Shown: piece after piece, positions 1 to 64,000 of the stretch
Layout of the letters: every line of letters begins with the position of its first letter
Numbering within the stretch: position 1 is the stretch's first letter
Assembly (NCBI GenBank): GCA_017514235.1
Contig: JAFWKK010000048.1
Coordinates: 1 to 64,000, forward strand
Reading direction: 5' to 3'
DNA length: 64,000 nucleotides
DNA from: Kiritimatiellia bacterium
GTDB lineage: Bacteria; Verrucomicrobiota; Kiritimatiellia; RFP12; UBA1067
Notes under the pieces: generated by a model
What the model was told of the DNA's origin: nothing
What the model saw: only the letters and a program-made list of their open reading frames with translations
Database searches by the model: none
Position numbers and translations under genes: made by a program

Positions 1-293
1 CCACGGGCGATCTGCTCGCCGTCTGGAACGACCACGAGGGCCGTTTTGACCTGAAAAAGGAGGGGCGGGGAATGGACGGGCGGCGTACGCCGCTTTCCGC
101 CGCGATCTCGCGTGACGACGGCGTCACCTGGCAGGGCGCGCGCGCCATCGAAGACGATCCGGCCGGCCATTTCTGCTATATCGCCATCGAGCCGCTCGAC
201 GATGGCACGGTGCTGCTCGGCTATTGCGCCTACGAGCATCTGGGCCACACCCGCATCGTCAAGGTGCCGGCGGACTGGTTCTACTCAAAGTAG
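1..293 (+). CDS. Exo-alpha-sialidase / BNR-repeat protein, C-terminal end only
   Basis: The window opens inside this gene; the reading frame is open from base 3 and ends at the TAG at 291-293, leaving about 96 residues. The segment contains a clear Asp-box (S-R-D-D-G-V-T-W, the S-x-D-x-G-x-T-W pattern of sialidase propeller blades), preceded by a conserved L-L-A-V-W-N-D strand and followed by a strand typical of the last blade of a six-bladed sialidase propeller. Family knowledge: such enzymes release terminal sialic acid or act as related lyases/propellers on host glycans. The N-terminus, signal peptide and catalytic Arg triad lie outside the window, so the substrate cannot be judged. The next gene, a beta-mannosidase, starts 48 bases downstream on the same strand, which suggests co-transcription. 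Confidence 0.75.
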   Translation, partial: TGDLLAVWNDHEGRFDLKKEGRGMDGRRTPLSAAISRDDGVTWQGARAIEDDPAGHFCYIAIEPLDDGTVLLGYCAYEHLGHTRIVKVPADWFYSK

Positions 294-341
294 AAGATGA
301 TCATGACGCGGCATTTCGTGGGTGACCGCGTGAGGTGAAAA

Positions 342-2924
342 ATGGATAGGCGTTCAAGACGACCGACGGTTTTGACTCTGACATTGGCCATGGTCGCCTC
401 TCTGCCGATGGCGGCTGTGTCCGGAGAGGTTGATCTTTCGGGGACATGGACGCTGACGCAGGCGGACAAGCCGACGGTGACGTGTCCGGTGACGGTGCCG
501 GGAGGAATCTACATGGCACTCTACGCCGCGAAGCTGATCCCCGACCCGTACTTTGCGCAGAACGAGAAGCTGACGCAGTGGCCGGGCAGAACGGATTGGG
601 TTTTCTCGCGTACGTTTACGTTGCCGAAAGGTTTTGCGGATGCGAAATCTGTAGTGTTGCGTTTGGAGGACGTGGATTGCTTCGCTACCGTGAATGTGAA
701 CGGGCACGAGGTGGGGCGCACCTCCAACCGCTTCCAGCGGTACGACTTTGACGTGAAGCCGTTCCTGAAGCCTGGCGAGAACAGGATCGATGCGCTGTTC
801 GAATCGACGGAGCGCATCTCCTACGCGGAGTCAAACAGGTATGACCGCACCTACAACATCGCGAACGCTACCGTCCGCCAGATCAACCTCGTGCGCACTG
901 TGCAGTGTCACGGCGGATGGGACTGGGGCATCACGCAGATGGAGATGGGACTGATGGGAACGGTCAAGCTTATCGCTGCCAATGTCGCCCGCATAGACTA
1001 CGTGTACACGATGCAGGATTTCGCAAAGGACTGGTCGTCCGTTGCCGTCACGGTCACGGTGGAGGCTACTTCGCCCGTCGGCGGCGAGACAACGCTTGCC
1101 GTTGCGCTTGGTGATGTGACGAAGTCGGAGACGGTGACGCTTTCGCCAGGCGCGAACAAGGTGTCGCTCATGCTTGACGTGAAGGACCCGAAGCTCTGGT
1201 GGCCCGTCGGATATGGCGGACAGCCGCTCTATTCGCTGTCGGTGACGCTTGGTGACGCGAAGGTGGAAAAGAAGATAGGGCTACGCAAGGCGGAAGTGTA
1301 CAACGAAGAGGATATGGAGCCAGACCCCGCGACTGGCAAGAAGGGCAGGCCGATGGTCGTCGCCATCAACGGGCGGTGCATCTTTTGCAAGGGTGCTGAC
1401 TGGATCCCGTGCGATGCGTTCGAGAACCGCCAGACGCCTGCGCGTTATCGCGACCTGCTGGACTCCGCCGTCGCCGCGAACATGAACATGCTGCGCGTGT
1501 GGGGCGGCGGGCAGTTCGAGCACCCGGCCTTCTACGAGCTGTGCGACGAGAAGGGTGTCTTGCTGTGGCATGACTTCATGTTTTCGTGCGCCACCTATCC
1601 GGGTGACGAGCGGTTCATGGCGGGTGTCCGCAAGGAGATTGCCCACCAGCTGCGCAACCTGCGTGACCACGCCTCCATCGCGCTTTGGTGCGGTGACAAC
1701 GAGTGCATAGGCGCGGCGGGGTGGTTCAAAGCCACAAAGGAGCAGCGCGACGCGAACATAAGGCTATGCGTGGCGCGCGCGAAGGAACTGGAGAAGCTGT
1801 GTTCGGAATATGATCCCACGCGCTGCTTCTGGCCCAGCTCGCCGTGCCTGGGGCCGGGCAACTACGGCGACGGCTGGAAAGACGACTCGTCGGGCGACAT
1901 GCACTTTTGGCAGGTGTGGTTCGGCGACAAGCCGTTTTCGCACTACTTCACCGTGCGTCCGCGCTTCTGCAGCGAGTTTGGCTTTCAGAGCTATCCCACG
2001 AAGGAGGAGGCGTTGACGTTCGTGACGCCCGACCAGCTCAACCCAACGGCGCCGGATTTCTTCTACCACCAGAAGAGTCCAAATGGCAACAAGTTCATCA
2101 TGCAGATGTTGTTGCGCAATTTCCGTTTTCCAGAAGGGGTGGATGCGGTGCTCTACCTTTCGCACGTCCAGCAGGCGATGGCGATCCGTACCGCCGTGGA
2201 GGCATGGCGTCATCTCCAGCCGCGTTGCATGGGCATCATCTATTGGCAGCTGAACAACAACTGGCCCGTCGCGAGCTGGAGCTCGCTTGACTATTCCGGC
2301 AAGTGGAAGCCGCTCCACTACCACATGAAACGCGCCTACGCGCCCATCGCGATCAGCGCCGCGCCGAAATGGGGCGACAGCTCTGCCATCGAGGTGTGGG
2401 CCGTGAACGGCTGTGACGCCGCTTTCGACGGCACCGTGTCACTTGACCTCTGGACGCTTGACGGAACATGCAAGCCATTTGAAAAGCATGTCATGCGGAT
2501 TGCGCCGCGCTCCGTCGCGAAGGTGGGAGAATACAAGCTCGACGCGTTCGGTGATGATGTCGTAACGCGTGCGGCATCCTTCCTGCGGATGCGGCTTGAC
2601 GGACGCGCGGGCGCGGTTGCCGAAAGCGTCTCGAACGAGTGGATGTTCGATCTCTTCATGAACATGAACCTGGTGAAGACAGGCATCAAGACGACGTTCG
2701 CAGAGAAGGATGGCAAGTTTCTTGTGGCGCTTGAAGCCGACAAGCCGGCGTTCTTCGTGTGGGCGAACGTCTGGCGGACACGTGGCGAGTTCGATGACAA
2801 TTCCATCACGCTCTATCCAGGAGAGCCGCGCACGCTCACGTTCACGCCGAAGGAATCCGGCCTTACGCGTGACGCATTCAGGAAATCGTTTTCGGTCATG
2901 CACCTGCGCGACACATACAAATAA
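342..2924 (+). CDS. Beta-mannosidase, glycoside hydrolase family 2, secreted
   Basis: 860 residues, the usual length for GH2 beta-mannosidases, which release beta-mannose from the non-reducing end of mannans or N-glycan cores. Residues 1-27 form a signal peptide. Then come a jelly-roll sugar-binding domain (about 30-200), an Ig-like domain (about 215-320), the TIM barrel (about 325-650) and C-terminal Ig-like domains. The acid/base Glu is residue 454 in W-C-G-D-N-E, where the family usually has N-N-E. The nucleophile Glu is residue 545 in F-C-S-E-F-G-F. The W-D-W-G-I motif near residue 190 is also typical of mannosidases. The start is supported by a GAGGTG ribosome site about 8 bases upstream. 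With the sialidase upstream and the propeller hydrolase downstream, host N-glycan or plant mannan breakdown is plausible. Confidence 0.9.
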   Translation: MDRRSRRPTVLTLTLAMVASLPMAAVSGEVDLSGTWTLTQADKPTVTCPVTVPGGIYMALYAAKLIPDPYFAQNEKLTQWPGRTDWVFSRTFTLPKGFADAKSVVLRLEDVDCFATVNVNGHEVGRTSNRFQRYDFDVKPFLKPGENRIDALFESTERISYAESNRYDRTYNIANATVRQINLVRTVQCHGGWDWGITQMEMGLMGTVKLIAANVARIDYVYTMQDFAKDWSSVAVTVTVEATSPVGGETTLAVALGDVTKSETVTLSPGANKVSLMLDVKDPKLWWPVGYGGQPLYSLSVTLGDAKVEKKIGLRKAEVYNEEDMEPDPATGKKGRPMVVAINGRCIFCKGADWIPCDAFENRQTPARYRDLLDSAVAANMNMLRVWGGGQFEHPAFYELCDEKGVLLWHDFMFSCATYPGDERFMAGVRKEIAHQLRNLRDHASIALWCGDNECIGAAGWFKATKEQRDANIRLCVARAKELEKLCSEYDPTRCFWPSSPCLGPGNYGDGWKDDSSGDMHFWQVWFGDKPFSHYFTVRPRFCSEFGFQSYPTKEEALTFVTPDQLNPTAPDFFYHQKSPNGNKFIMQMLLRNFRFPEGVDAVLYLSHVQQAMAIRTAVEAWRHLQPRCMGIIYWQLNNNWPVASWSSLDYSGKWKPLHYHMKRAYAPIAISAAPKWGDSSAIEVWAVNGCDAAFDGTVSLDLWTLDGTCKPFEKHVMRIAPRSVAKVGEYKLDAFGDDVVTRAASFLRMRLDGRAGAVAESVSNEWMFDLFMNMNLVKTGIKTTFAEKDGKFLVALEADKPAFFVWANVWRTRGEFDDNSITLYPGEPRTLTFTPKESGLTRDAFRKSFSVMHLRDTYK

Positions 2925-2951
2925 CTCAACGGTTGAGAAGGAGTAAGAACC

Positions 2952-4730
2952 ATGACGGCAAAAGGATCATTCTGTGTGACGGTACTCATTGCGACGTGCG
3001 GTGTTTTCGCTTCGGTCGCTGGCGAGACGCTGTACAACGGCATTGTGCTGCCGGACAAATGGCCGCCGCGCATAGATGCGATGTTTCCGGGTCCGACGAC
3101 GCCACCCTATCTCAAATCTCCCCCGGCGGTTATACCGATCGACGTCGGACGCCAGCTTTTTGTGGACGATTTCCTTGTGGCGTCTTCCAAAGGCGTCGTA
3201 CGCAAGTTCTACAGGCCTGTCAAATTCGAGGGCAACCCTGTTCTCTGGCCGGAAACCGATGAGGAGTTGGCTCGTTGGACTGAACTTGGCGACCGCCCGT
3301 ATCCTGCGGATGCCACAACCGCGCAGATGTGGAACCCGATGTACAAGAGCGTGCCGGCGTGCTGCCTTTCGGGTGGCGGGGTCTGGTGGGATCCGAAGCG
3401 CTCCAAGTTCCGGATGTGGTATTTGGCAAGCTGGTCTGGGCTGTTGGCGCTTGCAGAGTCCGACGACGCAGTGCACTGGACGAGGCCGAAGGTGGGGCCG
3501 CGCGGCACGAACGTGCTGATCTACCCCGACCACTACTTCGATACGTTCAGCGTCTGGCCGGATTTCACCACGAACGCCCCCTATGACAATTGGCGGATGT
3601 TCGTCTCGCCGGGCGAGAATCCATGCCGCGCCTACGAATATGCCTCTGCGGATGGCGTCAGGTGGGAGATGAAGACGCGAACCGGGCTTGGAGGGGACAG
3701 CTCGACGGTGTTCTTCAACCCTTTTCGGAGCAAGTGGGTGTGGAGCATACGCTCGGCATGGCGTCTGCGTTCGCGCATGTACCGCGAGCACGACGATTTC
3801 TTTGCTGGTGCCGTGTGGGACTTCGGCAGCTTCACCTCCGAGCAGAAGACTGGTGCCGATCCGCTCTTCTACCGCGCCAACCGCTGGTCCAACACGAAGG
3901 ACTGCTACCTGTGGCTGGCCTGCGACTACGACGACGTGCCGCGCGAGATCGGTGGAACACGTCGCAGATGCGAACTGTACAACGTCGATGCAACCCCTTA
4001 CGAGTCCATCATGGTCGGTCTTTTCAAGATAATTTCGGGGCGCGACAATGACGAGGCCGCGCAGCACGGTATGCCCAAGACGACAACCATTCACTTCGCC
4101 TACTCTCGCGATGGTTTTCACTTCTCGCGCCCGGACCGTACGCCGGCGATACCGGACTCTGACTGGGAGTCCGGATGCTGGGACACCGGCTACCTTAGCC
4201 CATGTTCAAGCGGGTTCGTGGTAAAGGACGAACGGTTGCTTTTCTTCTACAATGCTGCGCGCGGCGACGCCACGATGAAGTCGGAAAAGTGTCAGCTGGC
4301 AAACGGACTTCACGCAAACATATCCATCGGATTCGCCTCGCTTCGCCGCGACGGATTCGCGGGGATGGTGGCGGACGGCGAGGGTTCTCTCGTCACGCGA
4401 CCCGTGACGTTCTCCGGTTCGCATCTTTTCGTCAATGCCGATGTGCGGTTCGGCGCTCTTACCGCCGAGGTCATCGATGCGGACGGCAAGCCGTTCTCCG
4501 GCTATGCGGCGGCGGACTGCGAAGGGCTGGTGCGCGTGGATGCGACGAAGCGGGCCGTGTCGTGGAAGGGTGGGGATCTTTCGCGCTTCGCGGGGAAATC
4601 TGTGCGCTTCCGCTTCAACATGAAGGTTGCTACGCTCTATGCGTTTTGGGTCTCGAAGGATGCTGCCGGCAAGTCTGGCGGCTACCTTGCCGCCGGCGGA
4701 CCCGGTTACGCCGGACACAAGGACGAATAG
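2952..4730 (+). CDS. Secreted five-bladed-propeller glycosidase (GH32/GH43-like)
   Basis: 592 residues with a signal peptide (1-24). The start is set by AAGGAG at 2937-2942. The region after the leader carries G-R-Q-L-F-V-D-D-F-L, a signature I associate with a family of secreted PVC-group proteins related to GH32/GH43 propellers; Trp-rich strands such as W-Y-L-A-S-W and an F-A-Y-S-R-D-G-F-H-F segment fit propeller blades. The C-terminal 130 residues look like a beta-sandwich. The likely role is hydrolysis of a plant or host glycan in the periplasm or outside the cell, but catalytic residues cannot be assigned with confidence. It lies 27 bases after the mannosidase and probably shares its transcript; a hairpin terminator follows directly. 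Confidence 0.72.
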   Translation: MTAKGSFCVTVLIATCGVFASVAGETLYNGIVLPDKWPPRIDAMFPGPTTPPYLKSPPAVIPIDVGRQLFVDDFLVASSKGVVRKFYRPVKFEGNPVLWPETDEELARWTELGDRPYPADATTAQMWNPMYKSVPACCLSGGGVWWDPKRSKFRMWYLASWSGLLALAESDDAVHWTRPKVGPRGTNVLIYPDHYFDTFSVWPDFTTNAPYDNWRMFVSPGENPCRAYEYASADGVRWEMKTRTGLGGDSSTVFFNPFRSKWVWSIRSAWRLRSRMYREHDDFFAGAVWDFGSFTSEQKTGADPLFYRANRWSNTKDCYLWLACDYDDVPREIGGTRRRCELYNVDATPYESIMVGLFKIISGRDNDEAAQHGMPKTTTIHFAYSRDGFHFSRPDRTPAIPDSDWESGCWDTGYLSPCSSGFVVKDERLLFFYNAARGDATMKSEKCQLANGLHANISIGFASLRRDGFAGMVADGEGSLVTRPVTFSGSHLFVNADVRFGALTAEVIDADGKPFSGYAAADCEGLVRVDATKRAVSWKGGDLSRFAGKSVRFRFNMKVATLYAFWVSKDAAGKSGGYLAAGGPGYAGHKDE

Positions 4731-4737
4731 TGGAACC

Positions 4738-4755
4738 CGGGCTGAGGCCCGTTTT
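4738..4755 (+). terminator. Rho-independent terminator after the GH32/43-like gene
   Basis: A 5-bp all-G/C stem (CGGGC / GCCCG) with a TGAG loop is followed at once by four T. It lies 8 bases after the stop codon. The T run is short, so it may be only partly efficient. The -35 box of the next promoter overlaps its end. Confidence 0.6.
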
Positions 4756-4782
4756 ACAAGACCAAGCCAAAATTGCTATAAT
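4753..4782 (+). promoter_or_regulatory. Sigma-70-type promoter for the GHL10-like gene
   Basis: TTTACA (4753-4758), an 18-base spacer and a perfect TATAAT (4777-4782). Transcription would start about 85 bases before the chosen start codon at 4874. Confidence 0.6.
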
Positions 4783-4857
4783 ACCGGCAACAAGCAAGAA
4801 AGCTTTATCAGCACAGGACTGCGCAATTGACGTTGCACTGGCTGTTGGATGGCTGGC

Positions 4858-4889
4858 ATGGAAATCATCAGATATGGAAATCATCAGAT
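4858..4889 (+). repeat. Perfect 16-base tandem duplication at the start codon
   Basis: The 16-base unit ATGGAAATCATCAGAT occurs twice in direct tandem (4858-4873, 4874-4889). Each copy begins with ATG, but because 16 is not a multiple of three only the second ATG is in frame with the downstream gene; the first reads out of frame. Confidence 0.9.
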
Positions 4890-7588
4890 GTAGAAAAGTT
4901 CTTGCGGCTTTTCTGTGCGCCGGTGCGGTGTCGGCGGCGGCATTGTCGTCGGCCGCTGGCTTCGAGAAGATCGCGCTCGTCGACTCGCTTGACGAGGCGC
5001 AGAAGTGGGATGTCGAAACGCCGGAGGGGACGCTTAAGGTTCTCGAAGACGCGCTCAGGCCTCATTCGACGCGTGTGCTGTGGCGTGACAAGGGCGCCTG
5101 CCTCATGCGCTATCCCTGCGCGGAGGAGCCGTATCCGGAATGCGAGTTCCCGATAGACAAGCGACGCGTGCTGCCGAGGCTGGGCGTGTTCTGGGCGCTG
5201 CGTCTCGACAACTGCGGCTTTGACGTGTTCAAGCTCGTTTTCGATGAATGCGAGCGGCGCAACCTGAAGCAGGGCATCCACACGACGTGGGAGGAGAACC
5301 ACTGGTGCAACTCGTTCATGGGCACATGGAACATGCGCCATCCGCAGTTCTGCTGCCGTGCGAAGGGTGGGGTTTCATGGTCGGGACATGCCTCGCTCGC
5401 CTACCCCGAAGTAATGGAGCACAAGCTGCGGATGGTCGATGAACGCATTGCGCTCAAGCCGCAGACGATTTTTCTCGACATGTACCGCGACGGGGCCTGG
5501 ACGCCGCGCCTTGAATACGTGCCGTCCGTTTGCGCCCGCTGGCGCGAACGCTATGGCTGCGAGCCGCCGGACAATGCGAAGGACGACCGTTGGCTCGGCC
5601 TTGTTTCCGAATACGTCACCGCCTACGTGAAGGAGTTCTCGCGTCGGTGCCGTGCGGCAGGTGTGGAATTCGTGATCGGCCTGCCGTATCTCGCAAAGGG
5701 CGGGCGCGGCGTGTGGGAGCATTATGCGCTAGACTGGCGCAAGTTGGCGGCGGAAGGGGTGTTCGATGGCATTTGGGTGATGAGCTTCCCGATTGATGCC
5801 AAGCGTCCGTTCGAATCGACGGAGGAGTTCTACGCCTACATGATGGCGAACAGGGGGAAAGCAGCGAAGGTCTATTTCCCATTAGATGAATACAACTACA
5901 GGAAGGAAGGTCTGGCGACCTACGCCAAGTATGCGGGCTGCACAAAAGCCGAAGCTGCAAAGCGGCTTCTGGAGATCGCCAAGCGTACAGGCGGAGCGGG
6001 TGTGGTTTACGAGTGCGTAGACTGCCATCTGTATCCGAAGGAGGTGTGCGATGCGCTTGCGGATGAAGAATCATGCGTTGAGCGTTGCGGGTTGAATGTT
6101 GCGGGCTCGCCCGCCGTGGCGCAGGCCGGCAGACTGCCCAACCGCCAGGCCCCCGAACCTCCCAACCGCCAAGCCACCCGACTATGCAAGGGCGGCGCAC
6201 CGACATTTTCAAAAGACGGACGGCGCATGGCGTTTCAGCGCGCCGTCGGCGACAAGATGCGGGTTGGTGTGCTTGATCTGAAGACGGGCGAGACGGTGTG
6301 GCCCGAGACGGCGGGCAACGCGTGTCATCCGTTTTTTGCGCCTGACGGTTCGCTCGTCTATGCCTATGCGAACATCACCAATACGGCCTACCAGCGGTTC
6401 ATCCTGAAAGGACCGCAGGACGGCTACGGCATTCGGCGATGGAAGGATGGTGCGGCCACCGACCTGACACACGGGCTTTGGCGAGACTACCAGCCGAGCG
6501 TGTCGCCGGACGGCAAGTGCCTTTACTTCTGCACACAGCGTCCGCACGATGGCGCGCCGCCGATCCGCATCGATTCGATGGCGCTGGACGGCGGGCATCC
6601 GGAGCCGTTCATCCTTCCAGCGGGGCAGCCGTACGGCGATGCATCGGTGGGACAGCCGGTCGTTTCGCCGGACGGACGGCTGATCGCCTGGGCGCAGATC
6701 AACACGACGTATGACGTGTGGCATGTATTGGCGGCGCGTATGGACGATCTTGGCAACGTCTGCGCCGTCTCGCCGATGGACATGGTTGCCTATGCGCCGA
6801 GATGGAGCCCGGACGGCAAGGCGATTGCGTTTACAGGATACCGTGAGGGAGATTCGCGTTGGTGCGTGTATCTGGCGTCATTGGAGACGGGGACGGTGAC
6901 CAAGCTTTGCGAGGGAGAGGATCCTGATTTTACAGCTGACGGCAAGTCGGTCGCGTATTCTGACGGTGGGGTCATCTACATGCGGCCATGCTCACCCCCA
7001 GTCCGAAACCAGAAACCAGAAACCAGAAGCCAGCCCCCCCCAACCCCCACCCCCCAACTGATCAGTCCGGAGAAGGTCGTGCTAGCCACGAATGGAGTCC
7101 CGGCGGCGCTGACGGACGTGTGCGTTCCGAAAGAGTGCGTGTGGAAACGCGATCAGACATGCTTCATCCGCGCCAGGTTCGTATGGAGCGGCGAGACGGA
7201 TTGCTTGCAGGAAGTCTGTCGCGCGGGCTGGCTGCCTTCGGACTGTTCGCTTCAGCTGTACGTCCATAAGGGCGGGTATCCGAACTTTTCAATACGCGAC
7301 ATCAACTGGCAGCAGACGTATCTTCCGGCGACACGTCCGCTTTCTGGCGCGGGCGAGCATACGCTCACCGGCATACGCACGAAGGATGCGATCTATCTTT
7401 CTGTCGATGACGGTCCGGCGGCGGTCGCCCCGATCACGCATGGCGTTGCGCCGCTCGACAGCCCGGGGAAGGTCGCATTCGCCGCGCCTGCCTTCAAGCC
7501 GATGGATCGGATCGTTTCGTTTGAGCTTGGAACGGGATGGCCTTCCAACGTTCCGAAGCCTTTGACGCTTGGGGATATGGTGCGATAA
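4874..7588 (+). CDS. Secreted GHL10-like barrel + WD40-like (PD40) propeller + beta-sandwich protein
   Basis: 904 residues. The ORF stays open upstream to 4202, but that part overlaps the previous gene; the start at 4874 gives a proper signal peptide (about 1-27, hydrophobic core L-A-A-F-L-C-A-G-A-V). Residues 45-400 resemble the family-10-like glycosyl hydrolase TIM barrel (GHL10), with conserved strands such as T-I-F-L-D-M-Y and G-I-W-V-M-S-F. Residues 435-700 are a TolB/PD40 beta-propeller with repeated S-P-D-G-K/R motifs. The last 180 residues look like a concanavalin-type sandwich. The linkers between the three domains are built from 7-base DNA repeats (see repeat entries). The substrate is unknown. 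Domain assignments are from motifs only. Confidence 0.72.
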   Translation: MEIIRCRKVLAAFLCAGAVSAAALSSAAGFEKIALVDSLDEAQKWDVETPEGTLKVLEDALRPHSTRVLWRDKGACLMRYPCAEEPYPECEFPIDKRRVLPRLGVFWALRLDNCGFDVFKLVFDECERRNLKQGIHTTWEENHWCNSFMGTWNMRHPQFCCRAKGGVSWSGHASLAYPEVMEHKLRMVDERIALKPQTIFLDMYRDGAWTPRLEYVPSVCARWRERYGCEPPDNAKDDRWLGLVSEYVTAYVKEFSRRCRAAGVEFVIGLPYLAKGGRGVWEHYALDWRKLAAEGVFDGIWVMSFPIDAKRPFESTEEFYAYMMANRGKAAKVYFPLDEYNYRKEGLATYAKYAGCTKAEAAKRLLEIAKRTGGAGVVYECVDCHLYPKEVCDALADEESCVERCGLNVAGSPAVAQAGRLPNRQAPEPPNRQATRLCKGGAPTFSKDGRRMAFQRAVGDKMRVGVLDLKTGETVWPETAGNACHPFFAPDGSLVYAYANITNTAYQRFILKGPQDGYGIRRWKDGAATDLTHGLWRDYQPSVSPDGKCLYFCTQRPHDGAPPIRIDSMALDGGHPEPFILPAGQPYGDASVGQPVVSPDGRLIAWAQINTTYDVWHVLAARMDDLGNVCAVSPMDMVAYAPRWSPDGKAIAFTGYREGDSRWCVYLASLETGTVTKLCEGEDPDFTADGKSVAYSDGGVIYMRPCSPPVRNQKPETRSQPPPTPTPQLISPEKVVLATNGVPAALTDVCVPKECVWKRDQTCFIRARFVWSGETDCLQEVCRAGWLPSDCSLQLYVHKGGYPNFSIRDINWQQTYLPATRPLSGAGEHTLTGIRTKDAIYLSVDDGPAAVAPITHGVAPLDSPGKVAFAAPAFKPMDRIVSFELGTGWPSNVPKPLTLGDMVR
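6075..6181 (+). repeat. In-frame heptanucleotide repeat island, barrel/propeller linker
   Basis: Bases 6075-6105 read as degenerate 7-base units (GCGTTGA GCGTTGC, then GGGTTGA ATGTTGC). Bases 6137-6181 hold two copies of CCCAACCGCC(A)GCC-type units. The island encodes a Pro/Arg/Gln-rich linker exactly between the GHL10-like barrel and the PD40 propeller. Confidence 0.7.
7005..7056 (+). repeat. In-frame heptanucleotide repeat (GAAACCA)4 plus C-rich tract, propeller/sandwich linker
   Basis: Three perfect GAAACCA units and one GAAGCCA occupy 7005-7032, followed by a C-rich tract (C8, C5, C6). The reading frame is kept, giving a Pro/Thr/Gln-rich linker between the propeller and the C-terminal sandwich. 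Confidence 0.85.
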
Positions 7589-7901
7589 GAGCATTCGGAA
7601 TGGTTGAAGGGTTTTCGCGTTACGACCTGGGGCCCGATGTTGCCTGGATGCGAGGCGAAACTGGCGACGGGCATTTGTCTTGCAGGTGATGCGTTCTGTT
7701 CCGAGATTAAACTTTTGATGACACAGGCGAGCACGTCCTGCTTCGTGAGGCGTGGCGGCGTGCCCGTGCAGTGCGTTTCAATTTTTGTAAAATAATATTT
7801 TAAACGTTTGCGCAGGCGTTTTGTGGTATACTGTGTAGCGAAAGGCACAGTGTATCTTTCCACGTCCAGTTGCTGAAACTGGCAAAAGCAGGGGAAACGG
7901 C
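7589..7901 (+). other. Intergenic stretch of 313 bases with a promoter and leader hairpin
   Basis: No convincing gene is seen on either strand; the short frames across it have no ribosome site or recognisable motif. The last 75 bases hold a TATACT -10 box (7827-7832) and, in the predicted leader, a 6-bp hairpin (CCAGTT 7866-7871 with AACTGG 7877-7882), then a GGGGAAA ribosome site before the ATG at 7902. Bases 7589-7790 have coding-like composition and could be a gene remnant, but I cannot name it. Confidence 0.5.
7827..7832 (+). promoter_or_regulatory. -10 box for the esterase gene
   Basis: TATACT, 69 bases before the start codon at 7902. No good -35 box at 17 bases; TTGCGC at 7808-7813 is too close (13 bases). 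Confidence 0.4.
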
Positions 7902-9788
7902 ATGAAAGAGAAAGCGTTACTCGCAGTTGCCGCGGCCGTAATCGGCTTCGCGGCGTTTGGCGAGTTAGCGTATTCCGGACTTGCCAAGCAGTCGCGGATG
8001 ACGAGCATGAAGGATTTCACGCCGGAACGCGCTGACGGACGCACGACGAAGACGATGGCGTGGGCGCGGAAGAAGTATGCCGATGCCGCGAAGAAGCCGG
8101 CGCATCCGTTCCTCAAGGACCGCGAGTCGTTCCTCGCATGGAAGGCGGATTATCTCAATAAGTACGCAAGCTACCTGCCGTGGAAGCCTAAGGAACCTGC
8201 GGTTGAATTTGTCTCTGAAGAGAAGCGCGACGGCTTCACGCTGTGCGTCTATGAATGCCACCCGTATCCGCGCGCGGCGGTCCGTGCATGGGTGCTTGTG
8301 CCGGACGGAGCGAAGAAGGGCAAGACGCCAGTCGTGTTCTGCCTGCCCGGCTCCGGCGCGTCGCTTGAAGGGCTTGTGGGCGACAAGGATCCATACTTCA
8401 CGCGCTATCCGATCCGCAACCGCCAGGCGTGGTGGTACGCGAAGGCGGGCATGATCGCGGTGGCGCTCGAGAACATCGGCACGGCGAACGGCGCGGCGGA
8501 CGACATGCCGTGGTGGGCGTCGCGCGGGCGGCTAAACGACATAATGCGGCAGCTCGGATCAAGCACTCTCGAACTTGTGACGCGGCAGATCGCCATTCTT
8601 GTTGACTTCTTCAAGACGCATCCGCTGGTCGATAAGACGAAGATCGCGATATCGGGCATGTCGCTCGGCGCGATGGAGGGGCTTTATCCCGCGCTGCTCA
8701 TCCCCGACGTGTCGGCGCTCGTCTACAACGACTTCGCCTGCGACCCCATGGCGCGCAAGCTTTCAATCACCGACCTGCCGAGCGGCAGCAATCCGCCGGG
8801 CGCCTCCAACGTCGAGGCGCTCATCGCCATGGCTCCGAAGCCGATGATCCTCAACGAGGGCGGTGCGTTCAAGGGCGTGATCGAGGACATCAAACGCGCG
8901 TACGAACTCGCGGGGCATCCCGAGAACCTGGCGATCCACTATTACGACAAGTATGCCGATCCTGCCGCCCGCAAGTACGACAATGTTGATATACGTACGC
9001 TTTCAGGCCTTGACGGCGCCGGCTTCCTGGCCGTTTGCAACTGCCACGAGTACGACCACAGCTTCCACGCCGAATCGGCGTTGCCGTGGATTCGTGGCCT
9101 CTTCTTCGGGACGCCCGACATTCCGAAAGGACTGGAGCCGGAGATCGCCCGCGCCCGTGCCGAGCGCGAACGCAAGGTCGAGGAGCTGTATCCGCCGGAC
9201 GGTCTGACGGGGCGCAAGTGCTGCGGCAATGTGCGCCCGTTCACGGAAAAGGACTTCGTTCCCGAACGCCCGGACGGACGCAGCGTAAAAGCCTACACGT
9301 GGGCCATGCTGGAACTTCGCGACAGGATGCGGGCGAAGCATGAAGAGCTGAAGGAAAAGTTCAAGCGGCTTGACGTCCGCAAGCGTGATGGCTACACCGT
9401 CGAGACGTGGGAGTTCTATCCCGACGACATCCTCGCCGTAAAGACGATGTTCCTCATCCCGGACAAGGTGACGCCGTTCGTGACGCCGGTCACGGTTTGC
9501 ATGGCGACGAACGAAGCGTCCGTCGAAGGGCTTTCAGGCGAGGAAGATCCGTACAGCGTAAAATGCACGCCGCTCGCTCTGAACTCCGTGCGACGCGGCG
9601 ACATTGCAGTCGCGCTGGCGCTTCCAGGCTGTGCGAACGGTGCGCCGGACGACCTGAAATCGGCCGATTCACGGAGTCGCTATATTGCTTATCTTCAGGA
9701 CACTGACTGGACGGACGCAAAGCTCATCGAGCTTGAAAAGCGCATGTGCCAGGACTTCCTGAAGGGAAGGACGGATTTCTCAAACTGA
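7902..9788 (+). CDS. Secreted alpha/beta-hydrolase (acetyl-xylan-esterase-like) with a truncated second copy
   Basis: 628 residues with a signal peptide (about 1-20). Residues 40-410 are a full alpha/beta-hydrolase of the dienelactone/acetyl-xylan esterase type. The nucleophile is Ser254 in G-M-S-L-G, and the His region is D-H-S-F-H (His386/His389). Residues 448-600 repeat the first half of this domain: D-F-V-P-E-R-P-D-G-R mirrors D-F-T-P-E-R-A-D-G-R near residue 39, and E-G-L-S-G-E-E-D-P-Y mirrors E-G-L-V-G-D-K-D-P-Y. The repeat stops before the nucleophile elbow, so the second copy has no catalytic Ser or His. Likely role: removal of ester substituents from polysaccharide in the periplasm or outside. 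The giant beta-helix gene follows 30 bases later. Confidence 0.75.
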   Translation: MKEKALLAVAAAVIGFAAFGELAYSGLAKQSRMTSMKDFTPERADGRTTKTMAWARKKYADAAKKPAHPFLKDRESFLAWKADYLNKYASYLPWKPKEPAVEFVSEEKRDGFTLCVYECHPYPRAAVRAWVLVPDGAKKGKTPVVFCLPGSGASLEGLVGDKDPYFTRYPIRNRQAWWYAKAGMIAVALENIGTANGAADDMPWWASRGRLNDIMRQLGSSTLELVTRQIAILVDFFKTHPLVDKTKIAISGMSLGAMEGLYPALLIPDVSALVYNDFACDPMARKLSITDLPSGSNPPGASNVEALIAMAPKPMILNEGGAFKGVIEDIKRAYELAGHPENLAIHYYDKYADPAARKYDNVDIRTLSGLDGAGFLAVCNCHEYDHSFHAESALPWIRGLFFGTPDIPKGLEPEIARARAERERKVEELYPPDGLTGRKCCGNVRPFTEKDFVPERPDGRSVKAYTWAMLELRDRMRAKHEELKEKFKRLDVRKRDGYTVETWEFYPDDILAVKTMFLIPDKVTPFVTPVTVCMATNEASVEGLSGEEDPYSVKCTPLALNSVRRGDIAVALALPGCANGAPDDLKSADSRSRYIAYLQDTDWTDAKLIELEKRMCQDFLKGRTDFSN

Positions 9789-9817
9789 CTAAAAAAGACA
9801 AACAAGGGGTGACCTAA

Positions 9818-12800
9818 ATGAAAAAGATACTGATGCTCGCTGTTGCCGCCGCCGGAATAGGCTTCGCGGCGTTCGCGACCGACTACACCTGGACGGGTGC
9901 CGTCAACAACAACTGGACGAACACCGGTAACTGGACGCCGACAGGCTGCCCCAATACGTTTGCGGACATAGCACGCTTCAAGTCGTCCGTGACGGTCTTG
10001 GTGGACGCGAGCGGAAAGCTTAATGTCGGCTGTATTGTCGTGAGCGACAATGCCAGCCTTGTGACGCTGAACGGCGTGGAAGGTGCAATTCTTGATCTCC
10101 CCAAGGCTGCTTCTGCGAACAGTAGCAGTTTCTTGGTGTTGCCCAACTGCAAGCTCGTGGTGAACCTTCCCGTCTCGACGGAGATGCGCATCGACAAGTG
10201 GCATGGTGGCGAGGTTGAATTCGCTACAAATGTGACGACCACGGCAGCCGCAAACCCATTTGTTCTCGACAACGGCAAGGTGACGCTTTCCGGAACGACG
10301 GCGTTCTCGGCGGCGAATGGTGACGTGAGCATCGGCAACTACACCAACGGCGATACGGCGACACTGGAGCTGAAGGATTCCTCCAGCCTGACAGCGAAGA
10401 ACATTCTAACGGGCATCAATCCGGCCTCGAATGCCGCTGTCGGGCATATCATCCAGAACGGTGACGGAACGTCTGTGAATGTTACGGGCGGTCTTGCGCT
10501 TTCGACAAAGACCGGCCATGCAAAACCGTCCGTCTATGAGCTAAACGCCGGAACGCTTTCCGTCGGCGGCACGTTGACCATCGGAAGCAAGGAGCCTGCG
10601 CAGTATGTGCAGACGGGCGGCACATCGACGGTTGCGGCGGTCACAGTTGACAATGGCTCGATAGTCTCGCTGCGCGGCGGCGTAATGAACTGCGCGGCGG
10701 CTCCGACGATTTACAACGGTTGCACATTCGAGCTGGACGGCGGTACGCTTGCGTTGTCGGCAGGCGCGCACAATTGGAATGGCCTGTTGGCGAATTACCA
10801 AGTCAGTGCCGGTTCTACGTTGGGGATTTCTGGCACGGCTTCGCTTTCGCTGGAGAACGAATGTTCGACTTATGACATGGGGCTTGAAATCAGCGATGGC
10901 GCGACGGCTACGGTCGCATCTGGCGCAAGGGTATCCGCGTCGGTTGGCTCGACAACGCCTTGGAAGGTGACAATTGATGACGGTGCGACGCTGAAGCTGA
11001 ACGAGGCCACGGCTCGTCTTGCCGTTCCGCTTGACCTTGCGGTGACTGGATCCGGCAAGATTGAGATGTACTCCAGCAGCGGTTCCTTTAACAACGGCTT
11101 CCGTGGCGTGGTCGTTGCGCACAGCCTTTCCGTGAATGGCGTTCAGCAGGCGAAGGGACGATACAACGGCTCTGCCAATTCGTATCTTTCGGCGGGGACG
11201 GCCAGCAGTGTCAACGACGCCGCGACCATCATCGTTCCCTACGTATGGACGGGTGCCGGTGCCGACGATAACTGGAACACCGCTGCCAACTGGGATGGCG
11301 GCAGCGTGCCGCCATCCGGAAGTCCGGTTGATGTTTCGCGCGCATCGACAATCACGCTCAACAGCGATGTCACGGTCTCCTGCCTTGTTGCCATGCCCAA
11401 CAACATTGCGCACAAGACGACGGTTACGGGCACAGGTTCGATTTCCATGGGGCACAACATTGCCTACTCGTGCGGCATCTATATTCCGGTCGGGTGCGAG
11501 CTTGTCCTTGACGTTGATTTCAAGCGTTCGTCGAACAACGTGATGAGCATGATGGGCGGAGGCAGGTTGACTGTGACAAAAACGCTTCCGAGCAACCAGA
11601 ACTCCGGTTCTGTCTATCCGCTGCTTGCGGTTGACGGAACGATCGCCCTTGCCGGCGTGAAGAGACTCGTTCCCTATACGGGGTCGTCCTACAACTTCTT
11701 CAATCACTATACGCCAAACCAGAACACGAAGGGAGAGTTTCTCATCGAGGATGGAACCGAGATCGCGTCGTTGCGGTTGAGCGAGGGCTATCCGGCATTT
11801 CTGCACGATGTTTACGTGCGTCAGATCGGCGGTGTGACGACATGGACGAATTGCTGGATCCAAAATATCAACACGTTGACACCCGACGGGGCTGTTTGCT
11901 ATTACCTTGAAGGCGGAGAGATGAATGCACCGAATGGGATTCGCCTCGGCAATACGTCTCAGGTCTCCGCCTCCTCATCGCGCCCGGGCGGCAGTTTCGA
12001 GATGTCCGGCGGTACACTGCGGTGTGGCGGCATCGTAGGCGGCTGTAACCAGAACTATGCGCGTCTATATGGTGGCGACATCTATTTGACAGGTGCCCAT
12101 ACGACAGGGAATCTAACCGTTGACCGCTTGTCGGACGATAAAATTTCTCGCAGAGTTGAAAACTCAATTACGTTTTATCTTGGCGGTGTTACAATTCGTC
12201 CTGAAAATGACTATCACACGATTGGCGGAGGAAACATCTATCTGACAGGAAAGAACGGCGATCCTACGTTCGACATGTCTACCGGTTACAACCTTGCAAT
12301 CATGATGGGAACGGATGCGACCATCACAGGCCCTGGCGGTTTTGTGGTGTCCGGAGCAAATGGCAGAACCTTTACGGCGAACGGAGTCTATTCGAATACT
12401 GGGTGTATCACGGTTAGGGGTGGCGCAAATATAGATTTCTCCAGATGCACGCTTAACGGCCCGACCAAGATTGTGGTGGAACACGCCAGTTCCGTTGTCA
12501 ATCTGTATGATGTCTCAGGCGGCAACCCATGCGTAGTTGAAAAGAGCCCAGACGTCATCATTCTCGCTGCAGCAAGCTGTCTCAAACTCAATGGACAGAC
12601 CTTGACTGTTAAGCGCTTGGTCGTGGGCGGAACAGACTATGCACCTGGCGACTACACGTTCGGCTCCGGTACAGTGACGGTGGCGGCACGCTCTAATTCG
12701 TGGCTGAACGGCACGGTCGGCGACCTCTCGTTCATGGCGGACGGCACGACGACGACGGTTGACGCGGCGACAACGCTTTCCTCTCTCACATACGATCCTG

Positions 12801-14032
12801 CGGCGGCGGGGGAGACGAATGCGCTCACGGGCGCAGCGTTGACGTTTGAGGATGGCGCGGTCATCCATGTGGAAAAAGGCGCCACGCTTGTCGTCGGCAC
12901 CGATGTCGTCTTTGGCGGCAAGGTGACGAAGACGGGATGGGGCGAGGTCGTCTTCAACGGTGCGGTCTCTGGCGTGGCATCGCCTACGGAGTCGTCCGAC
13001 GCCGATGATCCCCGCTGGCTTACCGTCCGTGAGGGCGGCGCGACGTTTGATGGCGCGGTTCAGGGCGTACGGCTTATGACGTGCGGCAGCGTCGATGCCG
13101 ACGATCCGCCCGTCATCACGCTCACGGAGAACTGCACGGTCTCCAACTACGCGATTGTCCTTACGGCGTGGGCCGTGACGAGCGAGGCCTGCCGCGGCGA
13201 GACGCATCAGAAAGGCGCGACAGTGGATTATTCGGGCGGGATATACACCACAGTGATCAGCGGCGGGTCGAACTGGTGCTTGACGAATCCGCACGTAGGT
13301 GGTTATGGCCGGTATGTTCTCGATTCGGGAACGTTGCGTTCGTCCAACAATAAACATCTGTCTTTTGTTTATGATTCGGTTGCGCTTGGTTCGTTTGAGT
13401 TCGTCCAGAACGGAGGTGCGTTCATCCTTCCGAAGGACTTCATGTTCGCCCGTCGAAATGACGGCGTCAAGTTCACATATACGCTCAACGGAGGGCGATT
13501 CGAATTCGGCGGGTATCTATCTGCCGCTTACGTTCCTTCGTGCAGCATCATGAACCTGAATGGCGGAACATACGTCGCCAACGCTTCGGACACCATCATG
13601 CGAGAATCTATTACGCTGAATATGACTGGCACCAATACGTTTGAAGTCGCCTCAGGAAAGTCGCTCACCATCGCGAACGACACGACGGGCGCATCCGCGA
13701 TTGTGAAGACCGGCGCGGGCTCGCTCGTCCTAGACGGTACGCTTGTCCTGAACGGACTTGACGTGCAGAGCGGCACGGTGACGCTGACGGACAAGATGCA
13801 GACCTTCGCGAACAGCGACGCGGCGCTTTCTCTTGTGGCTGGCACGACGCTCAATCTCGACTACGACGGTGAATTGTCGTTCAAGACGCTGACGCTTGAT
13901 GGAAGCGAGCGTGGGGCGGGTGTGTATTCGGCGACGGAAGGCTCCGCCCGTGTGCAACGTGTGCTTGCTGGCAACGGTTCGCTGCGCATCCTAGAGGGCA
14001 TCGGTCCAGGAGCTGTCATAATTGTCCGCTGA
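9818..14032 (+). CDS. Giant secreted beta-helix (autotransporter-passenger-like) protein with C-terminal IIVR motif
   Basis: 1404 residues with a signal peptide (1-20). The body is Gly/Thr/Asn/Ser-rich and made of short beta-strand turns of the autotransporter-associated-repeat type. A W-T-G-A/W-N/A-N-W motif typical of the start of such modules occurs near residue 25 and again near residue 476 (Y-V-W-T-G-A then N-W-N-T-A-A-N-W), so at least two passenger modules are joined. No C-terminal beta-barrel is present; the protein ends G-P-G-A-V-I-I-V-R, the C-terminus shared with three other proteins here. Likely a cell-surface or released adhesin-like or matrix protein. The start has GGGGTGA nearby. 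A strong terminator follows. Confidence 0.8.
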   Translation: MKKILMLAVAAAGIGFAAFATDYTWTGAVNNNWTNTGNWTPTGCPNTFADIARFKSSVTVLVDASGKLNVGCIVVSDNASLVTLNGVEGAILDLPKAASANSSSFLVLPNCKLVVNLPVSTEMRIDKWHGGEVEFATNVTTTAAANPFVLDNGKVTLSGTTAFSAANGDVSIGNYTNGDTATLELKDSSSLTAKNILTGINPASNAAVGHIIQNGDGTSVNVTGGLALSTKTGHAKPSVYELNAGTLSVGGTLTIGSKEPAQYVQTGGTSTVAAVTVDNGSIVSLRGGVMNCAAAPTIYNGCTFELDGGTLALSAGAHNWNGLLANYQVSAGSTLGISGTASLSLENECSTYDMGLEISDGATATVASGARVSASVGSTTPWKVTIDDGATLKLNEATARLAVPLDLAVTGSGKIEMYSSSGSFNNGFRGVVVAHSLSVNGVQQAKGRYNGSANSYLSAGTASSVNDAATIIVPYVWTGAGADDNWNTAANWDGGSVPPSGSPVDVSRASTITLNSDVTVSCLVAMPNNIAHKTTVTGTGSISMGHNIAYSCGIYIPVGCELVLDVDFKRSSNNVMSMMGGGRLTVTKTLPSNQNSGSVYPLLAVDGTIALAGVKRLVPYTGSSYNFFNHYTPNQNTKGEFLIEDGTEIASLRLSEGYPAFLHDVYVRQIGGVTTWTNCWIQNINTLTPDGAVCYYLEGGEMNAPNGIRLGNTSQVSASSSRPGGSFEMSGGTLRCGGIVGGCNQNYARLYGGDIYLTGAHTTGNLTVDRLSDDKISRRVENSITFYLGGVTIRPENDYHTIGGGNIYLTGKNGDPTFDMSTGYNLAIMMGTDATITGPGGFVVSGANGRTFTANGVYSNTGCITVRGGANIDFSRCTLNGPTKIVVEHASSVVNLYDVSGGNPCVVEKSPDVIILAAASCLKLNGQTLTVKRLVVGGTDYAPGDYTFGSGTVTVAARSNSWLNGTVGDLSFMADGTTTTVDAATTLSSLTYDPAAAGETNALTGAALTFEDGAVIHVEKGATLVVGTDVVFGGKVTKTGWGEVVFNGAVSGVASPTESSDADDPRWLTVREGGATFDGAVQGVRLMTCGSVDADDPPVITLTENCTVSNYAIVLTAWAVTSEACRGETHQKGATVDYSGGIYTTVISGGSNWCLTNPHVGGYGRYVLDSGTLRSSNNKHLSFVYDSVALGSFEFVQNGGAFILPKDFMFARRNDGVKFTYTLNGGRFEFGGYLSAAYVPSCSIMNLNGGTYVANASDTIMRESITLNMTGTNTFEVASGKSLTIANDTTGASAIVKTGAGSLVLDGTLVLNGLDVQSGTVTLTDKMQTFANSDAALSLVAGTTLNLDYDGELSFKTLTLDGSERGAGVYSATEGSARVQRVLAGNGSLRILEGIGPGAVIIVR

Positions 14033-14054
14033 TCGCTTAAAACCAGGAAAGACG

Positions 14055-14101
14055 CTGCCTGTATCGCCGATTGCGGACGATGCAGGCATGGCAGTTTTTT
14101 T
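14055..14101 (+). terminator. Rho-independent terminator after the giant beta-helix gene
   Basis: An 11-base arm (14056-14066) pairs with 14078-14088 with one mismatch; an alternative CTGCC/GGCAG pairing extends to 14094; seven T follow at 14095-14101. The following promoter's -10 begins only 3 bases later. Confidence 0.8.
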
Positions 14102-14103
14102 GA

Positions 14104-14109
14104 TACAAT
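14104..14109 (+). promoter_or_regulatory. -10 box giving a leaderless GH28-like mRNA
   Basis: TACAAT ends 7 bases before the ATG at 14117, so +1 should fall on or next to the start codon. It overlaps the earlier in-frame ATG at 14108, which rules that start out. No ribosome-binding sequence precedes 14117. No clear -35 box. Confidence 0.5.
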
Positions 14110-14116
14110 GTACGCG

Positions 14117-15529
14117 ATGAATCTGAAAATTGCAAGACGAAGACTGTTGGCGGCAGGTGCGGCGTTTGCCCTTACGGAGGCTCTCGCCGCAGCAGGCGCG
14201 GCGCCAGTCGAGATAACGGTCCGTCCTTCCGGAGGCGACGCGACGGGGGCGATTCAGGGCGCGTTTGACGAATGCTTCCGTGCCGGCGGCGGTACAGTGA
14301 TCGTGGAGCGCGGCGAATACGCCGTGAAGGGGATGCGGCTCAGGAGCAACACTACGCTGCTGCTGAAGAGCGGAGCGGTCCTGAAGGCGAGCCGAAACTG
14401 CGATGACTATGACATTCTCTCGAACGACAGGCTGGAGCCGGTCCCGGCGGACGACTTTGCGCCTGGCGTGGTGTGGGTAAGGCCAAAGGACAGGAAGACC
14501 AACGACCACATTCTCAAGTATGCGAGCCGATGGAACAACGCGATAATAAGGATACTGCGCGCTCGCAACGTGCGGATCGTCGGCGAGCCTGGTTCGGTGA
14601 TTGACGGCTGCGACAGTTACGATCCCGTTGGAGAGGAGCATTTCCGTGGCGTGCATGGAATATCCGTCCACGCATCGACTAACCTTGCGTTCAGCGGTTA
14701 CATTATCAGGAATACTGGCAACTGGGCGCATCTCCTGAAAGACTGCGCCGACATGCGGTTCGAGGGGTTGACGATCCTGGGTGGGCATGACGGGATTCAC
14801 ATGAGCGTATGCGACAGGGTAGAGATCTCCGGCTGCACGATGAAGACTGGCGATGACTGCGTGGCAGGGTTTGATAACGAAGACGTTGCCGTGCGCGGCT
14901 GCTCACTGAATACGGCCTGCAGTGCGTTCCGTTTCGGCGGACGGCGCGTGCTGGTGGAGAACTGTCGGTGCTGGGGGCCTGGCGAATATCCCATACGCAA
15001 TTCCCTGCCGAAGGCGGACAGGATCTCCGGCTCGCACGGGGCGCCGGGGGCGGGACGCCGCACGATGCTCTCACTTTTCACTTATTATTCCGACTTCACG
15101 CTCAAGGTCAGGCATCAGCCTGGCGACATAACGGTGCGGAACTGCAGCGTCGAGAGCGCGGAGAGGTTCCTGCACTACAATTTCTCCGGCAACGAGACGT
15201 GGCAGAAGAACCGCCCGCTCGAATCCGTCCGGTTCGAGAACGTGACGGCGAGAGGGCTTGGGATGAGCCTTTGCGCCTATGGCGACCCGGAGACGCGGCT
15301 TTCTCTTGCGATGAAGGGCTGCCGCATTTCCTTCGCGAAGCCGCAGCGCGAGTTCGTGAGGGGCGCGTATATCGGCAGTCTTTTGCTGGAGGACGTGTCG
15401 GTCGAGGGCGTAGAAGGCCCGTGCGTCAGAAGCTGGGGCGGTGTTGCCGCGCCAAAGGCAAATGGCGTCAATGGCGTCAAGCCCGACGTCGTTCCGGCGA
15501 GCGAGCCTTTCAAGGTGATGCCGATCTAG
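14117..15529 (+). CDS. GH28-like right-handed beta-helix glycosidase (polygalacturonase family)
   Basis: 470 residues from the ATG at 14117. The N-terminus has an A-R-R-R-L-L twin-arginine-like leader with an Ala-rich core (to about residue 30). Residues 35-440 read as a pectin-lyase-fold beta-helix: G-G-G-T-V-I-V-E-R-G-E-Y opens the helix, and the central turn has G-G-H-D-G-I-H followed by T-G-D-D-C-V-A, matching the paired Asp and the His-Gly region of GH28. The exact N-T-D and R-I-K motifs are not obvious, so this is a divergent member; hydrolysis of a uronic-acid or rhamnose-containing polymer is inferred, not shown. It is likely transcribed from its own leaderless promoter, and the VOC/FG-GAP gene follows after 58 bases. 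Confidence 0.75.
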   Translation: MNLKIARRRLLAAGAAFALTEALAAAGAAPVEITVRPSGGDATGAIQGAFDECFRAGGGTVIVERGEYAVKGMRLRSNTTLLLKSGAVLKASRNCDDYDILSNDRLEPVPADDFAPGVVWVRPKDRKTNDHILKYASRWNNAIIRILRARNVRIVGEPGSVIDGCDSYDPVGEEHFRGVHGISVHASTNLAFSGYIIRNTGNWAHLLKDCADMRFEGLTILGGHDGIHMSVCDRVEISGCTMKTGDDCVAGFDNEDVAVRGCSLNTACSAFRFGGRRVLVENCRCWGPGEYPIRNSLPKADRISGSHGAPGAGRRTMLSLFTYYSDFTLKVRHQPGDITVRNCSVESAERFLHYNFSGNETWQKNRPLESVRFENVTARGLGMSLCAYGDPETRLSLAMKGCRISFAKPQREFVRGAYIGSLLLEDVSVEGVEGPCVRSWGGVAAPKANGVNGVKPDVVPASEPFKVMPI

Positions 15530-15587
15530 CGCCGTTGCATTCGGCAGATGGCCTGGTGTGATGTATAAGGGTTAAGGAGTGCATGGC

Positions 15588-18500
15588 ATGAACAAATGTC
15601 TACTGCTGATTCTGGCGGCAGCATGCGGCTTCGCCGCGTCTGCGGCGTCGATGGAGCATATCGCGCTTGAAATCGAGAATCCCGCCGCCATGGTGAAGTG
15701 GTGGACTGAGAACCTTGGCTTCAAGGTGACGCTGTCGAGACCGTCTGGTTCGACGTTCATCGAGGACGAGGCCGGGCGCGTCGCGTTCGAGCTGTACGGT
15801 CCTGCGGAAGGACGCAAGGCGCCCGACTACCATGCGATGCCAATCCTTCAGCTTCACTTCGGGCTCTTCTCGGACGACGTCGACGCGGACGTGAAGCGTC
15901 TTGTCGCGGCAGGAGCTACAGAGGTGGCGAAGGACGAGGTTCCGGGCCTCAAGGGCGTGACGCTGCGCGATCCTAACGGACTGGCGTTTCAGGTGATGCA
16001 GCGCGAGAAGCCTGTGGTCTCCGATGCTCCGAAGTCATCCTGGGTTACCGAGGGGTTCGAGGCGTTCAGGCGCGGGACGTTCGGCAACGCGGGGCAGAAT
16101 CTGTACGTCTCCAGGGCGGGTGTCCTGCAGCGCATCTACCAGTACGACCTCGACAAGAACGGCTATTTCGATCTCGTCTTTGCCAACTGCCAGGACCATC
16201 ACGAATCGGCACCGAGCTACGTCTATGCGCTTGATGGCCGTCGCATCGCCACCCTTCCTGCGCAAGGTTCACGGAGCGGTCTCGTGGCCGACCTCAACGG
16301 TGACGGCATCCAGGATGTCGTCATTGCAGGGTTCGTGAACCTGCTCACGCCGTTCACGGCGACAGAAGTGTACTATGGGCAGCCAGACGGTAGTTATGAT
16401 GAGCGGTGTCACATCCGTCTTCAGGCTCCGCAGACGGTCGATTGTCGCTGCGGCCGTTTCGACGGCTCGCAGAGGCCGTCCATTGCGTTCGCGATGCCGA
16501 AATATGAAATCGTGCGGATTTACGGCCAGAGCGAACTTGGTTTCGAGTGGGCTAAGTTCACAGACCTGAAGATTGCGGCAGACCTCATCGCCGCCGGGGA
16601 CTTTGACGGCGACGGATTCGACGATCTCGCCTGTCGCAAAGACAAATCGACTGCCACAACGATCTATTGGGGTGGCAGAAATGGTCTTGACGTCACGAGC
16701 AAGACGGAGGTGCCAGAAGTGTCTGCGGATGAAATTCTTGATGAAAACGCAGAGAAGGGGTTCGCGTCGGAACTTGAAGAGAAGTTCCCTGCGCAGCGCC
16801 TGCTTGAGGTGGTGGACTGGAACGGGCGGAAGTGTTTCACGCTTTCCACCGGCAGGAAGTACATCTTCTTCACGGCGGACAAAGGCCGGAAAGTCTCGCG
16901 TGCGCTTGAGCTCCCGGTGATCATGGGCGTAGCTGCGGCAACCGGTGACTTCAACGCCGACGGTCTCACGGATGTCGCCGTCGCCAGTCAGGTAGGCGAC
17001 CCGGAAGACAAGACCCTGCAGAACAGCTGGATATGGCTCAACTCGGCCGATGGTTTCAAGGAAGGGAACCGAATCGCCGTTCGCACGCGCTCGGCCAGTT
17101 CGGTGCACGCGATGGATGGCAAGGTGCTTTTCGGGCAGTGTGCGGCGGACGGCATGTACACGAACGATGCGCTGCTCTTCTCGTTCGAGGGTGGGAGATT
17201 CAATCCTGAGCCGAAACGCTTCGAGGGCGAGGACACCCGCCGCGTCAGTCTGTTCAGGAACGCACGCGGCGAACCGTGCGTGGCGCTCGTCAACCATTTT
17301 GCGCGTCACGCCAACGGCTATGACAAGACCTACATCTACTGGGGGCGGAAGAACGGCTACGACGCGAACGACATGACGCCCGTCCCGAGCTGGTGCGCCG
17401 TCGATTCCGTCTCGGCCGACATTGATGACGACGGCTGGGTGGAGCTGATCGTCTGCAACAACTCGGAGAATTCGCTGGACAAGGATCCGGGCCATCATGT
17501 TCATCATTTTGGTCCGAACGGGTTCGATCCATCGAAGTCCTACACGCTCAGGACGGACGTCGGCTGGGGTGCGATGGTCGCGGATTTCAATCGCGATGGC
17601 TATCTGGATGTGTTCACCGTCTGCGATCACTGGAACGGTCTTGCGATGTTCACGGGCGGACCGGACGGGCTGAAGCGCACTAAGGATTGCATCCTCTTTC
17701 CGCCTGAAGGCGAGGACCTGCCGGGTGCGGCGGTGGACAAGGCTTCGCTTCCTCGCACTAGACGGAACCTCAAGCGCAAGAACAACGGGCGCGCCCGCTG
17801 GCCGATTGCGGTGGATCTGAACGGCGATGGCTGGCTGGACGTGGCCGTTCCCGTCATCAAGGATCGCTCGTACGTTCTGTGGGGCGGGCCCGACGGATTT
17901 GATCCTGTGCGCAAGCAGGACTTTGCCTCTTACATGAGTTCCGGCGTGCGCACGGCAGATCTGGACAGGAATGGATATCCCGACCTCATCTTTGGCGGAC
18001 ATACGATCTGGGCTTCTGGCAAGGAGCCTGATCGGCAGCCGCATCACTCCTACCTCAACATCTATTGGAACGGTCCGGACGGTCTCGCCGAGAGCCGCAA
18101 GTGCATCCTGCACGCGGATGCTGCGAGCAACATGTGCGTAGGCGACTTCAACGACGACGGATGGCTCGACATCTTCGCCGGCAGCTACCAGAGCGAGGTC
18201 AACCGCGACGTTCCCTCGTTCATATACTGGAACCGCAGAGGAAGCTTCAGCTTCGCCGACCGGCAGGATCTTTCCACGCACTCTGTCTCCGGCTGCATTG
18301 CTGCCGACTTCGACCAGGACGGACGCGTGGACCTTGCCGTCGCGAACCACAAGCTGTTCGGCGACCACAAGGGGTATTCTGAGGTTTGGTGGAACGGCGC
18401 GGAGGGATTCCTGCCGAGCCGCACCACCAAACTGCCGACATGCGGGCCTCACGGCATGAGCGCGATCGAGCCTGGCAACCAGCTGACGCGCGGACCGGAG

Positions 18501-18764
18501 GAGTATTACTATTCCGAGCCGTACCACGCCGACCGCGACCTGACGGTGAAGGGGGCGGAAGTCGTTGCGGACTGTCCGCAGAAGACGTGGGTGAAGTTGC
18601 TTGTGCGCTCTGCCGCCACGAGGGACGCGCTTGAGGGCGCCGAGTGGCGCGAGCCTGCGGGCGTCAGTGTCGCCAAGGGCGGTTTCCTGCAGTACCGCCT
18701 TGAGCTTGGCGCGACGCTTTCGCTTTCAACGCCGCGCGTCACGAAGGTAAAGCTCGAATTCTGA
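15588..18764 (+). CDS. Secreted VOC-domain + FG-GAP/VCBS beta-propeller fusion
   Basis: 1058 residues. Start chosen at ATG 15588, 8 bases after AAGGAG (15574-15579). Residues 1-20 are a signal peptide. Residues 21-140 form a glyoxalase/bleomycin-resistance (VOC) domain: M-E-H-I-A-L-E-I-E-N-P opens the first beta-alpha-beta module, and L-R-D-P-N-G-L-A-F-Q-V closes the second as in the family. Residues 165-1000 are a long series of FG-GAP/VCBS-type blades with calcium-loop motifs such as D-L-D-K-N-G-Y-F-D, D-F-D-G-D-G-F-D-D, D-F-N-A-D-G-L-T-D and D-L-N-G-D-G-W-L-D. A C-terminal sandwich follows. VOC domains are normally cytoplasmic, so an exported one joined to a calcium-binding propeller is unusual. 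Function unknown; sugar binding or isomerisation is possible. Confidence 0.8.
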   Translation: MNKCLLLILAAACGFAASAASMEHIALEIENPAAMVKWWTENLGFKVTLSRPSGSTFIEDEAGRVAFELYGPAEGRKAPDYHAMPILQLHFGLFSDDVDADVKRLVAAGATEVAKDEVPGLKGVTLRDPNGLAFQVMQREKPVVSDAPKSSWVTEGFEAFRRGTFGNAGQNLYVSRAGVLQRIYQYDLDKNGYFDLVFANCQDHHESAPSYVYALDGRRIATLPAQGSRSGLVADLNGDGIQDVVIAGFVNLLTPFTATEVYYGQPDGSYDERCHIRLQAPQTVDCRCGRFDGSQRPSIAFAMPKYEIVRIYGQSELGFEWAKFTDLKIAADLIAAGDFDGDGFDDLACRKDKSTATTIYWGGRNGLDVTSKTEVPEVSADEILDENAEKGFASELEEKFPAQRLLEVVDWNGRKCFTLSTGRKYIFFTADKGRKVSRALELPVIMGVAAATGDFNADGLTDVAVASQVGDPEDKTLQNSWIWLNSADGFKEGNRIAVRTRSASSVHAMDGKVLFGQCAADGMYTNDALLFSFEGGRFNPEPKRFEGEDTRRVSLFRNARGEPCVALVNHFARHANGYDKTYIYWGRKNGYDANDMTPVPSWCAVDSVSADIDDDGWVELIVCNNSENSLDKDPGHHVHHFGPNGFDPSKSYTLRTDVGWGAMVADFNRDGYLDVFTVCDHWNGLAMFTGGPDGLKRTKDCILFPPEGEDLPGAAVDKASLPRTRRNLKRKNNGRARWPIAVDLNGDGWLDVAVPVIKDRSYVLWGGPDGFDPVRKQDFASYMSSGVRTADLDRNGYPDLIFGGHTIWASGKEPDRQPHHSYLNIYWNGPDGLAESRKCILHADAASNMCVGDFNDDGWLDIFAGSYQSEVNRDVPSFIYWNRRGSFSFADRQDLSTHSVSGCIAADFDQDGRVDLAVANHKLFGDHKGYSEVWWNGAEGFLPSRTTKLPTCGPHGMSAIEPGNQLTRGPEEYYYSEPYHADRDLTVKGAEVVADCPQKTWVKLLVRSAATRDALEGAEWREPAGVSVAKGGFLQYRLELGATLSLSTPRVTKVKLEF

Positions 18765-18778
18765 TTGTGAATTTATGG

Positions 18779-18784
18779 TATAAT
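18779..18784 (+). promoter_or_regulatory. -10 box close to the GH20-like start codon
   Basis: A perfect TATAAT ends 10 bases before the ATG at 18795, implying an mRNA leader of only about 3 bases. No ribosome site is seen and no convincing -35 box. Confidence 0.5.
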
Positions 18785-18794
18785 TCATGCCGTT

Positions 18795-19847
18795 ATGAGT
18801 ACAACCATAAATTTGACAAGAAAAGATTTCCTGGCAGGTGCCGCGGCATTTGCCGCTATGCCAGCCTTCGCGAACAAGCCGGACGAGATTCGCTCTGTGC
18901 TGCTGCACTGGGGGCTGAACATGTGGGGCGAGTCCCTGCCGCCGGACGTCAAGGGGCCGCTCGCCCACAGCCGACTCTGCAACGACAAGGTGAAGTTCAG
19001 CGACAGGGCGTGGAACACGCTGGTGGACGACATGGTCGCCAAGAAGATGAACATGGTCATAATCGACCTCGGCGAGTTCCCCGTCTATCAGAGCCATCCG
19101 GAACTTGCGCTGCCGGGTTCGCGCTCGCCGGACTGGATATGCGGCGAGGTGCGGCGGCTGAAGGCGCTGGGGCTTGAGCCGATTCCGAAGCTCAACTTCT
19201 CCACGGGGCACGACGCGTGGCTGGGCGAGTATTCGCGCATGATCACGACCCGGAAGTACTATCAGGTGTGCCGCGACGTCATCAAGGATGCGGCGGAGAT
19301 GTTCGACCACCCGCGCTTCCTGCATATCGGCTATGATGAAGAGAAGATCGACTTTCAGTATGGCTTCCAGTGCGTACGCGTCGGCGAGATGTGGTGGCAC
19401 GACTTCCTCTTCTTTGTGAAGACGGCCGAGGCGAACGGCATGCGCCCGTGGATGTGGAGCGACTACGGCTGGGACCACGCCGACTTCGTGGAGAAGTGCC
19501 CGAAGCAGGTGTTGCAGAGCAACTGGAACTACAGCGATCTCGACGGGTATGACCTTTCGAAGTTCAAGCCTGACAACAGGCGCTTCAAGATACTCAAGCT
19601 GTTCATCGACCTTGACAAGGCTGGCTTCGACCAGGTGCCGTGCGGATCCAACTGGAAGTCCAAAAGGTACAAGAAGGAGGGCCCTGCGGTGAACAACAGC
19701 ATCGATGGCCTCGTGAAGTTCTGCCGTGAGAACGTGTCAGCCGAGCGCCTCAAGGGGTTCATGATGGCGCCATGGGCCGACTGTCAGGAGTCGTCAAACA
19801 AGACAAACCTCGAGGGCATCGACCTCTTTGCGAAGGCACTGGCGTGA
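18795..19847 (+). CDS. GH20-like TIM-barrel protein with Tat-like leader
   Basis: 350 residues. The leader T-R-K-D-F-L-A-G followed by an Ala-rich stretch resembles a twin-arginine signal with R-K instead of R-R. The rest resembles the GH20 beta-N-acetylhexosaminidase barrel: alternating strands such as M-V-I-I-D-L-G-E and I-P-K-L-N-F-S-T-G-H-D, then H-I-G-Y-D-E-E, which fits the family's H-x-G-x-D-E catalytic motif, and W-M-W-S-D-Y-G-W. It lacks the usual N-terminal GH20b domain, so enzymatic activity on HexNAc is inferred only. A close paralogue without a leader is at 59284-60258 (shared blocks include W-L-G-E-Y-S-R-M, G-E-M-W-W-H-D-F-L-F-F-V-K and L-D-K-A-G-F-D-Q-V-P). Confidence 0.7.
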   Translation: MSTTINLTRKDFLAGAAAFAAMPAFANKPDEIRSVLLHWGLNMWGESLPPDVKGPLAHSRLCNDKVKFSDRAWNTLVDDMVAKKMNMVIIDLGEFPVYQSHPELALPGSRSPDWICGEVRRLKALGLEPIPKLNFSTGHDAWLGEYSRMITTRKYYQVCRDVIKDAAEMFDHPRFLHIGYDEEKIDFQYGFQCVRVGEMWWHDFLFFVKTAEANGMRPWMWSDYGWDHADFVEKCPKQVLQSNWNYSDLDGYDLSKFKPDNRRFKILKLFIDLDKAGFDQVPCGSNWKSKRYKKEGPAVNNSIDGLVKFCRENVSAERLKGFMMAPWADCQESSNKTNLEGIDLFAKALA

Positions 19848-19850
19848 CAG

Positions 19851-19917
19851 CTTCATTCTTGGTCGCGAAAGGACGAAAATGAAGTTCGCGAGTTTCGATT
19901 TGTGACGGTCAGCTGAC
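19851..19917 (+). promoter_or_regulatory. Interleaved inverted repeats between the GH20-like and propeller genes
   Basis: Arm A (CTTCATT 19851-19857) pairs with AATGAAG 19878-19884. Arm B (TCGCGAA 19863-19869, inside A's loop) pairs with TTCGCGA 19885-19891. A perfect 10-base palindrome GTCAGCTGAC follows at 19908-19917, 7 bases before the ribosome site of the next gene. The crossing arms allow either alternative hairpins or a pseudoknot in RNA. Confidence 0.45.
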
Positions 19918-19936
19918 TTTGCTTGAGGGACCGGGC

Positions 19937-20848
19937 ATGAGACTTGTTGCTTTTGCTGCTTCGCTTGCGACGGTCTCCATCGTTCTCGTCCCGGCACAGG
20001 GTAGCGGATGGACGGTGCCGAGCTGGGATTTGCGGCTGTCGGAGCCGGGCGCCGTGGAGGAGCGGATCGGCACCGCCTGGTGCGGTCATGCGCAGGGGAT
20101 GTGCGTGATCTCCAACGCTCTCTTCTTTGCGTTCAGGAACCAGATTGTCAAGACCGACTGGTACGGACGATTCCTTGGCCGCGTGGAGGTTGACCGCTAC
20201 TGCGGCGACATCTGCGCCTGGAACGGGCTTGTCTACGCCGGAATCTGGCTCAAGCCGCGTTCGGCGTCGGAGAGATGGTGCGCGCGCATCTGTGCCTATG
20301 ACGCCACAACGCTCCAGCCCGTGAAGTCGCGCACGATCCCGTGGAATCGCGGCGTTCACGGCATCACCTGCCTGAACGGGACGATCCATCTCGGCATGGG
20401 CCGTTCCGCTGCGGATCCGTCAGGGTGCACCAACTGGTACGGCAGGTTTTCCGCCGACACCCTGGAGCCGGTCGGTGCGCCGTTCGAGGTGAATCACGGC
20501 GTGCTTTCGACAGGCGGTGCGCAAACCCTCGCCACGGACGGCACCCGTATCTATGCGAGCAGTTATCCGCCTGACGCGTCGGCCGGTGTGCCGTGCCTCA
20601 TCGTGTTCGACGCCTCGTTCAACGTAATAGGTCGCCACCACTTGAACTGGCAGCAGGGTTTTGACGTCGTTCCCGGCGGCACGGGTGGGGCGGTGCGCTT
20701 CATCCACTGCACCACTGCGAACTGGACATCGTTCGCCGAAAGGCCGCTGAAGCGCGTCCAGACGGCGGTGCAGTTCGCCGAACTGAGGGAAGGCGTGTTC
20801 AGGGACATAACGCGGCATTGCATATTCAGCACGCCGCTGCCGCGATAG
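19937..20848 (+). CDS. Secreted propeller-like protein, short paralogue
   Basis: 303 residues from ATG 19937 (GAGGGA 6 bases upstream); a TTG start at 19919 is possible but less likely. Signal peptide about 1-24. The body reads as a beta-propeller without catalytic motifs I recognise. It is a clear paralogue of the first 280 residues of the next gene: both have V-P-S-W then L-S-E, W-C-G-H-x-Q-G-M-C-V, N-Q-I-V-K-T-D-W, G-D-I-C-A-W-N-G, G-I-T-C-L-N-G and a closing D-V-V-P-G-G block. Several conserved Cys suggest disulfides. The pair is adjacent (19 bases apart), so tandem duplication followed by addition or loss of the beta-helix tail is likely. Function unknown. Confidence 0.7.
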   Translation: MRLVAFAASLATVSIVLVPAQGSGWTVPSWDLRLSEPGAVEERIGTAWCGHAQGMCVISNALFFAFRNQIVKTDWYGRFLGRVEVDRYCGDICAWNGLVYAGIWLKPRSASERWCARICAYDATTLQPVKSRTIPWNRGVHGITCLNGTIHLGMGRSAADPSGCTNWYGRFSADTLEPVGAPFEVNHGVLSTGGAQTLATDGTRIYASSYPPDASAGVPCLIVFDASFNVIGRHHLNWQQGFDVVPGGTGGAVRFIHCTTANWTSFAERPLKRVQTAVQFAELREGVFRDITRHCIFSTPLPR

Positions 20849-20867
20849 GAACGGGCTGCGAAAGGCT

Positions 20868-23800
20868 ATGGGAATGACGGGCGGAATCATGAGAGGATGT
20901 GTGGCGGCGGTGACGGCGCTCTCCGTCCTTTGCGCCGCCGCTTCCTGGCAGGTGCCGAGCTGGAACATGATTCTGTCGGAGCGGGGTGCCGTCACGGAAA
21001 AGATAGACGGTACGTGGTGCGGTCATGTGCAGGGGATGTGCGTGACATCCAACGCGCTTTTCTTCGCCTACCACAACCAGATCGTGAAGACAGACTGGAG
21101 CGGACGTTTTCTCGCCCGAAGGGACGTGCTGATCCACACAGGTGACATCTGCGCCTGGAACGGACGCCTTTATACGGCGGTCAGCAATTCAGACACGGGA
21201 TATGGCAAGGGCCGCATCCAGGTGTTCGATGAAGACCTGAATCTGCTGAAGGAGACTTCGCTCCCGCGCGGTTCAGACGGCATCACGTGCCTCAACGGCG
21301 TGATTTACATCGGGCTTGGCTCTGGCGGCACCACGGAACAGCCTTACCGCGGGAACTGGTATGGCAAGTACGATGCTGAGACCCTAGAGCCGCTTTGTGA
21401 ACGTTTTCGCATCGATCACGGTTACGATACGACGTCAGGCGTGCAGAACATGGCATCGGACGGCACCTACATCTACGTGAACTTCTACTGTCCTGACGAG
21501 ACGGCGGATACGCCGTGCTTCATCGTGTTCGACAGCAACATGAACGTTGTGGACTCCCACCTTTTCGGCTGGCGTCAGGGTTTGGATGTGGTGCCGGGCG
21601 GCGAAGACGGTGCCGTTCGGTTCGCCTACTGCACCACGGCGAACTGGATGTCTTCCGGACAGAAGCCTGTGCTTCCTGTCCAGGCGGTCGTGCGCTTCGC
21701 CGAGCTGAAGGATGGAGCCATCGGCACGATCGACGATTCCTCCATGGACTTGGCGATACGGGAGATCGTCGAACCGGAAGCGCCGCTGGAATGGGTTGAG
21801 GGCAAAGCGGAGCTTGGCGGCAAGGTGGACATCGCCTATGACAGTGACGGCGGCATAACGAACATCACGGCCATGCCGGTGGACGGGGAGACGTTGTCCA
21901 TATCTGGCGGCACAATGTCTTTCGGCGACAATGCCGTCATTACGCTCGCCGCTACGGGGACGCTTGCCTTTGCCGGGAACGTGCAGGCCGCCGGATCGCT
22001 TAGGCTTGAACGCGGCGACGGCGCGTACGTCGTCTGGCGCGGCGATCCGCTCAGGGAAACGAATGTCGGCCACCCGCTGGCCTTTCCAGGCCTTGTGCGC
22101 GCCGACATTGACCTGGTGTCGGCCATCGCGTGCGACACGGCGCCCGGCAGGTTCAGCTTCGTGGAGGAGGCCGGCGCAGGCTTTTATGTGTTCAACCGCC
22201 TGGCGGCGGGTTGCGTGTATTCCGTTCGTATCCAGCTTACTGAAGAGGCGGACGGGCTTCATGCACGTTGCCGCACGGGCGTCCGCTCGCCGCGCTTTGG
22301 CCTTTATCCAGGCGAAGAGGAGGGTTGGCTGGGCGAAAACCTTTGGCAGAAATGGGGCAAGAAAGATGCCAATGGATTCGGACTGTTCGGTTACAGCAGC
22401 GATCCTGCCACCTACGGGGGCACATGGGTTAACAGTACGACTGCATTCGGTTTCAGGAAACTTGTCGTGCGGCGCAAGGGGATGACGGGGCTCGTGCAGG
22501 TCCGGTTTGACGGCGGGGCTGCGTTCGGTGGCGAGACGGCTGTCGATGCGGGGGTGGAAGCCGTGGTCTCCGTTGCGGATGGCGACGGCGCAGGTCTGTT
22601 TTCCCGGCCTTTCACGGGCGACGGAGACATTACGATTGTGCCTCGCTCCGAGGCTTCCGTCTATGGCGGAACGGCTTTCTTGGATGATTTCATCACCACG
22701 AACGCATGGAAGGTGTTGGCGGCCAACCGTTCGCTGGCGACTATGGAGAGCCTTAAGGGATACATTCAGGGCAAGAATCACAATGCGAACGACTTGCCAT
22801 CTTCCTGCGGCACGTTTTATTACCGCTATGATGCGGATACTGACACTGCGACCTGCCAGTTCCAGTTCAATAGAAATCCTGGCGTGAAATACGTGAAGGC
22901 CAAGCTCCGGCAGAACGGGAATGACATTGAAATCGGTGCGGTCGGCGCGGGGTACTACGAGACGGCAACGTATGGCACGGACTTCACGGGCATGGATGAC
23001 AATGTCGCCGTATCCGCGTTCGTCAATCCGAAACTCGGCTTTATCGCAGGGAACCTCTCGGCGGGCTACGGCATCCGCAAGATCACGGCGACATTCAGCG
23101 GCGAGAGCCGACATGCTTTTGCAACGCTGTCCGGCTGCATGTCCAACATGGTCGGAAGTGCGATTTCCTTTGTGGGCGGCGACACTCCGTTAAGCGTATC
23201 CGTCACTTCCAACGTCGCGCTCACGGCGTATGGCGAGGTGAATGTCGGCACGAATGCGACGGTGCTGTGCATGGCGCCGGGATTGGTCGTCGGCAACGGA
23301 ATATCCGGCGGTGGCGGCACCGTCAACGTGGGGCCGGGCGGAACGTTCAGGCGCAAGCGGGACGGTCAGATCGGCTCGACCCAGAGGGTCGTCCTTGATG
23401 GCGGCATTCTCTCCAACGAGGGCGGGGCTTACTATCTGAACGATCTCACGATGAGAAACGGCGCGAGGATTCGACCGTTTGCCAAGGTTCCGCAACGTGT
23501 GGCGGCGAACGGCGCACGGCAGCTCATCCGCGTGGAAGGGACGGAACCGGTTTCGATCGACGATGGCATAAGGGTGTATGGCGTAACTAACTCAACGATC
23601 GCCTTGCGCAACGATTACGCCTGCCGCATCGAGGTGACGGATGCTGCAGGTACCCTCAACCTCGGAAAGATCTACCTGGACGACCAGCGGCGCCCGCAGT
23701 ATTTCGTCTTTCCGCTGGAGAAGTACGGTGCTGGCACGCTCAACCTCATTGACGACTGTACGAACGTCCGCATGGCGACGCGGGTGTTCGGCGGCGCAGT

Positions 23801-24152
23801 GCGGCTTTGTGCCAGTGGAATAGCAACGAATGACGTGCTGCTGGCCGGCGGCGGCCTTGCGGCGGCGGCCGGCGTGACGAATGCGCTGGGGGTGCTTTCG
23901 GTGGACGAGCGCGGCGGCACGCTGACGCTGGATGCCGGGGCAGCGTTCTCGTTCGCTGATTCGCATGGGGAGGCGTGGGCCGGGGAGGTGACGGTGAAGG
24001 GCTTCCGCAGCAGGGCGATTCGGTTCGGTTCGTCGCGCACAGGACTGACGGAGGAACAATGCGCGCGGATGCGGACCGGGCGGGGCCGTCCGTTGACGAT
24101 TGACGACGAAGGATATCTGATCTCAGGCGGGCTGACAATCAGCCTGGAGTAG
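20868..24152 (+). CDS. Secreted propeller + long beta-helix passenger protein
   Basis: 1094 residues; GAAAGG at 20858-20863 supports ATG 20868, though ATG 20889 would also leave a good leader. Residues 8-27 are the signal peptide. Residues 28-290 are the propeller shared with the previous gene. The remaining 800 residues are Gly/Ala/Thr-rich beta-strand repeats of the autotransporter passenger type, including G-G-G-T-V-N-V-G-P-G-G-T-F and similar turns. There is no C-terminal beta-barrel, and unlike four other such proteins here it ends T-I-S-L-E rather than in the I-I-x-R motif, so it may be displayed differently. Role unknown; binding to a surface glycan is plausible from context. Confidence 0.72.
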   Translation: MGMTGGIMRGCVAAVTALSVLCAAASWQVPSWNMILSERGAVTEKIDGTWCGHVQGMCVTSNALFFAYHNQIVKTDWSGRFLARRDVLIHTGDICAWNGRLYTAVSNSDTGYGKGRIQVFDEDLNLLKETSLPRGSDGITCLNGVIYIGLGSGGTTEQPYRGNWYGKYDAETLEPLCERFRIDHGYDTTSGVQNMASDGTYIYVNFYCPDETADTPCFIVFDSNMNVVDSHLFGWRQGLDVVPGGEDGAVRFAYCTTANWMSSGQKPVLPVQAVVRFAELKDGAIGTIDDSSMDLAIREIVEPEAPLEWVEGKAELGGKVDIAYDSDGGITNITAMPVDGETLSISGGTMSFGDNAVITLAATGTLAFAGNVQAAGSLRLERGDGAYVVWRGDPLRETNVGHPLAFPGLVRADIDLVSAIACDTAPGRFSFVEEAGAGFYVFNRLAAGCVYSVRIQLTEEADGLHARCRTGVRSPRFGLYPGEEEGWLGENLWQKWGKKDANGFGLFGYSSDPATYGGTWVNSTTAFGFRKLVVRRKGMTGLVQVRFDGGAAFGGETAVDAGVEAVVSVADGDGAGLFSRPFTGDGDITIVPRSEASVYGGTAFLDDFITTNAWKVLAANRSLATMESLKGYIQGKNHNANDLPSSCGTFYYRYDADTDTATCQFQFNRNPGVKYVKAKLRQNGNDIEIGAVGAGYYETATYGTDFTGMDDNVAVSAFVNPKLGFIAGNLSAGYGIRKITATFSGESRHAFATLSGCMSNMVGSAISFVGGDTPLSVSVTSNVALTAYGEVNVGTNATVLCMAPGLVVGNGISGGGGTVNVGPGGTFRRKRDGQIGSTQRVVLDGGILSNEGGAYYLNDLTMRNGARIRPFAKVPQRVAANGARQLIRVEGTEPVSIDDGIRVYGVTNSTIALRNDYACRIEVTDAAGTLNLGKIYLDDQRRPQYFVFPLEKYGAGTLNLIDDCTNVRMATRVFGGAVRLCASGIATNDVLLAGGGLAAAAGVTNALGVLSVDERGGTLTLDAGAAFSFADSHGEAWAGEVTVKGFRSRAIRFGSSRTGLTEEQCARMRTGRGRPLTIDDEGYLISGGLTISLE

Positions 24153-24176
24153 CGCGTTTAAGAGGAGGACAAGACG

Positions 24177-26201
24177 ATGAAAAAGCTTATGCGGAATTTC
24201 GTGACTGGTGTTGCGCTTGCAATCGCCGCAGCCGCTTCTGGCGCGGGCTTTACGCTTTACAACGTGGTGCCGTTCTCGCCCGGGAGCGAGAGCGTTGCGG
24301 CGGCCGACGCAAAGGAATACCGCGAACGTACCGGCAACGACCTCGTGCTATATTCGCTCACGCTTCATCCGGAGGGGCGGCCCGCCATTGAGAAGGTGCG
24401 GCGATACGTAGAGAGCTTCCATAGTTTCAAGGCTGCGCTGGACGGGTCTGACGTGCGGGCGGGAGTTCTGGTACAGGCGATTCTCGGGCATTGGCCGCGC
24501 GTGGACAAGGACATAGAGGACTGGACGCGCACCGTCAACATCAAGGGCGAAAAGGTGCGCTTCTGCCCGGACGACCCCGGTTTCGCGCAATACATAACAG
24601 ACACTTTCACGCTGCTGGCAAGGGAGAAGCCGGCGTTCATCCTCACGGACGACGACGTGCGCGCTTATTCGCACGAGGCCGAGTGCTTCTGTCCGCGGCA
24701 TGTCGCCGAGTTCAACGGGCGCCGCGGCACGGAATTCTCCGAGTGCGAGCTGCGCGAGAGGGTGCGTAACGCTCGTCAGGACGACCCCGACTACACGACG
24801 TTCCTCGCCGTCCAACGCGACATGATGGAACGGCTTGCGAAGAGAATGCGTGTCGCGATAGATGCTGTGGACCCGGCGATCCCGGCGGGGATCTGCGTTG
24901 CGAACGAGGAGACTTTTCTCGCTGCGCCGCTTGCGCGCGCAATGGCCGCCAGGGGGCAGCGTCCCGTGATGCGTGCTTCCACCGGGTGCTACATGGAGCG
25001 TTACGGTTCCCGGTTCGCGCCGATCGTCTTCAGGATGCTGGGGTTCGCCGAACGCTACCGCGATTCCGGCATCGATTTGTTGGACGAGGCCGACACGTGC
25101 CCGCACAACCTGTGGAGCAAGTCGGCGCGGTCGTTCTTCACTCATCTTGCCGTTGCGTCGTTCGCGGGGTTCTCCGGCGCGAAGACGTGGTACGTGAACG
25201 GGCATAAGGGAAAGAACGCCGTGTCGCGCGCCTACACGGACGTGCTTGCCGGGCGCATGGGATGTCTGGACGCGCTGGCCGACGCTGCTGCGGACGGCGA
25301 GTTCGCAGGCGTTGCGGTGCCGTGCTTCTCCCGATTCCCGAAATGGCATCTTGGCGGAAACCACGGCGAGATGTACGTCGAGAGCCGGACGTTTGCCGAG
25401 ACCGTGCTGCTTCCGTTCGGGGTTCCGTTCCGCGCCGAGAGGGATTTCTCAAGCGACGGCGTGTACCTGGTCTCGCGTTCCGACGAGGTCGAACGTTTCA
25501 CCGACGACGAGCTGAACCAGGTGTTTTCGCACAAGGTGCTCGTAACGGGCTCGGCGGCGGTTGCGCTTGCGAAGCGTGGCCGCCAGGACCTGATCGGCCT
25601 TTCCGCTGATCGGAGGGATTTCCGCTTCAACCGCGAGCGCGACGTCGAGACGGGGACTGACTTCGCCGCCGCCCCGTCGGACCGCATGCCGTTTTTCTCC
25701 GGCCTTGCGTCAGGCGTCGAGACGCTGACGCAGCTTGGATTCTCGCCGTACACGGGGTCGCCGGCGTTCGAGGTCGCCGCGCCTGGCGCGGTGCTGTACC
25801 GTAACGCGCTCGGCGGCACAGTCGTCACGTGCGCCTACCACGGCGGCATGACCGATCTGCACCAGCATTCCGAGGCGAGGAAGGCGTTCGTGATGAATGT
25901 CCTTGACCGGCTGAACGGAGCGGCCTTGCCGTACGTGTGCGGAAACGACCAGGACGTGCTGACGCTGGTGCGGACGCGGAAGGGCGGCGGTGCCGCAGTG
26001 CTGGCGGCGAACCTCAATTCCGAGCCGATCCGTGCGCTGAAGGTTCGCGTGCCGTCCGGCGACGGCGAAGCGTCGGTCCTGGCGGCGGACGGGACGTGGC
26101 GCAAGGTGCAATGCGTTCGCGACGGCGAGTGGCTGACGGTTCCAGTCGCGCTTGGCTTCTATGAGACTGCGGCGGTGCGGTTCGGCCGTGCGGAAGACTG
26201 A
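24177..26201 (+). CDS. Secreted TIM-barrel glycoside hydrolase, GH42-like, uncertain family
   Basis: 674 residues with a signal peptide (about 1-23); GAGGAGG lies just before the ATG. The N-terminal 380 residues have the alternating strand/helix pattern of a clan GH-A barrel, with F-I-L-T-D-D-D-V-R and I-C-V-A-N-E-E near expected catalytic positions. This is followed by a region like the trimerisation/Rossmann domain of GH42 beta-galactosidases (G-V-Y-L-V-S-R-S-D-E-V, then K-V-L-V-T-G-S-A-A-V-A-L-A) and a C-terminal beta-sandwich. I cannot place it in a named family and cannot prove the catalytic Glu pair. It follows the beta-helix gene by 24 bases and could share its transcript. Confidence 0.6.
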   Translation: MKKLMRNFVTGVALAIAAAASGAGFTLYNVVPFSPGSESVAAADAKEYRERTGNDLVLYSLTLHPEGRPAIEKVRRYVESFHSFKAALDGSDVRAGVLVQAILGHWPRVDKDIEDWTRTVNIKGEKVRFCPDDPGFAQYITDTFTLLAREKPAFILTDDDVRAYSHEAECFCPRHVAEFNGRRGTEFSECELRERVRNARQDDPDYTTFLAVQRDMMERLAKRMRVAIDAVDPAIPAGICVANEETFLAAPLARAMAARGQRPVMRASTGCYMERYGSRFAPIVFRMLGFAERYRDSGIDLLDEADTCPHNLWSKSARSFFTHLAVASFAGFSGAKTWYVNGHKGKNAVSRAYTDVLAGRMGCLDALADAAADGEFAGVAVPCFSRFPKWHLGGNHGEMYVESRTFAETVLLPFGVPFRAERDFSSDGVYLVSRSDEVERFTDDELNQVFSHKVLVTGSAAVALAKRGRQDLIGLSADRRDFRFNRERDVETGTDFAAAPSDRMPFFSGLASGVETLTQLGFSPYTGSPAFEVAAPGAVLYRNALGGTVVTCAYHGGMTDLHQHSEARKAFVMNVLDRLNGAALPYVCGNDQDVLTLVRTRKGGGAAVLAANLNSEPIRALKVRVPSGDGEASVLAADGTWRKVQCVRDGEWLTVPVALGFYETAAVRFGRAED

Positions 26202-26220
26202 CGGGACGGGCATGCGACAC

Positions 26221-26250
26221 TTTACAGTCCGCGCGTATTTCTGATATACT
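26221..26250 (+). promoter_or_regulatory. Promoter for the zinc-dependent dehydrogenase operon
   Basis: TTTACA (26221-26226), an 18-base spacer and TATACT (26245-26250). The leader is about 80 bases and holds a GCCGC/GCGGC hairpin (26271-26275 with 26297-26301). Confidence 0.55.
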
Positions 26251-26335
26251 ACGGCTGGTTAAGGACATGTGCCGCCGACGGGGTGACGGAGCTCCTGCGG
26301 CGCAAGCCTTGGCACAAGCAAGAAAGGAAAGAAAA

Positions 26336-27436
26336 ATGGCGATTCCGAAGAAATGCAAGGTGTCGGTTCTGGTCGAGCCGAAGAAGATGGAACTCAAGGA
26401 GGTCGCGATTCCTGCGATCGGGCCGGACGAGATTCTCGTTAAGGTCGAGGGTTGCGGAGTCTGCGGCACCGACGTGCACGAGTACAAGGGCGATCCCTTC
26501 AAGTACTGCCCGGTTCAGCTCGGCCACGAGGGCACGGGCGAGATCGTCGCGCTCGGCAAGAACGTCAAGACCGACTTCACGGGCAAGCCGCTCAAGGTTG
26601 GCGACAAGATTGTGACTGGGCTCAAGCCCTGCGGCAAGTGCGACACGTGCAAGTTCCATCCTGAGATCATGGAGCTCTGCAACGGCGGCGAGATCTTCGG
26701 CCTCCTGCCCGGCCCGAAGCACTACTTGAACGGCTGGTTCGGCGAGTACATGAAGGTGAACAAGGGCGGCGTCGTGTTCAACGTGAGTGACATGGACCGC
26801 GACCTGCGCATCCTGATCGAGCCGGCGGCAGTCATCGTGCACGCCGTGGAGCAGGCCAAGCAGATATTCAACTTCCAGTTCAACAGCTACGTGCTCGTGC
26901 AGGGCTGCGGCCCGATCGGGCTCCTGCTGCTTGCGATGGTCCGTTGCCTCGGCGTCCGTAACATCATCGCGTGCGACGGCGACGACAAGCGCCTCGCGTT
27001 CGCGAAGAAGCTTGGCGCGAAGTACACGGTGAACGGGCTCAAGCCTGGCGCGATCGAGAAGGTTCTGGAGCTGACCGAGGGCAAGGGCGCGGAGATGGTC
27101 TTCCAGTGCACCGGCTCGCCAAAGGCGGCGTCCGTCGCGTGGAAGTACGTCCGCCGCGGCGGCTCGTTCTGCGAGCTTGGCTTCTTCACCAACAACGGCG
27201 ACACGACGTACAGCCCGCACCTTGACATGTGCAACAAGCAGGTCAAGGCGTGCGGCAGCTGGACGTACCAGGCTAAGGACTGGGTGCAGGCGTTCGATTT
27301 CCTCAAGGAGGCGAAGGAGCGCAAGCTTCCGATCACGAAGCTCATCACCCACAAGTATCCGCTTGCGAAGATGAACGAGGCGATGGAGATGAACATCTCC
27401 ATGAAGGGCCTCAAGATAGCCTACGTGGCTGACTGA
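26336..27436 (+). CDS. Zinc-binding medium-chain alcohol/polyol dehydrogenase
   Basis: 366 residues; start at ATG 26336 after AAAGGAAAG. The frame is open to 26267, but the extra N-terminus is not family-like. Medium-chain dehydrogenase layout: catalytic-zinc Cys in G-C-G-V-C-G-T-D, Glu-His pair in G-H-E-G-T-G-E, and a structural-zinc lobe C-x2-C-x2-C with a fourth Cys after nine residues rather than the usual seven. The Rossmann motif is G-C-G-P-I-G near residue 190. Members oxidise sugar alcohols, threonine or similar secondary alcohols with NAD(P). The substrate cannot be told from sequence. It is cytoplasmic, with no leader. Upstream are glycan hydrolases, so polyol or sugar oxidation is the likely setting. 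Confidence 0.85.
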   Translation: MAIPKKCKVSVLVEPKKMELKEVAIPAIGPDEILVKVEGCGVCGTDVHEYKGDPFKYCPVQLGHEGTGEIVALGKNVKTDFTGKPLKVGDKIVTGLKPCGKCDTCKFHPEIMELCNGGEIFGLLPGPKHYLNGWFGEYMKVNKGGVVFNVSDMDRDLRILIEPAAVIVHAVEQAKQIFNFQFNSYVLVQGCGPIGLLLLAMVRCLGVRNIIACDGDDKRLAFAKKLGAKYTVNGLKPGAIEKVLELTEGKGAEMVFQCTGSPKAASVAWKYVRRGGSFCELGFFTNNGDTTYSPHLDMCNKQVKACGSWTYQAKDWVQAFDFLKEAKERKLPITKLITHKYPLAKMNEAMEMNISMKGLKIAYVAD

Positions 27437-27470
27437 CGCGGTTGCGCGGCATAAAAACAACATACGGGTC

Positions 27471-28979
27471 ATGAGCGAAGAGAAAAGCGGCATGCTCGAC
27501 TTGGGGTCCATCGACTTCACGCCCGACTGGGCGAGGAAGTCGGCTGGCGTGAGCGTAGGCAAGGTCCGCCCGTCCGCAGAGGACGGGCGCGGCCGCGATT
27601 CCGGCAAAGGCCAGCGGCCGTTCGGCGACCGCAGGCAGTCAGGTGGCGACCGCAAGTCGTTCGGTGACCGCAAGTCGTTCGGCGACCGCAGGCCGTTCGG
27701 GGAGCGCAAGCCGTTCGTTCCGCGCGAGCGTCCGCTCGACGTCGATGTGAAGCTGCTGCCGGAGACGAAGGCACTTGGCGCTGTCATCCGCCGCATCCAG
27801 CAAGACATTCACGCCTACAAGCTGAAGGATCTCGCGTACTTCTTCCTCGACAACCCGATGTCGGTGCTGGCGAAGGTAACGCCGCGCGCCGACTCGTCCG
27901 CGCCGCCCTCCTTCCACCAGTGCAAGGCATGCGGCTTTGCCGCGCTGGAAGAGAGCGACGTGGTTGCGCACATACTGAGCGCGCACCTGGCCGACTACTA
28001 CGATGCGAAGGAGGTTGACTGCGACCCCCCGAAGGGGAACTTCACCTGCGTCGCCAAGTGTGGCCTGTCGGGTGTGCTGCTCGGGCCGCCGAACGTGCAC
28101 GAGTTCAATTCGGTCGTGCGCGAGATGATCAGAACGCGCTATCCCGACATGACGGAGGACCAGTACCGTGCCAGGATCGAGATGGTGCGTGATGTGGAAG
28201 CGATAGAGGAATGGCGCAAGGGAGCTACGAAGAAGACTCTGTTCTTCGCCAAGGGCGCGGCGGAAGGGGCGCAGGGCCTTACCCGAGAGCAGGCCGAGGG
28301 CGAGCTTAAGCGGACCATACTGGCGTCGCTGCTGTCCGCCCCTAAGAACCTCATGATCACGGCGGACGTAGCGCTTAAGAGTCCGGTAAGGTCGCTGCAG
28401 GCTGCAGTGCGCAACGCGCTGGAGGCCGAGCGGCGGGCGCCGTATGCCATGTGCTACGCGCTTCGCGGTGCGTTCCATCACCGCAAGATGAAATTCTTCC
28501 GGGCGAACGACGTGCGCGGTCCCGAGTTCGTGACGAACGTGGAGTACCGCGAGTTCGACTCCGCCCATGCGATTCCCGAGCTTGCCGCGGCTGCGGCGTT
28601 CGTTTCCAGCCATCCCTGCTGCGACAAGAGCGAATTTCCGCAGGAATCTGATTTCGAGAAACACTTGAACTGGCTTGTCACCACCGGTCACGCAGTAGCG
28701 TTCACCAACGGCGTCTATTCGATGGTTGAGAAGTTTCCCAAGTACGGACCGCAGTGGAAAAAGCGCACCAAGAAGACCGAGGAAAAGGTTGTGGAAAAGG
28801 CCGAAGAGAAGGTCGAAGAAACGCCTGCGGTGCCGGTCGTGGAGGAGGGGCGGCCAGTGCAGGCTGCAGAGAAGGAGCCGGTGGCCGTCGAGGAGAAGGA
28901 GCCGGTGCAGGCCGTGGCAGCGGCAGAGGAAGTGAAAGAGGAAGCGAAAGATGAAACTGCCCCTGTCGTGGCTGAATGA
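27471..28979 (+). CDS. Conserved-looking protein with RG-rich repeats, zinc-finger-like motif and acidic tail
   Basis: 502 residues, not recognised. Three parts are visible. The N-terminal 85 residues are disordered and basic, with five F-G-D-R-K-S-like repeats (see repeat entry) typical of RNA-binding tails. The folded middle (about 95-430) has a C2H2-like element C-K-A-C-G-F followed by H-I-L-S-A-H near residues 147-167. The C-terminal 60 residues are Glu/Lys/Val-rich, of low complexity and probably disordered. The last 29 bases overlap the start of pheT in another frame, so the two are probably translationally coupled; with pheS absent, a link to RNA or translation is a reasonable inference but unproven. 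Confidence 0.7.
   Translation: MSEEKSGMLDLGSIDFTPDWARKSAGVSVGKVRPSAEDGRGRDSGKGQRPFGDRRQSGGDRKSFGDRKSFGDRRPFGERKPFVPRERPLDVDVKLLPETKALGAVIRRIQQDIHAYKLKDLAYFFLDNPMSVLAKVTPRADSSAPPSFHQCKACGFAALEESDVVAHILSAHLADYYDAKEVDCDPPKGNFTCVAKCGLSGVLLGPPNVHEFNSVVREMIRTRYPDMTEDQYRARIEMVRDVEAIEEWRKGATKKTLFFAKGAAEGAQGLTREQAEGELKRTILASLLSAPKNLMITADVALKSPVRSLQAAVRNALEAERRAPYAMCYALRGAFHHRKMKFFRANDVRGPEFVTNVEYREFDSAHAIPELAAAAAFVSSHPCCDKSEFPQESDFEKHLNWLVTTGHAVAFTNGVYSMVEKFPKYGPQWKKRTKKTEEKVVEKAEEKVEETPAVPVVEEGRPVQAAEKEPVAVEEKEPVQAVAAAEEVKEEAKDETAPVVAE
27621..27713 (+). repeat. 18-base coding tandem repeat, five copies
   Basis: Units start at 27621, 27639 (21 bases), 27660, 27678 and 27696, each close to TTCGGCGACCGCAAGTCG, encoding F-G-D-R-K/R-S/P hexapeptides. 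Copy number could vary between strains without breaking the frame. Confidence 0.85.
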
Positions 28980-31380
28980 TTACGTTAAGGTTGACGACCT
29001 TTCCCCGTTCGAGCTTGCGGAGAAGCTGACTCGTGCCGGGCTTCAGGTGGAGGCTGTTGAGACTGTCGGCGGCGTTCCGCTTTCCGATTTCTTCGTGGTG
29101 GCGGAGGTGACGGCGTGCGAGCCGCATCCCGACAGCGACCACCTGCACGTCTGCCGTGTGACGGACGGCACTGAGGAGTATCAGGTCGTGTGCGGCGCAC
29201 CGAACGTTCGCAAGGGAATCAAGACCGCGTTCGCGAAGATCGGCGCGGTAGTGCCGGAGGGCGGGTTCAAGATCAAGAAGAGCAAGCTTCGCGGCGTCGA
29301 GTCCTTCGGAATGTGCTGCTCCGAGAAGGAACTTCAGACAGGCGAAGGGTCCGCCGGCATAATCGAGTTCCCGCCCGAGACCAGGGTCGGCGCCTTCGTG
29401 CGCGACGTCGTTGCCGGCGAGAAGCCCGAAACCGTGTTTGAGATCGAGGTTACGTGGAACCGTCCCGATGCGCTTTCGGTGATCGGCATTGCACGGGAGT
29501 TCGGCGCGATACTGCACCGTCAGGTGACGCTGCCGCCGGTTGACTTCATCGAGACTGGCGTCGACGCGGGGGACGAGGTGAAGGTCACGGTGGAGGCGCC
29601 GGAGAAGTGCCTGCGCTACACCGCGCGCGTCATCACCGAGATGACGCCTGACGCCCCGTCGCCGGAGCTGATGGCGAAGCGCCTCGAGCTTTGCGGGGTG
29701 CGGTCGCTGGGACTGGCGGTCGACGTGACGAACTACGTGATGCTGGAGCTTGGCCAGCCGTTGCACGCGTTCGACTACACGAAGCTCAAGGACCGCACCA
29801 TCGTGGTGCGCAACGCGAAGCCCGGCGAGACGATGAAGACGCTCGACGGCGTCGAGAGGAAGCTGGACCCGTCGATGCTGATGATCTGCGACGCGGAAAA
29901 GCCAAATGCCGTGGCCGGGATTATGGGCGGGGAGGATTCCGGGATCGCGCCAGGCACTACGTCGGTGATGCTGGAAAGCGCGCTGTTCGAGCCTGTCTGC
30001 ATAAAGGCGACGGCTACCCGCCTGGGGCTTGCCAGCGAGTCGAGCTACCGCTACATCCGCGGCGTTGACAAGGACCTGGCGGACTTTGCGTCCCGTCGCG
30101 CGGCGCATCTTCTGCAGAAATACGGCGCGGCCAAGGTCGCGCGGGGCCTCGTCGACGTCGACAGCAGGCCGCATCCCCTCAACGCCGACGTGACGCTTGA
30201 CTTCGCGAGGGCGCGTCAGCTGATCGGCATCAACGTCGGTAACGACGCGATGGTGTACGTTCTCGGTTCGCTCGGCATCAAACCGGCCGAGGCCGGCGCA
30301 AACCACTTCGCCGCTTCCGAATCCGTTGCGTTCCGCATACCGTCCTGGCGCTGGGACCTCACGATGGAGGCTGACCTCGTGGAGGAGATCGCCCGTATCT
30401 ACGGGTTGGACAACATACCCGACACGATGCCGTCAGCGCCTAGCGTCTCTGACCTGGACGATTCGCCTTTCCGTGCGAAGTGCAAGGTGCGCGAGACATG
30501 CCTTGTGCTCGGCTTCTCCGAGGCGATGCACTACTCGTTCTTGAGCGCCAGGGAACTGGACGACTTCGATCCGCGTCCCGAGACGCGTGCCGCCAGGCTT
30601 CCGATACCGGACCCGGTCTCGGCCGAATATGGCGTGATGCGCGACAGCCTTCTTCCACAGCTCTACGCGTCGCTGGGGCGCAACGCCGCGCGCCAGCTCG
30701 ATTCCGCATTGCTGTTCGAGACGGGCAAGGTGTTCGGCCGCGGTGCCGACGGGGCTCCGACGGAGCGCGAGCGGCTTTCCATGGGCTTTTTCGGTCCCGT
30801 AGGCCGCGAGGCCCTGCGCAGAAGGGCTGCGGTTTCGGAGGAGGAGGCGGTGCTATGGCTGAAAGGCGCGGTGGAGGAGCTTGTCGCGCGCCTGCACGCG
30901 GGCCGCATCGAGTTCGCCGCGTGTGACTTCCCGGCGTTCGCGAAGGGAGCGTCGTTGCAGGTGAAGCTGAACGGCAGGCCTGTGGGCTTCCTTGGCGCCG
31001 TAAGCGCGCGGCTGCGCCACCCGTACCGGCTGACGGCCCAGATGGCGCTGTGCGAGCTTGAGCTGGGCCCGTTGATGAAGAACACCGACGCGGTGGGCCG
31101 GGTGTCTGCGCCGCCCCAGTTTCCGTGCGTTCGCCGTGACATCGCCTTGCGCGTCGCTCCGGGAGTGACGAACGATGCCATTGTGCGCGTCATACGGAAG
31201 AACGGTGGCAAGGAACTGTCGCGGATCGAGCTGTTTGACATATTCAAGGAGTCGCGGGCGTACTCGCTGGAGTTCCGCAGCTCCGAGAAGACGCTGACTG
31301 ACGACGAGGTCGGAACGGCCTTCCGGAGGATTGTCGAAGCCCTCAAGGCAACCGCCGGAATAGATGTGAGGGAGGGGTGA
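28951..31380 (+). CDS. pheT: Phenylalanine-tRNA ligase beta subunit
   Basis: 809 residues, normal for bacterial PheT. It forms the alpha2-beta2 synthetase that charges tRNA-Phe in the cytoplasm. The N-terminal M-K-L-P-L-S-W-L-N-D-Y is typical. It is followed by the EMAP/tRNA-binding domain (about 40-150, with H-P-D-S-D-H-L-H-V-C), the B3/B4 editing domain (about 215-385, including A-V-A-G-I-M-G-G), the B5 domain (about 400-475), the catalytic-like core (to about 690) and the C-terminal anticodon-binding FDX-ACB domain (P-x-F-P-x-V-R-R-D-I-A). The ATG lies inside the 3' end of the preceding gene, 29 bases before its stop. The partner pheS is not adjacent, unlike the common pheST operon. Confidence 0.95.
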   Translation: MKLPLSWLNDYVKVDDLSPFELAEKLTRAGLQVEAVETVGGVPLSDFFVVAEVTACEPHPDSDHLHVCRVTDGTEEYQVVCGAPNVRKGIKTAFAKIGAVVPEGGFKIKKSKLRGVESFGMCCSEKELQTGEGSAGIIEFPPETRVGAFVRDVVAGEKPETVFEIEVTWNRPDALSVIGIAREFGAILHRQVTLPPVDFIETGVDAGDEVKVTVEAPEKCLRYTARVITEMTPDAPSPELMAKRLELCGVRSLGLAVDVTNYVMLELGQPLHAFDYTKLKDRTIVVRNAKPGETMKTLDGVERKLDPSMLMICDAEKPNAVAGIMGGEDSGIAPGTTSVMLESALFEPVCIKATATRLGLASESSYRYIRGVDKDLADFASRRAAHLLQKYGAAKVARGLVDVDSRPHPLNADVTLDFARARQLIGINVGNDAMVYVLGSLGIKPAEAGANHFAASESVAFRIPSWRWDLTMEADLVEEIARIYGLDNIPDTMPSAPSVSDLDDSPFRAKCKVRETCLVLGFSEAMHYSFLSARELDDFDPRPETRAARLPIPDPVSAEYGVMRDSLLPQLYASLGRNAARQLDSALLFETGKVFGRGADGAPTERERLSMGFFGPVGREALRRRAAVSEEEAVLWLKGAVEELVARLHAGRIEFAACDFPAFAKGASLQVKLNGRPVGFLGAVSARLRHPYRLTAQMALCELELGPLMKNTDAVGRVSAPPQFPCVRRDIALRVAPGVTNDAIVRVIRKNGGKELSRIELFDIFKESRAYSLEFRSSEKTLTDDEVGTAFRRIVEALKATAGIDVREG

Positions 31381-31550
31381 GACTTGGAGCGTAGGTCCTG
31401 TGTTGCACGCGGATTCAGCAGATATTTCTTCGACCGACATTTGAGGATGGGGCGTCAGCCCCGACTTTGGAACGACGGGTTCCGGGGGTTCTGTGCTACG
31501 GCAATGCGGGATCTTTTTAACATGAACGAGAATCGAAAGGAACAGGAGCC

Positions 31551-32387
31551 ATGAGAGGTTTGGCTTTGGTTGCCGCTGCGTTGGCTTCGGCCGTGGCGCT
31601 TGCCATGCCGGAGATTCCGAAGGCAAGCGTAAGGGCCCTGGGTTGCACTAAGGGCGGGTCGTTCTCTAGCGGCGTGGTGTTTGTCGAGGGCAAGTACATC
31701 GAGCCGCCCTACGTGGTGGAGCGCTGGGGCAATGGCATCCGCATAAACTCCACGCCTGTGACCGGTCAGATTGTAAACTGGAACGAGTTCCTCAAGACGC
31801 AGAAGGGCGTAAAGGTGGTCAAGACGGAGACGCCTGCGGCGGCCGCGACCGCGCCTGCGCCGGTGGCGGACGTATACGACGACTTCGACGACAGCTCGCT
31901 GGACGACCTCTTCGACGATGACCCGAAGCCAAAGAAGCGCGCTTCGCCGTATTCGTCGCATCGGTCCTACGCGCCGGCGAAGCCGAAGGTGTCGGTTTCC
32001 TATTCGCTGGATGGCGAGTTCGTCACCAACGCCGCGACAAAGGTCATGACGGCGCGCATAAATGCCGTGCGCACTGAGATAGACAGCATCCTTCGCAATG
32101 GCGGGTTCATCTGCTTCGGCGATAGCTATTCGCGTGTGTCTGGCGACTCTCGCAGCGCGTTAATGCTCCTGGAGAAGCTGCCGGAGATTCAGCGGCGCTC
32201 GGAGAACCTGACGGCCTTTCGCTCGGCCGTCCGCGCGGCGGGGTTGGTTTATCTCAACGAGGTGCTGTGCGAAGAGCTGTTCCGCAACCGCGTCGACTAT
32301 CCGCGGCTTCAGGAGCGGTTCTCAAGGCTCAAGCGCGAGAAGGAGTGGAAGAACATGATCGACGACTTCTCGAAGCCGCTGTTGTAA
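31551..32387 (+). CDS. Secreted protein of unknown function
   Basis: 278 residues, not recognised. A signal peptide (1-20) is followed by a small beta-rich region (20-85), then a low-complexity Pro/Ala/Asp linker with a strongly acidic patch (Y-D-D-F-D-D-S-S-L-D-D-L-F-D-D-D) near residues 105-125, and a helical C-terminal half (about 150-278) rich in Arg/Glu with a possible coiled coil. AAAGGAACAGGAG precedes the ATG. The 170-base gap upstream contains a GGGGC/GCCCC hairpin (31449-31462) without a T tract. Flanking genes are housekeeping, so a general envelope role is possible. Confidence 0.65.
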   Translation: MRGLALVAAALASAVALAMPEIPKASVRALGCTKGGSFSSGVVFVEGKYIEPPYVVERWGNGIRINSTPVTGQIVNWNEFLKTQKGVKVVKTETPAAAATAPAPVADVYDDFDDSSLDDLFDDDPKPKKRASPYSSHRSYAPAKPKVSVSYSLDGEFVTNAATKVMTARINAVRTEIDSILRNGGFICFGDSYSRVSGDSRSALMLLEKLPEIQRRSENLTAFRSAVRAAGLVYLNEVLCEELFRNRVDYPRLQERFSRLKREKEWKNMIDDFSKPLL

Positions 32388-32409
32388 GGAAAGGTTCGGG
32401 GTCTAGGCT

Positions 32410-33684
32410 ATGGACAGGCTTGCAAGGGAGCTGAACAGGACGCTTGGTCCGGCGGTCGCATTCCTCTCCGGCGCAGGGCGGCGAATGTACTTCCCGAGCG
32501 GCGGCATACTCGGGCAGGGTGCGGAGGCGAAGAAGTGCGCTATCAACGCCACGATAGGCATGGCTTTCGAGGAGGACTGTTCGCCGCTCGTAATGGACAG
32601 CTTCTCGGGCAGGATCGGACTTGGCAAGAAGGCGTTCCTCTATGCCGGCAGCTACGGGCTGCCTGCGCTGCGCGAGGCGTGGCGGGCGCTGGAGTTCAAG
32701 AAGAACCCGTCGCTGCGCGGCGTTACGTTCTCTAGCCCAGTCGTAACCTGTGCGCTCACCCACGGCTTGCGGGTTGCCGCCGAGCTGTTCGCAGGTCCGT
32801 CCGACGAGCTTGTCGTGCCGGACCTCTTCTGGGACAACTACGAGCTGATCTTCCGCGATGCGGTGGGATGCCGCGTGCGCCACTTCAACACGTTCCGTCG
32901 CGGCGCATTCGATGCGGCGGCCATGAAGGCCGCCTTGCTTGCGCCAGGTGCCAAGAAGATCCTGATACTCAACTTCCCGAACAACCCGACCGGCTATACC
33001 GCCACTGTCGGCGACGCGAAGCGCATCGTCGCGGCAGTCAAGGCGGCGGCGCGGCGCGGCAAGCGCATCGTGGTGCTTCTGGACGATGCCTATTTCGGCC
33101 TCGTCTACGAGAAGGGCGTCCATGGGGAATCGCTTTTCGCCGAGTTCGCGACGCTTGACGAGAACGTGCTTGCCGTGAAGCTCGACGGCACTACGAAGGA
33201 AGATTATGCATGGGGCCTTCGCGTCGGTTTCATCTCGTTCGCCTTCAAGGGCGCCAGCGATGCCCAGCTCAAGGCACTGGAGGCCAAGGCGGCGGGCAAC
33301 GTGCGCAGTTCCGTCTCCAACGTGTCATCGATAGGGCAGCATCTTGCTGTCGCGGCTTACGCCGACGCGGAGTATGCCGCGCAGAAGCGCCAGAAGTACG
33401 CCGTGCTGCGCAGGCGGTACGCCGAGATTCGCCGCATCCTGCGGTGCCACCCGGAGTATGCGGAAAACTTCGAGGCGATGCCGTTCAACTCCGGCTACTT
33501 CATGTGCGTGCGTCCGGTCGGGGTCGATGCGGAGAAGGTTCGTCGCCTGCTTGTCGAGAAGTATTCCACAGGAACGATCGTCCTGTCGGGTCTCCTGCGA
33601 ATCGCGTTCTCTACAGTGCCTGCTGCGAAGCTGGCGACGCTCTTCGAAAACGTCAATGCGGCGATCCGCGACTTGCGCCAGTGA
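32410..33684 (+). CDS. PLP-dependent class I/II aminotransferase
   Basis: 424 residues, typical of fold-type I aminotransferases that swap amino groups between amino acids and 2-oxo acids. Seen in the sequence: N-F-P-N-N-P-T-G-Y (substrate/PLP loop), V-L-L-D-D-A-Y-F-G (Asp and Tyr contacting the cofactor), and the Schiff-base Lys263 in D-G-T-T-K-E-D, then L-R-V-G-F-I for phosphate binding. No leader is present, so it is cytoplasmic. The substrate cannot be named. The stop codon overlaps the GTG start of ispE by four bases (GTGA), indicating translational coupling. Confidence 0.88.
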   Translation: MDRLARELNRTLGPAVAFLSGAGRRMYFPSGGILGQGAEAKKCAINATIGMAFEEDCSPLVMDSFSGRIGLGKKAFLYAGSYGLPALREAWRALEFKKNPSLRGVTFSSPVVTCALTHGLRVAAELFAGPSDELVVPDLFWDNYELIFRDAVGCRVRHFNTFRRGAFDAAAMKAALLAPGAKKILILNFPNNPTGYTATVGDAKRIVAAVKAAARRGKRIVVLLDDAYFGLVYEKGVHGESLFAEFATLDENVLAVKLDGTTKEDYAWGLRVGFISFAFKGASDAQLKALEAKAAGNVRSSVSNVSSIGQHLAVAAYADAEYAAQKRQKYAVLRRRYAEIRRILRCHPEYAENFEAMPFNSGYFMCVRPVGVDAEKVRRLLVEKYSTGTIVLSGLLRIAFSTVPAAKLATLFENVNAAIRDLRQ

Positions 33685-34553
33685 CCGTCCAGGCATACGC
33701 CAAGGTCAACCTGACGCTGGAGGTGCTGGGCGTCCGCGACGACGGCTACCATGCGCTCCGTTCCGTAGTGATGCCCGTATCCCTTGCCGACACGCTTGAA
33801 GTGGAGGCGACAGGCGATGGCGAGATCGCAGTCGATTCCGGCTACGCCGACGACCTGTGCGTCCGTGCGGCGCTTGCGCTTCGCACGTTGTGCGCTGCTC
33901 GCGGCGTTCCCGGAGCCTCGCGCCTTGGGGCGCGGATTTCTGTGGCAAAGCGCATTCCTGCCGGCGGCGGACTGGGAGGGGGCAGCGCGGACGCCGCTGC
34001 TACGCTTGTCGCGCTCAACGGTCTGTGGGCCGCCGGCCTGACGCGCGGCGAGCTGTCCGACGTCGGTGCGCAGGTCGGCAGCGACGTGCCTGCGCTCGCG
34101 ATGGGAGGAACGGTGGTCATGGAGGGGCGGGGAGAGACGGTGTCACGCATGCCGTGCCCTGCGTTTGCTCTTGATCTGGTGCTTGCCGGCCCGCCTGGGA
34201 CGCATTCCTCCACGCGGCAGGTCTACGCGGCGTTCGAGCCGCGCGACGCCGTCAGGGCGTCCGCTACGGAGGCGATGGTCGGTGCGCTTGCGTCCGGTGA
34301 CCTCGACGCCGTCGCCGCAGCGATGTCCAACGACCTCCAGGCGGCGGCGATGCGGCTCCACCCTGAGATTGCGGCGGCGGCGGACATATTGCGTGCGGCC
34401 GGGGCGCACGGCGTCACGATGAGCGGAAGCGGCTCGACGGTCTTCGGCCTTGTGAAGTCCGATGCGGAGGGACGTGCCGTCGCGGCGAAGGCAGAGGCTG
34501 AGGGGCTTTGGGCGCAGCGAGTCAGTACGGTTGCTGCGCGAATGGCGTATTGA
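33681..34553 (+). CDS. ispE: 4-diphosphocytidyl-2-C-methyl-D-erythritol kinase
   Basis: 290 residues from the GTG at 33681, which overlaps the aminotransferase stop in GTGA; the frame is open further upstream only because it shadows that gene. IspE phosphorylates CDP-ME with ATP in the non-mevalonate isoprenoid pathway. Motifs: A-Y-A-K-V-N-L-T-L-E-V at the N-terminus with the conserved Lys/Asn, D-G-Y-H, the GHMP ATP loop P-A-G-G-G-L-G-G-G-S-A-D-A-A, and the third GHMP motif M-S-G-S-G-S-T-V-F-G near the C-terminus. All are intact. Confidence 0.95.
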   Translation: MTVQAYAKVNLTLEVLGVRDDGYHALRSVVMPVSLADTLEVEATGDGEIAVDSGYADDLCVRAALALRTLCAARGVPGASRLGARISVAKRIPAGGGLGGGSADAAATLVALNGLWAAGLTRGELSDVGAQVGSDVPALAMGGTVVMEGRGETVSRMPCPAFALDLVLAGPPGTHSSTRQVYAAFEPRDAVRASATEAMVGALASGDLDAVAAAMSNDLQAAAMRLHPEIAAAADILRAAGAHGVTMSGSGSTVFGLVKSDAEGRAVAAKAEAEGLWAQRVSTVAARMAY

Positions 34554-34580
34554 ACATTGCTAAACAGAAAGGAAACCAAC

Positions 34581-35933
34581 ATGACTGTGAAGAAAATAAT
34601 TGTTCTATCTGCCGCAATCGGCGCACTTGCGTGTTCCGCCGCAACGGTTAAGGTCGATCCGGGGCGTGAGATCGGCCCGGTAAAGCCTGTGAATGGCGTT
34701 GGGCAGCCGCCGATGATCGGATTTGTGGAATATCCCATGTTTCACTACCTGAAGGAGGCGGGGATTCCGTTTTCGCGACTTCACGACGTCGGCGGCATGT
34801 TCGGGCGCAACGTGTTCGTGGACATCCCGAACCTCTTCCGCGACTTCGACGCGGATGAGAACGACCCGAAGAACTATGACTTCGCCTTCACTGACAGGCT
34901 AATCAGCGCGCTCGTTGAGAACGATGTGGAGCCGTTCTTTCGCCTCGGCGTGACGATCGAGAACTACGCGGCGAAGATCAGGCGCTACCGCATCGACCCG
35001 CCGAAGGACTTCGCGAAGTGGGCGCGCATATGCGAGCACGTCATACGTCACTACACCGAGGGCTGGGCGGACGGCTTCAGGTACAAGATCACCTACTGGG
35101 AGATATGGAACGAGCCGGAGAACTGGGAGACCGCCGAGAAGAACGAGATGTGGCACGGCACGTTCGAGGAGTACTGCCGCCTGTACGATGTCGCATCCAG
35201 ATATCTGAAGGCGAAGTTCCCGCATCTCAAGATAGGTGGCTTCGCGAGCTGCGGAGTCACATGGATAAACCGTCCCGTCAAGAATCCGCGCGCGAAGTTC
35301 CAGTTCGACTGCTTCCATCAGTTCTTGAAGTACGTGAAGGAACATGGCTGCCCGATCGACTACTTCTCGTACCACAGCTATTCAGGCGTGGAGGACCTGA
35401 TGGGACAGACGCGCTATGTTCGTAAGTCGCTGGACGAGGCCGGGTTTAAGGGACTGGAGACATGCCTGAACGAATGGCTGCCAGCGCCGAATCACGAGAA
35501 GCTCGGCACTGCGCAGCAGGCGGCCGAGGTTGCGGCAACGCTCGTCGGCTTCCAGAACGGGCCGGTCGATTCGGCGGCGATCTACGATGCGCGGTGCGGC
35601 ATCGGCAACTACAGCCCGCTCTTCAATCCGCTTACCTACAAGCCGCACAAGGCGTACTGGGCGTTCATGGCGTTCAACGAGCTGCGCAAGGCCGGGACGG
35701 CGGTCGCGGCGGATAGCGACGCGGCGAAAGTGTGGGCCTCGGCGGCGAAGGGCGAGAAGGGCATCGTTGCGATGGTCGTGAACTTCGGCAACAAGGCTCA
35801 GCCGCTCTCGCTTGACCTTGGAGGTCGCAAGGCGTCGTCATGCCGCGTCACCGACGAAACGCGCACATGGGAGGAATGCGAGCTTCCGTCCTTGCTGCCG
35901 CCCTATTCGTTCGTGGTCGTCAGCGGCGAATAG
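34581..35933 (+). CDS. Secreted GH39-like beta-xylosidase
   Basis: 450 residues from ATG 34581 (AAAGGAAAC upstream). Signal peptide 1-20. Clan GH-A barrel with the acid/base Glu178 in E-I-W-N-E-P-E-N-W and the probable nucleophile Glu298 in C-L-N-E-W, spacing and context as in GH39 xylosidases/iduronidases. H-D-V-G-G near residue 70 and Y-H-S-Y near 265 also fit. A short C-terminal beta-sandwich closes the protein. Predicted to release xylose (or a related sugar) from oligosaccharides in the periplasm. The CE15 glucuronoyl-esterase fusion two genes downstream would fit glucuronoxylan as substrate. Confidence 0.8.
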   Translation: MTVKKIIVLSAAIGALACSAATVKVDPGREIGPVKPVNGVGQPPMIGFVEYPMFHYLKEAGIPFSRLHDVGGMFGRNVFVDIPNLFRDFDADENDPKNYDFAFTDRLISALVENDVEPFFRLGVTIENYAAKIRRYRIDPPKDFAKWARICEHVIRHYTEGWADGFRYKITYWEIWNEPENWETAEKNEMWHGTFEEYCRLYDVASRYLKAKFPHLKIGGFASCGVTWINRPVKNPRAKFQFDCFHQFLKYVKEHGCPIDYFSYHSYSGVEDLMGQTRYVRKSLDEAGFKGLETCLNEWLPAPNHEKLGTAQQAAEVAATLVGFQNGPVDSAAIYDARCGIGNYSPLFNPLTYKPHKAYWAFMAFNELRKAGTAVAADSDAAKVWASAAKGEKGIVAMVVNFGNKAQPLSLDLGGRKASSCRVTDETRTWEECELPSLLPPYSFVVVSGE

Positions 35934-35937
35934 CGGT

Positions 35938-35968
35938 TTGACGGCAAGCGTTTTTTTTCTGCTATAAT
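35938..35968 (+). promoter_or_regulatory. Promoter giving a leaderless mRNA for the duplicated sandwich gene
   Basis: TTGACG (35938-35943), a 19-base spacer containing T8, and TATAAT (35963-35968). The -10 ends exactly 7 bases before ATG 35976, so +1 should coincide with the start codon. No ribosome site precedes it. Confidence 0.6.
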
Positions 35969-35975
35969 GCGCAAT

Positions 35976-37690
35976 ATGAAAACAAAACTCACATTTGTGG
36001 TTGCGCTGGCCGTGCCTTTTGCATACGGAATTACCATATACGAGAACGACTTCTCCACGCGCACGAGCGCGGCGGCGATTCGCTCTGCCGAATGGAAGTC
36101 AGTGGATTACGTGAGCGGGGACCTTCTCACCAACACAAACAACGTCAATCCTTGGGCTTTCCCATCTGGGTCGTCGCAGAAGGTGCAGGACGGCTGGATC
36201 AAGAGCCAGGAGGTGGCCAACATCGGAAATGCCCGCGTGTATTCCGATGACGGCAACGACATGGCCACGCTCGGCGATGCGTCCAATGGCACTTCAGAAA
36301 AAAACAGGAAAATCTGCATCGTCAAGCAGCGTCTTGGCGCGACGTTCACGAACGGTACGGTGACGGTGCAGTTTGACTTCCTCCCGCCTGCTGCATGGAC
36401 GTCATATGATGGTGTCTTGCGCCGTGCGGTGTTTTCCGTCGGTGACGAACGCTTCTATTCGCCGGACGTCAACAATGACAAGGTTTATAGGTACACCGCC
36501 GGCAGCGTTGGCGTTGCGCTTACCAACTTCAGCGCGTCAGGCTCTACCAACACCCGCTATGTGTACTGGAACTCGGATGTTGATTCAGCCAATACGGCTC
36601 CGTCCTCGCAGGAGGTAACGAAAGGCGCATGGCATCGCGTTCTCATGGCGATCAACCTCGATGCGCGGACGTGGGGATTCACGATGTACGAGATGGGCAA
36701 CCATCCTGCGTTCGATGCGGCAACGCCCACGACGCCCGTCCATTCCGAAAGCAACCTTCCCTTCGCGGACAGTACCGTCACGTCCGTATCCTCCATCTGT
36801 CTCAATGGTTATGGTGTCGCATGGGGGTCTAATTCATATTCGAATGCAGGTGGTGATCCGAGACGCTGCTCTACGAGAACTTCTTCTCAACGCGCACGAT
36901 CTATTCTCAAGACAGGTACGTCACGCGGATTGCCGGTACCCTGCGTAAGGATCCCGAAGGGCAGGACGGCTGGACTCACCTCGCCACCAGCACGACGTCC
37001 GCCTTCGTCACGGACAACACGAATCCGTCGCTGGTGTTCGATCGCGCGGCCAACGGCACATCCAGCGATTTTGCCGTGCACGATCTCGGACAGACGCTTC
37101 GTGGTGGCCTGGTGACGGCGCAGGCGGACATCCGTCCGTCGAGAGGGTGGATGCAGGGGTCTGCGTCGGGTGCGGTGTATGTGCGTCTTGGCGGCGACGC
37201 GCACCTTATGGGAAACATCAACAATACCGATGCGAACTACCTTTATAACATCGCTTGCGGCTTCGGCTTCAAGAGTGTTGGCAACGGTGCATCGGGCAAC
37301 CTGTACACCAACTCCACGATATTCGCGTATCGTGGCGACTGCGCGGGCGGTGGCGAAATGGAGGCGGATGCATCCGGCTACGCCGTCGATTCGTCTCACT
37401 GGTATCGTTTTGTCGCCAGGGTAGAGATGAAGCAGAATCGGTACGACCTCGCCGTGTACGACATGGGCGCGACACAACCGACGCTTGCGACGGCGACGCC
37501 GGTCGAGCCTGTCGCGACGTTCACGGCATTGCCGTTCCGCCGGACGGCTCGCGATCTGGGCGGCATTTCGTGCATTTCCATCTCTACCTGCAACAATCCA
37601 AACAGCGCATACGACGACACGCTTTCTGCGCGAGTCGATAACCTCCGTGTAGAGCACGAGAAGTTTGGCACAATGATATTCATCAGGTAG
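35976..37690 (+). pseudogene. Secreted duplicated beta-sandwich protein, broken by a 1-base frameshift
   Basis: From ATG 35976 the first frame runs on to a stop at 37115, but its sequence turns into Arg/Ser-rich nonsense after about residue 294. From 36860 the next frame continues sensibly (E-T-L-L-Y-E-N-F-F-S-T-R-T) to the stop at 37690. One missing G after GATCC at about 36859 restores a single protein of about 571 residues. Its two halves are homologous: I-Y-E-N-D-F-S-T-R-T near the N-terminus and L-Y-E-N-F-F-S-T-R-T after the break. Signal peptide 1-16. It ends F-G-T-M-I-F-I-R, the shared C-terminal motif, so the second frame is the true end. Genuine mutation, phase change and sequencing error are all possible. 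Lectin-like fold inferred. Confidence 0.75.
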
Positions 37691-37745
37691 CGCGACCGAT
37701 CTTCAAAGGTTCTGCGCTTCTCGCGGAGACAAAAAGGAAAATCGG

Positions 37746-39995
37746 ATGAATAAGGTGACCATGGCGATTCCGGGAATGTTTGCGGCTTGCGGACTTTATG
37801 CGTCTTCAGTTGACGTGGAATTCCTCAAGGATCTGATAAGGATTCCGTCTGTGTCTGCGGATGTGGCGGAAGTCAACAAGGCGGCTGATTTCACCAAGCG
37901 CTATGCGGAATCAAAAGGCCTTTTCTGCACGATCGAGACGAATGATGTCGGGCGCAGCATGGTTTGGGTGGCGAATGTCAAGGGAAAGCGTCCGGACGTA
38001 CTGCTCTCTGCGCATCTGGACGTTGTGAAGGCGCAGTTGCCCGACATGTTCACCCCGAGGGAGGCTGACGGACGGCTCTATGGGCGCGGCGCGGGCGACT
38101 GCAAGGAGCACGTTGCTCTTTCACTGCATCTCATGGAACGTCTTGCCGGACGCGTTTCCGTCGGCGCGATATTTGGAACGGACGAGGAGATGGGCGGATC
38201 GACCACGGCTGAGATGATGAAGCGCGGCTACGGCGCGGAAAAGCTGGTGATCGTCCTTGACTCCGAGCAATTCGTGATAACAACGGTGCAGAAGGGGCTT
38301 GCCCGCTATGTCATGGAGGCGAGCGCGCCGCCGGTTCATGCTGGGCTTGCGAAGGGTGCGTCGCCAAATGCCGTGCGCGACCTCCTGCGCAACTATGAAA
38401 AGGTTGAGGCGGAGATTCCGAACTTTGAAGACGGTTCATGGCGTGACATGATGACGCTGGAGCGCGTTTCGGGCGACCGGAACCGTGCCGAGATCGAAAT
38501 CTGCGTCCGCTGGGTGCGGCATGGCGGCTTTGAACGAATCGAGGAGCTGCTTCGCAAGACATTCGGGAGCGAACCGCGCTGCCTCAGGAGAGGCGAGGCC
38601 GTGCTGCTTGACGAGACGCAGCCATACCTTGTCGAATTCCGTGAGCGTATGCGGCGCAAGTGGCCTGAACGGAATGTGGATTTCTTCCATCTCAACAGTT
38701 CGACTGATGCGCGGCATCTCCAGTGGCTCGGCAAGCCGATGCTGATTCTCGGCGCAGATGCTCGTGGGGCGCACAGGCCGGACGAACATGTGGAGCTCCG
38801 GAGCCTTGACGAGTATGCCGATCTGATAGGCAGTTATTTAATCGACAAGTTCAGCTGCGCTGCTGTTCCAGAAAATGTGCCGGAGCTGCTCACGGCGTTC
38901 AATGGGGAGAAGATCGCCACCCGCGAACAGTGGGAGGCCGTTCGTGCACCTGAGCTTCTTGAAGAGTTCACGCGTGAAGAATACGGACGGCGTCCCGTGG
39001 AGCGTCCGGAGTCGCTGGCCTTCACGGCAGTCGAGCCGGACGAGGTAGTGATGGACGGCAAGGCTCTGCGCAAGCGCATCCGCGTTGAATACGCCGGCCC
39101 GTACGGCAAGGGTTCGTTTGCATTCACGGCCTTCATTCCGCGCCAGTCGGCGCCGGCTCCTGCATTCCTGCTCATCTGCAACCGCGACCCGAACGAGAAG
39201 CTCGACCCGGAGCGAATGCTCAAGCCCGGATTCTGGCCGGCTGAGGAGATTGTGGAGCGCGGTTATGCGACCATCGCGTTCTGGAGTGGCGACATATCGC
39301 CAGACAGACAGCATGGCCGGACGCTTGGTGTGTTTGCCGTGTTCGATGATGTCGAAAACCAATACCGCGCAAAAGACGGCTGGGGTATGCTCTCCGCTTG
39401 GGCGTGGGGCGCAAGCCGCGTGATGGACTGGATCGAGACGGAACCTCTTCTTGACGCGAGGCACGTCGCCGTGGTCGGACACTCGCGGGGCGGCAAGACC
39501 GCACTCGTTGCGGGCGTGTACGACAAGCGTTTCGCAATGGCCTGCTCCAACGATTCGGGCTGCTCTGGCGCGAAACTCAACCATATCGACCTGCCGGAGT
39601 CCGAGCAGCTCGCCCACATCGTGCGCACGTTCCAGTTCTGGTTCTGCCTCAACTACACGCTGCACGTGAACGCCGAAAGGGATTGGCGCGTAGATCAGCA
39701 CGAGTTCATCGCGCTGATGGCGCCGCGCCTTGTCTGCATCGCCTCCGCGTCGGAGGATGCCTGGGCGGGACCAGTGGGTGAATGGTGGGCGGCCAAGCTA
39801 GCCTCCCCGGCCTGGGAGCTGTACGGCAAGAACGGTCTCGTCGCAGACGGCTTTCCGCCGCCCGAGACGCCGCAGCAGGAAGGCTGCATATCCTACCATC
39901 TGCGCACCGGTAAGCACGGCCTCACGCCGTACGACTGGAAATGCTACATGGATTTCGCCGACCGCCATGGTTGGCGAGCGGAAAGAAAGAAATAA
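37746..39995 (+). CDS. M20 metallopeptidase - CE15 glucuronoyl-esterase fusion
   Basis: 749 residues with a short leader (1-20). Residues 25-368 form an M20 (ArgE/DapE/carboxypeptidase G2-like) di-zinc amidohydrolase: His90 and Asp92 in A-H-L-D-V-V, Asp118 in R-G-A-G-D, Glu147/Glu148 in T-D-E-E-M-G-G-S, V-L-D-S, and a final His in G-A-H-R-P-D-E-H. Residues 375-749 form a CE15 esterase: nucleophile Ser580 in G-H-S-R-G-G-K-T-A, C-S-N-D-S-G-C-S-G after it, and the His in G-K-H-G-L-T-P-Y-D-W. CE15 splits esters between glucuronoxylan and lignin alcohols. Both active sites look complete. A homologous M20 module is fused to a GH2 enzyme at 45693-48620. AAAAAGGAAA precedes the ATG. Confidence 0.85.
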   Translation: MNKVTMAIPGMFAACGLYASSVDVEFLKDLIRIPSVSADVAEVNKAADFTKRYAESKGLFCTIETNDVGRSMVWVANVKGKRPDVLLSAHLDVVKAQLPDMFTPREADGRLYGRGAGDCKEHVALSLHLMERLAGRVSVGAIFGTDEEMGGSTTAEMMKRGYGAEKLVIVLDSEQFVITTVQKGLARYVMEASAPPVHAGLAKGASPNAVRDLLRNYEKVEAEIPNFEDGSWRDMMTLERVSGDRNRAEIEICVRWVRHGGFERIEELLRKTFGSEPRCLRRGEAVLLDETQPYLVEFRERMRRKWPERNVDFFHLNSSTDARHLQWLGKPMLILGADARGAHRPDEHVELRSLDEYADLIGSYLIDKFSCAAVPENVPELLTAFNGEKIATREQWEAVRAPELLEEFTREEYGRRPVERPESLAFTAVEPDEVVMDGKALRKRIRVEYAGPYGKGSFAFTAFIPRQSAPAPAFLLICNRDPNEKLDPERMLKPGFWPAEEIVERGYATIAFWSGDISPDRQHGRTLGVFAVFDDVENQYRAKDGWGMLSAWAWGASRVMDWIETEPLLDARHVAVVGHSRGGKTALVAGVYDKRFAMACSNDSGCSGAKLNHIDLPESEQLAHIVRTFQFWFCLNYTLHVNAERDWRVDQHEFIALMAPRLVCIASASEDAWAGPVGEWWAAKLASPAWELYGKNGLVADGFPPPETPQQEGCISYHLRTGKHGLTPYDWKCYMDFADRHGWRAERKK

Positions 39996-40101
39996 GACAT
40001 GGTAGCGCGACCTTGAATCTTTTGACGTGGTTGAGGAATACGGAGTTTGCGCGTGGTATTTTTTTTGCGCAATTGTCCCCGTGCGGCATGCGATTTTGTG
40101 A

Positions 40102-40107
40102 TATAAT
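40102..40107 (+). promoter_or_regulatory. -10 box for the beta-helix / BPL_N group
   Basis: A perfect TATAAT in the 157-base gap after the CE15 fusion, 45 bases before ATG 40153. TTGTCC at 40073-40078 is too far (23 bases) to be a standard -35. The gap also contains a T8 tract. Confidence 0.45.
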
Positions 40108-40152
40108 ACTCATTGATATGTGGCAAAATCTACATTCCAAATAGGATAAGAC

Positions 40153-42762
40153 ATGAAAAAGATACAAACCTTCTGCGCACTTGTGGCGCTTGTGGCGGCG
40201 ACGATGGCTGGCGCGGCGACGATTGAGTACAGACCTGCATCATCAGCGCCTCACTATTGGGATGCGGCTGCACAATGGTACGTTAATAGTGCTTCAGCCA
40301 ACAGGTTGCCGACGAAGGATGACGACACATGGGCGTCGTATGCGGGATTGAGAACAAACCCCCTTATCATCAGGACAGGCACGGATGCTGAAACAAAGAA
40401 GTTCTACCTTTCGAATAATTCAGGGAGTTCTCCAAGCATGGTTCCTCTGTTGGTGACAATTGATGGAGGTTCGCTGACCACTTATGATACAGCAATGCTT
40501 GGTCAAAGAAGCCCAGCAATTCTTACGATTCAAAACGGAGGTGCGTTTACGGGGAAATCAAACGTCTATATTGGCTATGATCCAATAGACACGCCCAAAA
40601 TCGCCTCGTTCCCCGCAAAGGTAATTGTCGCCGACACGGATTCGAGTTTTTCCGTTGACAATACATCATTATTCATGGGCAACCAGAAAGGCGGGCTGGC
40701 CTTGCTGGAAAACCATGGTTCGGTGAATTCTTCAGGTAATGTCTATCTTGGATACTATACGCCAGGACGGTCGTCAGGGGATATCGTGTCGGTCATCGAC
40801 AACTATGGCACATTGACCCAGAGTACATCCTACAGCTATTTTATCGGTGGAACGAGCGGACAGACGGGCATCATCACCAATCATGTGGGAGCGAGTATCA
40901 ACAATGCAAGTTGTTTCTGCGTTGGTGCTGCGTCTAATTCTGTTGGTCGGCTCGTGAATAACGGCACAATCTCCGTCAATCGCTTTTGCGTTGGCGGTGT
41001 GGAGAAGAACGCCTTGGCCTATGCGCACAACACAGACCCCAACGCGATCGCGGATGGCTACGTCGAAAATTCTGGAGCGATTAACGCCGATGGATACATT
41101 CGCATTGGTTTTCAGTCGAACTGCGTAGGCAGGGTCGAGAACACTGGCAGCATAACAGGACATACGGAATTCATCATCGGCTACTATCCGAATTCAAGAG
41201 GCTGTTTCCGTCATTCAGCTGGCACGCTCACATTTGACAATGCCAATGACACTTCAACAAGAAGCGTGATGGTGGGATATCAGGGTCATGGTTATCTCGA
41301 ACTTGCCGGTAACACCGAAACCGTATGGGACAAGACGGCTCTGCATATCGCAAGCATGGCCAACAATAGCGCGGGCTGGCATTCGAGCGGCGAGCTCGTC
41401 ATGACCAATTCCGCTTCGCTGTCCCGTGGTGGCAAAAGCGTTCAGGCGGCCGTAAACCAATATACCACTGCGCGGATTGCTCTCTACGACGAGGCTTCCC
41501 TTGTCGATGTTGACACGCTTCGACTCGGCAACGTCAAGACCGACAACTTGTTCGAAGTGTACGACAACGCAGTCGTCTCCATCACCAATCTGCTTGTGCT
41601 GAATGTCGGCAACACGTCAGACAATGTGGAGGGCACGACGACAATGAAGCTTTCCGGTAATGCAAGGGTCAGCGGCTTCAGCAACGCCTACATCGGTTCC
41701 AATACCTACAACAGCGCGGTTCTGGAGATTGCCGACAACGCCTTTTTCGGACTTCGTGACAATGCCATGAACACGGATTCCAGCATCTATGAGGAAAATA
41801 TCAAAGTCGCTTTCGGTTCCAGCCGGAAGGGTGACGCCGTGATTCGTTTGCGTGGCGGCACGATCGGACTTGGCAATCGCGGTGGCCTTTACCTTGGCGA
41901 TGTCACAAACGACCGTACGCCAGGCTGCCCCGCCAGACTTGTCGGGTATGGCAATGTAACCAACCAAGCTGAGTCCGGAACACTTTGGAGCCGAATCCAT
42001 CTCCGTTCTGGTTCGGTTACCGCAGATGGCGAGGGCGAAGAGCGGGACCTCGACCTTCAGACGTTCGCACGAATTTCGGGAAGCCTCAATGGCGAGTCAA
42101 GCGACGGGCGTGAATATCTCAACAGTTCGGGGACGAATGGTTGGTATGCAATCAACAAAGGGCGTCTTCTCTATCCGGCCCGCGATAGCGGTTCAGATAA
42201 TATCAGGCCTCGGTTTGTCGGCGATTATCAAAGGCTTGAATCAAATGTGCTCCCGCGATACGTCAACTCGATGCGCGTCATCGCCAAGAATGCAAATGAT
42301 GAAGAACTATCGCCTTCTTCTTCGCGTCGTATTGTTGCGGAGCTATACGCCCCCGACCGCACCGACATTCCTGCAGGACTGGTCGAAGACGGTGCGCAAA
42401 GCCGCAGACTCGGTGTTTGGCGTGCCGCCATTACGGGGAATAACTATAGGAACATGAGCTCGTCTGGCAGGCGCTCGTTCACTACTGCTACGACGACAAT
42501 CCGCTACGACCAGTGGAGGCTTGGCGAACTCAAGGATGAGCAGGGGAACTATCCTAGCGGGCTTGAAGTGCGCCTTTATCAGTATGATGCTTCCAGTGGC
42601 AAGTGGGAACGTCTTGCCCGTCAGTCCATTGAAGATGTGGAGACGGAAAAGAACTATCTCATCAGCGGCGATCTCAAGCAGGCATCGGGAGTGTACAATC
42701 TCGGATGGTTCGCGGTCGTCGCCAAGTGCAAGAAGATCGGGACGGAACTGATAATCAGATAA
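40153..42762 (+). CDS. Secreted beta-helix protein with C-terminal LIIR motif
   Basis: 869 residues with a signal peptide (1-21). The body is a string of about 20-residue Gly/Asn/Thr/Ser-rich beta turns, many with the pattern V-x-N-x-G-x-I/L (for example L-V-N-N-G-T-I-S-V and V-E-N-T-G-S-I-T), typical of a right-handed beta-helix. No enzymatic motif and no beta-barrel. The C-terminal 100 residues are more complex and end K-K-I-G-T-E-L-I-I-R, matching the motif of three other proteins in the window. Base composition is more A/T-rich than in its neighbours, hinting at different selection or recent acquisition. The next gene starts 5 bases after its stop. Confidence 0.75.
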   Translation: MKKIQTFCALVALVAATMAGAATIEYRPASSAPHYWDAAAQWYVNSASANRLPTKDDDTWASYAGLRTNPLIIRTGTDAETKKFYLSNNSGSSPSMVPLLVTIDGGSLTTYDTAMLGQRSPAILTIQNGGAFTGKSNVYIGYDPIDTPKIASFPAKVIVADTDSSFSVDNTSLFMGNQKGGLALLENHGSVNSSGNVYLGYYTPGRSSGDIVSVIDNYGTLTQSTSYSYFIGGTSGQTGIITNHVGASINNASCFCVGAASNSVGRLVNNGTISVNRFCVGGVEKNALAYAHNTDPNAIADGYVENSGAINADGYIRIGFQSNCVGRVENTGSITGHTEFIIGYYPNSRGCFRHSAGTLTFDNANDTSTRSVMVGYQGHGYLELAGNTETVWDKTALHIASMANNSAGWHSSGELVMTNSASLSRGGKSVQAAVNQYTTARIALYDEASLVDVDTLRLGNVKTDNLFEVYDNAVVSITNLLVLNVGNTSDNVEGTTTMKLSGNARVSGFSNAYIGSNTYNSAVLEIADNAFFGLRDNAMNTDSSIYEENIKVAFGSSRKGDAVIRLRGGTIGLGNRGGLYLGDVTNDRTPGCPARLVGYGNVTNQAESGTLWSRIHLRSGSVTADGEGEERDLDLQTFARISGSLNGESSDGREYLNSSGTNGWYAINKGRLLYPARDSGSDNIRPRFVGDYQRLESNVLPRYVNSMRVIAKNANDEELSPSSSRRIVAELYAPDRTDIPAGLVEDGAQSRRLGVWRAAITGNNYRNMSSSGRRSFTTATTTIRYDQWRLGELKDEQGNYPSGLEVRLYQYDASSGKWERLARQSIEDVETEKNYLISGDLKQASGVYNLGWFAVVAKCKKIGTELIIR

Positions 42763-42767
42763 GCTGT

Positions 42768-44621
42768 ATGAAACGGTTCTTTTTGGTTCCGTTTGCGGCT
42801 GCGGTGGCGTTAGCGGCGCAGCCTGCATGCTTGGCTAGCGCACCTTGCCAGGGCGAGGTCGCCTACATGTCGATCGTGCGCGACCATAACGGACGCATAA
42901 CGGAGAAGTCCGTCGGTTCCTTGGAACCGAGAGTGGAAAACCCTGCGTTCAGGATTGCGGCGGTCGGTTGCCTCTTCGCCCAGCTGCAGGAGGAGGGCGT
43001 TCTCGATCCGAATGCGCGAGTGGCTGACTATTTGCCCGGGTTTAAGACGCTGACTCTTAGGGAGGCGATGGTCAATTCAGCCGGGCCTCGGTTCGTGAGT
43101 GAAATCGTCGAGCCGTGCATCGAGAAGATCGTTGGCAAGAAGGTCGATGACCTGCTCGCAGAGCGGTTCTGGAAGCCGCTTGGGATTTCGGCTCGCGGGG
43201 ACGCTCGCCCTCCCGATTACCAATTCCCAACTTTCCGCGATGTGTATGTGTTCTTTAGGATGTTGGCGGATAACGGTGTGGCGGAGGACGGGACGCAGGT
43301 GATGTCTCGCAATGCGGTGAAGCTGCTCCGGCGCGGACAGGCCCCGACGACGGTGAACCGCTTTCTGAGCTACGGCACAAGGCCGCGCGGGAACGGGCGT
43401 TTCATCGGGCTTGATTCGACGCCTGAATTCGACGCGGTGGCGAATCCCGATACGGGTGAATGCGCGGTTTGGTATTGCGGCTCGCGAGGACTGCCAACTA
43501 CGGCTCGCGGGGACGCTCGCCCTCCCAACTGCCAACTGCCAACTAAAGAGCAGATTTGGAAGGAATCGCGTCCGCTTCGTGCCGGCGTGTTCGTCGGCGT
43601 GGGGTCGATGGGGCTTTCTTCCACAGAGCTGATCCGCTATGTCGCGCGTTCTCCGGAACTTGACATTTCGTTTGTCGACGGCGAGGACATGCGCAATGGT
43701 GCGCTCGACAGCCTCGACCTTCTCGTGATGCCTGGCGGGATGTCGGGCACCATCGTCGGTGACATGGGGCCGAAAGGCGTTGAGAACTTCAAGGAGTTCG
43801 TGCGTAACGGCGGCAGCTACGTCGGCATGTGCGCGGGGAACGTGATTCTGCTTGAGGACGAGTACCGCGTTGCCTACGGGTTCGGGATGGTGCCGTATTC
43901 GCGCTACGGGTCGGCAGGGGACGCGATGACCTCGATGACGCTCACCGACGAGGGCGCAATGGCGCTTGGGATGGAGAAGGGCACGTTCGACGTGTGGTAC
44001 AGCGGCGGACCCATAATGTTCCGCCGCCATGATGAAGTGCCAGACGCGAAGATAGAGACGTGGGGCATTTACGCAAGCAACATCACCAACGAGGGCTGGG
44101 GTGCGCACATGGTCGGCAACGTCGCCTGCATTGGCGGCATATACGGCAAGGGGCGTATCGCGGCGACAGCGTGCCATCCAGAGTTCCGCCACAGCGCCGA
44201 TCCGCTCGCGAAGGGGCTCTTCCGCTATGCGACGGGACGCGAGATCACCTTCCCCGAGCCGAAGGTCAACCCTGGCGCGAAAAAAGTCTACTACTATTCC
44301 TGGCCTGTTGCTGGGAAGGAGTGCGCCCGGCTTCTCACTGAGATCGACGCCGACCCCGACATCGACGTCAAGACCGACGAGCGCGACGAGATGTGCGGTG
44401 GCGCATTGGATGCGTTCGACGCGCTCATAATCCCCGACGGCGCGGACTGGTCGCTTTCGCTTGACATGTTCCCGCCGGAAGTAGACGCCGCGATTGCCGC
44501 GTACGCCGCGAAAGGTGGCAAGGTGTATTCATGGGGCACGAGCGCGCGGCTCCATCTGCCTAAGGGCGGAATCGCCTGCCGCAGCGCGTACGATGTCTAT
44601 GCACGGCTAAAAAAGGATTAG
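42768..44621 (+). CDS. Inactive beta-lactamase-like domain fused to BPL_N (class I glutaminase-like) domain, secreted
   Basis: 617 residues from ATG 42768. Signal peptide 1-25. Residues 28-245 follow the class C beta-lactamase/serine-hydrolase fold, but the S-x-x-K catalytic motif reads A-V-G-C (Ala65 and Cys68 in place of Ser and Lys), so hydrolase activity should be lost. Residues 270-500 are a BPL_N domain of the DJ-1/class I amidotransferase superfamily: L-L-V-M-P-G-G, then Cys355 in V-G-M-C-A-G-N as nucleophile elbow. A partial second glutaminase-like module follows to the end. Two in-frame repeat elements encoding A-R-G-D-A-R-P-P sit inside the first domain and at the domain junction. 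Function unknown. The start lacks a good ribosome site; coupling to the upstream gene is likely. Confidence 0.7.
   Translation: MKRFFLVPFAAAVALAAQPACLASAPCQGEVAYMSIVRDHNGRITEKSVGSLEPRVENPAFRIAAVGCLFAQLQEEGVLDPNARVADYLPGFKTLTLREAMVNSAGPRFVSEIVEPCIEKIVGKKVDDLLAERFWKPLGISARGDARPPDYQFPTFRDVYVFFRMLADNGVAEDGTQVMSRNAVKLLRRGQAPTTVNRFLSYGTRPRGNGRFIGLDSTPEFDAVANPDTGECAVWYCGSRGLPTTARGDARPPNCQLPTKEQIWKESRPLRAGVFVGVGSMGLSSTELIRYVARSPELDISFVDGEDMRNGALDSLDLLVMPGGMSGTIVGDMGPKGVENFKEFVRNGGSYVGMCAGNVILLEDEYRVAYGFGMVPYSRYGSAGDAMTSMTLTDEGAMALGMEKGTFDVWYSGGPIMFRRHDEVPDAKIETWGIYASNITNEGWGAHMVGNVACIGGIYGKGRIAATACHPEFRHSADPLAKGLFRYATGREITFPEPKVNPGAKKVYYYSWPVAGKECARLLTEIDADPDIDVKTDERDEMCGGALDAFDALIIPDGADWSLSLDMFPPEVDAAIAAYAAKGGKVYSWGTSARLHLPKGGIACRSAYDVYARLKKD
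43190..43236 (+). repeat. In-frame repeat element, copy 1
   Basis: Begins with the 25-base core (GGCTCGCGGGGAC then GCTCGCCCTCCC) and ends in degenerate 7-base units (CCAATTC, CCAACTT). It encodes A-R-G-D-A-R-P-P-D-Y-Q-F-P inside the beta-lactamase-like domain. Confidence 0.8.
43479..43544 (+). repeat. In-frame repeat element, partial copy plus full copy 2
   Basis: A short copy (43479-43500, GGCTCGCGAGGACTGCCAAC) is followed by a full copy (43502-43544) with the same 25-base core as copy 1 and then (CCAACTG) heptamers. It encodes the linker between the beta-lactamase-like and BPL_N domains. Confidence 0.85.
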
Positions 44622-44622
44622 C

Positions 44623-45675
44623 ATGTTTGCGGCGATATTACTGGCGGTTGCCAAGGTGGCGGTGTATGCCGGCAGCGGAGCAGGCGGCAGCGGTGTCGTG
44701 GAGTGTCTGCGTCTTGTGAATGAATCGCCCGAGCTGGAGCTTCATCTCGTCGACGCAAAGGGTGTGCAGTCCGGTGCGCTGGACGGCATGGACATGCTTC
44801 TGATGCCCGGCGGAAGCAGCGACCGCGAATACAAGGCGCTTGGCTCCAACGGCGTGGCGAGGCTGGATGCGTTTCTGCGCAACGGCGGCGGATACCTTGG
44901 CATCTGCGCCGGATGCGCCGTGGTCATGGACGAAAAGTCGCGCGCACGAATGATCCCCTGGAAGTGGAGCGGTTCGGTACCGAGCACGATCTTTCCGACG
45001 ATCCAGATCAACGAAAAAGGGTCGGCCGCGCTTGGCGTAAAGGAGGGCCCCATATGCGTACGCTACCACGGTGGTCCCTTCATATGGCCAAGCACGAATG
45101 TGTTTGATGGCGTGAATACGGAGCAGTGGGCCACGTTCGACGCTGAGGGTTCGATGAATGGCCGGCACAAGGTGAAGATGTACGGTGCTGCGGCCATCGT
45201 GGGCGGCACCTATGGCAAGGGCAGGATCATTGCATGCACTGTGCATCCCGAATACAATAACGACACGCTTTTCATCATGAAGGGCGCGTTCAAGTATCTG
45301 ACCGGTCAGGATGTAACCTTCCCGGTGCGCACCCGCACGCCGCGCGCGCTTGCCGTCGGGCTTATAACGTCTGACGTTTCAGGAGTTGATGTGGCCGAGA
45401 CCATTTTGGCCCTTTCCTCGGAGAAGGGGGTGGATCTGGTGCCAATCGGCACCGATGCAGTCAACATGCGAGCTCTGGATCATATTGACGTGCTCGTTCT
45501 AGTGAACGACCGCATTGCAAAGAAAAGTTCCTCGGTTGATCGGATACGCGAGTTTGCGTCGCGGGGCGGGAAGGTGGTTGGCTTTGGCAGCGGCGTCAAG
45601 GCGCTGCCGACTGGTGGCGTCGCATGCCGCGACGGCAAGGAAGCCGTCGCCATTGTAAAGGGAATGGTTAAATAG
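44623..45675 (+). CDS. BPL_N-type class I glutaminase-like protein
   Basis: 350 residues; starts 1 base after the preceding stop, with AAAAGGA nearby. Short hydrophobic N-terminus (1-15), possibly a leader. Residues 10-230 are a BPL_N domain homologous to the one in the preceding gene: L-L-M-P-G-G, nucleophile Cys95 in L-G-I-C-A-G-C, Y-G-K-G-R-I-I-A-C-T-V-H-P-E with a His-Glu pair as in class I amidotransferases. Residues 240-350 are a second, degenerate Rossmann-like module lacking Cys. BPL_N is known from the N-terminus of fungal biotin-protein ligase; bacterial free-standing forms have no settled role. The tandem pair suggests duplication. It probably belongs to the same operon as the GH2-M20 gene 17 bases downstream. 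Confidence 0.72.
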   Translation: MFAAILLAVAKVAVYAGSGAGGSGVVECLRLVNESPELELHLVDAKGVQSGALDGMDMLLMPGGSSDREYKALGSNGVARLDAFLRNGGGYLGICAGCAVVMDEKSRARMIPWKWSGSVPSTIFPTIQINEKGSAALGVKEGPICVRYHGGPFIWPSTNVFDGVNTEQWATFDAEGSMNGRHKVKMYGAAAIVGGTYGKGRIIACTVHPEYNNDTLFIMKGAFKYLTGQDVTFPVRTRTPRALAVGLITSDVSGVDVAETILALSSEKGVDLVPIGTDAVNMRALDHIDVLVLVNDRIAKKSSSVDRIREFASRGGKVVGFGSGVKALPTGGVACRDGKEAVAIVKGMVK

Positions 45676-45692
45676 AAAAAGGAGTAGAAAAC

Positions 45693-48620
45693 ATGTTAAC
45701 GGCTATGCTGCTGGCGGCGATGATGACGCCGTTTGGAGAGAAGGTGACGGCGGACAATGCATGGCGCGAATATCCGCGTCCGCAGATGGTGCGCGATAAC
45801 TGGCAGTGCCTGAACGGCGCTTGGAACTGGCAGGTGACCAAGGTCGCTGATGCGGCGGCCATGCCGGAGAAGTGGCAGGAGAAGAAGATGCTCGTTCCGT
45901 TCGCCATCGAATCGCCGCTTTCCGGAATCGGGCGGCTGATGGAGGACGACGAGTACCTGTGGTACCGCAGGACCTTCACGGCGGCGAAGCGCTCCGGAGA
46001 GCGCGTGTTGCTTCACCTGGACGCTGTCGACTTCCGTGCGCAGGTGTTTGTGGGGCATCATGAGGTCGATGTGCCGCACGAAAGTGCCAACGTGCCGATC
46101 ACGGCCGACATAACCGACTTGGTGAAAGACGGCGAGAACGAGCTGACCGTTTGCGTGTGGGATCCTACGGAGTTCGGCGCGTACGGATCGACGGGCAAGC
46201 AGATTCACAAGCCGCAGAGCTGCTTCTACACGCGCTCTTCCGGCATCGTCGGCTCGGTCTGGACTGAGAATGTGCCCGAGACGTACATCCGCTCCTACAA
46301 GGTGATGCCGGACATCGACGCCGGCACTGTTCGGTTCGAATTCGACATCGCGGGCTCGCGTGCGGAAGAGGTCGAGGTCGCCGTGGAAGGCTGCGAGCCG
46401 TCGAAAGGCATGGACGCGATTACCGTGAAGATGCCGGCAGGTTTCCGCTTGTGGAGCCCTGAAACGCCGAATCTATACAACTTCACCGTCAAGTGCGGCA
46501 AGGATTCGGTAAAAGGCTACTTCGGAATGCGGAAGTTCGAGAAGCGCAAGGACGCGAAGGGCGTGCTGCGGTTCTTCCTCAACAACAAGCCGTACTACAT
46601 CCTCGGAACGCTCGATCAGGGCTGGTGGCCGGACGGGCTTCTCACTCCGCCGTCCGAAGAGGCGATGGAGTTCGACATAAGAACGCTGAAGGAGTATGGG
46701 TTCAACTCGATGCGCAAGCACATCAAGGTGGAACCGCTGCGCTACTACTACCTTTGCGACAAGATAGGCCTGCTGCTTCTGCAGGACATGCCGTGCGACT
46801 TCCCCGAGTGCCGTCACGACATGCCCGGCGGGAAGGGCACCGACACCGTTCGCTACGGCTTCTACCGTCGCGACTGGAAGCGCGTGATGGATCATCTCAT
46901 GAATGTCGTCTCAATCGGCGTGTGGATCCCCTACAACGAGGCGTGGGGGCAGCCGCGCGAGTTCCTGACCCACTCAACGCTCGACTGGACGAAGCGTTAC
47001 GATCCGACGAGGCTCGTGAACGGGCCTTCTGGGTGGAACGACTACGAGGGCGGCAACTATGTCTACGAGGCGAGCATCGGGCATTGGCGCGGCAAGAAGA
47101 AGCCGTCCGCCCACAAGCCGGTCGGAGAGTGCGAGGCGGCGGACTTCGTCGACTACCACCACTATCCCGAGCCGGTGATGCCGCCTGTAAACGACCGCCG
47201 CATATCGTTCCTCGGCGAGTTCGGCGGAATAGCCTTGAAAGTCAAGGGACACATCTGGGACATAAACGACGATAACTATGGCTACGTCGAGGACAGCGAC
47301 GCGAAGGCGTTGGAGCGCCGCTACCTCGACTACATGAGCAAGGTCGAGGAGTTCGCGGCGGCTGGCATGGGAGGCTCGGTCTACACTCAGACGACCGACG
47401 TGGAACGCGAAGTCAATGGCCTGATCACCTATGACCGTAGGGTGCTAAAGTTCAACAAGGAGGTTCTTAAGGCGGCGCACGGTAAGATTATCGAGGCTGC
47501 GGTTGGAGCAAAGCCCGTGGCAGAGGAGCCTAAGGCTGGCTCACCCGACGATGACGTGAAGGACCTTTCCGAGTTGCTGTCAATTCCAAGCGTGTCTACG
47601 GACGTGCGCGAGTGCGACCGTGCCATTGAGTGGATGAAATCCTATCTCGAATCCAGAGGCGTCTGGTGCAAGACGGTGGTTGCGTCGGATGTCGACGGGC
47701 GCAAGGTCCTGTATGCGGCGACGCTTCCGGAACTGAAGAACCCTGACTTCGCGCTGGTCACCCACCTGGATGTTGTGGCATCGTCGTCGCCTGAGATGTT
47801 CAAGCCGAGACTGGAGGGGAACCGGCTTTATGCCCGTGGCGCCTGCGACACCAAGGCGAACGCGTTCTGCGGCGCCAAGGCGCTTGTCGCGCTGAACGGC
47901 AGGGCGTCTGTTGGTTGCATCTTCGCATCCAACGAGGAGATAGGCGGCTCGACCACGAAGTCCGTGCTCGACCAGGGCTATGGCTACCCGAAGAGGGCGA
48001 TCGTCGTACTGGACGCGGGGTCGAAGAAGGACAATATACAGTATTCCTGCATGGGCTGTTCGTACTACAAGGTCACGGCGTACGGAAAAGCCGGCCATGC
48101 ATCGCTTCCCGAAAAGTGCGAGAACCCCATATACGCCATTGCGGAGGCGGCGATCAAGCTGCGCGACAACTATCCGAAGCGCGAGCCCGGGGAGCGGAAG
48201 AACTGCGCGGCGGTCACGATCATCGGCGGCGGCGAGGCCCAGAACCGCATTCCCGGCGAGGCTTCGATGACCGTAAACGTGCGCTTCACAGAAGATGGCG
48301 GACTCGACAAGGAGCGTGCGCTCATCGAGAAGATCACCGGACTCAAGACGGAGCTCATACGCGGAACGCCTGCGGCGTGCGGCGACCCCGAGTCGCCGGT
48401 ATTCCTGCGCATCTGCTCGATAGCGAAGAAATTCTACCCCGACCGCTCGTGTGCGCCGGAAAACGGACGCGGCGCCAACGACATGCGCTGGTTCAGCGGA
48501 TTCAAGGGAGCGATCGCCAGCCTTGCCATGAACCTCGACGGAGGACATTCTGACAACGAGTGGTGCGATGTCTCGGACCTCGGCAATTTCACCGACATGC
48601 TCGTGGAGATGTGCAGGTGA
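45693..48620 (+). CDS. GH2 glycosidase - M20 metallopeptidase fusion
   Basis: 975 residues; AAAAAGGAG precedes the ATG. A short hydrophobic leader is likely. Residues 25-600 are a GH2 beta-galactosidase/glucuronidase-type enzyme: sugar-binding jelly roll, Ig-like domain, TIM barrel with acid/base Glu416 in P-Y-N-E-A-W-G and nucleophile Glu509 in L-G-E-F-G-G. Residues 620-975 are an M20 di-zinc amidohydrolase: His691/Asp693 in T-H-L-D-V-V, Asp719 in G-A-C-D-T-K, Glu748/Glu749 in S-N-E-E-I-G-G-S, V-L-D-A-G, a lid-domain His in K-A-G-H-A-S, and His952 in G-G-H-S-D. Both active sites look intact. The M20 part is closer to the one in the CE15 fusion than to generic members by eye. The whole could cut a sugar and remove an acyl-amide substituent. 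Confidence 0.85.
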   Translation: MLTAMLLAAMMTPFGEKVTADNAWREYPRPQMVRDNWQCLNGAWNWQVTKVADAAAMPEKWQEKKMLVPFAIESPLSGIGRLMEDDEYLWYRRTFTAAKRSGERVLLHLDAVDFRAQVFVGHHEVDVPHESANVPITADITDLVKDGENELTVCVWDPTEFGAYGSTGKQIHKPQSCFYTRSSGIVGSVWTENVPETYIRSYKVMPDIDAGTVRFEFDIAGSRAEEVEVAVEGCEPSKGMDAITVKMPAGFRLWSPETPNLYNFTVKCGKDSVKGYFGMRKFEKRKDAKGVLRFFLNNKPYYILGTLDQGWWPDGLLTPPSEEAMEFDIRTLKEYGFNSMRKHIKVEPLRYYYLCDKIGLLLLQDMPCDFPECRHDMPGGKGTDTVRYGFYRRDWKRVMDHLMNVVSIGVWIPYNEAWGQPREFLTHSTLDWTKRYDPTRLVNGPSGWNDYEGGNYVYEASIGHWRGKKKPSAHKPVGECEAADFVDYHHYPEPVMPPVNDRRISFLGEFGGIALKVKGHIWDINDDNYGYVEDSDAKALERRYLDYMSKVEEFAAAGMGGSVYTQTTDVEREVNGLITYDRRVLKFNKEVLKAAHGKIIEAAVGAKPVAEEPKAGSPDDDVKDLSELLSIPSVSTDVRECDRAIEWMKSYLESRGVWCKTVVASDVDGRKVLYAATLPELKNPDFALVTHLDVVASSSPEMFKPRLEGNRLYARGACDTKANAFCGAKALVALNGRASVGCIFASNEEIGGSTTKSVLDQGYGYPKRAIVVLDAGSKKDNIQYSCMGCSYYKVTAYGKAGHASLPEKCENPIYAIAEAAIKLRDNYPKREPGERKNCAAVTIIGGGEAQNRIPGEASMTVNVRFTEDGGLDKERALIEKITGLKTELIRGTPAACGDPESPVFLRICSIAKKFYPDRSCAPENGRGANDMRWFSGFKGAIASLAMNLDGGHSDNEWCDVSDLGNFTDMLVEMCR

Positions 48621-48665
48621 GGGTAAGGAAATGCACGGAAACAACTGGATTAGGGGTAAAATAAA

Positions 48666-50660
48666 ATGAACATTGCAACGAGTGCGCTTTTCGCTGCGCA
48701 GGTGCTTTTCCCGGCGGCGGAGACGAAGCCAGAGGGCTATGACGGAGCCCAGGTTCGCATCGAAGGCGGCGCGGCGGTGGTGGACGTTGCGCCGCGGCAC
48801 AGGTTCAGCGGCGTGAATTTCGTGTTTCCTGAGCCGTTCGCGCTGAACCGCTACGACGTCTGGTGCGCGGAGGTGTCCAACCGCACCGACAGGACGTTGG
48901 AATTCATCGCGCATGGCATAGCCAAGGGCACGCCCAAGCGGTTTGCGAACATGCGGTTCAGCCTCGGGCCGGGCGAAGGCAAGGTCGTCAAGGCGCACTG
49001 CAACCGTAAGTGCTATACGGTGACGCCTGGAAGCAAGGGTCTTCCAGGCATGATGGGTTATGACCTTGAATTCCGTCCCGACCACCTTGACAAAACCGGC
49101 AGCATCAGTTCCGTCATCGTCTTCAGCATGCCCCAGGAGTCGCCTGCGCAGTTCGACGTCAAGCGGGTATGGGTGGAAGGCGAACAGCCGGACATGACGA
49201 TTAAAATCGACGACGACTTCTTCCCGTTCGTGGATGCGTTCGGTCAGTTCGCTCACGCAGAATGGCCGGGGAAGGTGCATTCGGTCAAGGAGCTGAGAGC
49301 CGCTGCGGCAGCAGAGGATGCGGAGCTTGCCGCCCATCCCGAGTCGCCGATTCCTGGCGCGGACCGTTTCGGCGGCTGGGGCGCGGGCCCGCAGCTGAAG
49401 GCGACGGGTATGTTCCGCACCGAGAAATGGAACGGGCGCTGGTGGCTCGTCGATCCCGACGGACACATCTTCTTTTCGCTTGGCTGCTGCTACGTGCGCC
49501 TTCAGGGCAAGACGGCCGTGACGGACCGTGAGAAGTTCTTCTCTTGGCTGCCGGTGAAGAATGATTCGTTTTTCGGTGACTGCTGGTACAAGGGCAAACA
49601 CCAGTGGCTGAACAAGTGCTTCTATCGGGGCAAGGGCGTGGTGTCGCTGTTCGACTTCGCGCAAGCGAACCAGAAACGCATCTATGGCGAGGACTGGAAG
49701 TCGATCTTCAACGAACGCCAGCACCGCCGCATGCGTTCCTGGGGATTCACGTCCATGGGCAACTGGTCCGATCCGGAGGTCATGTCGTTGAGCCGCACGC
49801 CGTACGTTGACAACTTCAACCTCGACTGCGTGCGCAAGATTGCGGGCGACAAGAAGGGCGTCTGGCGCAAGTTCCCGGACGTCTACGCACCCGATTTTGC
49901 GGAGAACGTTCTCAAGAGCGCCTACAAGACGCGCATCGAGAAGTCCCGTACCGATCCCTGGTGCATCGGCTGGTTCGTTGAGAACGAACTGCATTGGGGC
50001 GCCGGCTGGAACGGCAACGGCGAGGACTTGGCCAGTGCGGCGGTCGATTCCCCGGAAGACCAACCTGCGAGGATGGAATACCTCCGCCGCATCCGAGCAG
50101 CGCACGGGCCTGATGCCACGTTCAAGGATGCGACGCATGAAGACGTCAAGGCTTTCGCTGCCGATATCGCCGAACGGTATTTCAGCACCGTCAAGAAGGC
50201 CGTCGAAACCGTCGCGCCCGGACGCCTGTATTTGGGTTGCCGTTTCTGCAAGGGGTATCCTGACGCCGTGCGTGCCGCGACCCGCCATTGCGACGTGGTG
50301 AGCTACAACAGCTATAGCGAACTCCCTTACACGCCGAGGCCGGATGACGGTGTAATTGACAAGCCGACGATCATCGGTGAGTTTCACTTCGGTTCGCTCG
50401 ACCGCGGCACCATGAATGCGGGGCTCGTGCCCTGTCGGGATATGAAGGAGCGCGTCGAGAAGTACAAGGCGTACGTGCGCTATGCCATAAAGGACGAGCA
50501 TCTCGTCGGCGTGCACTGGTTCTTCTGGCATGACATGCCGCTTACCGGCTGGATGGACGGCGAGGACTTCGGCAACGGCGTGATGGACGTCACCGACAAT
50601 CCGCATCCCGAGATGGTCGAGGCCACGCGAGAGCTGGCATGTGAGCTGTACAGGCAGTGA
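48666..50660 (+). CDS. GH50-like beta-agarase
   Basis: 664 residues with a weak leader (about 1-18). The N-terminal 190 residues are a beta-sandwich carbohydrate-binding-like domain; the rest is a clan GH-A barrel. Probable acid/base Glu441 in G-W-F-V-E-N-E-L-H-W-G and nucleophile Glu572 in I-I-G-E-F-H-F-G match the GH50 agarase pattern. H-W-F-F-W-H-D lies near the end of the barrel as in that family. Known GH50 enzymes release neoagarobiose or related units; in gut or soil relatives the substrate could be another beta-galactan. It sits between the GH2-M20 fusion and a sugar transporter, consistent with one catabolic operon. GGATTAGGGG provides the ribosome site. Confidence 0.75.
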   Translation: MNIATSALFAAQVLFPAAETKPEGYDGAQVRIEGGAAVVDVAPRHRFSGVNFVFPEPFALNRYDVWCAEVSNRTDRTLEFIAHGIAKGTPKRFANMRFSLGPGEGKVVKAHCNRKCYTVTPGSKGLPGMMGYDLEFRPDHLDKTGSISSVIVFSMPQESPAQFDVKRVWVEGEQPDMTIKIDDDFFPFVDAFGQFAHAEWPGKVHSVKELRAAAAAEDAELAAHPESPIPGADRFGGWGAGPQLKATGMFRTEKWNGRWWLVDPDGHIFFSLGCCYVRLQGKTAVTDREKFFSWLPVKNDSFFGDCWYKGKHQWLNKCFYRGKGVVSLFDFAQANQKRIYGEDWKSIFNERQHRRMRSWGFTSMGNWSDPEVMSLSRTPYVDNFNLDCVRKIAGDKKGVWRKFPDVYAPDFAENVLKSAYKTRIEKSRTDPWCIGWFVENELHWGAGWNGNGEDLASAAVDSPEDQPARMEYLRRIRAAHGPDATFKDATHEDVKAFAADIAERYFSTVKKAVETVAPGRLYLGCRFCKGYPDAVRAATRHCDVVSYNSYSELPYTPRPDDGVIDKPTIIGEFHFGSLDRGTMNAGLVPCRDMKERVEKYKAYVRYAIKDEHLVGVHWFFWHDMPLTGWMDGEDFGNGVMDVTDNPHPEMVEATRELACELYRQ

Positions 50661-50682
50661 AGCGGCTGACGGGGGAAACGCC

Positions 50683-51897
50683 ATGAAGCTTGCCGTAGCC
50701 ACGATGCTCATGCTGTTCACGATGATTCAGTTCATCGTGAACTTTGCGGGCTCCATGGGGGTGGTCGTAAAGAACCAGTTCGGCGCTTCCGTGACCGCCT
50801 CTCAGTTCGGCGCGGCGGCGATGTTCCTGGGGTTCCTGTTCTTCGGCATTCCCGGGGGGCTGATCTTGAAGCGGCGTGGCTACAGGTTCACCGCGCTTTT
50901 CGCCACCGGGGTGGCGTTCGCTGGCATGGGCGTGCAGCTTGTGTCTGGGATGGTTGCTTCGTTTCCCGTATATGTCTTCGGGGCGTTCGTGTCGGGGGTC
51001 TCCGCGTGTCTCCTCAATCTGGTCGTGAACCCTATGCTGAACGTGTTGGGCGGCGGCGGCAAGAAGGGGAACCAGCTGATCCTCATCGGCTGCACGCTGA
51101 ACATCATCGGCGGAATGCTGGCACCGCTCCTTACGGGACTCCTTGTCGGTGGTGACATCGAGACGGCCAAGGTCATGGACGTTGCACCGATGCTGGTGAC
51201 GGCCATGGTCATATACCTTACGGCCTTCGCAGTCGTCTGGTTTGTAAAGATTCCAGAGCCGGGGCTGGAAGCTGCGGGTGCGTCGACCGAAAGCGTGTTC
51301 GCGGCGGTGAAGGACGCGATGCGGTACCGCAACCTGGCGTTCGGAGTGCTGGCGATCTTCCTTTATGAGGTCATAGAGTCCGGAATCCCCAACATGGCGA
51401 ACCTGTACATGAGCCCGATAAGGGAGGTCGGTCCTGCGGTAGCGGGGACTGTTGTTTCGGGCTACTGGCTGGCGATGGCGATCGGGTGCGGGATTGGAGG
51501 GGTCTTTGGCACGAAGGTCCCTGCCCGGACGATGATGATCTGCTGCTCGTTGCTCGGGGTAACGTTGCTGGCGCTGGCGATAAACGTTCCTTATGAGCTT
51601 GTAAAAGTGTTCTCGATGACCGTTCCGAAGTCGATGATCTTCGCGGCGCTTTGCGGATTTGCGACTTCGATCATGTGGTCTAGCATCTTCAACCTAGCGG
51701 TCGAGGGGCTCGGCAGCAGGGTTGAGATCGCTTCCGGCATATTCATGACGATGGTCTGCGGAGGCATGCTTCTGCCGTTGCAGGGCCTTTTGGCAGACAA
51801 GGTCGGCATCCTCAACAGCTATTATCTCACCATCGCGCTCTTCCTGTACCTCTTCCTTTATGCGACGGTGCTTTCGCGTCCACGTCGCGTCGGCTGA
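50683..51897 (+). CDS. MFS sugar transporter (FucP/GluP-like)
   Basis: 404 residues from ATG 50683 with GGGGGAAA 5 bases upstream; the longer frame from 50641 overlaps the agarase. About twelve hydrophobic membrane segments are visible with a central cytoplasmic loop near residue 195. G-I-P-G-G-L-I-L-K-R-R-G-Y-R between segments 2 and 3 is the usual MFS loop motif, in the form seen in the fucose/glucose-galactose (FucP) branch. Predicted proton symporter in the inner membrane bringing the sugars released by the upstream GH50, GH2 and CE15 enzymes into the cell. The sugar itself cannot be read from sequence. Confidence 0.85.
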   Translation: MKLAVATMLMLFTMIQFIVNFAGSMGVVVKNQFGASVTASQFGAAAMFLGFLFFGIPGGLILKRRGYRFTALFATGVAFAGMGVQLVSGMVASFPVYVFGAFVSGVSACLLNLVVNPMLNVLGGGGKKGNQLILIGCTLNIIGGMLAPLLTGLLVGGDIETAKVMDVAPMLVTAMVIYLTAFAVVWFVKIPEPGLEAAGASTESVFAAVKDAMRYRNLAFGVLAIFLYEVIESGIPNMANLYMSPIREVGPAVAGTVVSGYWLAMAIGCGIGGVFGTKVPARTMMICCSLLGVTLLALAINVPYELVKVFSMTVPKSMIFAALCGFATSIMWSSIFNLAVEGLGSRVEIASGIFMTMVCGGMLLPLQGLLADKVGILNSYYLTIALFLYLFLYATVLSRPRRVG

Positions 51898-51972
51898 GTG
51901 ATGCGGGCGGATGTACATTCTTTGAATGCATTTATGTTGTTTGGGAACAAGAAGTTTAGTTCTTAAGGTGGT

Positions 51973-52001
51973 TGTCCGGCGGAAGGAATTAGTCTATAAT
52001 A
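51973..52001 (+). promoter_or_regulatory. Promoter for the YqeY-type gene
   Basis: TTGTCC (51973-51978), a 17-base spacer and a perfect TATAAT (51996-52001). The leader is about 20 bases with AAGGAGG just before ATG 52027. Confidence 0.7.
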
Positions 52002-52026
52002 TGCGCAAACAGGCAAGGAGGTTCGA

Positions 52027-52476
52027 ATGGCAAGCGAAATGTACGACAGACTGATGGCGGACATGAAGTCGGCGATGAAGGCCCATGACATGAAGGCGGT
52101 CAACGCGATACGCGGAGTCATCGCCAGGGCTAAGGACCTGACGGTGAACGCCGGCAAGGAGATGACGGACGAAGCGGTCGTTTCCGTCGTCGCGAAGGGC
52201 GTCAAGCAGAGAGAGGAGTCCATCGCTCAGTTCATGGCCGCCGGCCGCGCTGAGCTCGCCGAAGGCGAGAAATCAGAGATGGAGTTCCTGCGCCGCTATC
52301 TGCCCACGCAACTTTCGGAAGACGAGGTTTCAGCCGTGGTCAAGGCCGTGGTCGCCGAGCTCGGCGCGACGTCAAAGAAAGACATGGGGCGCGTGATGAA
52401 GGAGGTTATGACCCGTGTCAAGGGGCAGGCCGACGGCAAGCTTGTCTCCAAGCTTGTCGGCGCGGCGCTTCCATGA
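52027..52476 (+). CDS. GatB/YqeY-domain protein
   Basis: 149 residues, the usual size. All-helical with the family features: L-M-A-D-M-K-S-A-M-K-A-H-D at the N-terminus, a central K-Q-R-E-E-S-I-A-Q-F stretch, E-x-x-F-L-R-R-Y-L-P-T-Q-L, and the C-terminal K-D-M-G-R-V-M-K-E-V-M-T-R-V-K-G-Q-A-D-G-K segment. YqeY resembles the tRNA-binding tail of GatB, the amidotransferase subunit that corrects Glu-tRNA-Gln/Asp-tRNA-Asn; its exact function is not settled. Cytoplasmic. Strong Shine-Dalgarno. Confidence 0.9.
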   Translation: MASEMYDRLMADMKSAMKAHDMKAVNAIRGVIARAKDLTVNAGKEMTDEAVVSVVAKGVKQREESIAQFMAAGRAELAEGEKSEMEFLRRYLPTQLSEDEVSAVVKAVVAELGATSKKDMGRVMKEVMTRVKGQADGKLVSKLVGAALP

Positions 52477-52596
52477 CCTGCGCGATGGCTGGGTTTCCGT
52501 CGTTCCGCTTCGACAGGCGGTTGCGAGGTGTCGTGTCAGAAATTGGCGGTCGCATGGCCTAACCTAGTGTCAAGGATGACGGAAAGGACGGGCAAC

Positions 52597-52710
52597 ATGA
52601 ACAATAACAACGCTGTCTACATCGCAAGTGCGGCAATGATCGCAATCTTTGCGACAGGTTGTACGACTGCGGACGACATCTCCGAGGCACTTGTGCGAAC
52701 TTGGGGCTGA
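52597..52710 (+). CDS. Small lipoprotein (37 residues)
   Basis: Start at ATG 52597 with GGAAAGG 9 bases upstream; the longer frame from 52528 has no such site. The peptide has an uncharged hydrophobic stretch then the lipobox I-F-A-T-G-C (Cys at residue 22), followed by a 15-residue tail T-T-A-D-D-I-S-E-A-L-V-R-T-W-G. The signal lacks a positive N-terminus, which is atypical. Size and layout resemble entericidin-type small lipoproteins, but the tail is not clearly similar. Membrane-anchored peptide of unknown role. Confidence 0.5.
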   Translation: MNNNNAVYIASAAMIAIFATGCTTADDISEALVRTWG

Positions 52711-52729
52711 TTTGCGTACTTGGATTTTC

Positions 52730-52789
52730 ATGAAGAGCGCTCATAAGCCAGCGAAACCGAAGTCAAAATCCAAAAAGGCGAAGAGATAG
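52730..52789 (+). CDS. Possible 19-residue lysine-rich micro-peptide
   Basis: ATG 52730 to TAG 52789 encodes M-K-S-A-H-K-P-A-K-P-K-S-K-S-K-K-A-K-R, almost half Lys/Arg, like histone-H1-type tails. There is no clear ribosome site. It could be a genuine small basic peptide, the remnant of a longer tail, or chance. Confidence 0.2.
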   Translation: MKSAHKPAKPKSKSKKAKR

Positions 52790-52797
52790 AAAAACGC

Positions 52798-52854
52798 AAA
52801 TCCAATTCCCCATCCAATTCCCCATCCGACTCCCCATTTTGGGGAATTGGATTT
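52798..52854 (+). repeat. Perfect 15-base inverted repeat with internal 12-base repeats
   Basis: AAATCCAATTCCCCA (52798-52812) is the exact complement of 52840-52854. Inside, ATCCAATTCCCC-type units repeat three times (from 52800, 52812 and 52824), so the right arm can pair with either of the first two, giving two competing hairpins (the inner one 13 bp with a 15-base loop). No T run follows. Confidence 0.85.
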
Positions 52855-52878
52855 GCCGCAGCTGGCTTGAGAGTCGTC

Positions 52879-53017
52879 GCATACCCCTCGGTCTAAGGGC
52901 GTTGTACCCCCCAGTCTAAGAGTCCCGTACCCGTAGGACTAAGAGCCTCGTACCCGTAGGTCTGACAAGCCCTTATCCCCCGGGGCAAGGGCGTTGCATA
53001 CCCCGGGGTTTGAGTTC
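52879..53017 (+). repeat. 23-base degenerate tandem repeat array, six units
   Basis: Units start at 52879 (24 bases), 52903, 52926, 52949, 52972 and 52995, each roughly CGTACCCGTAGGTCTAAGAG plus three bases. Units 3 and 4 are the closest pair. There is no spacer between units, so it is not a CRISPR array. Confidence 0.8.
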
Positions 53018-53031
53018 TCCTGTGCGGAGGT

Positions 53032-53075
53032 CAGACCCCGGTGGCTTCTACGTCAGACCCCGGCGGCTTCTACGT
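53032..53075 (+). repeat. 22-base direct repeat, two copies
   Basis: Two adjacent copies (53032-53053 and 53054-53075) differ at one base: CAGACCCCGGTGGCTTCTAC then GT. A third partial start (CGGACCTGAG) follows. Confidence 0.9.
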
Positions 53076-53234
53076 CGGACCTGAGAAAAATGGTGGTTCT
53101 TTCGGGCGTTGCCGTTTGCAATCGGCTGTGTGATTATGGCATTATACAGCCACTAAGAGGGCAAATAGATGATTGACACCGAAACGGGAATCGGGCGCAA
53201 GGGTTTTATTGGCGCAGGAGCGGCGAGATTTCGG

Positions 53235-53254
53235 CAATGGTTGCAAAACCATTG
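53235..53254 (+). promoter_or_regulatory. Palindrome overlapping the -35 box of the sigma-fusion gene
   Basis: CAATGGTT (53235-53242) and AACCATTG (53247-53254) are perfect inverted repeats around GCAA. As DNA it could be an operator since it overlaps the -35; as RNA it would be an 8-bp stem with a GNRA tetraloop. Confidence 0.5.
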
Positions 53255-53281
53255 AACCTTTTCACGTCAATTCGTTATTAT
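53252..53281 (+). promoter_or_regulatory. Promoter of the sigma-factor/LamG fusion gene
   Basis: TTGAAC (53252-53257), an 18-base spacer and TATTAT (53276-53281); predicted leader about 22 bases before ATG 53310, with a GGAG at 53288-53291 that is rather far from the start. Confidence 0.5.
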
Positions 53282-53309
53282 CTCATGGAGACACCTCTGT
53301 GAATGACCG

Positions 53310-56300
53310 ATGACGGTTGTAGACGAAATCAGGAAAGATCGCGAAAGCGGGGCGAAAAGGCTTGAAAGCGAGTACAAAGCGGGGCTTATGGCCTTCGCTC
53401 GGCGTTTCTGTGCAAATGATTTAGATGCCGAGGCGCTCGTATACCGCACGTTTTCCGAAGTAATCGAAAGGATAGACGGCTATACCGAGCAGTCGGCCTT
53501 CTTCGGTTGGATGTGCAAGATTCTCGTCAACTGTCATGCCAACGACATCCGTCGCCGGTCGAACCAGACAGTCGTGAACATGGGGACGCTTCCCGAAGTC
53601 GAGGATGACGGGGCGACTCGCGTTGTCGAGGCGATTGACGCGAAACTGCTGCGCGAAGCGGTCGAGAATCTGCCGCCGGAGATGAAGGAGGCTGTGCTTC
53701 TTCGCTATTTCATGGATCTGCCGCTCAGGAAGATTTCGCAGATTCTCGCCCAGCCTATTGGCACTGTGAAATCGCGGCTCTACTATGCTCGCGTCATGCT
53801 TGCGCAGCGCCTTGGCGCGAACCTGAAGAAGCCGGCGGTGGCGCTGATAGCCGGGGCGCTGCTTCTGCTTGGCGTGACAGCGGCGGTCGTGGGCGCGGTG
53901 GTGGCAACGAACCGAGATGCTACGGCGATTGAAGGGGCAAAGACGGCAGACGGGGCGCAGGAGACTGAAACGACGGGTGAAGAACGGCTTGTCGATGGCG
54001 CGTATATCCCGTCCGTCCCATACGTCGCTTCCGATCCTTCTATTTCTTCAAATAACAAACAGGGAACACAAAACATGAACATCAAGACAACTGCCGCCGC
54101 GCTCATGACGGCGGCTACAGCCCTTGGCGCGGCACCTGTGGATGCTGAACCGATAGGAAGCGGTCTTGCCGCATATCTTACGTTCGATGATGCGGTGCTG
54201 TCGAATCGCGTCCCGAACGCCACGATCACCGGCGTGACGCTCAGCGACAGCGGCATCGCGTCCGGCGTGAAGAGCGGCGAGTTCGGGCATTCCGGATTCG
54301 GCGGCTATCTCGACATCGACCAAGGCTGGGCGCGACTCGATGGTTCGCAGAACCTGACGTTCGAGAACGGCAACGACTTCACGATCATGGTCTGGATGCG
54401 GGCGGAAGCCAATCAGGTGAGCGATCCGCTCATCTTCGGCAACGGAAACTGGAATACGACATCGGCTCCCGGCGTTCTGCTATCGATGTCCACCATTGTC
54501 CGCTTCAACTATTCCATAAACGGCACGACCCGTCAATCGGGGAGCGTTTCCCCTGAACTTGGCAAGTGGGTGTTCTATGCGATATCGCACACGTCGGACG
54601 GCAAGTTCCGGTACTACTACAGCAGCCCGTCCGGAGTGCTGACGGTGGCCAATGAACTTGATGCGCCCAATCTAAAGTTGATATACGATGCAATTGCCGA
54701 CAGAAAGCCGTTCTATCTCGGACAGGATGGAACTGGCGCATACTCGAAGAAGTTCGTTGGCAAGCTCGACGAGTTCGCGCTCTGGACGCGCGGTCTTCAG
54801 CAGTCGGACATCGAGTCGATCTACAGGAACGGGCGCAAGGGTCGGCTGCTTGACGAACTTCTGAAGCCTGCGATTGCGATGGTGGATGCGGGTTCGGGAA
54901 ACATCGACATTTCCTTCGCCGGTGCGCGGAGCGGATCGTATGAGCTTTATGTAGCGTCCGGTGCCGTTGACGGTGGCGTTGACCGCTTTGCGTGGGATCA
55001 CTTCGATCATGTGGCAACCATCGCGCCGACAGATTCAAGCTATACGTTTGCCCTGTCCAACGATATCAAGAACGAGGGGCGCTACTACCGCTTCTTCCTG
55101 ACCAAGGACGCAAACTACCAGGAAGTTGCTTTTACGGAGAACACCAGTACGGCATTAGGCACGTCTCCATGCATTGATACGGGCTTCAAGCCAACATCCG
55201 CTACATCGGTTTCGGCGGAGATCGAGTTCAATTCCATTGAGGGATGGGAGTACATCTTCGGCAGTGAATTCACAGATGGCGGGGTTAAGTACTACTACTA
55301 TCTCGGCGCAAATGCCTCCGGCGCTTACGATTGGAACACGGAGAGCAAGGGCAGTTCCACTGTGCAGTTCGGTTCGGTCTCGACGGGCGTAAGGTATGGC
55401 TTTGACTTCTGCGTGACCAACGTCTCTTGGTGGACCGTTTCGGGCGCGGAGGAGTCCGCACGGCAGAACTACAAGATAAGAAACAGTCTTGAGGAATTCC
55501 CGGACAGCTCCGTTACAATGTACGTATTCAGGGGCAATCCGCAGACGAGTTATCGTCCGCTCATAGGTAAGATGTATTCGTTTGCCGTGCGGGAGAATGG
55601 TGAGACGGTGCGCGACTATGTGCCGGCTGTGGACTCTTCAGGTGTGGCGGGGCTTTACGAAGTCCTGTCCAAGACCTTCCATCCCAGCGAGACGGCTTAT
55701 CCCTTCACGGCGGGTTCTGTGGTTTCAGGCCGTCTTACCGTCCAGTCCGAGACTGCTAAGGCGATGACGGCGAGCGATCCCATAACCGCCTACTGGGTTG
55801 GCGGAGCGAGTGGGGACGTTGACGAACCCTCGAATTGGCATTGCGTGAACAGCTACGGTACAGTCATCGAGGCAGTTCCGCAGACGATTACAGACATTAA
55901 CATCGCGAATGCATCTCAGATGTTCAGCGCTCCGGCCAATTCAGTGTTCGCCTGCAAGAGCATCACGGTTGGTGCGTCGGTAGCGCTGGCGAGCGACTTT
56001 GACTGGCGCGGCGTGGACATGACAAAGGTTTCCGGGACGCTTGACCTTGCCGGGCACAAGCTTTATCTGGCGGCTGCCGACAACATAGGAAACGCCGTAA
56101 CCTTCACCGACCTGACAGGCGGCGGCGAACTTCATGTTGAGGTCGCTTCCGGAAAGACGGTCGTAAACACGGCAATGGCTCTCGCCGGTGCCGTCACGCT
56201 GGTCAAGGACGGCGCGGGTACGTTTATCGCCAATCGCCAGAGCCAGACCAACTCCGGCGGCGTCAGGGTAGACGGTGGCATATTGGCGACGACGGCATAC

Positions 56301-57170
56301 ATCAATACGCGAGTTCTCGGCGCAAGCGGATCGAAGGTTGTGGTTGCCTGCGGAACGCTGCGCATCGAGAATGGATATACCGGATTGGACGCCCATGACC
56401 TTGAACTTGCGGGCGGGACGCTCCACATGTACAATAGCGAAATGATCGCCGGACGTTCCGTGATCGGCAGCCTGACCCAGACGGAAGATTCGGTCTTGCG
56501 GCTTGAATCCACGCAGTCGGACGACGGCAAGTGCGACACGGAATTCGGCAACGCCGCCGTCTGGGACTTGGGAGGAAAGACGCTCACCATCCAGTTCGTT
56601 ACAGCCAGCACAGACCTCATGCTGGGCAGGGACAGACAGGTAAAGCCGATCTTCAGAAATGGCACCGTTGATGCGCACAACCAGCTCGGGCATTGGCTTG
56701 ACTACGGTGTTGACGCCACCAACAACGTCTGCCTTAAGTTCGGCATGAAGAGTGTGCGGCAATACGGCGATTCAAAGGTGCAGGATTACGTCAACGACAT
56801 CCCGTCTGGACTTGCTGTTGGCGGTAGCTACACGATGTCTATTTATGGAACCTACACTCCGAATTCCGACATAGGCTACAATTTGCGGCTTATGAATGGC
56901 GCGACAGTCGATCTTGGCGCAAGAAACGATGCTTGGCCGATCAGTCTCGGAAATGACAGGATTATGGTGTTCGAGCCTGGCGCAACCATAAACATCGAAT
57001 TGGGCGACAGGCAGCTGACGCAAGGCGATAAGATCGTCTCTTGGAGCGCGATTCCTGCTGGCGTAACGTTCGTCAATTCCTCCGTGTCGAGGAGGCTGCG
57101 CTCATGGTCTCTCGTTGCGACAAATGATGGAATCTATGTGCAAAAAGGAATGGCGATAATCATCAGGTAA
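53310..57170 (+). CDS. ECF sigma factor - membrane segment - LamG - beta-helix fusion, C-terminal IIIR motif
   Basis: 1286 residues in one unbroken frame. Residues 24-85 are sigma region 2 (E-A-L-V-Y-R-T-F-S-E-V, F-F-G-W-M-C-K-I-L-V-N), 113-168 region 4 (L-P-P-E-M-K-E-A-V-L-L-R-Y, then I-G-T-V-K-S-R-L-Y-Y-A-R). Residues 175-200 are a strong membrane helix, followed by an acidic linker to 255. Residue 256 is Met at 54075 with AGGGA nearby, beginning what looks like a second signal peptide (M-N-I-K-T-T-A-A-A-L-M). Residues 285-510 are a LamG/concanavalin domain; then a beta-sandwich and, after A-Y-W-V-G-G, autotransporter-like beta-helix turns to the end K-G-M-A-I-I-I-R. Either a membrane-tethered sigma factor with a huge external part, or two genes whose separating stop was lost. 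Confidence 0.8.
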   Translation: MTVVDEIRKDRESGAKRLESEYKAGLMAFARRFCANDLDAEALVYRTFSEVIERIDGYTEQSAFFGWMCKILVNCHANDIRRRSNQTVVNMGTLPEVEDDGATRVVEAIDAKLLREAVENLPPEMKEAVLLRYFMDLPLRKISQILAQPIGTVKSRLYYARVMLAQRLGANLKKPAVALIAGALLLLGVTAAVVGAVVATNRDATAIEGAKTADGAQETETTGEERLVDGAYIPSVPYVASDPSISSNNKQGTQNMNIKTTAAALMTAATALGAAPVDAEPIGSGLAAYLTFDDAVLSNRVPNATITGVTLSDSGIASGVKSGEFGHSGFGGYLDIDQGWARLDGSQNLTFENGNDFTIMVWMRAEANQVSDPLIFGNGNWNTTSAPGVLLSMSTIVRFNYSINGTTRQSGSVSPELGKWVFYAISHTSDGKFRYYYSSPSGVLTVANELDAPNLKLIYDAIADRKPFYLGQDGTGAYSKKFVGKLDEFALWTRGLQQSDIESIYRNGRKGRLLDELLKPAIAMVDAGSGNIDISFAGARSGSYELYVASGAVDGGVDRFAWDHFDHVATIAPTDSSYTFALSNDIKNEGRYYRFFLTKDANYQEVAFTENTSTALGTSPCIDTGFKPTSATSVSAEIEFNSIEGWEYIFGSEFTDGGVKYYYYLGANASGAYDWNTESKGSSTVQFGSVSTGVRYGFDFCVTNVSWWTVSGAEESARQNYKIRNSLEEFPDSSVTMYVFRGNPQTSYRPLIGKMYSFAVRENGETVRDYVPAVDSSGVAGLYEVLSKTFHPSETAYPFTAGSVVSGRLTVQSETAKAMTASDPITAYWVGGASGDVDEPSNWHCVNSYGTVIEAVPQTITDINIANASQMFSAPANSVFACKSITVGASVALASDFDWRGVDMTKVSGTLDLAGHKLYLAAADNIGNAVTFTDLTGGGELHVEVASGKTVVNTAMALAGAVTLVKDGAGTFIANRQSQTNSGGVRVDGGILATTAYINTRVLGASGSKVVVACGTLRIENGYTGLDAHDLELAGGTLHMYNSEMIAGRSVIGSLTQTEDSVLRLESTQSDDGKCDTEFGNAAVWDLGGKTLTIQFVTASTDLMLGRDRQVKPIFRNGTVDAHNQLGHWLDYGVDATNNVCLKFGMKSVRQYGDSKVQDYVNDIPSGLAVGGSYTMSIYGTYTPNSDIGYNLRLMNGATVDLGARNDAWPISLGNDRIMVFEPGATINIELGDRQLTQGDKIVSWSAIPAGVTFVNSSVSRRLRSWSLVATNDGIYVQKGMAIIIR
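54061..54077 (+). promoter_or_regulatory. Internal ribosome site and start codon within the sigma/LamG fusion
   Basis: AGGGA (54061-54065) lies 9 bases before an in-frame ATG (54075-54077) that opens a signal-peptide-like sequence. Translation from here would give a separate 1031-residue secreted LamG/beta-helix protein ending at 57170. Confidence 0.5.
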
Positions 57171-57178
57171 GGCAAGAG

Positions 57179-59287
57179 ATGAGACGAAGGGAGTTTTTGA
57201 AGTCGTCCGCCGCCGTCGCGGTTTGCGGCGGGCTGACGGCGATTCGCGCCGCCGGTTCCGGGGGTGGTGCTATTCACGGGCGCGTGACGGCTGACGGAAA
57301 GGGACTCGCCGGCGTCGTCGTTTCTGACGGATTGCAATGCGTTCGCACGGACGTGAACGGCGCGTTCGCATTGCCGCGCCGCGAGGGTGCGCGGTTCGTC
57401 GCGTTGTCTGCGCCGTGCGGCTACCAGATGAAGAACTGGTATCGGCGAATAGAGACTGGCGCGACTTATGACTTTGCGCTTGAACGGGCGGCGATTGGGA
57501 GCGCGAAATGTGGATGCCGGTTCGTGCATGTGGCCGATTCGGAAATCGGCGGGGACAATGCGGAGAACAGGCGGTGGATCGCCGAAACGCGCCAGATCGC
57601 CCATGCCGAGCGGTGCGCGTTCATCGTCCATACCGGCGACATCTGCTATCTGAAGGGCATGCAGGCGCACGCGCAGCTGATGAACACGGAGAATATGGGC
57701 TTGCCGGTTCTATACTGCCTCGGCAACCACGATTGCGTCGCGGGCGACTATGGCGAACAGGCGTTTGAGGAGCTTTTCGGGCCTTGTCGATATTCCTTCA
57801 ACGCGGGTGGCATCCATTTCCTCGTCGTGCCGATGACGGAAGGATGGGACGTAAGGCCGAGCTACACCGAGGACGAGCTTGCGGATTGGCTTCGCGCCGA
57901 CCTTGCGCTGATCGACAGGCGTCGGCCTGTCATGGTGTTCAGCCATATGATCTTCCATGCGAAGAACGAGAGCGAGGCGGGGATTGTAATCGGCAAGGAA
58001 CGTCCGCTCGACCTGCGCAGCGCCTGCAACTTCAAGGGCTTCGTGTACGGACACGTCCACAACACCTACACGAGCGGCAACGGCGGTGTTACGTTCATGG
58101 CGTCGTCCAACGCCAACTTCGGAGGCATCGACCATTCGCCGGAGGTCCTGCGGGTGTTCGACGTAAAGCCGGACGGGTCTTTCGTTGCGGAGAACCACTA
58201 CGGCCGCAATCCGTCGCGGACATGGCAGACTTCTCGCGCTGGCGCGGTGTGGGAGCGGAAGCTGCCCGCGCCAGTCCTCTTCTGCACGCCGGTCGTTTCC
58301 GGCGGAAGGGTGTTCGTCGGCACGACGGACGACGAGAACCGCAGCACGGGAATGGTGGTGGCGTTCGACGCGAAAAGCGGGGCGATTGTCTGGAAGCGCA
58401 AAGTCGCCAACTCTATCAAGAACAGGATGGTCGTTGCGGGCGGCAACGTCATCGTGCAGGACGCGGGCGGCAGCGTCTATGCGTTTGCCGCGAACAGCGG
58501 AAGGAGCGCCTGGAAGATGCAGCTGCCGTACCATTTCCAGGTGCTGGCGTCGGCGGTGACGGCATCGGAAGACGGCCGCGCGGCGTATGTCGGTTACGGC
58601 AAGCGGCTGACGGCGGTCGATGCCGCGACGGGTGCGGTGAAGTGGCGCAATTCAGCGTGGGAGAGCGAGCCGATTGCAGGTGCGCCGGGAATTGGCGAGG
58701 GAAAGATAGTGTGGTCGTCGAACTGGGACGGGCTTGAATGCCACGACCTGACGACAGGCGCGCGGCTTTGGCGGCTCGACGGCAAGCCTTGGCGTTTCCC
58801 GGGTGCCGATCCGCTGATTACCGGCGGCAATGCGGTCGTCGCCTGCTACTGGCATATCGGCGAGGTCGATCTTGCGACCGGGCAGGCGTTGCGCGTAAAG
58901 GAGCTCAAGGAGGTGACGGCGTTGCCTTCCGGGCCGATTCTTTCCGTCGGCGGCAAGTATCTCGTAGGCACGCTTGACGGCGGGCTCCTCGCCATCGACA
59001 GCGCGACGCTTGAGATCGTCTGGCACGGCGCGGCGGACATGTCGCTTCTGGCCGTCGGCGCGTATAGACGGAAGGGGCGGATGGTGAACACGTCGCCCGT
59101 CATGGTTGGCGCTTCGACCGTGTGCGCGGCGTGTGCAGACGGCATAATCCATTTCTGGGATCTGGCGACGGGCGCGGAAACGCGCCGCATCGTCACCGGC
59201 GCACCTTATCTTGCCGGCGCGGCGGTTTCGGAAGGGCGCATATTCGCGGCGGACATGGCGGGCGTGATGAGGATGTTCAGGATATGA
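57179..59287 (+). CDS. Tat-exported metallophosphoesterase with PQQ-type beta-propeller
   Basis: 702 residues. A clear twin-arginine leader M-R-R-R-E-F-L-K with an Ala/Val core (to about 27). Residues 30-100 form a small Ig-like/carboxypeptidase-regulatory domain (I-H-G-R-V-T-A-D-G-K-G-L-A-G-V-V-V-S). Residues 110-300 are a calcineurin-type phosphoesterase with all metal motifs: H-V-A-D-S, H-T-G-D-I, G-N-H-D, F-S-H-M and Y-G-H-V-H. Residues 345-702 are a PQQ-like propeller with repeated A-x-D-A-x-T-G-x-x-x-W blades. It probably removes phosphate or opens phosphodiesters in a glycan or nucleotide outside the cytoplasm. It starts 8 bases after the fusion gene's stop and its own stop overlaps the next ATG (ATGA). 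Confidence 0.85.
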   Translation: MRRREFLKSSAAVAVCGGLTAIRAAGSGGGAIHGRVTADGKGLAGVVVSDGLQCVRTDVNGAFALPRREGARFVALSAPCGYQMKNWYRRIETGATYDFALERAAIGSAKCGCRFVHVADSEIGGDNAENRRWIAETRQIAHAERCAFIVHTGDICYLKGMQAHAQLMNTENMGLPVLYCLGNHDCVAGDYGEQAFEELFGPCRYSFNAGGIHFLVVPMTEGWDVRPSYTEDELADWLRADLALIDRRRPVMVFSHMIFHAKNESEAGIVIGKERPLDLRSACNFKGFVYGHVHNTYTSGNGGVTFMASSNANFGGIDHSPEVLRVFDVKPDGSFVAENHYGRNPSRTWQTSRAGAVWERKLPAPVLFCTPVVSGGRVFVGTTDDENRSTGMVVAFDAKSGAIVWKRKVANSIKNRMVVAGGNVIVQDAGGSVYAFAANSGRSAWKMQLPYHFQVLASAVTASEDGRAAYVGYGKRLTAVDAATGAVKWRNSAWESEPIAGAPGIGEGKIVWSSNWDGLECHDLTTGARLWRLDGKPWRFPGADPLITGGNAVVACYWHIGEVDLATGQALRVKELKEVTALPSGPILSVGGKYLVGTLDGGLLAIDSATLEIVWHGAADMSLLAVGAYRRKGRMVNTSPVMVGASTVCAACADGIIHFWDLATGAETRRIVTGAPYLAGAAVSEGRIFAADMAGVMRMFRI

Positions 59288-60258
59288 AAGACTTGATGTG
59301 GGCGACGCTATTCCACCTCGGGCGCAATTTCTGCGGCGACAGCGTGGCGTTCAAGAAGGGGGACAATCTCGCCGCATGCTTCGGCTTCAAGCAGATGGAC
59401 TTCGACGAGGCCATCTGGCGCGAAGCTACGGAACGCATGGCGAAGGGCGGCGTGAACACGGTGATCCTCGACCTCTGCGAAGGCGTTGTGTATCCGTCGC
59501 ACCCGGAGCTCGCGGTGAAGGGGAGCTGGCCGCCCGAGAAGTTGAAGGGCGAGGTGTCGCGTCTCGCTCGGATGGGCATCGAGGCTATTCCAAAGCTGAA
59601 CTTCTCTACGTGCCACGACGACTGGCTCGGCGAGTATTCGCGCATGGTATCGACGCAGACGTACTACAGGGTGTGTCGCGAGATCATATCGGACGTGTTC
59701 GAAATCTTCGGCAGGCCGAGGTTCTTCCACATCGGCTATGACGAGGAGACGGCGGCGAACCAGAAGAGCTATTTCCTCGTTTGCATGCGCCAGGGCGAGA
59801 TGTGGTGGCACGATTTCCTTTTCTTCGTGAAGGAGATCGAAAAGCGCGGTTCGCGGGCATGGATGTGGAGCGACTACATGTGGGACCACGAGGAGGAGTT
59901 CCTGAAGCGCATGCCGCGCTCCGTTCTGCAGTCAAACTGGTACTATGGGCGGCGTTGGGAAGGGGAGCCGCCAGAGCGTCCTTACGAGGCGAAGCGCCTT
60001 GCCGCCTTCGAGAAGCTCGACAAGGCGGGCTTCGACCAGGTGCCGACGGGCACGAACTGGGTGCCGCCGTATTTCAAGAAGGGCGAGAACAACGACGCGA
60101 ACTTCGCGGGACTTGTGAAGCACTGCCGCAAGCACGTCGATCCGAAGCGGCTGAAGGGATTTGTCAACGCCTCGTGGTCGTCGGTGCTGAACGAGAGCCG
60201 ACGCAGGCGCGTGTTCGACGCCATCGATCAGGTTGCGGCCGAGGCCAAGGTCTGGTAA
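59284..60258 (+). CDS. GH20-like TIM-barrel protein without leader, paralogue of 18795-19847
   Basis: 324 residues from ATG 59284, which overlaps the preceding TGA in ATGA; the longer open frame upstream is a shadow of that gene. It lacks a signal peptide. It has the same blocks as the Tat-type paralogue: I-P-K-L-N-F-S-T-C-H-D, W-L-G-E-Y-S-R-M, H-I-G-Y-D-E-E (GH20-like H-x-G-x-D-E), G-E-M-W-W-H-D-F-L-F-F-V-K, W-M-W-S-D-Y, L-D-K-A-G-F-D-Q-V-P. Catalytic activity is inferred from the D-E motif only. Coupling to an exported phosphoesterase while lacking a leader is odd: it may be cytoplasmic or the leader may have been lost. Confidence 0.72.
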   Translation: MKDLMWATLFHLGRNFCGDSVAFKKGDNLAACFGFKQMDFDEAIWREATERMAKGGVNTVILDLCEGVVYPSHPELAVKGSWPPEKLKGEVSRLARMGIEAIPKLNFSTCHDDWLGEYSRMVSTQTYYRVCREIISDVFEIFGRPRFFHIGYDEETAANQKSYFLVCMRQGEMWWHDFLFFVKEIEKRGSRAWMWSDYMWDHEEEFLKRMPRSVLQSNWYYGRRWEGEPPERPYEAKRLAAFEKLDKAGFDQVPTGTNWVPPYFKKGENNDANFAGLVKHCRKHVDPKRLKGFVNASWSSVLNESRRRRVFDAIDQVAAEAKVW

Positions 60259-60283
60259 CACGCCATGCCCATGTCGGGCCGTG

Positions 60284-60295
60284 CCCCCCCCCCCC
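60284..60295 (+). repeat. Run of 12 C directly before the rpoB -35 box
   Basis: Twelve consecutive C, the longest homopolymer I noticed in the window. Such tracts are prone to slippage and also to assembly error. Confidence 0.85.
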
Positions 60296-60325
60296 TTGCG
60301 CGACGGCAGATCTTTATGATATACT
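60296..60325 (+). promoter_or_regulatory. Promoter of rpoB
   Basis: TTGCGC (60296-60301), an 18-base spacer and TATACT (60320-60325). The leader to ATG 60444 is about 112 bases. Confidence 0.6.
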
Positions 60326-60443
60326 ATTACAAATCTGCCCGGCGAAGCGTACAGTTAACAAAGTGGCCGCTTACCACACTTCAGGCGCACATCGGGGGAT
60401 TGGTCGTTTCAGTTTCAACACGCTAAGGAAAAGGTAAGCCAAG

Positions 60444-64000
<3,557 letters not shown>

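Follow-up and report, generated by a model that had tools for sequence, protein, structure and literature searches.

Does one and the same amidohydrolase module sit on two unrelated carbohydrate enzymes in a single gene cluster, and would such a pairing reveal a polysaccharide with amide-linked substituents? The question is raised by a 64,000-nucleotide stretch of DNA (hereafter, the window), for which the original prediction was that an M20 amidohydrolase had been fused both to a CE15 esterase (P0001) and to a GH2 glycosidase (P0002). The window lies on contig C40 of the source assembly (G000; 3.96 Mb, 82 contigs, 92% complete), and we infer the host to be a gut Kiritimatiellae bacterium.

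The Gene Cluster

The genes of the cluster and the domains of the two fused proteins are as follows:

34557..35933, + strand: GH39-like enzyme, TTG start as listed (PF01229, 1.5e-21)
35967..37690, + strand: protein without Pfam match, in two overlapping frames (35967-37115 and 37034-37690)
37746..37805, + strand: signal-peptide-like N-terminus of P0001 (MNKVTMAIPGMFAACGLYAS), by eye from the translation
37806..38855, + strand: M20a domain of P0001, residues 21-370, subfamily without N-x-I-P (PF01546, 2.8e-18)
38859..39992, + strand: CE15 domain of P0001, residues 372-749 (PF22244, 1.4e-27; OtCE15A, 6grw, 3e-76)
40153..42762, + strand: 869-aa protein with a signal-peptide-like start, no Pfam match, repeat-rich by eye
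42705..44621, + strand: weak beta-lactamase-like part and BPL_N/glutamine-amidotransferase-like domain (BPL_N, 1.7e-13)
44623..45675, + strand: BPL_N domain protein with GICAGC (BPL_N, 7.7e-16)
45693..47516, + strand: GH2 part of P0002, residues 1-608, signal-peptide-like start (Pfam GH2 domains)
47535..48617, + strand: M20b domain of P0002, residues 615-975, canonical N-R-I-P lid motif (PF01546, 5.3e-17; PF07687, 2.8e-12)
48666..50660, + strand: GH50-like enzyme (4bq2 beta-agarase, 1.3e-83)
50641..51897, + strand: MFS sugar-transporter-like protein (PF07690, 2.5e-19)

The neighbors proposed originally were all recovered, GH39 and MFS by Pfam and GH50 by its PDB match; the MFS protein also matched the gluP subfamily model, below the cut-off. 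Kin of the GH50-like gene come after GH2-M20 in L061. The two overlapping frames upstream of P0001 contain similar sequence and are probably one frameshifted gene, kin of which adjoin M20 and GH39 genes in L076, L078, and L197. Two BPL_N (glutamine-amidotransferase-like) proteins stand side by side at 42705-45675, the first with a beta-lactamase-like part that matched the Pfam Beta-lactamase family at 5e-4 (below the cut-off) and whose sole SxxK among the first 320 residues is at the far N-terminus. An Rfam search of the window gave no match.

Two Bifunctional Hydrolases

Both fused frames, with the predicted domain orders, were borne out by Pfam. P0001 (37746-39995, + strand, 749 aa) comprises an M20 domain followed by CE15, with a Peptidase_M20 match at residues 86-364 (67 bits against a cut-off of 24.6) and a glucuronyl esterase match at residues 503-694 (97.5 bits against a cut-off of 27). 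P0002 (45693-48620, + strand, 975 aa) has the reverse arrangement, with Pfam GH2 domains within residues 43-443, a Peptidase_M20 match at residues 688-973 (62.8 bits against the same cut-off), and an M20_dimer match at residues 790-881.

All four active sites had been called intact, a claim that stood apart from one detail in CE15. Loss of M20 zinc ligands was looked for by careful alignment, and the di-metal ligands were intact in both domains, with H90/D92/D118/E147/E148/D172/H198/H343 present in P0001 and H691/D693/D719/E748/E749/D774/H802/H952 in P0002. In the CE15 half, whose closest PDB sequence match is OtCE15A, Ser580 and His724 align with that enzyme; the column of the Glu in its SNESG motif is occupied by Asp603 in P0001, with Asp671 on a second loop. 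P0001 has the profile match and the Ser-His-acid triad of a CE15 member, with Asp603 and Asp671 as candidates for the acid, which, judged by alignment, is like that of OtCE15A and not identical to it. The GH2 half of P0002 has the domain set of its family and matched 7sf2 (5.4e-124) and beta-D-galactofuranosidase 2 (9j6n, 9.6e-96), aligning end to end with both and sharing both Glu motifs. E416 and E509, which we take to be the two catalytic Glu, align with the Glu of 7sf2 in the NEAWGQ and LGE(F/Y)GG motifs. P0002 differs from these enzymes by its C-terminal M20 domain, and since the two nearest PDB matches differ in name, the sugar removed by the GH2 half is not fixed by them.

A search for further M20 and carbohydrate-enzyme fusions found the GH2-M20 architecture again and left the M20-CE15 architecture confined to the window. 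GH2-M20 occurs in 2 of the 346 class genomes (two candidates scored in each), the only case besides the window among the matches listed (97 relatives were also covered, with up to 8 or 9 places scored in each) being G004, where it is full length (1-975), 86% identical, and free of stops. There, the GH50 and MFS genes follow as in the window; a DUF4838 gene lies 5′, replacing the block of the window from M20-CE15 to BPL_N. No second full-length M20-CE15 protein was found among the matches listed from the 97 relatives and 346 class genomes. The nearest kin of the P0001 halves are separate proteins, of 395 aa for M20a (71% identical; L062, from another family of the order) and 410 aa for CE15 (68%; L002, same genus), and the CE15 domain was not placed with support in a CE15 tree. 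The junction between the halves of P0001, at residues 370-372, shows no stop, nearby methionine, or internal signal peptide, and the two halves have similar GC contents (0.588 and 0.625).

The literature searched, partly available as incomplete text, yielded no M20-CAZyme fusion, M20-CE15 included. In the accessible descriptions of the multicatalytic enzymes BeCE15A-Rex8A (CE15-GH8) and CkXyn10C-GE15A, CE15 is, as in P0001, joined to a second catalytic domain; the partner there is a glycoside hydrolase, whereas in P0001 it is an M20 metallohydrolase.

Two Distant M20 Domains

The two M20 domains of the window are only 29-32% identical to each other. In a tree of 52 aligned M20 domains, M20a fell in a clade of seven (100/100, stem 0.83; P0001, L062, L140, L141, L142, L063, and L064), and M20b fell in a clade of six (100/100) within a group of 32 (100/99). 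Forcing the window domains and the G004 ortholog together cost 272 log-likelihood units (AU test, p-AU 9.7e-70). A single shared M20 module, as originally proposed, is ruled out by the separate, fully supported clades and by this test; on their sequences, the M20 domains of P0001 and P0002 are distant cousins, joined separately to their partners.

The shared motif wording on which that proposal rested is indeed present, but it is a family-wide signature and does not mark one module. It is common to M20a and M20b because it is near-universal among the 52 domains, in all of which the His and Asp of HxD, the Asp of RGxxD, and the first Glu are conserved (52/52 each), the second Glu being Glu in 47 and Asp in 5. 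Neither window domain reached an NCBIfam cut-off, and the closest PDB match of both was 2rb7, an M20 protein of unstated specificity.

An M20 Clade without the Lid Motif

In M20 enzymes, the lid motif N-x-(I/V)-P provides an Asn for substrate binding. The six-residue stretch holding this motif is missing from all seven members of the M20a clade and is kept in 44 of the 45 other aligned domains (the remaining one reads NAIA; P0002 has NRIP), as well as in 6/6 out-of-class homologs with alignment coverage (13 loci tried, 7 without coverage). Alignments with PDB entries likewise point to the motif as typical of the family. P0001 retains a region of lid length with the lid His and Arg, from which N-x-(I/V)-P is deleted, and gave no M20_dimer match. 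The lid Arg, kept in 51 of 52 domains, aligns with an Arg of the DapE dimerization domain that, in the accessible text of that study, lies near the substrate region, DapE without this domain being inactive (PMC4012986). Besides the di-metal and catalytic residues, the window domains have the His and Arg of the lid in common with DapE/ArgE, carboxypeptidase G2, and 2rb7; unlike these, M20a is without the lid N-x-(I/V)-P, and both window domains are fused to carbohydrate-active domains and putatively exported. The loss of the motif suggests a changed, specialized rather than generic M20a substrate.

Among the 346 class genomes, the clade accounts for 7 matches with E values no higher than 3.8e-156, the next match standing at 1.8e-85. 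Two short patterns run against 84,980 species genomes returned 6 loci at ≥42% identity, the rest being partial matches at 25-39%, and among 387 phylum genomes, matches of M20a level occurred only in G000 and G070. From these sequence searches, the clade appears confined to Kiritimatiellae, as it was found only there in the data searched.

Some of its members keep glycan-related company. In L142, a DUF4838-M20a fusion is followed by a heparinase-II/III-like gene, and the locus also holds a gene similar (484 bits) to the GH20-like gene adjoining M20a in L140. In L062, M20a adjoins an MFS transporter and lies close to a DUF1565 protein and to a regulator of sugar type, and a 798-aa neighbor gave no Pfam or PDB match; no CAZyme was identified alongside the M20a genes of L062 and L141. 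Two of the seven members (L063 and L064) are fused to C26, which, like the lack of CAZymes at those two loci, counts against a glycan role; the joining of CE15 to GH20 in L010 counts in its favor.

Fusion Partners and Neighborhoods

We surveyed M20 domains in the 346 class genomes (70 matches listed with E no higher than 1e-40, from five scored candidates in each genome) and inspected all 17 M20 frames longer than 550 aa. Eleven were judged real fusions, all in family f1 of gut Kiritimatiellae, with CE15 (1), GH2 (2), DUF4838 (1), C26 (2), C69 (3), an M14-like domain (1), or two BPL_N domains (1). The other six (L067, L068, L187, L188, L190, and L192) were rejected as frame noise, having Arg-rich out-of-frame N-termini and no additional Pfam match. 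The fusion label requires at least nine changes on the M20 tree, and none of the 45 out-of-class M20 matches from a sample of the phylum lay in a frame longer than 548 aa. Besides the GH2-M20 of G004, fusions outside the window, including those of the other two families, were:

L063:1873-3837 and L064:8816-10732: M20 and Peptidase_C26
L066:1135-3453: M20 and Peptidase_C69 (Pfam)
L189 and L191: M20 and C69 (phmmer with L066)
L069:4525-7776: M20 and two BPL_N
L142:2484-5405: M20 and DUF4838
L186: M20 and M14-like domain (by eye, no Pfam match)
L081, L082, L083, L084, and L085: P0002-type GH2 and GDPD-like domain (4 loci) or ADP-ribosylglycohydrolase (1)
L010:1495-4059: CE15 and GH20
L024:229-2550: CE15 and PGA_cap
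L019:616-2586: CE15 and GH16
L018: CE15 and CE15, in tandem

The GH2 cases come from six long GH2 frames scanned, four matching GDPD and one ADP_ribosyl_GH. Because unrelated hydrolases of many kinds are fused to M20, GH2, and CE15 alike in this family, domain pairing is weak evidence of a shared substrate, and promiscuous fusion of exported hydrolases would, on these sequences, be a better explanation of the pairing than one shared module.

Gene neighborhoods were counted over 63 of the 65 immediate same-strand neighbors of M20 genes (at most 42 loci, Pfam). These included GH39 (3), GH127 (2), LamG (2), GH42 (1), and GH20-type genes (one GH20, PF00728, and two GH20b, PF02838), counts made without a control set, and otherwise many housekeeping families; no CAZyme was dominant among the 25 of 82 families listed. 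A general M20-CAZyme neighborhood was rejected on these counts, within the 63 neighbors and the same lack of a control set. The original proposal of one reshuffled amidohydrolase is not supported, the two domains lying in distant branches, and the step from it to a shared substrate loses further weight through the promiscuous partners and the absence of a dominant CAZyme among the neighbor families listed.

Proposed Function and Alternative Readings

P0001 and P0002 are genuine bifunctional enzymes of an unusual kind, built from known families, and their pairing alone reveals no new polysaccharide. The reading that we consider probable is that they are two exported hydrolases that arose through independent gene fusions, in a lineage where the joining of secreted hydrolases is habitual; the architecture, intact residues, separate origins, and promiscuous partners are shown by the sequences. 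Each M20 part, its di-metal site kept, would most likely be an aminoacylase or exopeptidase acting on small amides or peptides met outside the cytoplasm, export being predicted by eye from the signal-peptide-like starts of both proteins. The CE15 half would cut uronic-acid esters and the GH2 half a terminal glycoside. The benefit of fusion may lie in joint export and co-expression on mixed glycan or glycopeptide food, and the two halves need not act on one linkage. Three observations count against this explanation: the M20a clade keeps glycan company (L142 with DUF4838, heparinase-like, and GH20-like; L140 with GH20-like), as a substrate-specific role would predict; the lost lid motif points to a specialized substrate; and a single metagenome-assembled genome is the source of the M20-CE15 fusion. 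Whatever M20a acts on, the joining of hydrolases throughout this family of gut Kiritimatiellae is a warning against inferring substrate from domain pairing.

It is much less probable that the M20 domains are general exported peptidases acting on the peptides of plant, mucin, or microbial glycoproteins, from which the glycosidase halves strip sugars. Seven of the 11 M20 fusions involve peptidase- or amidase-like partners (C26, C69, M14-like, and BPL_N), and kin are recorded from herbivore gut or rumen samples; however, the part of the cluster that was tested revealed no endopeptidase, and, to our knowledge, a set of CE15, GH39, and GH50 is not typical for mucin degradation.

M20 aminoacylases act on N-acyl amino acids, a class to which a uronoyl-amino acid amide formally belongs; M20a chemistry on it is plausible, and such an amide is a possible M20a substrate. 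Bacterial glycans containing hexosamines and uronic acids with amide-linked amino acids are described in the available portions of PMC10609480 and PMC3210612. We regard it as quite unlikely that the M20a clade is a new glycan-directed amidase which, its lid motif lost, detaches amino acids from the uronic-acid carboxyls to which they are bound by an amide. If it were, P0001 would be one exported enzyme able to uncap the uronate carboxyl whether it is blocked as an ester (by CE15) or as an amide (by M20a), the glycans concerned would be bacterial or other hexosamine/uronate glycans, and a missing activity would be supplied for amidated bacterial glycans. The motif-less clade is a compact, testable target.

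The broader idea that both M20 modules strip one type of amide substituent from a polysaccharide whose esters and glycosides are the targets of CE15 and GH2 strikes us as distinctly improbable. Both fusions do share a cluster with GH39, GH50, and MFS genes, glycans with the required linkage exist (according to the same partial texts), and the partners of M20a include GH20, DUF4838, and heparinase-like genes, but the M20 subfamilies differ, one being without N-x-(I/V)-P; G004, with GH2-M20, has no M20a-clade member (its 3 listed matches are at 1.2e-68 or weaker); and partners are promiscuous, with no dominant CAZyme adjoining M20 in the 25 of 82 families listed. Chimeras from assembly or a frame artefact are very improbable. 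In their favor, the architecture of P0001 is in one metagenome-assembled genome only among the matches listed; against them, GH2-M20 is present in a second genome and P0001 is in frame at its domain boundary, with no stop or internal signal peptide and with similar GC.

Elsewhere in the window, FG-GAP repeats fused to a glyoxalase-like domain (15579-18764) form one more odd fusion, and a PQQ-type propeller is fused to a metallophosphoesterase at 57179-59287.
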